Shown: positions 1 to 34,727 of the stretch, one piece after another | How positions within the stretch are numbered: position 1 is the first letter of the stretch | How the letters are laid out: each line of letters begins with the position of its first letter | Virus record (IMG/VR): IMGVR_UViG_3300005436_000023 | Coordinates: 1 to 34,727 of that record | Direction: 5' to 3' (one strand) | From: a virus | Length of the DNA: 34,727 nucleotides | Translations under genes and position numbers: made by a program | Notes under the pieces: generated by a model | What the model was told of the DNA's origin: nothing | The model's database searches: none | Seen by the model: only the letters and a program-made list of their open reading frames with translations

Positions 1-260
1 GGATGCTCTTTGCTGGATGATAAAGAGTTTTTTGTGCATACAACTTTATTAGTCTCTTCTTCATATTTTTTTACAATTACAGGCTCTAAAGCATTTCCCC
101 AGTACATATATTGATTTTCTTCAGTGTGAAATATTTCATCTGACGTTTTCTCAATATAAATGTCAACTGGCGTTTTCCATTTTGACATTCCGCAAACGGC
201 AGCAGCATCACTGCCGCCTATTCCTTTCTTTCTTTCTTTCAGCTGTGATTCAGTTAGCAT
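1..260 (-). CDS. YqaJ-family viral recombinase (exonuclease), N-terminal part
   Basis: This is an open frame starting at an ATG (complement of 258-260) and running off the left edge; about 86 residues are visible. The protein has the N-terminal signature of YqaJ / lambda-exonuclease-like phage recombinases: GIGGSDAAAVCG at residues 13-24, a WKTPVDIYIEK segment, and WGNALEPVIVKKYEEE around residues 54-69, where the Glu of NALEP belongs to the nuclease core. Family members degrade one strand of double-stranded DNA ends for single-strand annealing recombination. The start lies one base past the stop of the upstream gene (262-444), so it is the distal visible member of a leftward operon. A single-strand annealing partner is expected outside the window. 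The family call is firm; activity is inferred because the C-terminal active site is not visible. Confidence 0.85.
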   Translation of the reverse strand, partial: MLTESQLKERKKGIGGSDAAAVCGMSKWKTPVDIYIEKTSDEIFHTEENQYMYWGNALEPVIVKKYEEETNKVVCTKNSLSSSKEH

Positions 261-261
261 T

Positions 262-444
262 TTATTTGCCTTGAGATTTTAGTATATGAAGAACATGCTC
301 TAACGTAGACTGTCTTTCATCATCAAGAGATCGTCTATAAAATATATTATTTAATTCTTCGACAACAAATTTTCTTTTAATATCTAGTTTAGGAAAAATG
401 TTTATTCTTTCTTCAGGAGTAATGTAATCTCTCATTGCATTCAT
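262..444 (-). CDS. Small hypothetical protein in the leftward operon
   Basis: A 60-residue charged protein with no motif I recognise. The start is supported by a GGAG ribosome-binding site about 9 bases upstream on the minus strand. Its stop is one base from the start of the YqaJ-like exonuclease, so the two are very likely translationally coupled. A predicted helical C-terminal half (DDERQSTLEHVLHILKSQ) is all that can be said structurally. Position suggests an accessory to early DNA metabolism, but that is guilt by association only. Confidence 0.6.
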   Translation of the reverse strand: MNAMRDYITPEERINIFPKLDIKRKFVVEELNNIFYRRSLDDERQSTLEHVLHILKSQGK

Positions 445-478
445 GCTAAAGTCTCCAAATAAAAAATAATTTAACTGT

Positions 479-694
479 TTAAATTTCTTTAAGCTCTTCC
501 GGGGATATATCTACAATTGTGGGATCTTCCGAATTAACTTCGGTTTTTAAATCAAATCTTCCGGAAACAACAGCTTCAAGAAATTGTGATGTTAATTCAG
601 CTTTTCCCATTAATGATGAATCCTTTACTGCATTTTCAAAGATTGCTTTATCTGATGTAAGCGCGGCGATTAATGCTTGTTTATCTATTGACAT
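479..694 (-). CDS. Small acidic hypothetical protein, leftward operon
   Basis: A 71-residue protein, helical in its first half (SIDKQALIAALTSDKAIFENAVKD) with an acidic C-terminal tail (NSEDPTIVDISPEELKE). No family is recognised. The start follows the stop of the upstream gene by two bases and has a GGAG Shine-Dalgarno inside the end of that gene, which argues that both are translated from one leftward message. An open frame on the opposite strand (519-761) overlaps it but lacks operon context, so I take this strand as the coding one. Confidence 0.6.
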   Translation of the reverse strand: MSIDKQALIAALTSDKAIFENAVKDSSLMGKAELTSQFLEAVVSGRFDLKTEVNSEDPTIVDISPEELKEI

Positions 695-696
695 AA

Positions 697-906
697 TTAA
701 GACTCCAAATATTCAAAAGTTCCAAAGATATTTTGTATGTCGCATGTATCTGGCAACATAATTAAATTGTTTATATGTTTTTTTTCTTTTTGTTTTTTTT
801 CTTTTTGTTTTTTTAATTCATTCTTATTTAAAATTGTATCGTTTTTTATTCTTGCGCCATAAATTGATATTATTGTTGATAAATCATGATTTATCATTTT
901 CATCAT
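697..906 (-). CDS. First gene of leftward operon, Lys-rich hypothetical protein
   Basis: A 69-residue basic protein whose middle is a low-complexity KKQKEKKQKEKK segment encoded by a 15-base tandem repeat. It is the first gene after the strong leftward promoter at 949-977. A good ribosome-binding site (AAAGGA about 7 bases ahead) precedes a double ATG; the first ATG is used here. The function is not recognisable. In lambdoid phages this position is taken by early leftward regulators or recombination accessories, but nothing here resembles N or another antiterminator closely enough to name it. Confidence 0.55.
   Translation of the reverse strand: MMKMINHDLSTIISIYGARIKNDTILNKNELKKQKEKKQKEKKHINNLIMLPDTCDIQNIFGTFEYLES
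786..814 (-). repeat. 15-base tandem repeat inside the first leftward gene
   Basis: Two copies of a 15-base unit (C, five T, G, eight T on the plus strand; the second copy is one T shorter) encode repeated Lys-Lys-Gln-Lys-Glu. Homopolymeric units of this kind are prone to slippage. A change of one unit would stay in frame, while a one-base slip would truncate the protein. Confidence 0.6.
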
Positions 907-946
907 TAAGTCCTTTCGTAAAATTCACTTATTTAATAGCTTAAAA

Positions 947-961
947 TTATGATAATCATAA
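947..961. promoter_or_regulatory. Perfect 15-base palindrome, probable operator of the leftward promoter
   Basis: TTATGAT-A-ATCATAA: two perfect 7-base arms around a central A, overlapping the -10 of the leftward promoter. Binding here would occlude RNA polymerase. The XRE repressor at 1083-1430 or the Cro-like protein at 1682-2023 are the natural candidates. The assignment is inferred. Confidence 0.65.
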
Positions 962-977
962 ATATTATTATTGTCAA
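949..977 (-). promoter_or_regulatory. Leftward early promoter (PL-like)
   Basis: On the minus strand this reads TTGACA (977-972), 17 bases, then TATCAT (954-949), nearly consensus sigma-70. Transcription would start near 942 and enter the gene starting at 906 after a leader of about 36 bases. A perfect palindrome (947-961) covers the -10, as expected for a repressor-controlled phage early promoter. Confidence 0.8.
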
Positions 978-1036
978 GTTTTTTTTAAAAAAAAATTTAA
1001 AAAGTTGCTATTTTTATTTTCGATTATTTTTTAGAT

Positions 1037-1072
1037 AAAAAAATAGCCCTAAAACATTGAGTTAAAGGGCTA
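1037..1072 (-). terminator. Intrinsic terminator after the repressor gene
   Basis: An inverted repeat TAGCCCT/AGGGCTA (1044-1050 and 1066-1072) is followed on the minus strand by seven T (1043-1037). It lies just past the repressor stop codon and separates repressor transcription from the leftward early operon. Confidence 0.85.
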
Positions 1073-1082
1073 TATTTACAGA

Positions 1083-1430
1083 TTAAGCTTTTTGTATTGC
1101 TTTAATTAAAATATCTTTCCAGTTTGGCAAAATAGATTTGATGTTTTCAAAATCTAAGTTCCCATCATTTATATTGTTATATTCTTTTTTATTCAATGAT
1201 ATAGACATCACAGTATTATGATCTAGTTTCAGAATATTTGATATTTCCAGTATTTTTCTGGGCATATCATTTACTCCGGCCTCTATTTTCGATAGAGCGG
1301 ACTGTGACATTCTGACTTTTTCAGCCACATACTTCTGAGAAAGCCCCATTTTTTTCCTTGTAAACTTTATTAATTCTCCTGCACATCTATAATTTACGCT
1401 GGGGGTTGTGTATCGTGATAATTGTTGCAT
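1083..1430 (-). CDS. XRE-family transcriptional repressor (cI-like)
   Basis: A 115-residue DNA-binding protein with a helix-turn-helix of the XRE type spanning roughly residues 15-70: the CAGELIKFTRKKMGLSQ helix is followed by YVAEKVRMSQSALSKIEAG, the classic recognition-helix pattern. The open frame extends 57 codons further upstream to 1601, but that extension is hydrophobic and crosses the promoter region. The ATG at 1430 has a GGAG ribosome-binding site 8 bases ahead, so it is chosen. It is transcribed opposite to the Cro-like gene and ends at a clear terminator, which is the cI position of a temperate phage. There is no C-terminal LexA-type peptidase domain, so RecA-dependent self-cleavage is not expected; induction must use another route. 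Confidence 0.85.
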   Translation of the reverse strand: MQQLSRYTTPSVNYRCAGELIKFTRKKMGLSQKYVAEKVRMSQSALSKIEAGVNDMPRKILEISNILKLDHNTVMSISLNKKEYNNINDGNLDFENIKSILPNWKDILIKAIQKA

Positions 1431-1551
1431 GATTTTTCTCCAATATAGTTTAATTTTGATGAAGTCAATTTTATTAAATAAGCTCACAGTAACGTTTGAT
1501 CCAGCGATTTTTGAGCTTATAACCCAGGCAATTAAAAATTGACTTAAATAT

Positions 1552-1580
1552 AATATAAAGCATACATAAAAATATCGCAA
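1552..1580 (-). promoter_or_regulatory. Repressor promoter (PRM-like)
   Basis: The minus strand reads TTGCGA (1580-1575), a 17-base spacer, then TATATT (1557-1552). The start would be near 1545, giving the repressor message an unusually long leader of about 115 bases. It faces away from the rightward promoter at 1609-1637. Confidence 0.6.
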
Positions 1581-1608
1581 GTTTTTTAAAATCTTTCGCA
1601 CAGAGGGG

Positions 1609-1637
1609 TTGCGCTACTTGATTTTAATCAATATAAT
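1609..1637 (+). promoter_or_regulatory. Rightward early promoter (PR-like)
   Basis: TTGCGC (1609-1614), exactly 17 bases, then a perfect TATAAT (1632-1637). Transcription would start near 1644, some 38 bases before cro. The spacer holds an operator-like dyad. The -35 is weak (3 of 6), which the consensus -10 may compensate. Confidence 0.7.
1618..1631. promoter_or_regulatory. Dyad TTGATT-N2-AATCAA in the PR spacer, probable operator
   Basis: A 14-base inverted repeat with 6-base arms fills most of the gap between the -35 and -10 of the rightward promoter. Very similar dyads occur at 8629-8642 and 19513-19526 ahead of late genes, so this may be the target of a shared regulator rather than only of the local repressor. 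Confidence 0.65.
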
Positions 1638-1681
1638 ATTCCTTTTGTAAAACCCTTCCTAAAAACTTTATGAGATGAACC

Positions 1682-2023
1682 ATGAGCCTTAAGTCTGAAA
1701 AGTTTCCTCGTCAAAAACGACCACTTATTGATGCAATCATCAGATGTGTAAATATCACCAGATTTGCCAAGTCAATTGGCGTTAGCCGTCAAGTAGTAAG
1801 CGGATGGCTTTATAACTCAAAATATGCTCCGCCTCCACAATATTGCAAAAAAATTGAAGAAGCTACGATGGGACATGTGACCAGGGAGCAGTTAAGGCCT
1901 GATATTTTTGGCGCAACAGACGAAGAATCTCTTTCTGAAAAGCAAAAGATTACAGCCTGCATTTCCATACTGGAAAGCGTAAAAGATAGCTTGGGAAATA
2001 AGAAAAACAAAGGTAATAAATAA
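1682..2023 (+). CDS. Cro-like / YdaS-family DNA-binding regulator
   Basis: A 113-residue protein. Residues about 13-75 match the YdaS/Cro-like phage fold: RPLIDAIIRCVNITRFAKSI, then GVSRQVVSGWLYNSK as the recognition helix, then PPPQYCKKIEEAT and VTREQLRPDIF, the usual C-terminal signature of this group. It diverges from the cI-like repressor and is first in the rightward early operon, so it most likely acts as the Cro analogue that shuts off repressor synthesis and commits to lytic growth. Its stop overlaps the next start (TAATG), indicating translational coupling with the replication protein. The ribosome-binding site is weak (GAG/GATG just upstream). YdaS is sometimes labelled a toxin; here context favours a regulator. 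Confidence 0.8.
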   Translation: MSLKSEKFPRQKRPLIDAIIRCVNITRFAKSIGVSRQVVSGWLYNSKYAPPPQYCKKIEEATMGHVTREQLRPDIFGATDEESLSEKQKITACISILESVKDSLGNKKNKGNK

Positions 2024-2793
2024 TGGCGTCTGGAAGAATGTTAAGGGCTCAAATTAGCTTGAGTCCACAGGTGAACGACCTTTCAATTAAGGCTGCATTA
2101 TTGTTCACATGGCTAATTCCTCATGTAGATGATTTCGGAAGAATTCATGCTGATCCTCGCCGAATAAAAGCAACAATTGTTCCTATGCGGGACGACATAT
2201 CAGCAAAAGAAATCCCATCATTATTGAACGAGATAGAGGACAAAAGTTTGATCGTTCTTTACCGTGTTGATGGCGATTTTTACCTTCAATTGACCAAATT
2301 TGAGAAGCATCAGCAAGGATTGCACAAAAGAACCATTAGTAAGCTACCTGCTCCTGAAGCCGCGAATTTGCTGGATTCCGGGAAATTCCGGGAAATTCCC
2401 AAAAATTCCCACCCAACAGAACAGGAACAGAACAGGAACAGAACAGAACAAGAACAGAATTTAAAAGCATTGTCGGGCAAGCCCGACGACGCATCTTTTC
2501 AAAAAAAATCTGAGATCAACAAAAAAATCAAAAAAGAGGCCATCGAGATCTTGGAATTTCTCAACCTGAAAGCGGGGAAGAAATTTAGGCAAACTGATGT
2601 CAATCTCAAAATGATTGAAGCCAGATTAAATTCTGGGGCGTCTGTCGAGGAATGCAAAAAAATCATCATTCGAAAAACCAGAGAGTGGATCAATGATTCG
2701 GCTTGGAAAAAATATCTTAGACCAGCAACGTTGTTTAACTTAACCAAGTTTGAGCAGTACATCGGCGAGCTTGTAGTTGTGGAGGAAAATTAA
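2023..2793 (+). CDS. Phage replication initiator (O-like, Phg_2220_C C-terminal domain)
   Basis: A 256-residue protein. The N-terminal part (about 1-115) resembles the winged-helix region of phage replication proteins (MASGRMLRAQISLS, LLFTWLIPHVDDFGR, FYLQLTKFEKHQQGLHKRT). The C-terminal part (about 170-250) has the conserved phage C-terminal domain, with EILEFLNLKAGKKFR followed by SGASVEECKKIII, KTREWIND and KKYLRPATLFN. The linker (about 118-150) is low complexity and is encoded by arrays of short DNA repeats that look like origin iterons, as in lambda O. It would bind the origin and recruit a host or phage helicase. It starts in a TAATG overlap with cro and ends in another TAATG overlap with the zinc-ribbon gene, so all three are one operon. 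Confidence 0.8.
   Translation: MASGRMLRAQISLSPQVNDLSIKAALLFTWLIPHVDDFGRIHADPRRIKATIVPMRDDISAKEIPSLLNEIEDKSLIVLYRVDGDFYLQLTKFEKHQQGLHKRTISKLPAPEAANLLDSGKFREIPKNSHPTEQEQNRNRTEQEQNLKALSGKPDDASFQKKSEINKKIKKEAIEILEFLNLKAGKKFRQTDVNLKMIEARLNSGASVEECKKIIIRKTREWINDSAWKKYLRPATLFNLTKFEQYIGELVVVEEN
2375..2530 (+). repeat. Candidate replication origin: iterons, hairpin and A-rich tract inside the initiator gene
   Basis: Four ATTCC cores occur at exact 10-base spacing (2375, 2385, 2395, 2405). They are followed by tandem 11-base AACAGAACAGG units (2415-2425, 2426-2436, and a partial third at 2437-2446). Next is a perfect inverted repeat GTCGGGC-AA-GCCCGAC (2472-2487), then A-rich sequence to about 2530. 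Helically phased repeats, a hairpin and an easily melted tract inside the initiator gene are the layout of lambdoid origins. Confidence 0.65.
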
Positions 2794-3224
2794 TGTACGG
2801 AAAAATTCAATGTCCAGATTGTGAAAGTTATATTCATCAAACAGTGAAAGAATGTAGCTGTGGGTGGAGACCTCACGCAACACAGAAGATAATTGAAAAA
2901 TTTTGCAAGTGCGGGAAAGAAACAGGTGTATCTAATCTTTGTTGGGAATGCTACGAACCTCTTAGACCAAAAAATGACATTGAACTAAAGTTAGAGGCTG
3001 ACGAAAAAAAAAATAGAGATCAAGCAATCTTGGAGGGATGCGTCACTTCAGAAGATTTTATTAATCATGCAAAACGGGCGTTGGGAATTTCAAGATTTGG
3101 GAAAGAAGTTCTTGATCGTATTTCTCCATTGGGGGAACCAAAGGTTCAGAACCGGATGGCTCATCTTGAACTATCACCTCAAGCCAGGAAGCTGAAGGAT
3201 GAACTTGACGAGAAGCAGAAATAA
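2793..3224 (+). CDS. Zinc-ribbon protein of the replication operon
   Basis: A 143-residue protein with an N-terminal zinc-binding region: CPDC at residues 7-10, CSCGW at 21-25, CKCG at 38-41 and CWEC at 50-53, enough for two zinc sites. The remainder is charged and helical (IELKLEADEKKNRDQA, and a QARKLKDELDEKQK tail). It starts in a TAATG overlap with the replication initiator, so it is made together with it and may be a helicase loader, primase accessory or DNA-binding partner. I do not recognise a named family, and the replication role is inferred from position only. Confidence 0.6.
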   Translation: MYGKIQCPDCESYIHQTVKECSCGWRPHATQKIIEKFCKCGKETGVSNLCWECYEPLRPKNDIELKLEADEKKNRDQAILEGCVTSEDFINHAKRALGISRFGKEVLDRISPLGEPKVQNRMAHLELSPQARKLKDELDEKQK

Positions 3225-3307
3225 AATGTGCAAAAAATCATCAAAACCATTCCGATCGCCTATTTTTAAAATAACGCGTATGACGAAGAATTATTTGCTG
3301 GCCTGTA

Positions 3308-3347
3308 GGGTAGGGTAGGGTATGGGGTAGATCGTCGATTCTACCCC
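3308..3347 (+). promoter_or_regulatory. G-quadruplex motif overlapping a hairpin
   Basis: Four G tracts (3308-3310, 3313-3315, 3318-3320, 3324-3327) with loops of 2, 2 and 3 bases make a textbook G-quadruplex motif on the plus strand. The last tract also starts a hairpin, GGGGTAG (3324-3330) pairing with CTACCCC (3341-3347), which can extend inward as ATC/GAT. The two structures share the fourth tract, so they exclude each other. No T tract follows, so it is not an ordinary intrinsic terminator. Confidence 0.7.
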
Positions 3348-3387
3348 CCATAAGTCGATGTCTCACGGAGGTATTTTTTGGGTATTT

Positions 3388-3412
3388 ATGATTAAAATAT
3401 AACTTTAATCAT
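3388..3412. promoter_or_regulatory. Perfect inverted repeat ATGATTAAA-N7-TTTAATCAT
   Basis: Nine-base perfect arms separated by 7 bases. Each arm contains the half-site (ATGATT/AATCAT) of the dyads seen at 8629 and 19513, only with wider spacing. It lies about 100 bases ahead of the zinc microprotein gene at 3512 and may be an operator or activator site. Confidence 0.55.
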
Positions 3413-3450
3413 ATTTATCAAAAATCAGGCACAATATTTTATGAAAAATA

Positions 3451-3471
3451 ATCATGGATTTTTTTCATGAT
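3451..3471. repeat. Inverted repeat ATCATG-N9-CATGAT
   Basis: Six-base arms with a T-rich 9-base loop, just upstream of the AT-rich possible promoter for the gene at 3512. It could be a regulator site; there is no other evidence. Confidence 0.4.
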
Positions 3472-3511
3472 ATATATAGTATATGATTTTAGTAAAATTT
3501 AAGGGTATAAA

Positions 3512-3682
3512 ATGATGGATATTGAGGAATTAAAGTCTCATGCAGGATCATTTTCAAAAAAATGCGATAGATGTGAAAAATTTAAAAATAAACAAAAATT
3601 TAAAAGATTCAATTCTTTCCATCGTATATGCAATGAATGTTTTTTATCGGAAAGGAGCATTGAACATGAATCAAAAAATTAA
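3512..3682 (+). CDS. Zinc microprotein 1 (C-x2-C-x18-C-x2-C family)
   Basis: A 56-residue protein starting at the first of two adjacent ATGs. The cysteines are C18, C21, C40 and C43, giving C-x2-C-x18-C-x2-C, a zinc-ribbon arrangement, with a basic aromatic segment between the knuckles (KFKNKQKFKRFNSFHRI). The same spacing occurs in the proteins at 4956-5144 and 8420-8611, so the three form one family in this phage. Its 3' end overlaps the next start (3666) by 17 bases. A weak AAGG site precedes the start. Basic residues plus a zinc ribbon suggest nucleic-acid binding; a role as a small transcription activator is possible but unproven. Confidence 0.65.
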   Translation: MMDIEELKSHAGSFSKKCDRCEKFKNKQKFKRFNSFHRICNECFLSERSIEHESKN

Positions 3683-3926
3683 ATTAGTCGTTAAAAACGA
3701 TTTCAATAAAATTAACTTAGAGCAATTGAATTCCGATCATAATGAAATAGTCTCAGATGGAGATGGATATATTCTTGTTTATAGAAATAAAAAAGAGAAA
3801 TCATATTATATAATGTCAAATGGGTTTACAAATGAGGAGGGCGTATATGCCTCTCAATTGATTTGTAATGCAATAATAAATGATAGTAGTGAATTTAATA
3901 ATCGAGGAAAAAACAAAAGTGAGTGA
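3666..3926 (+). CDS. Hypothetical protein
   Basis: An 86-residue protein. The open frame extends upstream to 3540, but that part overlaps the zinc microprotein in another frame and lacks a ribosome-binding site. The ATG at 3666 has AAAGGAG at ideal distance, so it is chosen. The sequence looks like a small alpha/beta protein (KIKLVVKNDFNKINLEQL, GDGYILVYRNKKEKSYYIM). No family is recognised. Its last codons overlap the GTG start of the nuclease gene at 3919, so the two are probably coupled. Confidence 0.6.
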   Translation: MNQKIKLVVKNDFNKINLEQLNSDHNEIVSDGDGYILVYRNKKEKSYYIMSNGFTNEEGVYASQLICNAIINDSSEFNNRGKNKSE

Positions 3927-4245
3927 AACTTTAGATGATCTTCTTTGCTTTCAATTAAAGGCATTAAAAATAACCGGATTTGAAAGAGAGTATCGTTTTC
4001 ATCCTAAGCGTAAATGGAGATTTGATTTTGCGGATGTTGAAAATAAGATTGCAATAGAATGTGAAGGTGGAATTTATTCCGGTGGACGTCATACAAGAGG
4101 TAAAGGATATGAGGGTGATTGTGAAAAATATAATCAAGCAACAATTATGGGATGGAAGATTTTAAGGTATACAAGCAAGTTTATTGCGAATGGAGAAGCA
4201 GTGAATGAGATCAAGCAATTTAAAGATTATTTGGGGATGAGATGA
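3919..4245 (+). CDS. VSR/DUF559-like PD-(D/E)XK endonuclease
   Basis: A 108-residue protein in the restriction-endonuclease-like superfamily, as seen in many phage early regions. The motifs are WRFDFADVENKIAIECEGG (the D and E-x-E of the PD-(D/E)XK core), GGRHTRGKGYEGDCEKYN, and GWKILRYT near the C terminus, as in VSR/DUF559 proteins. The start is taken as GTG 3919 because GAGGA lies about 10 bases ahead and it overlaps the upstream stop region. An ATG at 3880 in frame lacks a ribosome-binding site. Possible roles are Holliday-junction or repair nuclease, or degradation of unmodified DNA. A DNA adenine methyltransferase gene lies one small gene downstream, so a modification/cleavage pairing should be considered. 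Confidence 0.75.
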   Translation: MSETLDDLLCFQLKALKITGFEREYRFHPKRKWRFDFADVENKIAIECEGGIYSGGRHTRGKGYEGDCEKYNQATIMGWKILRYTSKFIANGEAVNEIKQFKDYLGMR

Positions 4246-4427
4246 CTAAAGAAAAAAAGGCAGTTGAAGAGTTTAGACAGAGGTTGATCGAGATATTGAG
4301 TGCGGGACTTGAGTTGAGTTATAAAATATATGCTGTTCAAAACCCAAATAAAGAATATAACGATAGATTTTTGGCTTATATTAATGGTGTTAAAAATTCA
4401 ATTGAAGCCATAAAGGAGATGGAGTAG
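4242..4427 (+). CDS. Small helical hypothetical protein
   Basis: A 61-residue, strongly helical charged protein (EKKAVEEFRQRLIEILSAGLEL, INGVKNSIEAIKEME). The start overlaps the stop of the nuclease gene (ATGA) and is preceded by GGGGATGAG. It sits between the nuclease and the methyltransferase, both closely spaced, so all three are one transcription unit. The function is unknown. Confidence 0.6.
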   Translation: MTKEKKAVEEFRQRLIEILSAGLELSYKIYAVQNPNKEYNDRFLAYINGVKNSIEAIKEME

Positions 4428-4429
4428 CC

Positions 4430-4849
4430 ATGATAGGTCAAAAAACGTTATTTTCTTCAAATTCTGACGAGTGGGAGACGCCGCAATATTTTTTTGATGT
4501 TCTTAATGAGGAGTTTGACTTTAAATATGACTTGGCAGCAAATAAATCTAATGCCAAGTGTGAACAATATATAGATGATGCTTTTAATTTTGACTTTAGT
4601 AGGTGCGTAAGTTATTTCTGTAATCCTCCATATAGTAAATGTAAGGAATTTGTAGAATTGGTATTGGATAGAAATATTAATTGCGTTATGCTTTTGCCTT
4701 CTAGAACAGATACTAAATGGTTCCATGAATTTATTTATAATAAGCCTAATGTAGAAATAAGATTTATAAAAGGACGATTAAAATTTAGCGGCGCAAAATT
4801 TAATGCTCCTTTCCCTTCAATGTTGGCTATATTTAAAAGACAGGGTTAA
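4430..4849 (+). CDS. Phage DNA N6-adenine methyltransferase (Dam family, PF05869 type)
   Basis: A 139-residue protein with the features of the phage Dam family: an N-terminal DEWETPQYFFDVLNEEF (residues 13-29), YDLAANKSNAKC, the catalytic NPPY at 65-68, a LLPSRTDTKWFHE segment near 93, and a C-terminal RLKFSGAKFNAPFPSMLAIF. NPPY marks an N6-adenine (class beta-like) methyltransferase. It would protect phage DNA against host restriction or mark it for its own nuclease. AGGAG precedes the start, which lies two bases past the previous stop. Length is typical for the short phage form. Confidence 0.85.
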   Translation: MIGQKTLFSSNSDEWETPQYFFDVLNEEFDFKYDLAANKSNAKCEQYIDDAFNFDFSRCVSYFCNPPYSKCKEFVELVLDRNINCVMLLPSRTDTKWFHEFIYNKPNVEIRFIKGRLKFSGAKFNAPFPSMLAIFKRQG

Positions 4850-4852
4850 ATT

Positions 4853-4966
4853 ATGATTGAAATTTTAAGTCATACGATCAATATCTCTTTTGGATATTTC
4901 TGTTTTGTATGTGGCCTATGGTTTGCTGTTGGAATGATTTTTGGGGTATTTTTTTATGACCGATGA
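4853..4966 (+). CDS. Single-pass membrane microprotein
   Basis: A 37-residue peptide, mostly hydrophobic (residues about 10-35), ending YDR. It lies three bases past the methyltransferase stop and overlaps the next start (ATG 4956) by 11 bases, which supports translation in the operon. The ribosome-binding site is weak. A transmembrane peptide at this place may affect the host envelope; nothing more specific can be read. Confidence 0.4.
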   Translation: MIEILSHTINISFGYFCFVCGLWFAVGMIFGVFFYDR

Positions 4967-5144
4967 ACCAAAGAAAATAAAATGCTTGCGCTGCCAAATT
5001 GAAAAGCCAAAAAAAGAATATCAAAGAGATAGCAAGGAATATAAAACATGCAATAATTGTTGCAAAGGAGCAGCTATTCTCATTGAGAATTGCTTTAAAG
5101 ATGCAATGAGATTATTTGATCATCCATATAACGGGATAAGCTAA
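4956..5144 (+). CDS. Zinc microprotein 2 (C-x2-C-x18-C-x2-C family)
   Basis: A 62-residue protein with cysteines C10, C13, C32 and C35 (plus C36), giving the same C-x2-C-x18-C-x2-C spacing as the proteins at 3512-3682 and 8420-8611, and a lysine-rich linker (QIEKPKKEYQRDSKEYK). The C-terminal part is helical (CKGAAILIENCFKDAMRLF). The ATG at 4956 is preferred over the in-frame TTG at 4941 because GGGG lies about 9 bases upstream of the ATG. It probably binds zinc and nucleic acid; the exact role is unknown. Confidence 0.65.
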   Translation: MTDEPKKIKCLRCQIEKPKKEYQRDSKEYKTCNNCCKGAAILIENCFKDAMRLFDHPYNGIS

Positions 5145-5146
5145 CA

Positions 5147-5356
5147 ATGAGAACGCCGATACATGTGGCAAGATTAAAAGGAAAAGCAAAAGAATTTTTG
5201 ATATGTGCTGATAAGTTTACACCATATGCTGTTAAACATATTTATGCCACGAAAGATATATTCGATCAATTATTGCAGTCAATATCCCCATCAATCCGTA
5301 ATAATTATATTGATGATATTCCATTTAACGATAAAATAATTATTCCATTGAAATAA
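5147..5356 (+). CDS. Hypothetical protein
   Basis: A 69-residue protein with a basic N terminus (RTPIHVARLKGKAKEFLICADKF). It starts two bases after the zinc microprotein 2 stop and ends just before the promoter of the superinfection immunity gene, so it is the last gene of this unit. No recognised family. Confidence 0.55.
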   Translation: MRTPIHVARLKGKAKEFLICADKFTPYAVKHIYATKDIFDQLLQSISPSIRNNYIDDIPFNDKIIIPLK

Positions 5357-5369
5357 ATTAAAAAAAGTG

Positions 5370-5398
5370 TTGACGCATCGCATGGGATGCGCTACTAT
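5370..5398 (+). promoter_or_regulatory. Promoter of the superinfection immunity gene with internal operator-like dyad
   Basis: TTGACG (5370-5375), 17 bases, TACTAT (5393-5398). An 18-base dyad CGCATC-N6-GATGCG (5374-5391) fills the spacer, so a dimeric regulator bound there would block transcription. The dyad differs from the TGATT-type dyads elsewhere in the window, which points to a separate, possibly host, regulator. Confidence 0.75.
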
Positions 5399-5404
5399 CT
5401 TTGT

Positions 5405-5456
5405 AGGGGTGACAAAAAAGATACCGAAACACAAATATACCGATAGTGTTACCCTT
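5405..5456 (+). promoter_or_regulatory. Leader hairpin with internal ATACCGA repeats
   Basis: GGGTGACA (5407-5414) pairs with TGTTACCC (5447-5454) through one G-U, and the stem can extend by one or two pairs. The 32-base loop carries ATACCGA twice (5421-5427, 5437-5443). The stem begins at about the predicted transcript start and is followed by TTTTAATTT. It could be an attenuator, a stabilising 5' stem or a regulator-binding site. Confidence 0.55.
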
Positions 5457-5483
5457 TTAATTTATGGGAAAGGGGTTATATAA

Positions 5484-5765
5484 ATGTCTCAAGAAATTCA
5501 TGCAATATCAAATACAGTTCAGCATTCTACCGCTCATGGAATCATGGGGTTGATGATGATAATTGGATTCATTGTTTTATATAATCTTCCTTGGATTATA
5601 GCTTTAAAAAGAAAGCTTCCAAATACCTTGGCAATATTTCTTCTTGACTTCTTTTTAGGATGGTCTTTCGTTGGATGGGTTGTGGCTCTGGTTTGGGCTT
5701 GCGCTCATACAGAAGAGAGATCACCGATCAATATTACGCTGAATAATAAGGGGGATATTAAATAA
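5484..5765 (+). CDS. Superinfection immunity protein (T4 Imm-like family)
   Basis: A 93-residue membrane protein of the Imm_superinfect family. Residues 20-40 form the first membrane segment, ending in LPWIIALKRKLPN. Residues 48-73 form the second, with IFLLDFFLGWSFVGWVVALVWA, the family's hallmark. In T4 the related Imm protein sits in the inner membrane and blocks DNA entry of later-arriving phages. A charged tail follows (HTEERSPINITLNN). It has its own promoter with an operator-like dyad and a structured leader, so it can be expressed apart from the early operon, as expected of a gene that acts during lysogeny or soon after infection. The ribosome-binding site is AAAGGGG. It overlaps the next gene by TAATG. 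Confidence 0.85.
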   Translation: MSQEIHAISNTVQHSTAHGIMGLMMIIGFIVLYNLPWIIALKRKLPNTLAIFLLDFFLGWSFVGWVVALVWACAHTEERSPINITLNNKGDIK

Positions 5766-6103
5766 TGGCAGAAATAATTGAAATGACCCAACATTGGGAA
5801 AGATGTAATGGAATTGAAGATAATCGGATGGTTTTATTCTTCTGTGAAGTATGTAATGAATCATTAAGTCTTTTAAGAAAAAAAGATTCAATGTCTGGAA
5901 AGCAACAATTGTCTGAATGGTACTTTGGTGTTCACGAATGCAAGAAAAAAACATCCGAAGAAATAAGTGCTGCGCGCTGTCTTAAGGAAAAAGATGTCCC
6001 TATAACAATATGTGGAAGCTTTGAATGTGATGATGTAGAGATCAGCGTTTTTGATGAAAAGTCTGGAAAAATAATGTCGGGAACATCAAAGGCTATAAGA
6101 TAA
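5765..6103 (+). CDS. Hypothetical cysteine-containing protein coupled to the immunity gene
   Basis: A 112-residue soluble protein starting in a TAATG overlap with the superinfection immunity gene. It has a possible metal site (FFCEVCNES, residues 26-34, and HEC at 57-59). The C-terminal half is acidic with beta-strand character (CDDVEISVFDEKSGKIM). No family is recognised. The coupling suggests that it works with, or under the control of, the immunity gene. Confidence 0.6.
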   Translation: MAEIIEMTQHWERCNGIEDNRMVLFFCEVCNESLSLLRKKDSMSGKQQLSEWYFGVHECKKKTSEEISAARCLKEKDVPITICGSFECDDVEISVFDEKSGKIMSGTSKAIR

Positions 6104-6149
6104 TGATCGGCAAAGATGTATCTGCAATTTAAGCGGGAGAATTTAACGA

Positions 6150-6332
6150 ATGATTAACGAGAAAATTATTTTAAAGTTCTTAAATGAAGAAGTTGATAAG
6201 ATATCCAAAAGAGAATCTTATTATATAGAAAATATTGAAATCGTGAAAGAATGTAAGGTTGCAAAATATGTGTATTTACATCTAATAAAAAAAATAGATG
6301 ATGGATTCTTTAAGGGTGAGTTTGATGTATGA
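6150..6332 (+). CDS. Small hypothetical protein, paralogue candidate A
   Basis: A 60-residue charged helical protein preceded by GGGAG. Its C-terminal part (YVYLHLIKKIDDGFF) resembles the end of the next protein (YVKVYRAILHDIDAGVF), so the two may be diverged tandem duplicates. It overlaps the next start by 4 bases (ATGA). Function unknown. Confidence 0.55.
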   Translation: MINEKIILKFLNEEVDKISKRESYYIENIEIVKECKVAKYVYLHLIKKIDDGFFKGEFDV

Positions 6333-6532
6333 TTGATAAGGAAGATCTTAAGTTTTATATAACTAATAAGCTTCGGTATCATCATAATGCGCTTATGATG
6401 TCTGCGCAAAAAAACATAAAAATTCCTGGCCATCCAAATGATGATGGTGAAATTGCAAATAATATTTTTTGTTATGTAAAAGTATATCGTGCAATTTTAC
6501 ACGATATAGATGCAGGAGTATTTGATAAATGA
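6329..6532 (+). CDS. Small hypothetical protein, paralogue candidate B
   Basis: A 67-residue protein starting in an ATGA overlap with the previous gene and ending in an ATGA overlap with the next, so it lies in a tightly coupled string of small genes. Its C-terminal helix resembles that of the upstream neighbour. Function unknown. Confidence 0.55.
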   Translation: MIDKEDLKFYITNKLRYHHNALMMSAQKNIKIPGHPNDDGEIANNIFCYVKVYRAILHDIDAGVFDK

Positions 6533-6699
6533 AAGTCTACGCAGTTTATTCTATTCCAAAGAGTCCTGAGTATAGGCTGGAAGGATTGTTTAAAAGCAAG
6601 CAATCCGCTAAAAAATTTATTGAAGATGGTGTTTTTAAATGCTGGGAAAATCATAATAAAAGAAAATATGATATCCAAATTGAGACTATACAGGAGTGA
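6529..6699 (+). CDS. Small hypothetical protein
   Basis: A 56-residue protein (MKVYAVYSIPKSPEYRLEGL, then a helical SKQSAKKFIEDGVFKCWE). It is held by ATGA overlap to the upstream gene, and its last codons carry the GGAG ribosome-binding site of the next gene. The beta-hairpin then helix pattern recalls small phage DNA-mimic or nuclease-accessory folds, but no family is recognised. Confidence 0.55.
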   Translation: MKVYAVYSIPKSPEYRLEGLFKSKQSAKKFIEDGVFKCWENHNKRKYDIQIETIQE

Positions 6700-6701
6700 A
6701 A

Positions 6702-6950
6702 ATGACCAGTAAAGAATATGACAGAAATTATAGAATTAATATGCGAAAAAGGGGTTATGTTAGATTAGATAAATGGTGTCCTCTTGAATATAGAAAAATG
6801 ATAAAATCCGTTATTGATGTTCTTTCTTGTCATAAAGAATCACCTGAATCGGCTGTCGAATTCCGCGCAGAAATAAATGGCTTGTGTTCTGCGATTCATG
6901 ATAGGTTTGAGCGGGAGTATAATGTTGAAAATGATAAATCAGTATTTTAA
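6702..6950 (+). CDS. Small basic protein, possible ribbon-helix-helix type (copy 1)
   Basis: An 82-residue protein. The GGAG five bases before ATG 6702 makes that the start rather than GTG 6696. The N terminus (YDRNYRINMRKRGYVRLDKW) resembles the start of small MazE-like/ribbon-helix-helix proteins (R-x-R-M-R-x-x-G-x-x-x-x-x-x-W-V/C-P). The protein at 7301-7483 carries the same pattern. It may bind DNA as a dimer. The family assignment is tentative. Confidence 0.55.
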   Translation: MTSKEYDRNYRINMRKRGYVRLDKWCPLEYRKMIKSVIDVLSCHKESPESAVEFRAEINGLCSAIHDRFEREYNVENDKSVF

Positions 6951-6974
6951 TTTTTTATTGAAGGAGAGAAGTGA

Positions 6975-7280
6975 ATGTTTGAACAAAAAGAGATGAGAAA
7001 TTTGAAAATATGCGCCTCAGTAATTGTCGGGACTTTGGCTCTTACTACATTTTCAGGCGGATTTTATTTGTTATACTGTGACCACATGTTGTCGCATCCT
7101 ACTGATTTTTTTACTGGTGTTGGAATAGCTTTGGGATCTGCTGCAACGATGACTTCAATTGGTTACTGTGCTGTGAAATCAAGATTTTTTAAGCCTGAAG
7201 GGTATCATATTCAACAGAATAATAAATTAACGGAAATATCAGATAAATATGTTATTGCTCCTGCTTCAGGACTAGTTTGA
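6975..7280 (+). CDS. Two-pass membrane protein of unknown function
   Basis: A 101-residue protein with hydrophobic segments at about residues 11-34 (CASVIVGTLALTTFSGGFYL) and 45-65 (FFTGVGIALGSAATMTSIGY), then a soluble tail. AAGGAG precedes the start. Its place in the accessory region near the immunity gene suggests an envelope role such as exclusion, but no family is recognised. Confidence 0.6.
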   Translation: MFEQKEMRNLKICASVIVGTLALTTFSGGFYLLYCDHMLSHPTDFFTGVGIALGSAATMTSIGYCAVKSRFFKPEGYHIQQNNKLTEISDKYVIAPASGLV

Positions 7281-7300
7281 TTTTACGGGACTTTTTTAAA

Positions 7301-7483
7301 ATGAATCAACCAACACAAAATATTAAATCTACAAAAAAACGTAGTGATACCGCAATCCAAAGAATCTGGAAAAACAATTATACAAAAAGAATGAAAGAAA
7401 AGGGCTGGTTCTATTTATGCAGGTGGATAAAGATTGAGAGTAAAGATAAAGCAATAAAGGCTCTTGAAGAGTTAAATCGTTAA
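7301..7483 (+). CDS. Small basic protein, possible ribbon-helix-helix type (copy 2)
   Basis: A 60-residue protein. The frame extends upstream to a TTG at 7277, but ATG 7301 gives a normal N terminus. The segment NNYTKRMKEKGWFYLCRW aligns with RNYRINMRKRGYVRLDKW of the 6702-6950 protein, followed in both by a helix (AIKALEEL / MIKSVIDVL). It is probably a paralogue. DNA binding is inferred only from that resemblance. Confidence 0.5.
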   Translation: MNQPTQNIKSTKKRSDTAIQRIWKNNYTKRMKEKGWFYLCRWIKIESKDKAIKALEELNR

Positions 7484-7500
7484 ATTTATGAGGTATAAAA

Positions 7501-7806
7501 ATGCAGGAGAGACCAGATTTAAGTAAACAGAGAAAAACGATGATAAAATTTCATTCTCAAAATGAAACTCGTCAGATGTTTTTTAATAATCCAGGCAGAT
7601 TTGGCATTCCGTATTCCGCTAGTGAAGAGGCTAAATACGCGGACATATTGGCTATGGAAAATTTTATAAACGGACTTGACAAAAATAATTTTAATAGTTT
7701 GGAATATTTTTATCATATAAAATATATGTTTAAATTTATTCTGGAAATCATTAAGGACTCGAGCGAACCTGATAATCTGAAATGTGATAATAGTTTTTAT
7801 AGGTAA
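7501..7806 (+). CDS. Hypothetical protein
   Basis: A 101-residue protein rich in aromatic residues (NNPGRFGIPYSASEEAKYAD, FNSLEYFYHIKYMFKFILEI). A GAGG ribosome-binding site precedes the ATG. It is probably helical. No family is recognised. Confidence 0.55.
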   Translation: MQERPDLSKQRKTMIKFHSQNETRQMFFNNPGRFGIPYSASEEAKYADILAMENFINGLDKNNFNSLEYFYHIKYMFKFILEIIKDSSEPDNLKCDNSFYR

Positions 7807-7821
7807 CTGAAGGGAAAAACC

Positions 7822-8118
7822 ATGAATCTTTTAAACGAAACCATGAATGACTTAGATGTGCACGGTAAATTTGCTCATGACGTGTGCTTTGTTATGTGCG
7901 ATGATATCTTTATGTCTTTTGAAGATTTCAAAGAATGGGCGAAAGATATAGAATACTATGACGGATATGGAGAATGTCAAATAAGTCTGAAACTTAAGAT
8001 CGTTGGATTAGACTGGTGGTTGGAGCGTACCGAGTATAATGGTAGCGAATGGTGGGCGTTCAAGCAATTGCCCAAAAAACCGAAAACATACGGAAAAATC
8101 GTACTCGTAGCGCCTTAG
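7822..8118 (+). CDS. Phage conserved hypothetical protein (WWLER/EYNGSEWW motif)
   Basis: A 98-residue acidic protein. The block DVCFVMCDDIFMSFEDFKEW followed by LKIVGLDWWLERTEYNGSEWW is, as I recall it, a pattern found in hypothetical proteins of several phage early regions. It is the last gene before the long non-coding stretch at 8119-8419. AAGGG precedes the start. The function is unknown; its acidity would fit a DNA mimic, but that is speculation. Confidence 0.6.
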   Translation: MNLLNETMNDLDVHGKFAHDVCFVMCDDIFMSFEDFKEWAKDIEYYDGYGECQISLKLKIVGLDWWLERTEYNGSEWWAFKQLPKKPKTYGKIVLVAP

Positions 8119-8196
8119 TTTTAAGTATATTTAATGATATACTACATACTCTTGATGTATATAGCTTACAAATGACTCTTCGGAAAGACGAAGTCG

Positions 8197-8226
8197 AAAG
8201 GGGTTATGTGAGGTAGCTCCTTTTTT
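8197..8226 (+). terminator. Probable terminator of the accessory operon
   Basis: AAAGGGG (8197-8203) can pair with CTCCTTT (8217-8223), with one G-U, and is followed by three more T. It sits between the last accessory gene and the tRNA-like element. The loop is long (13 bases), so efficiency is uncertain. Confidence 0.45.
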
Positions 8227-8227
8227 A

Positions 8228-8318
8228 TGGGGGAAAATTAGGAAGTAACGCCACCTCTGTCGGATAGGTACCACCGCTCATGTCCCGTTATGGCTGGGTT
8301 CAACTCCAGCTCCCCCAC
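8228..8318 (+). ncRNA. tRNA/tmRNA-like RNA element
   Basis: TGGGGGA (8228-8234) pairs perfectly with TCCCCCA (8311-8317) as a 7-pair acceptor-like stem. GCTGG (8293-8297) pairs with CCAGC (8306-8310) to form a T-arm with loop GTTCAACT; the GGGTTCAACTCC string is shared with the 3' end of E. coli tmRNA. GTAACG (8245-8250) pairs with CGTTAT (8286-8291) where an anticodon or P2 stem would be, enclosing 35 bases with an ACCT/AGGT hairpin. There is no regular D-arm or 7-base anticodon loop, and the T-loop is one base long. It is thus tRNA-like rather than a normal tRNA: a processed RNA, a tRNA mimic, or the relic of an attachment site. Confidence 0.5.
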
Positions 8319-8380
8319 CCTTTAATTATTTAATTTAAAATCTTAACATATACAAAATATTTGCAATTTCCATTCAGAAT

Positions 8381-8394
8381 ATGATAAAAATCAA
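8381..8394. promoter_or_regulatory. Imperfect TGATT-type dyad before zinc microprotein 3
   Basis: ATGATA-AA-AATCAA, a degenerate match to the dyads at 8629 and 19513, lies 26 bases before the ATG of the zinc microprotein at 8420. It is weak on its own and listed because of the recurring pattern. Confidence 0.35.
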
Positions 8395-8419
8395 CATTGA
8401 TTAATGTCTGGAAATAAAA

Positions 8420-8611
8420 ATGTTGGAAACGATAGCATCGCTACGTAAAGAATGCGTTGAGTGTAAAAAAACATTCCATATCTGCAAATTCAGAAGATTC
8501 TCTCGAATACACCCAAAATGCAACAAGTGCCAATTGATATCTAATATTGATTATCAAAAAAATATGGCCTCTCGTGGTAATAAAATGAGATTTAACAATG
8601 GTGGAATTTGA
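8420..8611 (+). CDS. Zinc microprotein 3 (C-x2-C-x18-C-x2-C family)
   Basis: A 63-residue basic protein with cysteines C12, C15, C34 and C37 (and C22), the same spacing as the proteins at 3512-3682 and 4956-5144. The linker KKTFHICKFRRFSRIHPK is the most basic of the three, and the C-terminal tail is also basic. It is the last gene before the terminase operon and stands alone between two regulatory stretches. That is the position and size expected of a late-gene activator such as P2 Ogr, although its sequence is not recognisably Ogr. GGAA precedes the ATG. Confidence 0.7.
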   Translation: MLETIASLRKECVECKKTFHICKFRRFSRIHPKCNKCQLISNIDYQKNMASRGNKMRFNNGGI

Positions 8612-8628
8612 TTTTTTTATGGTGTAAT

Positions 8629-8679
8629 ATGATTAAAATCATATTTTATGATTGTCAATTGGTTTTGAGCCGTTATAAA
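8629..8679 (+). promoter_or_regulatory. Late promoter region with ATGATT-AA-AATCAT dyad
   Basis: A 14-base dyad (8629-8642) is followed by two readable promoters. One is TTGTCA (8652-8657), 16 bases, TATAAA (8674-8679); it scores best but would start about at the terminase Shine-Dalgarno. The other uses TATGAT (8647-8652) with the dyad in the -35 region, as for an activated promoter, and gives a leader of about 34 bases. Either way the dyad is placed to control the head and packaging operon. Confidence 0.6.
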
Positions 8680-8692
8680 AGAAAAGGCCACT

Positions 8693-9079
8693 ATGCGTCC
8701 ACAGCTTAAGATAACAGATAAAGACAGAAGAGAAATTTTTGAGATGGCATCTCGAGGAATGAGATATGCCGATATTGCGATAATCAAAGATATTTCTTTG
8801 GCAACATTAAAAAGAAGATGCAAGCGTGAGCTTTCGAGAGGCAAAAGAATTGGTATAGATGGTTTGCTTCAAACTGCTTATCACATGGCAAATGATTTGA
8901 AGAATCCGACCATGATGTGCTTTTTGTTGAAGACACAAGGTGGATTGAGAGAAAAGAGTCAAGTCAATATGACTGTCAATGAGAAGAAATCTAAAGAATC
9001 TACAAAGAGAGAAAGCATGCCAAATGATCCAATTTTGGCGGCCAAAACATACAGAGAAATTATTACGAGGACAGATTAA
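8693..9079 (+). CDS. Terminase small subunit (putative)
   Basis: A 128-residue protein with an N-terminal helix-turn-helix (DRREIFEMASRGMRYADIAI then ISLATLKRRCKREL), followed by a helical middle segment and a charged tail. This is the usual make-up of terminase small subunits, which recognise the packaging site and feed DNA to the large subunit. AAAAGG precedes the ATG. It is the first gene of the late operon, with terminase large subunit two small genes downstream, which supports the call. The sequence alone would only say DNA-binding protein. Confidence 0.7.
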   Translation: MRPQLKITDKDRREIFEMASRGMRYADIAIIKDISLATLKRRCKRELSRGKRIGIDGLLQTAYHMANDLKNPTMMCFLLKTQGGLREKSQVNMTVNEKKSKESTKRESMPNDPILAAKTYREIITRTD

Positions 9080-9265
9080 ATGGCCGCTACCGAACTAGCA
9101 GATGATGGGACTCAAATTCCCGTTTATTCAATAGCAATGGCTTTTGCTTATGTATCTGGAAATTTATCAACTATAACGATTCAATATGCGGGAAATACAT
9201 ACGTGCAAACATTTACTTATTCGGGGGCGGACGTCACGAATATCTCGCTATGGGTGAAGCAGTAA
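9080..9265 (+). CDS. Small beta-rich protein between terminase subunits
   Basis: A 61-residue protein of beta character (TQIPVYSIAMAFAYVSGNLS, TITIQYAGNTYVQTFTYSG). It begins directly after the small-terminase stop with GAGGA upstream, and overlaps the next gene's start (TAATG). It looks like a virion-surface or adhesin-like fragment rather than a packaging enzyme. No family is recognised. Confidence 0.6.
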   Translation: MAATELADDGTQIPVYSIAMAFAYVSGNLSTITIQYAGNTYVQTFTYSGADVTNISLWVKQ

Positions 9266-9747
9266 TGGTTAGCGCGGGAGAGTTTTATAAATGGCTCAGA
9301 GTTTTTAAGGTTCCTTTCGGTGGATCTACTGGTGGCGTTACAATCATTGCAGGAACCGGATTAATTGGTGGTGGTTTTGTTCCTCTTGGCGGCGCTGTTA
9401 CTCTTGCGACTGCTGGCGCAGGTTCTTCATTTATTGAGGTGACTGGCACATCTCAAGCAATGGTTTCTAACACAAGCTATTCTACAAATAATGCAGGGCT
9501 AGTAACACTAACATTGCCCACAACTTCAGTTGTAGGAGATCAAATTACCGTTTATGGAAAAGGAGCGGGCGGATGGAAAATAGCTGAAAATTCTGGCCAA
9601 CAAATTATATTGGGAGAATCTTCATCAACACCATCAACGGGAAGCTTGCAATCTACCTATAGATATGATGTTGTTAAATTGACCTGTATTACAGCAAATA
9701 CTCTTTGGACTGCTGTTTCTGAGTCAGGCAATATTTCAGTATTGTAA
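9265..9747 (+). CDS. Fibre/decoration-like protein inserted between terminase genes
   Basis: A 160-residue protein starting at the TAATG overlap (an ATG at 9250 is also in frame). After a short helical N terminus and a Gly-rich segment ([18 protein letters not shown]), residues about 55-160 form a domain seen in tail-fibre and adhesin-like proteins: [54 protein letters not shown] and [20 protein letters not shown]. That domain is normally near C-terminal receptor-binding parts of long proteins, so a stand-alone gene between the two terminase genes is unusual. It may be a head fibre or capsid decoration. It ends in TAATG overlap with terminase. Confidence 0.65.
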
Positions 9748-11339
9748 TGCCAATACCTTTCAAATTCGATTTTAAAAATCCTGATTATGTCAGTGTTTTT
9801 GAATGGAGATTGGAAAGACTAGATAGAATAAAAAAACATCCAGAAAGTATAGGATTTCTATTTCAGTTTTATAGAGATAATCCTGCTCAATTTATCATTG
9901 ACTGGGGAATGACCGCGGATCCAAGAAATGTTGAGCGTGGATTACCTGCCGTCATTCCTTTTATCCTATTTCAAAAGCAAGAAGACTGGGTTCATTGGGT
10001 AATTGAGAGATGGAAGGCACAAGAGCCAGGCATTACTGATAAGTCTCGTGAGATGGGTATGAGTTGGTTATCAGTGGCATTTGCATGCACTATGTGCTTA
10101 TTCAATGATGATTTCGTTGTGGGGTTTGGTTCTCGAAAGGAGGAATACGTCGATAAGATAGGTGATCCAAAATCATTATTCTACAAGGCGCGTCAATTTC
10201 TTTCTTTGCTTCCTTCTGTATTTACGGGCGCGTGGAATCAAAAAACAGATTCGGCTCATATGAGAATTATGCTAAGGCCAACAAACGCCGTTATGACAGG
10301 TGAGGCTGGCGATGGAATGGGTCGAGGAGATAGAACAAGTATTTATTTTGTTGATGAATCATCTCACATACAAAGACCGGAATTAATCGAAGCATCATTA
10401 TCTCAAACAACCAATTGTAGAATTGATATATCAACTCCATTCGGATTGGCTAACCCCTTCGCGCGAAAAAGATTCAGCGGAAACATTCACGTATTTTCTC
10501 TTCATTGGCGAGACGACCCTCGAAAGGATGAAGAATGGTATCAGAAAAAAATAAAAGATATTGATGATCCAATTGTCATTGCGCAAGAAATTGATCTTGA
10601 TTATTCAGCTTCCATGGAGGGAATTGTCATACCGTCAAAATGGGTTGCATCTGCAATTGACGCTCATAAGAAGCTTGGCATAAATGTCAGCGGAATCAGA
10701 AAGGCAGGATTTGATATTGCTGATGCTGGAAAAGATAAAAACGCGTTTTGTGGTCGGCATGGTTTTTTAATAGAGCATATCGAATCATGGTCTGGTAAAG
10801 GTAACGACATATATGCAAGCGTTGAAAAAGTATTTTTTAATTGTGACACTCATGATTACCCTATCGTTTTCTATGATGCTGATGGAGTCGGCGCGGGCGC
10901 GAAGGGAGATGCAAGGGTCATTAATGATAAAAGAAGCATGAATGGAGCAAGAATAATAGAGTTTGAAACATTCAGAGGATCTGGATCAGTTATTGACCCA
11001 GATAAAGAAATGGTAGCTGGAAGAACCAATCAAGACTTTTTTGAAAACCTTAAGGCTCAGGCATGGTGGTCTCTTCGACTTAGATTTCAATCAACATATC
11101 GTGCCATTGAAGAAAATCAACCATATGATATTAATGACATAATTTCAATATCATCTGAATCACCAGAATATATGAAGTTGGTTAGTGAATTATCTCAACC
11201 AACTTTTTGTCAAAGTAAAAACGGTAAATTAATGATTCAAAAAATGCCTGACGGTCAGAAATCACCCAATCACGCAGACGCCGTTATGATAGCATTTTCT
11301 CCTACTAACAGATTGGGCTGGATGAGTGATTATGATTGA
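9747..11339 (+). CDS. terL: Terminase large subunit
   Basis: A 530-residue packaging ATPase/nuclease. Walker A is the variant KSREMGMSW (99-107), common in this terminase group. Walker B with the catalytic Glu is IYFVDESSH (199-207). The nuclease core shows [13 protein letters not shown] (321-333), [11 protein letters not shown] (374-384) and a C-terminal [10 protein letters not shown], which supply the acidic metal ligands of the RNase H-like fold. It cuts and pumps DNA into the prohead together with the portal. It starts in a TAATG overlap with the preceding gene, and its end overlaps the portal start. Length is normal. Confidence 0.95.
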
Positions 11340-12894
11340 TAAAATTGTTTCAATTTTTAAAAAGAAGCCGAAACAGATCGAGGAGCCAGAGAAGATTTTT
11401 TCTACTGACTATGATTATGTAAAAACTCAAGAAGATAGCCGATATAATCTTGAAAATGCTTTGGCAAAAAGCTTTCAGCGCGACGTAGAGATAATGAAGC
11501 CCGTATCGGGCAATGCTATTGCGGGCACTGCCATGGATAGCTCATTAAAGTCCAGCATGTACAACCTTAATTCTTTTGGTTCATGCCAATCTATTATCTC
11601 TGAAGCTCAGTTAGCGTGGTACGCGTCACAAGGGTTTATAAGCTTTCAGGCATGCGCCATCATTGCGCAACACTGGCTTGTGGATAAAGCATGCACTATT
11701 CCTGCTGAAGATGCTATTCGTAACGGTTATGATATAACGGTAAATGACGGACAAGAAGTAGGTGAAGAAGTTATTGATGAGATCAGAAAGCAAAACAAAA
11801 AATTCAAGCTTGATCAAAACATGCTTCAATATGTTAGATTCGGCAGAATATTTGGAATTAGAATTGCCATATTCAAAGTTGAATCAAATGATAAATTATA
11901 TTATGAAAAGCCTTTTAATCTTGATGGCATAACACCAGGAAGTTATAAGGGAATCGCGCAAGTGGATCCATATTGGATGGCGCCAGAGCTTGATGAAAAG
12001 TCTGTCACGGATCCTTCATCAATAGATTTCTATGAGCCTACATATTGGAACATAAGCGGAATCAGATATCATAAATCCCATCTTGTCATAATGAAGAATA
12101 GCGAAGTCGCGGACATTTTGAAATCAACTTACTTTTATGGTGGCGTCTCAGTTCCTCAAAAGATTTATGAAAGAGTGTATGCAGCAGAGAGAAGCGCAAA
12201 CGAAGCCCCGCAGCTTCTAATGACGAAGCGATCGGTGATATATAAAACCGATATGGGAAAAGCAGTTTCAAAGCAAGCACAGTTTGAAAATAAGGTGGCA
12301 TTCAGCACTCAGTTTATGAATAACTACGGCGTGCGAGCGATAGACAATCTTGACGATGTGATCCATATAGATACCGCGCTGGGCGATATAGACAACCTAA
12401 TCATGACTCAATATCAATTGGTCGCTGCTATCGCTGGCATACCGGCCGATAAGCTTATCGAGACTGCACCAAAAGGATTTAATGCAACGGGCGAATACCA
12501 ACAGAAAAACTATCATGAGTCTCTCGAAAGTATACAAACGCATTATCTGGATCCTTTGGCTGAACGCCATATTCAGATTTTGATTCGCTCTGTCATTTGT
12601 CCGAAATTTAATATTCAACCTTTTGATTTCGATGTCACTTGGTCAGCATTAAATTCTGTTGATGCAAAAGAGCAGGCAGAGATTAACAAGATGAAAGCAG
12701 AAACATCTGCCGTGCTAATTACGGCTGGCGCAATTGATGGCGAAGACGTTAGAAAAACCATTATCAATGATCCAGACAGTGGATTTAATGGACTTGATAT
12801 GGATGATATGCCAGAACCGATATCAGAAGAACCTGAAGACAAACGAGAGTTCGAGGATGTAGAGGAGCCATACCGAAGTGCCGAAAGACTTTAA
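11332..12894 (+). CDS. Portal protein (DUF1073 family)
   Basis: A 520-residue protein. ATG 11332 is taken over the in-frame GTG 11326. The block [20 protein letters not shown], then [24 protein letters not shown], is the DUF1073 portal signature. The downstream parts ([37 protein letters not shown]) also fit. It forms the dodecameric ring for DNA entry and tail attachment. Its start overlaps the terminase stop, and its end overlaps the MuF-like gene, as is usual for this head module. Confidence 0.9.
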
Positions 12895-13765
12895 AGTAAC
12901 GGAAAGCAAAAAGGACTGGCACGAGTCAAGAGACAGTCAGATCATGACAAGTGATCCACTTAATTATAATTTCAGCTCTCAAATAAAATACTCAAAAGAA
13001 TTGAAAAAGCTTGTCAGACGAATGACAAAAACGGTGCGACGTGAGATAGAAAAGTTCTTTAAATCCGATGACATGGAAGTGTTCCACGCGGAACAAGTCA
13101 AGATGGCTCAGGACGCAAGCGTGGCATCACAAGCCAAAATTCTGACAAATAAATTGATATCTCGATTCACGTGGTTGTTTAATGATAAGGCTCCTGACTT
13201 AGCAGAAATGATGGTCAATTCTCAACTGAAAAATAGCAGAGTGAGTCTTGCCGCAAGCCTGAAAGAGTTGAGCGGAGGATTGACGATAAAAACAAACTTT
13301 ATGACGGGAGATTTAAACGAGGTTGTGAAATCCATTGTCGCTGAGAACGTCTCGTTGATAAAGTCTATTGCAGATGTTTATTTATCTAATGTTCAGAAGT
13401 CAGTTTTAAGATCAATAACATTTGGCCAAGGATTAAAAGATTTGATTCCACGGCTTAAAAAGTTTGATGGAATGTCTGAACGTCACGCAAAAAATGTCGC
13501 GCTTGATCAGACGAGAAAAACTTATAATTCTATTAATCGCGCCCGCATGGAAAAGGTTGGCGTAAAAAAGTTCAAATGGCTTCATAGTGGTGGTGGTCAA
13601 AAACCAAGAAAAGATCACATTGAGATGAATGGAAATATTTACAGCTTTGATGATCTTCCTGTGATTGATAAACGAACAGGGGAGCGCGGCATACCTGGAC
13701 AGGCTATAAATTGTAGGTGTAGGATGGCTCCTGTAATTGAGTTTGACAATGACGAAGAGGGTTAA
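12878..13765 (+). CDS. MuF-like head morphogenesis protein
   Basis: A 295-residue protein with a GTG start (GAGGAG about 11 bases ahead) that overlaps the portal end. The C-terminal part (about 199-290) is the Mu gpF domain: ERHAKNVALDQTRKTYNSIN, then KFKWLHSGGGQKPRKDH, HIEMNGNIYSFDDLP and GIPGQAINCRCRMAPV with the usual CRC. MuF-type proteins are minor head proteins near the portal that are packaged or ejected. The N-terminal half is helical and charged. No toxin domain is fused at the C terminus, unlike some MuF polymorphic proteins. Confidence 0.9.
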   Translation: MPKDFKVTESKKDWHESRDSQIMTSDPLNYNFSSQIKYSKELKKLVRRMTKTVRREIEKFFKSDDMEVFHAEQVKMAQDASVASQAKILTNKLISRFTWLFNDKAPDLAEMMVNSQLKNSRVSLAASLKELSGGLTIKTNFMTGDLNEVVKSIVAENVSLIKSIADVYLSNVQKSVLRSITFGQGLKDLIPRLKKFDGMSERHAKNVALDQTRKTYNSINRARMEKVGVKKFKWLHSGGGQKPRKDHIEMNGNIYSFDDLPVIDKRTGERGIPGQAINCRCRMAPVIEFDNDEEG

Positions 13766-13767
13766 AA

Positions 13768-14073
13768 ATGAACGAGCAAAAGCATGAATCACATCTTTAC
13801 AAAAAGGCGAAAGATGAAAATAAAAAAGAAGAAAAAATGGAACATAAGTATTTAATTACTCAGTTTTATAACGAAGGGGCAGATTCCGGTTTTGAAAAAA
13901 TTATATCGCATGATAACGGAAGGGTTTTTTTTAATGATCTTCTTAGGGCAGAAATTGCCGCCAGGAACATGATAAAGTCTGTTTGTGAAAAAAATGAGAT
14001 TGATGTAATACTCAAGATCGTTAAAGTTGATTTTACTGAAGTTAAAGAGTTTTGTTTGATCAAAAGGGAGTGA
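13768..14073 (+). CDS. Hypothetical protein in the head module
   Basis: A 101-residue protein, with a Lys/Glu-rich N terminus (YKKAKDENKKEEKMEHKYLI) and a mixed alpha/beta remainder. AGAGGG precedes the ATG, two bases after the MuF-like gene. It is not a standard member of this head module and may be an inserted accessory (moron). An internal ATG at about 13837 is an alternative start. A 90-base gap follows without a clear promoter or terminator. Confidence 0.55.
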   Translation: MNEQKHESHLYKKAKDENKKEEKMEHKYLITQFYNEGADSGFEKIISHDNGRVFFNDLLRAEIAARNMIKSVCEKNEIDVILKIVKVDFTEVKEFCLIKRE

Positions 14074-14163
14074 GTGCGAATTGAAAATTATGGATGATTA
14101 TTGATATTTCATAACAAAAATAAAGACCGTAAAAATTTCTTTTGAGACAAAAGAGGATTGATT

Positions 14164-15483
14164 ATGCCATTACAAAAAGGCTCTAGTGAAGAAACAATAT
14201 CCAATAATATAAAGGAATTAATTGATGCTGGTCATTCCCCTGCGCAGGCAGAAGCTATTGCATACAGTGAAGCAGGAAAAGACGAGAAAGAATCAGAATC
14301 AAAGCGTGAAATAGATATAAATGGATGGACAGAAATAAAAGATAATCCAATTTCAAAAGTAGGCGTATTTGAATATTCTGGCGCGCAGATAAGCAAACAG
14401 CTTGAACCTGACAAAATATATAGGGTATATCGTCCAGAACAGGAATTATCGAAAGAGGAGTGCATAGAATCTTTCAAGTTGGTTCCTTGGATAAATGAAC
14501 ATGTCATGCTTGGGAATGATGTTGACGGAGGTCTAACGCCCGCAGAAGAAAAGGGCATAGAGGGAGTAATCGGCGAAGAGGTTTATTTTAAAGATGGTTA
14601 TTTGTTGGGAAATCTTAAGATTTTTTCTAAGAATATGAGCAATTTAATAAATGACGGAAAAATAGAGTTGTCAATCGGGTATCGTTGTGAGTATGATATA
14701 ACATCAGGTTCATTCAATGGCGTTCAATACGACGCCGTCCAGAAAAATATTCGCGGTAATCACATAGCACTAGTTGAAGAAGGAAGATCAGGCCCCGACG
14801 TGGCGGTCTTAGATCATTTTAAATTTACTTTTGATGCAGCGGAGTTAAACAAAATGGCAGCCGAGAAAGAAACAAAGGATGAAGAAATCGCAAAGGATGA
14901 AGGCGAAATGAGTATTACAGAGATTGTATCTCTTGCAGGTAAACTGAACGCTGCTATCGAAAAGCTTAAATCATCTGGCGTAGTAGATGAAGACATCATG
15001 GATGAAGAAGAAAAAAAGACTGAAGATGAAGAAGACGAAGAAAAGAAAGAAGATGCAAAAGATGAGGAAGAAGGAAAAGAAAAAAAATCTGAAGACGAAA
15101 CAGAAGATGAAGATGAAAAAAAAGAAGTGAAGGATGAAGAAAAAAAATCATCTGCCATGGATTCAAAAATCAAAAGCCTTGAAAAACGTCTAGCTATGAT
15201 GGAAAAAAATACTGTCAATATTTCTGATGTTTCAAAAAAGAACGAATTGGCCGATAAATTATCCAATGTAATCGGTGTCTTTGATCACAAAGACAAAAGT
15301 TTAGATGCTGTTGCGCGTTATGGCGTAAAAAAGCTTGGCATTAACTGCAAATCGGGTCATGAATGCTCTGCATTAGATGGTTATTTTGCAGCAAAATCGA
15401 TTAGCACCGCAAAATATAGTCTTGACTCCCGAGTAGGCTCAAATGATCAAATTGATAAATTTTTAAGAGGGGAGCAGGTATAA
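14164..15483 (+). CDS. DUF2213 prohead protease-like protein fused to acidic scaffold
   Basis: A 439-residue protein starting at ATG 14164 (AGAGGA ahead). Residues about 1-40 form a short helical domain ([20 protein letters not shown]). Residues about 55-220 are DUF2213, with [43 protein letters not shown] and [15 protein letters not shown]. Residues about 277-329 are almost purely Glu/Asp/Lys, followed by a coiled-coil stretch and a globular tail. DUF2213 proteins take the prohead protease place in such genomes, and the acidic helical region fits a scaffold, so one polypeptide may supply both. It overlaps the next gene by one base (TAATG). Confidence 0.85.
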
Positions 15484-16034
15484 TGACTTTTCAATCAGTA
15501 GTAAATTTTTTCCCTGCGCTTGGAATACCTGGTGAATTATATGATACAGGACCACACCGTGCAGAACCATTTATTTTAAACTCTATAACAAATCCAAATA
15601 TTTTCGGGTATGCTTTTACTGTTTCGGCTCAAGATATTGCTGTTGTTGGTAATCCTGGCGCAAACAAAGTTTTTGCTGGTTATCTTGTTAATCCTAAAAA
15701 CTCAGCACTTTTTGGAACATCAGGAAATCCATTGGACCCCACATTAGTTGTGCCTGATAACAACATTGGACAGCTTCTTACGATGGGCTCTATAGTTGTG
15801 TCTCTTCCAGTTCCAGCATTGCCAACAGTTATAAATATTGGTGATCTTGTGGTGTACAACAATATTACTGGGGCATTGGCAACAATTGCGCCAGGAGCAA
15901 ATTTGCCAGTTGGCTTTTCTTCTGGTTATGCAGTTGTTGATAGGTTCACACCTAATACGGCAGTGGGAACGGGAACTTTCAGTTTAGCTGTGATTCGCGT
16001 AACAGCTACCCCAACAATTCCGGTATTAGCGTAA
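15483..16034 (+). CDS. Head decoration / structural cement protein
   Basis: A 183-residue, almost entirely beta protein (ILNSITNPNIFGYAFTVSAQ, FAGYLVNPKNSALFG, GDLVVYNNITGALATI). Its place between the DUF2213 protease-scaffold and the major capsid protein is that of the capsid-stabilising structural protein in related myoviruses. It is coupled to the upstream gene by TAATG. The decoration role is inferred from position and composition. Confidence 0.75.
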   Translation: MTFQSVVNFFPALGIPGELYDTGPHRAEPFILNSITNPNIFGYAFTVSAQDIAVVGNPGANKVFAGYLVNPKNSALFGTSGNPLDPTLVVPDNNIGQLLTMGSIVVSLPVPALPTVINIGDLVVYNNITGALATIAPGANLPVGFSSGYAVVDRFTPNTAVGTGTFSLAVIRVTATPTIPVLA

Positions 16035-16054
16035 TATAAATTGGAGAAGATATA

Positions 16055-17161
16055 ATGTCACTTGCTAAATATGAAACACCAGAAATTTCATATGTTTCTG
16101 GAAGAAATATCAAACAGATAAAAAACTTTGATGCAAAAGGGTATCAGTCATTAAAAAAAATAGGCGTAACATTCGATCACAAAAAAATCAGCGGCATGAT
16201 GCACGCTATGGACGCCATCCAATCTCCGGTAACGACCCCAAGTGTTACAACGCCAATTCAGTTTTTACAAGAATGGTTGCCAGGATTTGTTAATGTCATC
16301 ACTGCTGTTCGTCGAATTGATGAAATAGTAGGTATTATGACCGCTGGCGCATGGGAAGATCAGGAAATTGTAATTGGAATTAAAGAAGATACAAACGTTG
16401 CATTGCAATATGGTGATACAACAAATATCCCGCTTGCATCATGGAATGTAAACTTCAATAAACGAACAATCGTCAGAATGGAACAAGGTATGCTTGTTGG
16501 AATTCTGGAAGAAGCACAAGCTTCACGCATGATGATTTCCTCATCTGCTGAAAAGCGGGCTAGTTGCGCTTTATCTCTTGAAGTTGTTAGAAATCTGATA
16601 GGATTTTATGGTTACAATAACGGATCAAATTTAACATACGGATTTTTAAACGATCCTCAGTTGCCTGCTTATGTTACAGTTCCTAATGGTGTTTCTGGTT
16701 CTCCTTTATGGTCACGAAAAACATATCTTGAAATCGTTGCTGATATTAAAAATATGTGCCAAAAATTACGCACTCAGTCTTTAGATAATATTGATCCTGA
16801 AAGAGATGAATTGACATTGGTGGTTGCTACTGCTGCTGCTGAATTCTTAACGCAGTCCACAGATTTTGGTTACTCTGTACGTAAATGGATTAACGAAAAT
16901 CACCCAAAAATGCGCATCATATCAGCTCCCGAGTTGAACGCTGCAAATGGTGGCGCGAATGTTGCGTACATGTTTGCGGATACCGTGAACGACACTGGAA
17001 GCACAGATGGCGGAAAAACCTTTATTCAGGTTGTTCCTCAGAAGTTCATGGTGACTGGCGTTCAGGCTCAAGCAAAAGGCTATCTTGAAGACTATTCCAA
17101 CGCAACAGCGGGAACAATTCTTAAGCGTCCTTGGGCTGTAACGCGAGTTACAGGAATTTAA
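16055..17161 (+). CDS. Major capsid protein (DUF2184, HK97 fold)
   Basis: A 368-residue protein with typical DUF2184 blocks: PIQFLQEWLPGFVNVITAVR, RIDEIVGIMTAGAWEDQEIV, LASWNVNFNKRTIVRMEQGM, and a C-terminal QAKGYLEDYSNATAGTILKR. A strong ribosome-binding site (GGAGAAG) fits high expression. It forms the icosahedral shell. The DUF2213 protease and decoration genes are upstream and the neck genes downstream, in the standard order. Confidence 0.92.
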   Translation: MSLAKYETPEISYVSGRNIKQIKNFDAKGYQSLKKIGVTFDHKKISGMMHAMDAIQSPVTTPSVTTPIQFLQEWLPGFVNVITAVRRIDEIVGIMTAGAWEDQEIVIGIKEDTNVALQYGDTTNIPLASWNVNFNKRTIVRMEQGMLVGILEEAQASRMMISSSAEKRASCALSLEVVRNLIGFYGYNNGSNLTYGFLNDPQLPAYVTVPNGVSGSPLWSRKTYLEIVADIKNMCQKLRTQSLDNIDPERDELTLVVATAAAEFLTQSTDFGYSVRKWINENHPKMRIISAPELNAANGGANVAYMFADTVNDTGSTDGGKTFIQVVPQKFMVTGVQAQAKGYLEDYSNATAGTILKRPWAVTRVTGI

Positions 17162-17186
17162 TTTTAAAATCTAAAGGAAAATAAAT

Positions 17187-17573
17187 ATGCACCATGTATA
17201 CTCTACATTAACCTGCGATAACTTGTATGTTGATTATGAAAAAACTCAAAACCTGAATGTTAAAGTCAATCAGGTTTTGATTAAGGGTGGCGCAAATCTT
17301 CCGACAGAAGGAATGAGAAGCCCCATTACTCCTCATGGTGTAGTAACGCCAATCACAGAAGATCAGTTAATTCTTCTTGAAAACAATACTCATTTTCAAG
17401 AACACGTAAAGCGTGGATTTATAAAAGTCGATCGTGAAAAAATTAGCTTTGAAAAAGCAGAAAAAAATATTGATAAAGCAGTGAAGGACATGAAGTCCAA
17501 AGATGAAACAGCTCCAAAGGTATTAAAGGATTTGGAGAACCTTAAGGTCAAGGAATACAAACGCGGAGATTAA
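17187..17573 (+). CDS. Conserved head-module hypothetical protein
   Basis: A 128-residue protein with a beta N-terminal half (DNLYVDYEKTQNLNVKVNQV, LIKGGANLP, VTPITEDQLILLEN) and a Lys/Glu-rich helical C-terminal half. It follows the capsid gene, where a small head or neck accessory is usual. An AAGGA site is upstream. No specific activity can be named. Confidence 0.65.
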   Translation: MHHVYSTLTCDNLYVDYEKTQNLNVKVNQVLIKGGANLPTEGMRSPITPHGVVTPITEDQLILLENNTHFQEHVKRGFIKVDREKISFEKAEKNIDKAVKDMKSKDETAPKVLKDLENLKVKEYKRGD

Positions 17574-17594
17574 TAAACTTTTTGGGAAATTGAA

Positions 17595-18101
17595 ATGGCA
17601 ATTGTCGTTATTGATGGTAAATTTGTTTTTGATATCGCGCAATTCCGTATTGATTTTCCAGCGTTTGCAGATCCGACATTGTTTTCAGATGCAAGGCTTC
17701 AAATATACTGGGACTGGGCAACCTGCTATATCAGTGATTGTGATTATGGATATCTTCAAGGATCATGTAGATATTTTGCTATAGAATTAATGGTTGCCCA
17801 TCTAGCACAATTAAATATCATTATCGCTGCTGGTGAAACGCCAGGACAAGTGATCGGCGCGACCATCAGCAAAATAAGTGTTACCTTTCAAGGATCGCCA
17901 AACCCGAATCAATGGCAATGGTGGTTAAATCAAACTCCTTTCGGTCAACAACTATTGGCTTTACTTCAGACTGCAAGTGCTGGTGGATTCTATATAGGCG
18001 GTTCTCCTGAGCGTATAGCATTTAGAACTGTTGGAGGGTGCTTCGGATCCCCATCATCTTCTGCTGGTTGGTATGGTGGAAATGGAGGTGGATGTTGCTA
18101 A
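17595..18101 (+). CDS. Head-tail connector (DUF4054 family)
   Basis: A 168-residue protein whose N terminus FRIDFPAFADPTLFSDARLQ, followed by helices (AIELMVAHLAQLNIII) and TISKISVTFQ with a Gly-rich C terminus (SPSSSAGWYGGNGGGCC), matches DUF4054 adaptor proteins. These form a ring below the portal. A shorter overlapping frame (17590-17784) is a shadow. Confidence 0.85.
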   Translation: MAIVVIDGKFVFDIAQFRIDFPAFADPTLFSDARLQIYWDWATCYISDCDYGYLQGSCRYFAIELMVAHLAQLNIIIAAGETPGQVIGATISKISVTFQGSPNPNQWQWWLNQTPFGQQLLALLQTASAGGFYIGGSPERIAFRTVGGCFGSPSSSAGWYGGNGGGCC

Positions 18102-18580
18102 AGGTAAAACGAGAAAGCGGAATAGACAAAGCAAAGTTTGAACATATCATCAATGGCCTTGGAGATTATGAGGGTCGTGTAGGATGGGACGCATCTGCTG
18201 TTTATCCTGATGGAACACAGACCGCTTATGTTGCTACCATTATGGAATTTGGAGATCCAGCGCACAACATTCCATCAAGATCATTCATGAGATCAACAAT
18301 AAACGCAAAAACCAATGAATGGAAAGATAAAGCATTCAAGTTATCTCGGTCTGTCATAAAAGGACAACGATCAGCAAAAGATGCTTTTTCATTATTTGTT
18401 CAAATTCCAGAAGGTGATATCGCGGAAACGATAACAAATCTTCAAGAACCGCCATTAAAAGAATCAACAATACAGGCCCGTATGAGAAAGATGGCAAATA
18501 AGAATACAGTTGGAAATCTTACCAAGCCGTTGATAGATACTGGATACATGCTTGCTACTTTGACGAGCGTAATAGAATGA
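18092..18580 (+). CDS. HK97 gp10-like neck / tail completion protein
   Basis: A 162-residue protein. The frame extends back to 18038 inside the DUF4054 gene, but ATG 18092 follows GGAGG and overlaps the upstream stop by 10 bases, so it is taken as the start. The features are GRVGWDASAVYPDGTQTAYV, IMEFGDPAHNIPSRSFMRST, and a C-terminal TKPLIDTGYMLATLTSVIE, the usual pattern of gp10-like neck proteins (P-x-R-x-F-x-R, then L-x-D-T-G-x-L). It overlaps the next gene by ATGA. Confidence 0.85.
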   Translation: MLLKVKRESGIDKAKFEHIINGLGDYEGRVGWDASAVYPDGTQTAYVATIMEFGDPAHNIPSRSFMRSTINAKTNEWKDKAFKLSRSVIKGQRSAKDAFSLFVQIPEGDIAETITNLQEPPLKESTIQARMRKMANKNTVGNLTKPLIDTGYMLATLTSVIE

Positions 18581-18969
18581 TACCTGGTTCTAATTTATTG
18601 AATACAGCATTGCGCGCGATAGCTTCAACTCCCGTTCAATATTATAAATATGTAACTCGCACAGCCAATGATTTGGGCATTTACAATACACTTTATGATG
18701 CACCAGTCCAAATAAGAGGCAGCCTTCAACCTGTAGAAAAGAACATGTACGCTCAATTAGGTCTTGATCTTTCAAAAAAATACATGAACCTTTTTGTGCC
18801 AAACAATATTTTGGATGTTAATCGGGATGTATCGGGAGATCAGTTTATTTATAATTCAGAAACATATCAGTGTGAATCAGCAGAGCCTTGGTTTTCAATA
18901 GACGGATGGACGGCGATTCTTGCTGTAAAAGTGCCTCTTGTGCCATTCATAGGATTGAACAATGCTTGA
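18577..18969 (+). CDS. Neck / collar protein
   Basis: A 130-residue beta-rich protein (PVQYYKYVTRTANDLGIYNT, VQIRGSLQPVEKNMYAQLGL, KKYMNLFVPNN, SIDGWTAILAVKVPL). Its make-up and place between the gp10-like protein and the LIC_12616-like protein are those of the collar/head-tail joining protein of this myovirus group. It starts by ATGA overlap with the gp10-like gene. Confidence 0.7.
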   Translation: MIPGSNLLNTALRAIASTPVQYYKYVTRTANDLGIYNTLYDAPVQIRGSLQPVEKNMYAQLGLDLSKKYMNLFVPNNILDVNRDVSGDQFIYNSETYQCESAEPWFSIDGWTAILAVKVPLVPFIGLNNA

Positions 18970-19498
18970 TAATGCCTTGATAAGACTTTTAATATCAATA
19001 ATAAACTCTGGATTGCTGCTTCGTAGCGTAAGCGGTATACAGGTTCTTCAGGCATATCAGCCAACGCAACAAGGAATTATAGAAACACCGATGGTATTGA
19101 TATCGAAAATGGACGACATTCCCAGATTGTGGACAGAAAGGACGGATAATTGGGATCCATTGGCAACTATTGAAACTCATACTGAATTACAAATTTATGA
19201 AACTCATTTTCAGGTTGGCACTCTTTATCCTCAGAATCCAGCAGTGGATAGTATGACTGCATCTGATCTTGCCAATACTGTTAGACAAATTTTGCAAAGT
19301 GAAGATTGCATAACAGCACTTTTCAATAATGATGTTCAGATAATACGTATCACGCCAATAAGAAATCCATATTTTAAAGATGACAGAGACTTATTTGAGA
19401 TGTCACCCTCATTTGATATCGCTTTAAACCATAAACAAGAGTTCACAAATGAATCAGATTCAGTAAGCTTGATCAATGAAGGAATTTATCCAGTTTAA
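18962..19498 (+). CDS. LIC_12616-like phage neck / tail terminator protein
   Basis: A 178-residue protein with the family's core: GIQVLQAYQPTQQGIIETPM, VLISKMDDIPRLW, ETHTELQIYETHFQVGTLYP, and a C-terminal SPSFDIALNHKQEF. It caps the tail tube or joins it to the neck. It overlaps the collar gene by 8 bases. The 92 bases after it hold a dyad and possible promoter for the tail genes. Confidence 0.85.
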   Translation: MLDNALIRLLISIINSGLLLRSVSGIQVLQAYQPTQQGIIETPMVLISKMDDIPRLWTERTDNWDPLATIETHTELQIYETHFQVGTLYPQNPAVDSMTASDLANTVRQILQSEDCITALFNNDVQIIRITPIRNPYFKDDRDLFEMSPSFDIALNHKQEFTNESDSVSLINEGIYPV

Positions 19499-19512
19499 TT
19501 TTATCCAAAAGT

Positions 19513-19565
19513 ATGATTTTAATCATAATGATTATTATTAACTTTTGAAGAATTTGTGATATATT
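19513..19565 (+). promoter_or_regulatory. Internal late promoter region with ATGATT-TT-AATCAT dyad
   Basis: A perfect dyad with 6-base arms (19513-19526) stands in the only sizeable gap of the late operon. Downstream, TATTAT (19533-19538) or the pair TTAACT (19538-19543), 16 bases, TATATT (19560-19565) can serve as promoter. The dyad-to-promoter layout resembles that before the terminase operon, so tail genes may have their own activated start. Confidence 0.55.
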
Positions 19566-19590
19566 TAATGTAATTTATAAGGGGCATAAA

Positions 19591-21105
19591 ATGTCAATAC
19601 CATTTTCGAAATACATTAACATCACGTCGGGCGTGGGCGCGGGCGCAAGTGTTAATGGCAGAAGCTTTATCGCTCGTGTTTTTACAACAAATCCTTTGGT
19701 TCCAACAAATTCGTTTATTCAATTTCCTTCATTGGATTTGGTGGCAGCATATTTTGGAACTTCTTCAGAAGAATATTTGCGCGCATTGTTCTATTTCTCG
19801 TTTGTCAGCAAAAACATCACGCGCCCGCAAGCAATCTCGTTTGCGCGATTTACGGACGTTGTAACAAATGCTTTGATATACGGCGCGCCATTAACCGTAA
19901 CTCTCTCTCAATTGCAGCTTATTACAACTGGTGTTTTTGGGATTTCAGTTGGTGGAATTGCTTTAAATATTGGCCCATTGGATTTTTCAACTGATGTCAG
20001 TTTGGCGGCAGTGGCTACAAGAATACAAGCGGCGATAAGACTTTCCGCGGATCCTCAGTTTGCAACTGCAACAGTTACATATGACGCCACAAGACAAGCA
20101 TTTAACTTTGTTAGCGGCGCGACGGGAGATGCTGTAATATTGGTTACAGCAGGGACGGGCGGCGTAAGCATTCAAACAACCATTGGTTGGGGAGTAGATG
20201 CTATCCTCTCTAATGGATCAGCGGTAAAAACAATCACAGAAACGCTAGATGCCTCAGTTGCCGTTTCTGATAACTTTGGTTCATTCTGTTTCACGACAGC
20301 GTCAGCATTAACTTTATCTGAAGTCACTGAGGCTTCTACATGGAATGCTGCGCAGAACGTGAAATATATGTTCATGACTCCTCCTACCGCAAACCTAACT
20401 GACGCAGCGTCTTACTATGATGCGTTAAAGTTATTCGGCGGTACGTGCTTGAATTACAACATTATTTCTGGTCAGTTTCCAGAGATGTTGCCCATGGCGA
20501 TTTTTGCTGCAACTGATTTCACGAAAGTCAATTCAGTACAAAATTATATGTTTTATCAAGCTGCTTTAGATCCGTCCGTGAGTGATTTCGCAACTTCAAA
20601 TACTCTTGATTCTGAATTCACAAACTATTATGGCGTTACCCAAACGGCAGGCAATAATATTGCATTTTATCAACGTGGCGTTTTAGTAGGTCCTTCAACA
20701 AGTCCCAAAGACATCAATGTTTATGCAAATGAAATTTGGCTTAAAGATGCGGCGGGTGTAGCAATAATGACGCTTCTATTAAGCGTAGGAAGAGTGTCAG
20801 CCAACAATAATGGCAGAGGACAAATATTAACAATTCTTCAATCCGTCATAAATCAAGCATTATTAAATGGAACTATTAGTTCTGAGAAGACATTAACCAT
20901 ACAGCAAATTCTATTTATATCTGAAATTACGGGTGATCCGGCTGCTTATCGTCAGGTTGGCGGAATTGGTTATTGGTTAGATGTGAGCATTGCAAGTTTT
21001 GTCAATCAAAACAGCGGTCAAACTGAATTTGAAGCAACATATTTGTTGGTTTACAGCAAAGATGATGCGATTAGATTTGTTCAGGGTACGCATGTTTTAA
21101 TCTAA
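19591..21105 (+). CDS. Tail sheath protein (DUF3383 family)
   Basis: A 504-residue protein. Blocks typical of DUF3383 are the N-terminal SIPFSKYINITSGVGAGASV, SSEEYLRALFYFSFVSKNIT, TRPQAISFARF, NYYGVTQTAGNNIAFYQRGV, and the C-terminal WLDVSIASFVNQNSGQTEFE. It polymerises around the tail tube and contracts on infection, which makes this phage a myovirus. AAGGGG precedes the start. Length is normal for the family. Confidence 0.92.
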   Translation: MSIPFSKYINITSGVGAGASVNGRSFIARVFTTNPLVPTNSFIQFPSLDLVAAYFGTSSEEYLRALFYFSFVSKNITRPQAISFARFTDVVTNALIYGAPLTVTLSQLQLITTGVFGISVGGIALNIGPLDFSTDVSLAAVATRIQAAIRLSADPQFATATVTYDATRQAFNFVSGATGDAVILVTAGTGGVSIQTTIGWGVDAILSNGSAVKTITETLDASVAVSDNFGSFCFTTASALTLSEVTEASTWNAAQNVKYMFMTPPTANLTDAASYYDALKLFGGTCLNYNIISGQFPEMLPMAIFAATDFTKVNSVQNYMFYQAALDPSVSDFATSNTLDSEFTNYYGVTQTAGNNIAFYQRGVLVGPSTSPKDINVYANEIWLKDAAGVAIMTLLLSVGRVSANNNGRGQILTILQSVINQALLNGTISSEKTLTIQQILFISEITGDPAAYRQVGGIGYWLDVSIASFVNQNSGQTEFEATYLLVYSKDDAIRFVQGTHVLI

Positions 21106-21128
21106 CTCATTAAAGAGAGAATATTCAA

Positions 21129-21581
21129 ATGGCAAACAATATAAGCGGTTTTGGAGCATCAGTCAGGCTTGTTGCAAGCACAACATTTCCTGCTGGCATC
21201 ACGATTACTCAATTTGCGGATGATAGCGATCCTTTGGATATTCCTTCTCTTCAGATTGCCGATAAAGCAATGGGAGTTAACGGAGATCTATATACATGGT
21301 CAAAAGCTAATCCATTGCTTCTGAATCTGAGTGTGGGGCCAGATACCAATGATGATATAAATCTCGCGATTTTGCTTGAGGCAAATCGCGTAGCCAAAAA
21401 TAAGAAAAGTTCCCTTGATGATATTACTATTTCTTGCCTGTATCCAGACGGAAGCACGGCTACATATTCTGGCGGATCAATTACAGACGGTATGCCAGGA
21501 AATGCAATATCAAGTGCTGGGAGATTAAAAACAAAGACATATAATTTTGCATTTGAGAATTTTTCTTTTACAACAAAATAG
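21129..21581 (+). CDS. Tail tube protein (DUF3277 family)
   Basis: A 150-residue beta protein directly after the sheath, with the DUF3277 pattern: GFGASVRLVASTTFPAGITI, TQFADDSDPLDIPSLQIADK, DLYTWSKANPLLLNLSVGP and TYNFAFENFSF at the end. It forms the rigid inner tube. AGAGAG precedes the start. Confidence 0.88.
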   Translation: MANNISGFGASVRLVASTTFPAGITITQFADDSDPLDIPSLQIADKAMGVNGDLYTWSKANPLLLNLSVGPDTNDDINLAILLEANRVAKNKKSSLDDITISCLYPDGSTATYSGGSITDGMPGNAISSAGRLKTKTYNFAFENFSFTTK

Positions 21582-21591
21582 GATTTAAAGC

Positions 21592-22041
21592 ATGGCCATA
21601 GAAAAATTTTTAGAGCCGATGGAGATTGATATAGAGGACAGGAAGTTTGTGATATCAAAATTTCCGGCGATTGCCGGAAGAAAGATTGTCACACAATATA
21701 TATCTAGCGGCGTCCCAAAGATTGGGAATTATAGTACTAATGAAGAAATGATGCTCAACATAATGAAATATGTTGCAAGAATTGATGATAACGGCACTAA
21801 AACTGTTCTTTCAAATCAAGATTTAATAGACAACCATGTAGTTTCAAAAACCAGTTCTTGGGAAATGTTAATTAAATTAGAAGCAAAGATGCTGGAATAC
21901 AATTGCGATTTTTTTCAAAATGGGCGGATCTCAAATTTCTTCGGGGATATCGCTCAGAAGCTCCCACAGTGGATTACCAAAACATTGAAGGATTCATTGG
22001 GGCAATCGTCGCATCAGGTCACGCCACCTACAGAGAGCTAA
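21592..22041 (+). CDS. Tail assembly chaperone, unshifted product
   Basis: A 149-residue protein (AIEKFLEPMEIDIEDRKFVI, FPAIAGRKIVTQYISSG, VSKTSSWEMLIKLEAKMLEY) located between tube and tape measure, the fixed place of tail assembly chaperones. It would coat the tape measure protein during tail assembly. Its 3' part overlaps a second frame (to 22145) in the -1 register, with two canonical slippery heptamers in the overlap, so a longer fused form is expected. The ribosome-binding site before 21592 is weak. Confidence 0.85.
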   Translation: MAIEKFLEPMEIDIEDRKFVISKFPAIAGRKIVTQYISSGVPKIGNYSTNEEMMLNIMKYVARIDDNGTKTVLSNQDLIDNHVVSKTSSWEMLIKLEAKMLEYNCDFFQNGRISNFFGDIAQKLPQWITKTLKDSLGQSSHQVTPPTES

Positions 22042-22145
22042 AAGAAGATCTCACGCTTGAAGATGCTCACATGATATATGAGGTCATCGCTGTCACGCGA
22101 TATAACGAATATCTGGCAGTCAAACATGCACAGAAAAAGAAATAA
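21592..22145 (+). CDS. Tail assembly chaperone, -1 frameshift fusion product
   Basis: The -1 frame is open from about 21876 to 22145 and has no good start of its own. Within the overlap, the zero frame reads GAT TTT TTT CAA, giving the slippery heptamer T-TTT-TTT at 21909-21915, and TCA AAT TTC giving A-AAT-TTC at 21933-21939. A slip at the first site would yield a 184-residue protein whose C-terminal part is SKWADLKFLRGYRSEAPTVD and onward, ending AVKHAQKKK. This G/GT arrangement is known from many long-tailed phages. Which heptamer is used cannot be decided here. Confidence 0.75.
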
Positions 22146-22156
22146 AGGAACCAAAA

Positions 22157-23689
22157 ATGATTCTTGACACTTTTTTCGTATTGTTTAAATCGAATTCTGA
22201 CGACCTTAAAAAAGGCGGAGAGGAAGCGGTTAAAACAACAGGCAAAGTAGAGAAGAAATTAAAAGAAGCCGAGTCAGCAAGCGACAAGCTTGGAAAGTCT
22301 TTCGGTGGAATGATAAAGCAGGCTTCTGGAGCCATCACCGCGCTTTTTACGGTTGGTGCAGTCATTGCCGGATTTAAAAATGCAATTGAGCATATCGATA
22401 CTATTGGGCTAATGTCGAGGCAGTTGGGATATAGCACGGAGGTTTTAGACTCGTGGGGCGGAGCAGTTGAGAAGGCGGGCGGAAGTGCTTATTACTTTCA
22501 ATACACAGTTCAATCAATGGATATTGCCTTAAAAGAAATGGCAAAGACAGGAGAGGGAGAGGCAGCAAAAGCATTTAAAGCATTGGGAATCAGCATAAAA
22601 GATGCGAGCGGTCAAGCCAAACAATTTATTGATTTATTGCCAGAGATTGCTAAATCATTTGAAGGCATGAGCAAGGCTAAATCTTCAGCATTGGGTTATA
22701 AAATGGGTCTTGATTATGGAACAATTTTGCTTTTACAGAAAGGAAGCAAAGAAATTGATCAATTGATTGCCAGAGAAAAAGAATTGGGAGTAGTAACAAA
22801 AGAGCAAACCGAGTTAGCCGAAAGATTTAAGAACCAGCAAAAGGATACATCTCACGCATTTAGATCTCTTTTTTCTACGCTTTTAATGGATATATTGCCA
22901 ATCTTTGAGAGGTCGTATAAATCGCTGGAAGGGTTTGCAATCCTCGCGAGGAAGCACAAGGATTTTTTGATCGGTGCGATCGGTGCTATTGCTACAGTCA
23001 TCACAGCAAAGATGATTCCCGCTCTAATACGTCTTAGTGCCGCAATGCTAACCAACCCTGCTTTTTTGCTGGCCGCAGCAGTTATCGCGATAGGAATCGC
23101 ATTTGGTCTTGCCTATGAAGACATAAAAAAATTCAAGCAAGGGCATGACTCTTTGACGGGTCGTGCTTTCGCGAAGTGGCCTAAATTAGCCAAGGCGATT
23201 ATGGCTATCGGAAAAGCTTTTTCATATGCGGCAGAAAAGCTTGGAGAATTTGAGTCATATTTAAATTCTGGTGGATGGACAATAAATCCTCTAAAGATGA
23301 TTGAAACAATAATCGGCAGGATTGTAGATGGGTTGCAGGCAGGCTGGGATCTATGGAAACAATTTTCGGGAGCAATATCAGAAGGTTTTGAAGCAGGAAA
23401 ATTTTTATTTAATATGGTCACAGGTAACGACGGCGATAAATCAAAAAATACTCAAGGCATTGCCAGCTCAATATCCTTATTTGATAAAAGTCCCTTATCT
23501 TCTCAGAGCAATAGCTCAATAGTTAACGGCGCGCAAAACAAAAGCTCAACAACCAATATTAATATTGGCCCACAAACGATAAACACACAGGCCACAGATC
23601 CAAACGCAATAGCCAATGCTTGGCAAGACAGTATGAAAAAGCAGATGAATTTTGCGCAGAGCAATTACGATGATGGTGTGCGCGCGTAA
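22157..23689 (+). CDS. Tape measure protein
   Basis: A 510-residue protein with a charged coiled-coil N terminus (KKGGEEAVKTTGKVEKKLKE), a conserved block (HIDTIGLMSRQLGYSTEVLD, SWGGAVEKAGGSAYYFQY) and a hydrophobic stretch at about residues 273-320 (MIPALIRLSAAMLTNPAFLL and onward), as in tape measure proteins that span the tail lumen and reach the host membrane. It ends in an Asn/Ser-rich tail. At about 0.15 nm per residue it predicts a tail near 75 nm. AAGGA precedes the ATG. Confidence 0.9.
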   Translation: MILDTFFVLFKSNSDDLKKGGEEAVKTTGKVEKKLKEAESASDKLGKSFGGMIKQASGAITALFTVGAVIAGFKNAIEHIDTIGLMSRQLGYSTEVLDSWGGAVEKAGGSAYYFQYTVQSMDIALKEMAKTGEGEAAKAFKALGISIKDASGQAKQFIDLLPEIAKSFEGMSKAKSSALGYKMGLDYGTILLLQKGSKEIDQLIAREKELGVVTKEQTELAERFKNQQKDTSHAFRSLFSTLLMDILPIFERSYKSLEGFAILARKHKDFLIGAIGAIATVITAKMIPALIRLSAAMLTNPAFLLAAAVIAIGIAFGLAYEDIKKFKQGHDSLTGRAFAKWPKLAKAIMAIGKAFSYAAEKLGEFESYLNSGGWTINPLKMIETIIGRIVDGLQAGWDLWKQFSGAISEGFEAGKFLFNMVTGNDGDKSKNTQGIASSISLFDKSPLSSQSNSSIVNGAQNKSSTTNINIGPQTINTQATDPNAIANAWQDSMKKQMNFAQSNYDDGVRA

Positions 23690-24237
23690 TGGCTTTCCCA
23701 TCGTTTCCAACACAAAATACCGCTGATACAGTTGCAGTGTTTGATAGCAATTTCAATCAGCTATTTCCTGATGCAAAAATAATAAAAGTTAACGTAAAGG
23801 AAGAGGCAAAAGTGATGGAGCATCCGCTAGAGACTGGGGAAACGGTATCTGATCATGCCATCATTCAGCCAATAGAAATCGAAATGGATGTGTTCATTAA
23901 GGGTATATCCTATAAAAATACATACAGCATTATCAATAAATTATTCCAGGATTTTTCGTTGTTGACCGTGCAGACCAATACCGGAACATATAAAAGTCAA
24001 CTGATATCATCAATGCCACACATTGAGTCTTCGGATATTTTTGATGGAACAATAATCAATATAAAGACGAAAGAAGCTTTGTTTGTTGAGCCTCAATACG
24101 GAACTGTTCCTATCTCACCGAAAAGTCCAAAAAATAAATCCACAAACGACAGAGGAAGTCAAAACGGTAAAGATGCGACACCTGAAGACAACAGATCTGG
24201 CGGAGCAAAAATAGCAGATGCAGTATTTGGAAATTAA
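23689..24237 (+). CDS. Baseplate protein, Dit-like N-terminal domain
   Basis: A 182-residue protein. Residues about 15-130 fit the Dit-like domain of myovirus baseplates (KIIKVNVKEEAKVMEHPLET, GETVSDHAIIQPIEIEMDVF, LFQDFSLLTVQTNTGTYKSQ). The C-terminal 45 residues are a polar linker. It starts in a TAATG overlap with the tape measure gene. Such proteins form the upper baseplate ring where the tail tube begins. Confidence 0.8.
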   Translation: MAFPSFPTQNTADTVAVFDSNFNQLFPDAKIIKVNVKEEAKVMEHPLETGETVSDHAIIQPIEIEMDVFIKGISYKNTYSIINKLFQDFSLLTVQTNTGTYKSQLISSMPHIESSDIFDGTIINIKTKEALFVEPQYGTVPISPKSPKNKSTNDRGSQNGKDATPEDNRSGGAKIADAVFGN

Positions 24238-24239
24238 AT

Positions 24240-24581
24240 ATGATAGAAATTACATTACAAAATACACCAAATCAATCATTAACAATAACTATAAATAATG
24301 ATTTTTATGACATCCTAATTAAGGAGGCGAATGGCGTGATGTCATGCTCTATATCAAGAAACGGAACCATAATACAATCAAACTCAAGAATGTCGGCGGG
24401 ATATCTTATAGTTCCATATCAATATCAAGAAAGTGGGAATTTTTTCATGCTTACGGAAAATGATGACTACCCATATTATGACCAATTTGGAATAACCCAG
24501 TCATTGTTTTATGTTCCAGAATCATTGCTTGATGATTTTAGAAAAATAAATGCAAATAATTTGAACAAGGAAGTTTTCTAA
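24240..24581 (+). CDS. Baseplate plug protein (Pam3 gp18-like)
   Basis: A 113-residue beta protein (MIEITLQNTPNQSLTITINN, DFYDILIKEANGVMSCSISR, IVPYQYQESGNFFM, FGITQSLFYVPESLLDDFR) with the pattern of the small baseplate plug of minimal myoviruses such as cyanophage Pam3. It begins two bases past the Dit-like gene and closes one base before the hub gene. Confidence 0.8.
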   Translation: MIEITLQNTPNQSLTITINNDFYDILIKEANGVMSCSISRNGTIIQSNSRMSAGYLIVPYQYQESGNFFMLTENDDYPYYDQFGITQSLFYVPESLLDDFRKINANNLNKEVF

Positions 24582-24582
24582 A

Positions 24583-25428
24583 ATGCAAGATATTTCAGAT
24601 AAACAAAAAGAACTTGATCCACGCGTGATACGCGTTGGGATAGAAGTGAATGGGAAATTAAAAATATACGAAGGGCTGGCAATTACCGCGACAGGGACTA
24701 AATATGCAAACGCAAATCAAAATGAATGTGAAGTAAAAATAGCAAATCTTGATAAATCTACAAGAGAGTTTATATTAACTGAAACATCACCTTTTAATAA
24801 AAATAAAACAAAGAAATTATTAAGACTCGAAGCGGGAAGAAAATCAACGGGTGTTTCGACTGTTTTTGTGGGAAATATATCCAAGTCATCTCCATCACAA
24901 CCGCCCGATATTTCAATAACTTTAAAGTGTCTCACGCTAAATTATCAGAAAGGCAATGTTGTTGCGGCAGTTTCAAAAAGCAGTCAGAGCGTGAAAGATA
25001 TTAGCCAAGGCGTTGCTGATAGCCTTGGCGTGCCATTAAATTTTCAGGCAGAAGATAAAGAGGTTTCTAATTACTCTTATTCTGGGGCAAGCCTAAATCA
25101 GGTTGAGAAATTGGGCGAGCTGGGAGATTACAACGCGTTTATAGATGATGCCATGCTGGTTGTTAAGGGAATGAACATACCCTTGATAAATACGCTAAAG
25201 ATTGTGGATCTAGATTCTGGAATGATCGGCATACCTGAAGTCACAGAGCAGGGCATCAAGGTTAAATTTCTGTTTGATAACAAAACCACGCTGGGTGGTC
25301 GAATGAGAATCAAGAGTAAAATATATCCATCCACAAATGGGGATTATGTGATTTATAAGCTTGGATTTGAATTGGCGAGTCGTGATGTTCCGTTTTATTG
25401 GATAGCTGAAGGAAAGAGGGTGCAATAA
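24583..25428 (+). CDS. Baseplate hub protein (gp27/gp44-like)
   Basis: A 281-residue protein with hub-type features: ECEVKIANLDKSTREFILTE, LLRLEAGRKSTGVSTVFVGN, SITLKCLTLNYQKGNVVAAV, and GGRMRIKSKIYPSTNGDYVI near the end. It sits between plug and spike genes. The hub joins the tube to the puncturing spike. It overlaps the spike gene by one base (TAATG). Confidence 0.85.
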   Translation: MQDISDKQKELDPRVIRVGIEVNGKLKIYEGLAITATGTKYANANQNECEVKIANLDKSTREFILTETSPFNKNKTKKLLRLEAGRKSTGVSTVFVGNISKSSPSQPPDISITLKCLTLNYQKGNVVAAVSKSSQSVKDISQGVADSLGVPLNFQAEDKEVSNYSYSGASLNQVEKLGELGDYNAFIDDAMLVVKGMNIPLINTLKIVDLDSGMIGIPEVTEQGIKVKFLFDNKTTLGGRMRIKSKIYPSTNGDYVIYKLGFELASRDVPFYWIAEGKRVQ

Positions 25429-26168
25429 TGACGACAGAAAACACAAATGCAAATCCATCCATTGATCCAGCGAATGAAGATACTTTGCTGGGAGTGCTAA
25501 AGGTCGCGATAGGAAAAGCAATACAGGAGATGGACAATGTTTTGCCGGCAACTATAGTAGCGTACGACAGGGTGACAAATCGCGCACAAGTACAACCGCA
25601 AATTAGAATTATCAACACAAATGGTCAAAGTATTTCCCGCGCGCAGATAGCGAGCGTTCCGGTGTATCAATATGGGGGCGGAGGATTTTTGCTTAACTTT
25701 CCTTTAAAACCAGGTGCATTGGGATGGATAGTGGCTTGTGACAGAGATATTTCTCAATTTTTACAGTCATATTCTCAGGCATCGCCAAACACTTACAGAA
25801 AGAAGAATTTCTCAGATAGTTTCTTTTTGCCGGATATCATGACGGGATATACCATATCATCCGATGATTCAGACAATGCCGTCCTACAAAATCTTGATGG
25901 AACAGTTAAAATTTCTTTAGGGATTGATTCAATCAAAATTGTCGCGCCAACAATAACATTAAATTCAGAAAATCTTGTGATAAATGCGACATCTTCAGTA
26001 TCAATAACAACACCATCATTAGCAATAGACGCATCCTCAACGGCTTCGATAACGTCTCCTGCGATAACAGTAAATTCATCGGGAGAAATCATCACCACAA
26101 CGCCAAAATTCGCCGTAGCAGGAGATATAACCGCTTCTGGTTCAATAACGCCTGGAACACCGCCATAG
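25428..26168 (+). CDS. Membrane-puncturing spike (Gp138 family)
   Basis: A 246-residue protein. The N-terminal part (about 35-130) is the Gp138 OB-like domain (VLPATIVAYDRVTNRAQVQP, VPVYQYGGGGFLLNFPLKPG, ALGWIVACDRDISQFLQ). From about 165 onward there are short repeating strands rich in Ser/Thr/Ile (ITLNSENLVINATSSVSITT and following), typical of a trimeric beta-helix spike. It lacks a fused lysozyme. It forms the tip that pierces the outer membrane, which favours a Gram-negative host. Confidence 0.88.
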   Translation: MTTENTNANPSIDPANEDTLLGVLKVAIGKAIQEMDNVLPATIVAYDRVTNRAQVQPQIRIINTNGQSISRAQIASVPVYQYGGGGFLLNFPLKPGALGWIVACDRDISQFLQSYSQASPNTYRKKNFSDSFFLPDIMTGYTISSDDSDNAVLQNLDGTVKISLGIDSIKIVAPTITLNSENLVINATSSVSITTPSLAIDASSTASITSPAITVNSSGEIITTTPKFAVAGDITASGSITPGTPP

Positions 26169-26177
26169 GAATATTTT

Positions 26178-26531
26178 ATGCCGCAAATGATAGCAACAAA
26201 TCAAAACAATGATATTTTCATTGGTCAGGATGGAAATATTTCCATGATATTTGGTATTGATGCCGTTCTTCAAGCGTGCGAGCATGCGGCAAAAGCGCAG
26301 CTTGGCGAAATGATATTTTTGGATGATCAAGGAGTGCCAAACTTTCAAACGATCTGGCGGGGAGGAAATCCAAATATATCACAATTTGATTCTGCATTAC
26401 GATCTGTAATATTGGCAGTCGATGGCGTGGTTGGTATAGAATCATTGGATATTAAAGTTGATAAAAATCAATTGACGTATAGCATAACTATCAACACTAT
26501 TTATGGTCAGGTGATATCAAATGGCGTATGA
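26178..26531 (+). CDS. Baseplate wedge protein (gp25-like)
   Basis: A 117-residue protein with the gp25/gpW-like pattern: FGIDAVLQACEHAAKAQLGE, MIFLDDQGVPNFQTIWRGG, SALRSVILAVDGVVGIESLD and a closing beta hairpin. It links sheath and baseplate. It overlaps the gpJ-like gene by 11 bases. Confidence 0.85.
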   Translation: MPQMIATNQNNDIFIGQDGNISMIFGIDAVLQACEHAAKAQLGEMIFLDDQGVPNFQTIWRGGNPNISQFDSALRSVILAVDGVVGIESLDIKVDKNQLTYSITINTIYGQVISNGV

Positions 26532-27723
26532 GTACATAAATTCGACGGGTGTCATCATTCCCGATACAGCAGATTTGTTGGGCGAAACTCAGCAAAGCTT
26601 CAAGGATGTTTTTGGTCAAGATTTGGTTGTCACTCCCGATACTCCTCAGGGAATAATTATAACAGCATTGACAATCGTTAAAGATTTGTTGGTTAGAAAC
26701 AATGCTGCGCTTGCTAATCAGATAAACCCATTGATTGCGGGCGGTATATTCTTGGACGCAATTTTAGCCCTGACAGGATATGCTAGAGATGATCAAACTT
26801 TTTCGACAGTTCTTGTTAATATGGCTGGCGTTCCAAGTGCTGTTGTTCCCATAGGCGTCACAGGGCAAACGCCCGCAGGTGATATATTTTCATCTCAAAG
26901 TGGCGTGACATTAGATGGGACTGGTGCTGCCACAGTAGAATTTGCGTCCATTGTAGCGGGTCCAATACCTGCCTCCGCAGGAACATTAAACTCAATAGTT
27001 TCTGGCGCGATAGGTCTTGAAACAATAACAAATTTATCTGACGCATCTTTGGGTACGACAACTGAATCAGATTCAAACGCAAAAATCAGAAGAAAATTTA
27101 CATTAGCATTGCAAGCAACAAATATAGCTGAAGCAATAACATCTGCGGTTTATAAAACTGCGGGTGTGCATAGTTTATTTTTCAGAGAAAATAATGCTGA
27201 TGTAACTCAAGTTATTGATGGTGTCACGATGATAGCTCACTCAATATACTTGTGCGTTGATGGAGGATCAGATTTAGATGTGGCGCAATCAATAAATAGA
27301 ACCAAAGGGGGAGGATGCTCATATAATAATGGTCCTGGCACGGCGGTCTCTGTTCCGGTCACAAATCAATATAGTGGGCAAGTTGTTAATGTTCTTTTCG
27401 ATAGGCCACTGCTTGTGCAAATACTCGTGCGCGCGACAGTAGGAATAAATCAAGCCATAGAGGATCCAGCATCGGCCGTCAGACAGGCAATTGTTGATTA
27501 TTCAAACAATATGGTGCCAGGAACAACCGGATTGATTGTCGGCGCAGATGTTTCATGTTTTGAATTAAGCGGAGCTGTAAACAGAGAATCGCCAGAACTA
27601 TTCGTTCAAAATATGGAGATATCTTTAGTTTTTCCATTAAGCTTTAGCAACAACAGCATACCAATAGCAGGATGGCAGAAAGCAGTGATAGAACAATCAT
27701 CTATTACGGTAATTTTGATATGA
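26521..27723 (+). CDS. Baseplate J-like protein (wedge)
   Basis: A 400-residue protein of the Mu gp47/baseplate J family: GVIIPDTADLLGETQQSFKD, then DLVVTPDTPQGIIITALT, GLETITNLSDASLGTTTESD with NAKIRRKFTLALQATNIAEA, and AVYKTAGVHSLFFRENNAD. It builds the baseplate wedge with the gp25-like protein and the DUF2612 protein. It ends in an ATGA overlap with the next gene. Confidence 0.92.
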   Translation: MAYEYINSTGVIIPDTADLLGETQQSFKDVFGQDLVVTPDTPQGIIITALTIVKDLLVRNNAALANQINPLIAGGIFLDAILALTGYARDDQTFSTVLVNMAGVPSAVVPIGVTGQTPAGDIFSSQSGVTLDGTGAATVEFASIVAGPIPASAGTLNSIVSGAIGLETITNLSDASLGTTTESDSNAKIRRKFTLALQATNIAEAITSAVYKTAGVHSLFFRENNADVTQVIDGVTMIAHSIYLCVDGGSDLDVAQSINRTKGGGCSYNNGPGTAVSVPVTNQYSGQVVNVLFDRPLLVQILVRATVGINQAIEDPASAVRQAIVDYSNNMVPGTTGLIVGADVSCFELSGAVNRESPELFVQNMEISLVFPLSFSNNSIPIAGWQKAVIEQSSITVILI

Positions 27724-28373
27724 ATATCCAGCAATTTAATTTTGACATGGACTTATTGCAAGCAATTTTATGGCAATATAATGAAGCAATTAATTTACAG
27801 ACAATTTTAACTCAAGAGCAGGATTTTTATCAGATAAATCATACTGATTTCTGGAATGATTGGTATAACAATGTATTTAATCTTCAGACAGCAAATGATT
27901 TTGGGCTATCTGTTTGGGCAATAATATTGCAATTGCCAATACAGCTTAATCCTCCTCCATCAGAAAACGACAGGATATGGGGATTTGGACAATATCGAAA
28001 AAACTTTGAGAATGGAAATTTCAATGCGACAGCAGACTCATCCAGTTTAACAACAGAAGAAAAAAGAATTGTGCTAAAATTAAGATATTATCAATTGGTA
28101 TCAAATGCAGCAATACCAAATACCAACAGATTTTTGAGTTTTGTTTTTAAAGATTTGGGCGATTTTTACATATTAGAAAATTTTGGCATGCACATCACCG
28201 TGGTTGTTGGATTCAATATAAATATTACATTAATAGAGTTCATAAAGCAGCATGATCTAATACCAAGATCAGCAGGAGTAGGAATAAAATATATTTACAA
28301 AAATCAACAAGTTTGGGGGTTTGGGCAATATAGGAAGAATTTCAACAATGGCAATTTCATCGGAGATATTTAA
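27720..28373 (+). CDS. Baseplate/tail-fibre connector (DUF2612 family) with duplicated motif
   Basis: A 217-residue protein. The frame reaches back to 27672, but ATG 27720 lies in an ATGA overlap with the gpJ-like stop and gives the family's normal N terminus. The block FWNDWYNNVFNLQTANDFGL, WAIILQLPIQ fits DUF2612. WGFGQYRKNFENGNFN (about residues 80-95) recurs at the C terminus as WGFGQYRKNFNNGNFI. It probably anchors tail fibres to the baseplate. Confidence 0.85.
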   Translation: MNIQQFNFDMDLLQAILWQYNEAINLQTILTQEQDFYQINHTDFWNDWYNNVFNLQTANDFGLSVWAIILQLPIQLNPPPSENDRIWGFGQYRKNFENGNFNATADSSSLTTEEKRIVLKLRYYQLVSNAAIPNTNRFLSFVFKDLGDFYILENFGMHITVVVGFNINITLIEFIKQHDLIPRSAGVGIKYIYKNQQVWGFGQYRKNFNNGNFIGDI

Positions 28374-29441
28374 ATGACAGCAACCAAATATTTTATAAAC
28401 CCTTTTGCTATAGCGGGAGATGTTGCACCAGTTCCAGATGATACGCAGCCAAGCGGAGCTATGTCATACGAACAGGGCTTTCCTATTGGGTATGAGTTGG
28501 TGCAAACTGATCCTGCATCTTTAGATATACCCAGAAATCAGACAAATCAATTATATCTTGATATAACATCAAATCTTCAGCAATACCAACAGGTAGGTGC
28601 GCCAAATTTCATAACAACTTTGCAAAACGGTGGCTCTCCATATCCATATGGAATATACGCGGTTGTTGTATATGATGATGGCGTGAATGGCGCAAAAAAA
28701 TTCATGTCAAAGAAAAACACAAATACAAGCTTACCTACCGTTAAGACTGATTGGTTATTATTAGACAACACCGCTACTGCCACAGCGATAGACAATGCGG
28801 CATTAGATGGCGCGGTAGCCACTGGAAACGCCGTTTATTACGATTCGGTATCTTCAACTTTCAAGCAGGCGTTAGCGAATGGTTCTGCGCCTCAGAAAGT
28901 TGTCGGGTTTGCTAATGTTGATACAGGAAGGGTATTTACGAATGGCATCGTATCCTTCATGACTGGGTTAACGCCTGGGAGCACATATTATCTTTCGACC
29001 GTTACCGCTGGCGCATTGACAACCATACAGCCAACAAACAATTCAGTTTCTGTTGGCGTAGCAAAATCTGCAACTGAATTAATGATCAATATTCAAACAG
29101 ATTCCTTTAATCCTGCGTCACTATTTACCGCATTGATTTCGTCAAATGGATATCAGATAAATCATGTAACAGGAAAAATAGAGCAATGGGGAAATGTGAC
29201 CATAGGGCCAGGTGGGTCATCAAGATTATTTTCAGCGGTAACTTTCCCAATACCATTTCCTAACGAAGCATTCACGGTAACAACATCATACACTGGTACT
29301 CCTAGTTCTTCGATAGGTCAATGTTCTACTGAAGTTGAGAGTTTAACTTCTACTGGGTTTGATTTTTACTTAGATACAGGATCCGGAGGTCTGCCAATAA
29401 CTAACGCCGTAACTGGAAGATGGCAAGCTGTAGGGCACTAA
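28374..29441 (+). CDS. Tail fibre protein 1 (proximal)
   Basis: A 355-residue protein directly after DUF2612. The N-terminal part (ATKYFINPFAIAGDVAPVPD, QPSGAMSYEQGFPIGYELVQ) is the attachment region of fibres in this phage group. The middle has repeated Ala/Thr/Val strands (AVATGNAVYYDSVSSTFKQA and VGFANVDTGRVFTNGIVSFM). The C-terminal part (GYQINHVTGKIEQWGNVTIG, FTVTTSYTGT) resembles receptor-binding tips with a gp53-like C-terminal fold. It probably touches the host surface. Confidence 0.8.
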   Translation: MTATKYFINPFAIAGDVAPVPDDTQPSGAMSYEQGFPIGYELVQTDPASLDIPRNQTNQLYLDITSNLQQYQQVGAPNFITTLQNGGSPYPYGIYAVVVYDDGVNGAKKFMSKKNTNTSLPTVKTDWLLLDNTATATAIDNAALDGAVATGNAVYYDSVSSTFKQALANGSAPQKVVGFANVDTGRVFTNGIVSFMTGLTPGSTYYLSTVTAGALTTIQPTNNSVSVGVAKSATELMINIQTDSFNPASLFTALISSNGYQINHVTGKIEQWGNVTIGPGGSSRLFSAVTFPIPFPNEAFTVTTSYTGTPSSSIGQCSTEVESLTSTGFDFYLDTGSGGLPITNAVTGRWQAVGH

Positions 29442-29472
29442 TTTTTAGATTAACTAAATTGGGAGTTTTTAC

Positions 29473-29892
29473 ATGAGCAGATTCATAAATTTAACCTTTT
29501 CATACGAAGATGAAGAAAAAGACATGTGCGTTAAGGTAGAGTCAATAGCTTCGTATGTTGTTGATCCTGATGACGCGACAAAAACGAAAATTACGTTTTC
29601 AAATTCTCAGATGAATACAGAAAATTTCATTGCTAATTTAACTGTTATCGAATTGGAGTCATTAATTGCTGCTGCAACAGAAGCAACTCAAGAATTTGTG
29701 ATTATTAATACAGGAAATCCTTTTGATCCTCCATTTACAAACACAAAGATTTCTGTAGAGAATATGGACGGTTTCGCATTTTGCGCAATAGATGGCCTTA
29801 CTGAATACAATATACTTTTCGTAAGGAATTCGAGGGTCATATTTTGCACATCAGAATCAATTGCTACTATAAAAACAAAGATATACACTTAA
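29473..29892 (+). CDS. Hypothetical protein within the tail-fibre cluster
   Basis: A 139-residue beta-rich protein (SRFINLTFSYEDEEKDMCVK, VESIASYVVDPDD, NTKISVENMDGFAFCAIDGL). GGGAG precedes the ATG. Its place among fibre genes suggests a fibre chaperone or accessory, but no family is recognised. Confidence 0.6.
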   Translation: MSRFINLTFSYEDEEKDMCVKVESIASYVVDPDDATKTKITFSNSQMNTENFIANLTVIELESLIAAATEATQEFVIINTGNPFDPPFTNTKISVENMDGFAFCAIDGLTEYNILFVRNSRVIFCTSESIATIKTKIYT

Positions 29893-29922
29893 TTATTATT
29901 TGAGATTTGCAGTGTCTCGCTA

Positions 29923-29957
29923 AAGAAAAATTACTAAATCAAGAAAAATTATTAAAT
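29923..29957 (+). repeat. 17-base direct repeat before tail fibre 2
   Basis: Two copies of AAGAAAAATTAYTAAAT (29923-29939 and 29941-29957) differ at one base. They lie in the 89-base gap ahead of a tail-fibre gene. This is the type of short repeat left by, or used for, recombination of fibre cassettes; a transcriptional role is also possible. Confidence 0.6.
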
Positions 29958-29981
29958 AAATTAAATCTTTAGGGGAATTTT

Positions 29982-31388
29982 ATGTCTCAGGGTAATTCGT
30001 TAAACTCTATTTTAACAGGCCTCACTGTTGTGACTGTTAGAGCAGTTGAGGGGATAGATCAACCCAACAGAGGGTCAGAAATACGGCCATATAAGACAAT
30101 AGCATATGCCTTGGCTCAAACCTCATATGTATCTGGCAAAATATATCTTTTCGATTGTTTCGGTGATTTTATAGAAACAATGCCGACATTAATTCCAAAT
30201 ATTATTTTTCAAGGAAATGGTGGATCATTAAAAATTACAAACGCCATTTCTCTTGATGGCTCATGGTCTGGCGTTTCTGGTATTTTGATGTTTGATGGGT
30301 TTTCAAAATCTCTTGATCTTGTTAGTGGAATATCATTAAACTTTTCAAGCTCTCCTTCTTCAATGTTTAAAATTCAGGATTGCTTTATAAATAAAGAAGT
30401 TTCAGGATGGACATTAACAGGAAACGTATCAAATCAAAATTTATATGCGCTATATATAGACTACCTTCCTGGCATGGCACCATCAATAACTGCCACAAAT
30501 ATGATACTGCTTAACAGCAATATAATGCTTTCTGTTTCTGCTCCTTTAGTTTTGACCGGAACAGTTCTATCAATTACGCAGTCAAGCACTTCAACCAATG
30601 GTTATCTGTCCAATACTGACTGGAATATATTCAATTCGAAACAGGCATCAGGAAACTATATTACTGCTCTTACAGGAGATGTCACTGCAACAGGCCCTGG
30701 ATCTGCTGCGGCCACCGTAGTTTCTGTCGGTGGTCAAACATCTGCGAATGTGGCTTCTGCAACTGTACTGGCTCTTGCCGCAACAAATTTAAATACTGCG
30801 TCAACTATTGTAAAAAGAGATGCTTCTGGCAATTTCTCGGCAGGAACAATTACAGCATCACTAATCGGAAATGCAACCACAGCCACAACTGCTATAAATT
30901 TTTCTGGCAATTTAGCCGGAGATGTATCTGGACCTCAGTCGGCAACGTTAATAGGTGTGGGCGTTGTGACAAATGCAAAAATGGCGAATATGCCAACTTT
31001 GACAATAAAGGGAAATAATACCGGATCGACTGGTCCAGTACTTGATCTGACTGTCGCTCAAGTACAGGCCATGCTTTCGACTAGTGGAACAATTACTATT
31101 GGTCTTAATCAGATGGCCTTTGGTGATGCGTCAAACAATATAATCGGAAGCGCAAATATTACATATAACCCATCGACAGGATTAATGAATCTTGGGGGTG
31201 GAACGCCAAATTCTTCACTTATTCTTCAAATAACATCAACTACAAAGATGATGGGGGTTCCTGGGGGAACAACTGCACAAAGATTGGCAATACCGACAGG
31301 ATCATTGGCGGGTATTTTTTATGACTATGATCTAGATCAACTTTGCGTATGGAAACCTGCGGCAGCCGCTTGGGCAATTTCTGCTTAA
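29982..31388 (+). CDS. Tail fibre protein 2 with repeat cassettes
   Basis: A 468-residue protein. The N terminus has a right-handed-beta-helix-like start ([54 protein letters not shown]). Then come typical fibre repeats ([60 protein letters not shown]), followed by [20 protein letters not shown] with VQAML and [20 protein letters not shown], a cassette also present in the next fibre. AGGGG precedes the ATG. Confidence 0.8.
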
Positions 31389-31413
31389 TTAATCAGATAC
31401 GAGGAATATTATT

Positions 31414-32505
31414 ATGTCATCAGCTTTTAATGTAGATACATCAGGAAATATTATAAATTCTGGAACAATTACGAACTCAATTTTAAATACAGCGGGAATT
31501 GTGCACAACAATTCTTTGGGTGTTTTCTCAACAAGCTTGATAGTTGCGGCGGACATAGCGTCGGCAACGATTACAGGGTCAAAAATAGCACCAAATACGA
31601 TTACCAATAGTCTTTTATCAACGATGCCATCAAATACTATAAAAGGAAATAATACTGGCGGTGTTGCGACACCACTTGATTTGACTGTGACTCAAGTACA
31701 AGCACTTCTTGGAATAACTGGAAGTGTTACGATTGCAAATACTCAAGTTGGTTTTGGAAATCCTTCAAATAACTTGATCGGAAGCGCAAATTTAACTTGG
31801 ACTGATTCAACAAAAGTTCTTTCTCTTGCATCTGGGTCTGAGATTAATTTAGGGTCCTCTACAACTGCAAGGGGAATTGTTTTATTTAATGGATCCTCTA
31901 ACGCTCATCAATATTACGGAATAAACGTCAATTCTGGCGCGCAGGTATATCATGTTGATCAGACGCTAAGCTCGCACATTTTTCGTTGCGGATTAACTTC
32001 AACCACATCACAAGACCTTTTTAATATTGGTGGCAACAAGATTGTTAGCACAATTGCGGGGGGAGGGCTCCAACTTGCAAATTCTCAATTTGGTTATGTC
32101 CCATCAACATTGGATCGTTATGAACAATCAACTGCAATCACGCTTACAATAAGTGGGCCATGGGCATCAAGAAGTTTGCCCGTTATTCTAACTAGAGTTG
32201 GAAATATTGTTGTAATGGCTTGGGACAATTTCGCTGCCGTTACCGCTACCGCTGCCGCCGTAATGACCTCAAATACAGTAACTGGCGCAAACTCCAGATT
32301 CTTGCCGGCGAGTGGGTCGTATGTCGCAAATCAACCCGTATATGATGGGGTTTCTACCGTAACAGATTCTCAAGGATTATTTATAATAACTGGGGGGCCG
32401 ACATCTTGGTCAGTTTCTTTTTCAAAAGCTAATGCAGCAACCTTCGCGATCGGTGAACATGTAGGGATTCCCGGTGGAACTCAAACATGGATTGCGGATG
32501 CTTAA
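31414..32505 (+). CDS. Tail fibre protein 3 with shared cassette
   Basis: A 363-residue protein. The N terminus MSSAFNVDTSGNIINSGTI resembles that of the next protein. Residues about 70-140 repeat the cassette of fibre 2 ([40 protein letters not shown]). The C-terminal domain contains SLPVILTRVGNIVVMAWDNF and is distantly shared with the next protein. It probably carries a receptor-binding tip. Confidence 0.8.
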   Translation: MSSAFNVDTSGNIINSGTITNSILNTAGIVHNNSLGVFSTSLIVAADIASATITGSKIAPNTITNSLLSTMPSNTIKGNNTGGVATPLDLTVTQVQALLGITGSVTIANTQVGFGNPSNNLIGSANLTWTDSTKVLSLASGSEINLGSSTTARGIVLFNGSSNAHQYYGINVNSGAQVYHVDQTLSSHIFRCGLTSTTSQDLFNIGGNKIVSTIAGGGLQLANSQFGYVPSTLDRYEQSTAITLTISGPWASRSLPVILTRVGNIVVMAWDNFAAVTATAAAVMTSNTVTGANSRFLPASGSYVANQPVYDGVSTVTDSQGLFIITGGPTSWSVSFSKANAATFAIGEHVGIPGGTQTWIADA

Positions 32506-32526
32506 AATATTAGAGATATATGAATA

Positions 32527-33003
32527 ATGAGCTCTGTATTTAACATATCAACATCTGGGATAGTAGATTGTCAAGGTGCTATATTTCCCTCTGTGGATGG
32601 CGTTCAAACAGTTATAGATTACAATGGATCAGAAACTATAATATTTCAAATGACCGGAGCAGTTACGCCAACTTTTGATTTTCCGGTCACATTTTCAAGA
32701 ACGGGTAAAAATGTTGTAATGGCATGGGATGGATTTCAAAAAACAAGAACTGGTACAGATATTTTGTTTACGGCAGACTTGGTACCAGAAAGATTTCGAC
32801 CAACCATAATATCGGGAAATCCACCGGTATGGTTAATATCAATAATCGATGGGTCATCCTTAATTTCTCCCGCGTCATTCTCGGCTGGCGTTATCTCATT
32901 TGGAGATATGGGAAATATCACTATAGGAAGACTAGATCAAACTAATTTTACAAACGCTTATGTTGGAGCTTTCGGAAGTCACATAAGTTATTATGTTCCA
33001 TAG
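32527..33003 (+). CDS. Short tail fibre / receptor-binding protein 4
   Basis: A 158-residue protein made of the N-terminal tag (MSSVFNISTSGIVDCQGAI) and C-terminal domain (FDFPVTFSRTGKNVVMAWDG and onward) of fibre 3 without the middle cassette. It looks like a compact paralogue made by loss of the central part. The ribosome-binding site is weak. Confidence 0.7.
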   Translation: MSSVFNISTSGIVDCQGAIFPSVDGVQTVIDYNGSETIIFQMTGAVTPTFDFPVTFSRTGKNVVMAWDGFQKTRTGTDILFTADLVPERFRPTIISGNPPVWLISIIDGSSLISPASFSAGVISFGDMGNITIGRLDQTNFTNAYVGAFGSHISYYVP

Positions 33004-33015
33004 GGAAAACAAATC

Positions 33016-33405
33016 ATGATAAAAGAAGTTGATTCATATATTGAAATGTCAAAGAGAGTAGATGGAGTAGAAAATATGATGATGACATTTAATGATAGAA
33101 TGTATGATAATCACAAAACGCAAGGTAATATTGTTATTTCTGTAGAAAAAATAACAGATCAATTGTCGGTAATTTTTGAAAAATTAAAAAGCAATGATGC
33201 AAAAATAAAAGAGATTGAAGAAACTATAACGACAATAAAATTGATCAAAAGTCATTGGAAATTAATTCTGTGGCTATTTTTTGCTTCGTCAAGTTTAGGA
33301 TTCGCATTTGATGGAGGGGTTAAAAATATCGTGCACTTTATTGATAAATATAAGATATCAAACACAGCTCAAAGCGTAATGAGGAATGAAAGAAATGGTG
33401 GATAA
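33016..33405 (+). CDS. Coiled-coil membrane protein, XhlA/holin-like
   Basis: A 129-residue protein with a long charged helix (residues about 1-78, SVEKITDQLSVIFEKLKSND and onward) and one membrane segment (WKLILWLFFASSSLGFAF, about 82-99), then a short tail. That is the architecture of haemolysin XhlA-like and some holin-associated proteins. It lies directly before, and overlaps by 11 bases with, the lysozyme gene, so a role in lysis or its timing is likely. AGGGA precedes the start. Confidence 0.6.
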   Translation: MIKEVDSYIEMSKRVDGVENMMMTFNDRMYDNHKTQGNIVISVEKITDQLSVIFEKLKSNDAKIKEIEETITTIKLIKSHWKLILWLFFASSSLGFAFDGGVKNIVHFIDKYKISNTAQSVMRNERNGG

Positions 33406-33862
33406 ACAATTAAGCGATAGAGCCATAACACTTATCATGGGCTTTGAATCATTTTCTGAAATTTGGTATCCAGATGCAATTCTTGGGTGGAAAGTACCAA
33501 CAGTTATGTATGGTCATACCGATTCTGCTGGAAATCCAAAATATCAAGATACAAAAGACAGAATTTTTACGAAAGAAGAAGCAAGAATAACGCTAATCAA
33601 TGACCTGTTTCAATATGGGCAAGCCATTAAAAATCGTGTAAAAGTACACCTTAACGCCAACCAATACGGCGCATTAATTTCATTGGTTTATAATATTGGT
33701 GAAACAGATTTTGCAGGTTCAACATTGCTTAAAAAGCTAAATTTGGGTGATTACCAAGGTGCATCTGATGAATTTGAAAAATGGCATAAGTCAGGAGGCA
33801 GGATAGTTGAAGGACTTTGCAATAGGCGTGAAGTAGAATATCAAATGTTTATTGAGGTGTAG
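33395..33862 (+). CDS. Endolysin, T4-type lysozyme (GH24)
   Basis: A 155-residue muramidase. Starting at ATG 33395 (GAGGA about 9 bases ahead; ATG 33386 is too close to it), the catalytic Glu is E18 in GFESF, with D27 and T36 in WYPDAILGWKVPTVMYGHT. The D-to-T distance is 8 residues rather than 5 as in T4, a small insertion. LNANQYGALISLVYNIG and GLCNRREVEYQMF are the usual C-terminal motifs. No signal peptide or SAR segment is visible, so it needs a holin to reach the wall. Confidence 0.92.
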   Translation: MVDKQLSDRAITLIMGFESFSEIWYPDAILGWKVPTVMYGHTDSAGNPKYQDTKDRIFTKEEARITLINDLFQYGQAIKNRVKVHLNANQYGALISLVYNIGETDFAGSTLLKKLNLGDYQGASDEFEKWHKSGGRIVEGLCNRREVEYQMFIEV

Positions 33863-33863
33863 C

Positions 33864-34412
33864 ATGGAATGGGCAGACATATCATCAGCAATCGCGAAAT
33901 ATGCTCCCTTGGTCGCAACTACGCTATCATCTCCCATCGGTGCAGCAATTGGTGCGGGCACAATCATTGCCAACATGTTTGGAGTTGACGCAACACCTGA
34001 CAGCGTCATGGACTACATACAACACAATCCCGAAAAAGCAAAAGAAAAAATCAGCGTGTTTGAAATGGTGAAAGAGCGCAATCGACATGAGGAACAGATG
34101 TCGGAAATCGAATTTCAAAATGTCGATAGCGCGCGAAAGAATAGCGCAACCATTAACGCAAGTCCAGTGGATAATGCAATAAAAATGAAGCTGGTTAATA
34201 CAGATATGTGGGTTTTGTATGCGTCCTTGGCCGCGATAATCGGTGCTATGTTTTATGATAAGCCAATAGATTCGGGATTAGTTGGTCTGCTTGGTATGGT
34301 GCTTGGATATGCCATTAAATCTCTTGGCGAAAAGTGTGGATTCTATTTTGGAACATCTTTAAGTTCACAAAAGAAAGACGTTGTCATTGCAGAACAGAAT
34401 AGGAATCTTTGA
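33864..34412 (+). CDS. Holin with three membrane segments (GTA_holin_3TM-like)
   Basis: A 182-residue protein starting at ATG 33864 with GAGGTG ahead (the frame reaches a TTG at 33852). Membrane segments are at about 14-40 (YAPLVATTLSSPIGAAIGAG and onward), 116-131 (MWVLYASLAAIIGAMF) and 137-154 (GLVGLLGMVLGYAIKSL). The first two are separated by a charged helical loop (EKISVFEMVKERNRHEEQMS). This fits the 3-TM holin family known from gene transfer agents and phages. It follows the lysozyme by one base. Its 3' end overlaps a convergent leftward microgene. Confidence 0.8.
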   Translation: MEWADISSAIAKYAPLVATTLSSPIGAAIGAGTIIANMFGVDATPDSVMDYIQHNPEKAKEKISVFEMVKERNRHEEQMSEIEFQNVDSARKNSATINASPVDNAIKMKLVNTDMWVLYASLAAIIGAMFYDKPIDSGLVGLLGMVLGYAIKSLGEKCGFYFGTSLSSQKKDVVIAEQNRNL

Positions 34413-34557
34413 TTTTTAGAATTCTGCAAGCCTTTACGTAGCACCTATGATCACAATAATGGTAAACAATACCATTATGGTTAAGAGACCCACCCATTGC
34501 GCACAATGCACCGCATGAGAAGCACTCAATCGGTTGGCTTATATAGTATTCGATCAT
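34384..34557 (-). CDS. Cysteine-rich microprotein, leftward
   Basis: A 57-residue protein with C12, C15, C19, C35, C39 and C44: ECFSCGALCAMGG and HYCDHRCYVKAC are two zinc-knuckle-like halves, as in small phage zinc proteins. Its ATG overlaps the stop of the leftward gene at its right (ATGA), which supports translation. Its 3' end overlaps the holin gene by 29 bases, convergently. The spacing differs from the C-x18-C family of this phage. Confidence 0.6.
   Translation of the reverse strand: MIEYYISQPIECFSCGALCAMGGSLNHNGIVYHYCDHRCYVKACRILKIKDSYSVLQ
34456..34478. repeat. Perfect hairpin at the convergence of the late and leftward transcripts
   Basis: ATAATGGTA (34456-34464) and TACCATTAT (34470-34478) are perfect 9-base arms around AACAA. 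It lies inside the leftward microgene and 44 bases past the holin stop. No T tract follows on either strand, so it is not a standard terminator, but it could slow or process either transcript. Confidence 0.55.
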
Positions 34558-34727
34558 TGTTCCCTATTTTTGTTGAACGATAAAATTAAATCCTTAAGCT
34601 CTTCTTTTGCGACACCCAACCTGTGTTGGTGTCCATCATCAGTCATATTGGTTTTCCAGGATAAATACCAGTCATCTATTAAATAGATTAATTCGCATTC
34701 TTGCTCATAAGTTAGATTTAATTTCAT
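34554..34727 (-). CDS. Small hypothetical protein at the right edge, leftward
   Basis: A 57-residue acidic/helical protein (MKLNLTYEQECELIYLIDDW, RLGVAKEELKDLILSFNK). Its ATG is the last codon of the window, so the true start may lie further right. It is coupled by ATGA to the cysteine-rich microgene. The pattern of a short N-terminal strand then helices is common in small phage early proteins. Function unknown. Confidence 0.5.
   Translation of the reverse strand: MKLNLTYEQECELIYLIDDWYLSWKTNMTDDGHQHRLGVAKEELKDLILSFNKNREQ

Follow-up and report, generated by a model that had tools for sequence, protein, structure and literature searches.

A family of small single-zinc-finger proteins encoded in an early cassette of several uncultured phages

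The stretch of viral DNA analyzed here, hereafter the window, comprises all 34,727 nucleotides of IMG/VR record IMGVR_UViG_3300005436_000023 and encodes three small proteins, ZA, ZB and ZC, that share the exact cysteine spacing C-x2-C-x18-C-x2-C (Table 1). A preliminary description of this DNA had reported three such reading frames of 56-63 residues; their coordinates and spacing were confirmed, as was their basic character, with calculated pI values of 9.0, 8.8 and 10.0, respectively. When all six frames of the window were scanned for C..C-x15..21-C..C in ORFs of 30-200 aa, these three came up together with one ORF antisense to the gene at 19591-21105. The three ORFs end 13-27 residues past the second cysteine pair, ZB has two extra cysteines and ZC one, and an alternative TTG start at 4941 would lengthen ZB to 67 aa. 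No Pfam family reached its cut-off with ZA, ZB or ZC, and none of the three matched an HNH family. Genes of 50-60 codons are easily overlooked or left as "hypothetical".

Table 1. Genes and sequence elements of the window discussed in the text
Feature	Position	Strand	Remarks
CI-like HTH repressor	1083..1601	-	PF01381, E=4.8e-9
Dyad TTGATTTTAATCAA	1618..1631		abuts TATAAT, upstream of Cro-like gene
Cro/YdaS-like repressor	1682..2023	+	PF15943, E=4e-16
Replication initiation protein	2023..2793	+	phrog_428, E=1.1e-27
Unnamed CxxC-rich protein, conserved ZA neighbor	2793..3224	+	homologue precedes ZA in 5/6 ZA relatives, not G045
TACCCCCCATAAGTCGAYG element upstream of ZA	3342..3360	+	exact in 4 viral contigs from the scan, always upstream of ZA
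Three TATGATT half-sites upstream of ZA	3387..3488	3387+, 3407-, 3482+	
ZA (copy 1)	3512..3682	+	56 aa, C-x2-C-x18-C-x2-C finger
phrog_503 gene, between ZA and ZB	3880..4245	+	phrog_503, E=6.5e-40; weakly DUF559/endonuclease-like
Dam-type DNA adenine methyltransferase, just before ZB	4430..4849	+	PF05869, E=7.8e-23
TATGATT half-site upstream of ZB	4852..4858	+	
ZB (copy 2)	4956..5144	+	62 aa, finger then C-terminal helix (predicted)
Partner gene o5147, directly after ZB	5147..5356	+	"TPIN..KLS" family, 69 aa
ZC (copy 3)	8420..8611	+	63 aa, finger, ZA-like paralog by sequence
Dyad TATGATTAAAATCATA	8628..8643		before first late-type gene
Dyad TATGATTTTAATCATA	19512..19527		before sheath-like gene (labelled by eye)

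The resemblance of ZA to ZB and to ZC extends beyond their cysteines, in support of the paralogy suggested earlier. When the residues of the 28-aa core other than the fixed cysteines were shuffled 20,000 times per pair, the real score was reached by 75 shuffles for ZA and ZB, 77 for ZA and ZC and 2,481 for ZB and ZC, so that the likeness of ZB to ZC is not significant by itself. Pairwise BLASTP gave E values of 7e-5 (ZA-ZB), 2e-6 (ZA-ZC) and 0.04 (ZB-ZC). A ZA-family HMM built without the window sequences scored ZA at 49.8 bits, ZC at 27.7 and ZB at 10.3, and a ZB-family HMM built in the same way scored ZB at 82.3 bits. Together, these comparisons therefore identify ZC, at the level of sequence, as a paralog of ZA and ZB as a more distant relative of ZA. 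Both ZA and ZB conform to the family pattern C-x2-C-x3-K-x4-[FY]-x-R-x7-C-N-x-C; ZC departs from it, with F in place of K, and lies outside the early cassette proper, 81 bp before the first late-type gene, the position ahead of the late region that the preliminary description had given it.

A pattern scan of IMG/VR yielded nine relatives (G039-G047), which with the window phage make up the ten phages compared. ZA orthologs were found in six (G039, G040, G042, G044, G045 and G047) and ZB orthologs in three (G039, G040 and G047). ZB is absent from G042 and G045 and broken in G044, and is thus dispensable in these phages. Spacing x18 is a mark of the finger family, although its presence in the scanned orthologs follows by construction from a scan pattern that demanded it; fingers of x21-22 lie beside or near ZA in four relatives. 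In G041, G043 and G046, two x18 fingers occupy one protein of 95-107 aa in a matching place. The ZA HMM outscores the ZB HMM on finger 1 in two of these three phages and the reverse holds for finger 2, also in two of three; finger 2 of G043 is closer to ZA than to ZB, and finger 1 of G046 fits both HMMs poorly. Neither a third x18 finger gene in any of the nine relatives nor a ZC ortholog among the ten phages was found. Between the ZA genes of G039 and G044, dN is 0.09 and dS 1.11, and dS exceeds dN in all 10 estimable pairs of 27, the other 17 being saturated. These comparisons show ZA and ZB, as judged from sequence, to be conserved orthologous groups of stand-alone genes, members of a largely unnamed family of single-zinc-finger proteins in the early cassette of several uncultured phages; no studied member of this family was found.

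The surroundings of the finger genes are conserved as well. Among the six phages with ZA, CI-like and Cro-like genes are both present in all, the replication protein in three and o5147 in five (tblastn). The o5147 product has no Pfam or PHROG match, yet a homologue lies downstream of the finger gene or genes in all nine relatives (called by tblastn in five, by HMM in the three fusion phages, and by eye and alignment in G044), adjoining the finger gene in some and following one to several genes on in others. The best match of an o5147 HMM built without the fusion phages (E values 1.6e-10, 1.4e-9 and 5.8e-22) adjoins the fusion in two of them and lies one ORF past it in the third. A VRR_NUC nuclease gene above the Pfam cut-off is nearby in seven of nine relatives; in G047, which has no VRR-NUC match (best E 0.94), ZA and ZB flank a DnaB-type gene. 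The phrog_503-type gene occurs in the window and in G043. The window protein matches nuclease-like Pfam families below cut-off only, reaching 16.7 bits with PF04480 (cut-off 20.6), and a VRR-NUC HMM fits neither it (E 0.09) nor the G043 protein (E 0.008) well. Only 3 of 21 queried late proteins match any of the nine relatives, within two phages. By gene content and order, ZA and ZB thus travel with a mobile early cassette, which other phages combine with different late genes.

The zinc site proposed earlier is supported by a predicted fold. An AlphaFold model of ZB from 18 sequences (pLDDT 82.5) is a treble clef with strands at 7-9 and 16-18 and a helix at 33-55 beside Cys32/Cys35, so that each finger is predicted to bind one zinc via four cysteines, and ZB to extend into a long helix of a kind suited to pairing. 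The partner of a treble clef may be DNA, RNA or protein. The model found no Foldseek match at E<=0.001 and no structural match at Z>=5, the two best matches seeming unrelated; a part of the beta-beta-alpha-Me nuclease Hpy99I aligned at Z 3.2 (rmsd 2.7, 37 aligned).

It is rather improbable that these proteins bind other proteins, as small dimeric adaptors or anti-factors of RNA polymerase, a sigma factor or ClpXP, although there is a precedent in Bacillus subtilis CsfB, a small treble-clef zinc protein that inhibits two sigma factors as a dimer and resembles the ClpX domain (PMC5890618). CsfB shares its small size with ZA, ZB and ZC, and both CsfB and the ClpX N-terminal zinc domain are four-cysteine treble clefs with a helix after the second pair, as the long C-terminal helix of ZB would be. 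The ZB model matches ClpX-domain chains with TM scores of 0.58-0.63 on the target (Z 3.0-3.3, rmsd 2.2-3.0, 39-42 aligned), but at Foldseek E values of 2.0-3.8, and such low structural scores are common to PHD, FYVE and other unrelated treble clefs. No sequence relation of the fingers to CsfB or the ClpX zinc domain was found: PF06689 matches nothing in the window and passes its cut-off in none of the ten phages, and Gin/CsfB is absent from the Pfam hits of ZA, ZB and ZC at E<=10.

A likeness that is weak but recurs in sequence searches links the family to the N-terminal C4 finger of phage HNH/endonuclease VII-type nucleases, among them Mycobacterium phage Myrna gp210 and members of phrog_2255, phrog_2340, phrog_1035 and phrog_2633. 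At E<=1, nine of the 18 family members hit phrog_2340 ("endonuclease"; best 0.0023) and seven hit phrog_2255 ("HNH endonuclease"; best 0.00063), although phrog_2340 has no match within the window itself at E<=10, and hhalign pairs the family with the Myrna gp210 N-terminus at E=2.8e-5 (probability 74). The two share both CxxC pairs and K, F and R equally placed after the first pair, but the gp210 loop has 22 residues rather than 18, and ZA, ZB and ZC are whole genes of 56-63 aa without an HNH domain. The preliminary description had considered that homologues might occur only inside unrelated enzymes; stand-alone orthologs do exist, but a similar finger is also fused to these nucleases. Two fingers with x18 and C-N-x-C are found in Moabitevirus CPT_Moabite_021 and its relatives, which come from large phages of Serratia, Pectobacterium, Erwinia and Salmonella and are annotated as "HNH endonuclease" or hypothetical. 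Compared by protein sequence, this group matches the A1 profile at 2.7e-7 and 1.5e-4 (hhalign E=1.3e-6), but here the fingers stand in tandem in a single protein, of 146 aa, and the phage is one of 274 kb. Lambda NinD (PF17466), seen in L051, is likewise a stand-alone C4 protein, of 57 aa, but has a 19-residue loop; ZA, ZB and ZC do not match PF17466, and with an hhalign probability of 14 NinD shows little relation to the family and was rejected as its identity.

It is highly improbable that the fingers are Lar-like counter-restriction proteins encoded next to the phage's Dam-type methylase. The restriction alleviation family Lar (PF14354) is matched at E<=1 by two of the 18 family members (best 0.0011), phrog_5558 ("Lar-like") is matched by the finger protein of Myrna at 8e-8, and a Dam-type gene lies just before ZB. 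However, none of the three window proteins matches PF14354, dam is found in only two of nine relatives, and cysteine-rich profiles cross-match.

TATGATT occurs 16 times in the window, 10 of them in its 2,513 intergenic bases, a count with a shuffle mean of 1.26 that was reached by none of 1000 shuffles, although AT-rich intergenic DNA yields high-count 7-mers by chance and some 7-mer reaches 10 in 1 of 200 shuffles. The motif precedes ZA, ZB and each of the two late operons, and the late dyads are centered 57 and 71 bp ahead of the start codons. On the plus strand, the first late dyad has no sigma-70 match and the second a single 9-of-12 match. These features, together with the confinement of ZC and the dyads alike to the window phage among the ten compared, are consistent with transcription regulators, in which ZC at least would be a late activator of the P2 Ogr style that binds the TATGATTNNAATCATA dyads ahead of the two late operons, and ZA and ZB would act on other TATGATT promoters. 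We regard this as unlikely.

P2 Ogr and P4 Delta are also small zinc proteins, with dyads at a similar distance before late genes, and in the P2-like phage phiRSY1 putative Ogr sites are placed at -50 to -90, without a sigma-70 promoter; the Ogr dyad, TGTTGT-N13-ACAACA, differs from the window dyads (PMC5694545). PF04606 matches nothing in the window at E<=10 and passes its cut-off in none of the ten phages, and an Ogr/Delta identity was rejected, as the preliminary description had anticipated. The Ogr cysteine spacing, C-x2-C-x22-C-x4-C, also differs from that of all three window proteins.

A slight resemblance to eukaryotic GATA fingers, in which the R and C-N-x-C-x-L positions align, might also favor DNA-binding regulators. 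In profile comparisons, two-finger GATA chains gave E values of 5e-5 to 7e-4 and a single-finger chain 0.04-0.05, but each finger of the two-finger chains alone gave 0.6-12, a ZA-only profile 0.7 and a ZB-only profile no hit, and PF00320 matches none of the ten phages at E<=10. Permuting loop columns reached the real score in 0, 1 and 1 of 150 trials for three fingers, and permuting all non-cysteine columns in 0, 4 and 2 of 150, for a family picked post hoc from the hit list. The likeness probably reflects a shared fold or convergence.

Importantly, conservation of ZA and ZB extends to phages without the dyad, which is exact in none of nine relatives and matched once with one mismatch, and the 12-bp core TGATTTTAATCA (either strand), exact at 1619, 8630 and 19514 and nowhere else in the window, also touches the early promoter at 1619, where it abuts TATAAT between the divergent CI-like and Cro-like genes. 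Because the late dyads share this core with the early site, the repressor is an equal or better candidate for binding them. We consider it an even question whether the dyads are simply operators at which the phage's own CI/Cro-type repressor silences early as well as late promoters in the lysogen, with the zinc proteins unrelated to them. In G039, 7 of the 16 occurrences of the early-operator half-site TTGTCAA are intergenic (p 5.5e-4), and four of these seven fall beyond the CI/Cro gap; on the other hand, the outer dyad bases are TT/AA at the early site and TA/TA at the late sites, and the repeated intergenic elements of G044 and G047 differ from their CI/Cro-gap palindromes.

Late activation by ZA and ZB is not supported, nor is the earlier proposal of a new class of phage transcription factor: these two lie in an early cassette with different late genes elsewhere, near a nuclease gene and a conserved partner, and relatives lack the exact dyad. 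Because they lie near DNA-cutting enzymes in the early cassette, the finger proteins more likely assist in handling DNA than activate late genes, although such a neighborhood is weak evidence for function, since regulators and DNA enzymes occur intermingled in early phage regions. We tentatively favor, at a probability a little short of even, one family of treble-clef microproteins in which ZA and ZB are DNA-binding accessory fingers of the replication/recombination cassette. They would bind DNA and jointly serve the phage's replication/recombination machinery as accessory subunits, working with a nearby nuclease of the VRR-NUC or phrog_503 type and the o5147 product, as the in-trans counterpart of a finger that acts in cis when fused to an HNH/EndoVII nuclease. 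ZC is a ZA-type duplicate so far seen only in the window phage, and its location beside the late region may point to a changed role.

A quite improbable extension holds that the fingers are modular one-finger subunits, each adding DNA contacts, encoded separately (ZA, ZB, the x21-22 finger and ZC) or fused to two- or three-finger proteins, and that ZC, the newest copy, co-evolved with the TATGATT dyads and switches on the late operons; if true, a phage late activator would have arisen from a GATA-like treble clef, of which our searches listed no example. Were ZC a late activator in any form, a zinc protein other than Ogr would hold that job. The orthologous groups, their fusions, the recurring partner and the conserved upstream element define a concrete, testable unit. 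They suggest that the finger fused to HNH/EndoVII nucleases also exists as a free subunit, an idea that might explain other small C4 proteins in phage early regions.

The preliminary description had proposed three basic zinc microproteins with a common cysteine spacing, and an ORF check together with a motif scan recovered all three genes (listed in the table below), each encoding C-x2-C-x18-C-x2-C and having a calculated pI of 9.0 (ZA, the first copy), 8.8 (ZB, the second) or 10.0 (ZC, the third). Core shuffles with the cysteines held fixed indicated that ZA is similar to both ZB and ZC beyond the cysteines, and gave no significant direct likeness between ZB and ZC. The window, at 34,727 bases, corresponds to one complete IMG/VR virus record. 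Contig 3300025939_000096 matches its bases 1-13,447 at 99.7% identity; because the three genes have no changes between the two, this twin is uninformative on selection. It lacks a 15-base stretch of the window (800-814, inside an ORF at 697-906 on the minus strand). A reading of ZA and ZB as chance ORFs was rejected on the basis of orthologs, dN/dS and held-out HMMs, while for ZC the sole evidence against a chance ORF is an HMM match. HMMs built without the window gave 49.8 bits for ZA and 82.3 bits for ZB; with the ZA model, ZC reached 27.7 bits. Comparison of ZA from phages G039 and G044 gave a dN of 0.09 and a dS of 1.11; 17 of the 27 pairs compared were saturated, and dS exceeded dN in the remaining 10.

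Features of the window and of related phages discussed in the text
Feature	Genome	Position (strand)	Remarks
ZA	window	3512-3682	56 aa
ZB	window	4956-5144	62 aa
ZC	window	8420-8611	63 aa
CI-like gene	window	1083-1601 (-)	
Cro-like gene	window	1682-2023 (+)	
Replication protein gene	window	2023-2793 (+)	
CxxC gene	window	2793-3224 (+)	
phrog_503 gene	window	3880-4245 (+)	
o5147	window	5147-5356 (+)	
19-base element TACCCCCCATAAGTCGAYG	window	3342-3360	upstream of ZA; scan of viral contigs
Intergenic TATGATT half-sites	window	954, 3387, 3407, 3482, 4852, 8628, 8637, 8647, 19512, 19521	
x21-22 finger gene	G039	25531-25695	
x21-22 finger gene	G040	17803-17967	
x21-22 finger gene	G042	6427-6594	
x21-22 finger gene	G044	3206-3403	

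No Pfam model matched ZA, ZB or ZC at its cut-off, their PHROG matches were weak and to families of unknown function, and searches for near relatives recovered the twin contig alone. A DNA pattern for C-x2-C-x3-K-x4-[FY]-x-R-x7-C-N-x-C, scanned across 2.9 million viral contigs, returned 23 stretches, and the family is present in 10 of them, including the near-identical twin. Two of the other 13 share one different protein of 104 aa (L115, L121), one stretch has a 39-aa ORF (L116), and 10 of the 23 have no motif-bearing ORF. Because the scan demanded x18 (the residues between the two CxxC pairs), K, F/Y, R and C-N-x-C, the size and variation of the family are underestimated. ZA orthologs occur in six phages (G039, G040, G042, G044, G045 and G047) and ZB orthologs in three of these (G039, G040 and G047), the same three that, with the twin, emerged from a second scan with the ZB alignment; ZB of G044 is broken, having lost cysteines and being interrupted in frame by a stop codon. 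In the other three relatives (G041, G043 and G046), a protein of 95-107 aa carries two x18 fingers, of which, by HMM score, the first is ZA-like in two phages of the three and the second ZB-like in two. An extra small C4 finger protein, with 21-22 residues between the pairs, lies beside or near ZA in four of the six ZA phages; the presence of more than one finger gene in a phage is thus a repeated pattern.

The 18-sequence profile matched all nine relatives, a result that is not independent, as their own fingers are in the profile. For homologues in cultured phages, the best tblastn E was 0.8 with the three window copies, and 3 and 1 with ZB and ZA of L113, respectively. To cover phages with a related TerL, the A1 profile was run on 42 records or genomes, comprising 31 of the 80 TerL loci in viruses, all seven in bacteria and four annotated phages; it matched six of them at E<=1, only Moabite (2.7e-7) and Myrna (1.1e-4) convincingly. 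On the side of bacterial hosts, 0 matches at E<=1e-4 came from 369 genomes in the class to which G038 belongs, a set without a positive control. We recognised no description of the ZA/ZB family among the matches listed in the openly licensed literature on small phage zinc or treble-clef proteins.

The element TACCCCCCATAAGTCGAYG was found by the scan in only four viral contigs (G042, G044, G047 and the twin of the window), always upstream of ZA; an exact copy is absent from G039, G040 and G045. Its distance to ZA is 36-40 bases in three phages and 151 bases in the window, where the longer gap contains three TATGATT sites and G-rich repeats lie ahead of the element. RNA structure was unsupported: z lay between -1.9 and 0, and the four sequences compared yielded no covarying pair. 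The region before ZC (8229-8319) has the look of a tRNA T-arm and acceptor; a tRNA reading was rejected, with 0 genes from ARAGORN and nothing credible from Rfam.

The inverted repeat TATGATTNNAATCATA occurs exactly at 8628 and 19512 only, each before one of the two late operons, with centres 57 and 71 bp upstream of the start codons, a spacing akin to that of putative Ogr sites of phiRSY1 (PMC5694545). Its half-site, TATGATT, is intergenic in 10 of 16 occurrences on a hand-drawn gene map (11 of 16 on an automatic map), within 2,513 of 34,727 bases; the mean in shuffles was 1.26, and 0 of 1000 shuffles reached 10. Three of these half-sites lie upstream of ZA, one upstream of ZB, three upstream of the first late-type gene and two upstream of the sheath-like gene, plus one at 954, a cluster that possibly represents a phage-specific regulon. 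Other repeated intergenic elements are present in some relatives. Dyad position and TATGATT clustering together favour regulation of the late operons, and the preliminary description had suggested the zinc proteins as possible transcription factors, with ZC in the position of a late-gene activator. The dyad is missing from the nine relatives, except for a single one-mismatch match in G042, and six of them keep ZA; because relatives without the dyad retain ZA, neither ZA nor ZB is likely to read it, and the proposal survives for ZC as a candidate. Activation of late genes by ZC, with which the dyads before both late operons and their Ogr-like spacing agree, nevertheless seems somewhat unlikely, as the exact core TGATTTTAATCA is additionally found at 1619, in the gap separating the CI-like gene from the Cro-like one and against a TATAAT, where a repressor operator would belong. 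The dyad readers could be CI/Cro or ZC. Two mutually similar small proteins (6696-6950 and 7277-7483) with homologues in relatives may, by eye, be ribbon-helix-helix proteins and are a further candidate.

Zinc binding and fold were predicted by modeling. The AlphaFold2 model of ZB, built from 18 sequences (pLDDT 82.5; strands 7-9 and 16-18, helix 33-55), is a predicted treble clef with a long helix; that of ZA, from three sequences, was poor (pLDDT 59.6), and a Foldseek search with it was empty. Structural matches of the ZB model were weak and mostly of treble-clef kinds, and included the tandem finger of Stc1 (Foldseek probability 0.94, E 0.46), the ClpX N-terminal domain (Z 3.0-3.3), the beta-beta-alpha-Me nuclease Hpy99I (Z 3.2), and PHD and FYVE domains. 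VIA-align returned no GATA or CsfB chain among 37 rows, which excludes neither. We consider it unlikely that the fingers bind protein instead of serving as DNA-handling accessories. Nearest by sequence are the finger of phage HNH/EndoVII nucleases and a tandem-finger protein from large phages of the Moabite kind; this protein has relatives among phages of Pectobacterium, Erwinia, Salmonella and Serratia. In Serratia phage Moabite, L005 1522-1962, annotated 'HNH endonuclease', has a tandem-zinc-finger look of the ZA/ZB kind. Three of ten phages match phrog_2340, the window not among them. A slight likeness to eukaryotic GATA fingers beyond the cysteines became faint or was lost with ZA-only and ZB-only profiles, and GATA membership was rejected, there being no Pfam GATA match at the model cut-off. 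ClpX membership was likewise rejected at the model cut-off, as was Ogr membership, in keeping with the earlier remark that these proteins are not Ogr-like. NCBIfam matches to cytochrome c3 and PorD-type models were dismissed as weak, cysteine-driven and far under cut-off. A role in counter-restriction, toward which weak matches of 2 of the 18 family members to the Lar restriction-alleviation model point, appears very improbable.

The family, its conservation, its synteny and its fusions are demonstrated at the level of sequence. When 46 proteins of the window, 25 classed as early and 21 as late (in part by eye), were compared with the nine relatives, the six ZA phages matched the CI-like and Cro-like proteins in all cases, the CxxC protein in five and the replication protein in three. 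Only 3 of the 21 late proteins matched any relative: TerL (25% in G047, 23% in G046), the protein at 26521 (25% in G046) and a lysozyme-like protein (74% in G047). With early genes shared and late-protein matches few, the fingers therefore travel with the early cassette. All nine relatives have a homologue of o5147, the small partner gene after ZB, downstream of their finger gene or cluster; tblastn identified it in five, an HMM in the three fusion phages, and inspection by eye with alignment in G044. Finger gene and partner gene are directly adjacent in the window, in G040, G041 and G043, and in G044, where the finger gene is the broken ZB; one ORF intervenes in G039 and G046 and two in G047, and in G042 and G045, both without ZB, the partner gene lies ~2 kb after ZA. 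An o5147 HMM built without the fusion phages found this gene as the best ORF match in each of them (E 1.6e-10, 1.4e-9 and 5.8e-22), and the two-finger genes are therefore in the matching place. The same cluster contains a VRR-NUC gene, above the Pfam cut-off, in seven of the nine relatives, and the phrog_503 gene takes its place in the window and G043; neither was found in G047, which has a DnaB-type gene there. Structural likeness of VRR-NUC proteins to Holliday-junction enzymes is described in PMC4103454. In the twin contig (L004), genes at 914-1747 (-) and 1749-2657 (-), to the left of window base 1 and across bases 1-260, are by eye RecT-like and YqaJ-exonuclease-like; these candidates would fit a recombination cassette.

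From neighbourhood and fold, we tentatively propose, with rather less than even confidence, that the fingers are DNA-binding accessory subunits of a replication/recombination cassette. ZA and ZB would bind DNA, may act jointly and may be linked to the nearby nuclease; the fusion proteins say, as far as gene architecture can, that two fingers would work as one unit.

Follow-up and report, generated by a model that had tools for sequence, protein, structure and literature searches.

A possible compact tRNA-like RNA element behind the late terminator of a temperate-type myophage

The late-operon leader and the element at 8228–8317

The stretch of DNA analyzed here (the window; all 34,727 nt of IMG/VR record IMGVR_UViG_3300005436_000023) belongs to a temperate-type myophage. 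Genes before position 8118 encode an HTH repressor, a YdaS/Cro-like protein, a replication initiation protein, a Dam-type methylase, and a superinfection-immunity protein, and those after the element include terminase, portal, head, sheath, tape measure, baseplate, and endolysin genes. The probable terminase small subunit gene (terS; 8693–9079, plus strand) is named from its position and has a weak match to phrog_2308 (function unknown); the terminase large subunit gene (9747–11339, plus strand) served as the query for finding relatives. The sole close relative, IMGVR_UViG_3300025939_000096, shares 99.85% identity with the window across 11.9 kb, rising to 100% within the element. When phages, plasmids, and E. 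coli genomes were searched by BLAST for homologs of the element, all matches were due to chance or to a tRNA or terminator. Among viral contigs, exact sub-patterns of the element occurred only in the near-identical contig and in one unrelated coding match (three copies of one sequence), and the relatives identified through neighboring genes (L084–L087) were without the element.

The element sits in a 302-bp gap between open reading frames, as judged from the ORF list, and, where the late genes begin, starts 1 nt past the T-run of an intrinsic terminator. This terminator (8196–8226, plus strand; 12-pair hairpin, z −4.1, with a T6 run at 8221–8226) is the only strong intergenic plus-strand terminator of the window, the other strong plus-strand terminator (at 11204) falling within the terminase large subunit gene. 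Upstream of it the transcript contains a small hairpin, GACTCTTCG-GAAAGA-CGAAGTC (8174–8195, plus strand), part of which is listed as a minus-strand terminator-like site. By position, the terminator is comparable to the tR' of lambdoid phages. Neither a Q homologue nor a pR' promoter was recognized in the window; control by Q and a terminator at pR' is confirmed in a study of late promoters that does not mention tRNA (PMC6266700). The AT-rich leader ahead of the first late ORF (8321–8419, plus strand) has no convincing sigma-70 promoter. Separately, the sequence AAAGGGGTTATGT[TG]AG occurs twice in the window, once inside a small ORF (6748–6763) and once where it forms the terminator hairpin's 5' arm (8197–8212), with 15 of 16 positions identical.

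The element (8228–8317, plus strand) consists of a 7-bp acceptor-like closing stem, an adjoining T-like arm, and an irregular middle of 35–44 nt. In the closing stem, read directly from the sequence, TGGGGGA (8228–8234), the same as the acceptor of many proteobacterial tRNA-Gln, forms seven Watson–Crick pairs with TCCCCCA (8311–8317). The T-like arm (8293–8310), with five Watson–Crick pairs between GCTGG (8293–8297) and CCAGC (8306–8310), directly adjoins the acceptor-like 3' strand in the manner of a T-arm on an acceptor stem, and its loop, GTTCAACT (8298–8305), has 8 nt, one base more than a canonical T-loop. A third helix, GTAACG (8245–8250) with CGTTAT (8286–8291), is weaker than the other stems (five Watson–Crick pairs and one GU) and encloses 35 bases. 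All three helices had been described in the initial annotation and are present as drawn there. A possible D-like mini-arm of three pairs only (TTA-GGAAG-TAA, 8238–8248, plus strand), suggested by the layout of the phage RNA family described below, would compete with the six-pair helix. The 3' strand is followed by CCC (8311–8320 with the strand), CCA being absent, and no anticodon arm was found in the element, with no 5-bp/7-nt arm in place.

Likeness to tRNA and tmRNA, and the contribution of chance

The element is neither a tRNA nor a tmRNA. ARAGORN and Rfam, the latter at gathering and relaxed thresholds, gave no match for it, the RF00005 covariance model gave none at E ≤ 10, and ARAGORN reported it only at a setting that yields 198 calls across the window. 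The 7-bp and 5-bp stems of a tRNA are present, with a loop of 8 nt instead of 7. For tmRNA, there was no covariance model match (RF00023), no tag frame, and a length of 90 nt against about 350 nt. These results agree with the initial annotation, which had called the element tRNA-like yet neither tRNA nor tmRNA; the tRNA program and Rfam searches it had proposed found no ordinary tRNA in these bases.

Partial likeness to tRNA is concentrated at the 3' end. The last 29 nt scored 34 against tRNA 3' ends (local shuffles, 21 ± 2), with tRNA-Gln the best match, and the middle (8236–8292) had no tRNA similarity (p 0.59). In alignments to the tested tRNAs, the element again matched tRNA-Gln best (48, compared to ≤36 for other tRNAs and 28 ± 3 for shuffles), though the tRNA-Gln set was picked for its matching acceptor and comparisons with it are therefore generous. 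A 3' end matching the TGGGGGA/TCCCCCA acceptor type occurred in 72 of 399 genomes, and the loci examined with ARAGORN were tRNA-Gln. A covariance model trained on 18 tRNA-Gln sequences placed the element at the top of the window (11.7 bits, E 0.43), compared to 11.5 bits for a coding stretch and 20–76 bits for real tRNAs of other isotypes. On these comparisons a tRNA origin is unproven. The likeness to tmRNA is weak: the sharing with E. coli tmRNA that had been pointed out initially stands when tmRNA is considered alone (3' end score of 33, above all 60 shuffles), but the same score was reached by 10% of shuffled windows (P about 0.1 per window) once all 32 tRNA and tmRNA 3' ends were allowed.

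The main rival explanation, which we consider possible but doubtful, is that the stems pair by coincidence within a non-coding, GC-rich spacer and that any function lies at the DNA level, as a packaging start (cos/pac) or a site for a late regulator ahead of terS. The minimum free energy of the fold is close to that of shuffles (z 0.13–0.15), so that the fold is not unusually stable, and the tRNA-Gln model scores a coding stretch as highly as the element. Further, 7 + 5 pair patterns without a loop motif are common (about 1.9–3.5 per shuffled window), the oligo-G and oligo-C of the GC-rich stretch (56% GC compared to 37% for the window, a value reached by 0.1% of 91-nt windows) ease the formation of long stems, and the place beside terS suits a packaging site. 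Against coincidence, the loop holds a tRNA-type GTTCAA, the acceptor is identical to that of tRNA-Gln, the element abuts the terminator exactly, and the same slot in relatives holds tRNAs and tRNA-like RNAs (see below). Patterns of 7 + 5 pairs with TTCRA in a 7–8-nt loop were found 0.017 times per Markov-shuffled window, and the value for a bare 7 + 5 pattern starting ≤3 nt behind a T6 run was 0.013 shuffled windows, a figure that counts the bare pattern and the T6 run only and requires neither loop motif nor terminator hairpin. Overall, the fold is not above chance and the pairing pattern is weakly above it, and it is the position directly behind the terminator that lifts the element above chance. 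This evidence is independent of how the element was selected, because the initial annotation made no use of the terminator.

The slot behind the late terminator in relatives

The nearest well-sampled terminase relatives (58% identity) were enterobacterial prophages, which were inspected at their own early/late boundary. Many of them carry a tRNA-Asn and a tRNA-Thr there (L015, L016, L019–L021, L032, L036, L037, L065, and L093), with the first tRNA beginning 0–3 bases past the terminator T-run (...GTGGCTTTTTTTATTT followed by GGGTCAG in L015 and L093). The pair joined to the T-run spans L015:1850–2005 and L093:2680–2835 (E. coli and Shimwellia prophages), and the P1-like RCS47 has the same isotype pair, Asn and Thr. 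The same terminator is annotated in HK75 as Tr' and is preceded by pR'. In L039 and L045, it is followed by a different, tRNA-like sequence in place of a tRNA. In these relatives the slot is followed by lysis genes before the terminase is reached, whereas the late genes of the window start with the terminase. Elsewhere in the relatives, a nearly invariant, hairpin-rich non-coding block of ~180 nt lies upstream of terS (L015:4205–4390 and 10 other loci; 164 phage records), and occurs in lambdoid and P22-like phages (HK022, HK620, CUS-3, and epsilon34); the L015 copy had no Rfam match at E ≤ 1, and the block is perhaps a packaging or regulatory site. A likeness of GCCACC...GTACCAC in the window to a conserved block found ahead of terS in enterobacterial prophages was rejected, as the conserved core of that block is missing from the window.

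The tRNA-like sequence of L039 and L045 belongs to a conserved phage RNA, for which each query matched 112–152 phage records, many in part only. Carriers include the lambdoid phages HK75, HK629, HK620, and IME10, part of lambda (44785–44868), and, beyond the lambdoids, the P1-like RCS47, the N4-like IME11, Ackermannviridae (Magnus), and Skate- and Akira-like Salmonella, Klebsiella, and Erwinia phages. Delimited loci are L045:846–973, L039:1296–1413, L197:378–495, L199:372–495, L200:372–499, L205:315–442, and L207:314–446, and, in lambda, NC_001416 about 44858–44939. The RNA is absent from Rfam 15, and a non-exhaustive literature search, which included the Pas sRNA paper (PMC13192938), found no description of it; the svsR sRNA (PMC12803456), located at the cI gene, was rejected as a different RNA.

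This RNA is closed by an 8-bp stem (TTGTGGTG/C[AG]CCACAA). Inside it, two bases lead to a D-like arm (TGCGCA-GGCTGA-TGCGCA, with variants); after an irregular middle, a T-like arm adjoins the closing stem (GCCGG-AG[AT]TCAGCA-CCGGC, or with the loop TTCGATT), its loop having 7 or 9 nt. An anticodon arm is absent, and the length is 118–144 nt, up to about 220 nt. In a comparison of nine sequences, pairing holds in 99.4% of cells, both sides have changed in four pairs, and no shuffle or slid control reaches the covariation score. The closing stem is altered to TTGTGATG/CATCACAA in RCS47, and lambda holds a reduced version whose closing stem carries a compensatory change (TTGTGCTG/CAGCACAA) around a far shorter interior. 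One subtype comprises HK629, HK620, phiEt88, DS8, Bas77, IME11, RCS47, and ep3, and a second HK75, Akira, and the Skate-like phages; a covariance model (R2) detects both. HK75 carries the RNA behind its annotated pR' and Tr', and true tRNA genes lie beside it in RCS47 (Asn, Thr), Akira (Met), and phiEt88 (Phe). The conserved phage RNA is better supported than the window element, which has the layout of the family, with a possible small arm of only three pairs, and its place behind a late terminator, and which model R2 did not match (5.1 bits, E 0.65 in 3 kb).

Two further observations concern the conserved RNA itself. A long hairpin, CACAACAGGTAAGAGCA...TGCTCTTTCCGTTGTG, precedes it (L045:773–850, L039:1224–1300, and lambda NC_001416 44785–44868), and the 3' base strand of this hairpin shares bases with the closing stem's 5' strand; the two pairings are therefore mutually exclusive and might act as a switch. 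In Salmonella phage vB_CECAV_048 (PQ186186; L193:787–844), an annotated 58-nt ‘tRNA-Ser’ corresponds to the 3' part of the RNA and is probably a misannotation.

Interpretation and comparison with known systems

The tRNA pair held by relatives in this slot raises a second explanation, that the element is a decaying ordinary Gln-like tRNA gene, placed behind the late terminator in an ancestor, that has lost its D- and anticodon arms. The best alignment being to tRNA-Gln (from the set chosen by its acceptor) is in keeping with this, but all 12 of the 12 acceptor and T-arm pairs are intact beside an unrecognizable middle, which neutral decay would not yield, and the T-loop is one base longer, with 18 extra bases in all; we regard this origin as rather improbable. 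Weakest and disfavored, indeed very improbable, is the initial proposal of a remnant attachment site that derived from a tRNA or tmRNA gene, since GGGTTCAACT...CCAGCTCC is common to the element and E. coli ssrA but the window proteins searched include no integrase, the position is in the late operon, and 369 genomes held no near-exact tRNA/tmRNA 3'-end match that could be a host core, the suggested search with the 24-nt T-arm/acceptor half (≤3 mismatches) giving a single match outside any tRNA.

Our preferred reading, held at about even odds, is that 8228–8317 specifies a compact RNA element of non-canonical, tRNA-like form in the late-operon leader. Counting against it are the tRNA-Gln model score level with that of a coding stretch, the middle unlike any tRNA, a fold no more stable than shuffles, the lack of a match to model R2, the absence of a recognized Q gene or pR' promoter, and the different placement of the lysis genes in relatives. 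On this reading, early transcription would stop at 8226, and late in infection an antiterminated polymerase would read through, so that the late transcript would carry the element on its 5' side. The minihelix of acceptor stem and T-arm is the part of a tRNA recognized by RNase P and 3' tRNA-processing enzymes. The element would have retained this minihelix (7 + 5 pairs, then CC) and lost the parts used in decoding; it cannot decode because it has no anticodon arm. Its most likely role would be that of a punctuation mark by which the late mRNA is processed or stabilized, or, after excision, that of a small RNA mimicking a tRNA. The initial annotation had likewise suggested a tRNA mimic or a processed RNA, a reading that gains support from context, by analogy with the tRNAs and tRNA-like RNA in the late slot of relatives.

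By the same analogy, the element would work like the phage tRNA-like RNAs without being a member of that family, as slot and layout are shared and sequence is not. It may be a stripped-down relative of the tRNAs or the tRNA-like RNA of related phages. More tentatively, and with less confidence than in the element itself, we propose that temperate and some virulent phages harbor an undescribed class of tRNA-like RNAs, often found in the late leader behind tR' and interchangeable there with true tRNAs, of which the element would be a compact representative, diverged in sequence, from an unrelated phage lineage. If the element is real, selection in the slot behind the late terminator would favor tRNA-shaped RNAs even without decoding ability, which would suggest that they serve the processing or stability of late transcripts, or interference with the host, and not translation. 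Lambda-type phages have the same slot, including the reduced version in lambda, which makes the idea testable in E. coli.

Among known systems, tRNA-Gln with a TGGGGGA acceptor has the same acceptor and resembles the 3' half of the element at 20 of 23 positions (GTTCAACTCCAGCTCCCCCACCC compared to GTTCGAATCCAGCTCCCCCAGCC), but the element has one extra base in the T-loop, about 18 extra bases, and no D or anticodon arm. The tRNA-like domain of tmRNA shares the acceptor and T-arm, an irregular D region, a helix replacing the anticodon stem, and GGGTTCAACTCC, whereas the element, at 90 nt, has no tag reading frame, no pseudoknots, and no RF00023 match. The late-slot tRNAs of lambdoid prophages likewise start within a few bases of the T-run, where the late operon begins, and have an acceptor and T-arm, but they are ordinary tRNAs detected by ARAGORN, in contrast to an element with no anticodon arm, an 8-nt T-loop, and no CCA. 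The conserved phage tRNA-like RNA comes with a strong D-like arm of 5–6 bp in 118–144 nt, compared to ≤3 bp in 90 nt for the element, and with a preceding long hairpin that the element lacks. The two have no sequence homology; the likeness lies in a long closing stem, a short A-rich link of 2–3 nt, a small arm with a GG loop, an irregular middle, and a 5-bp T-like arm adjoining the closing stem, with an enlarged loop in one subtype as in the element, and, in lambdoids, a place behind tR'.
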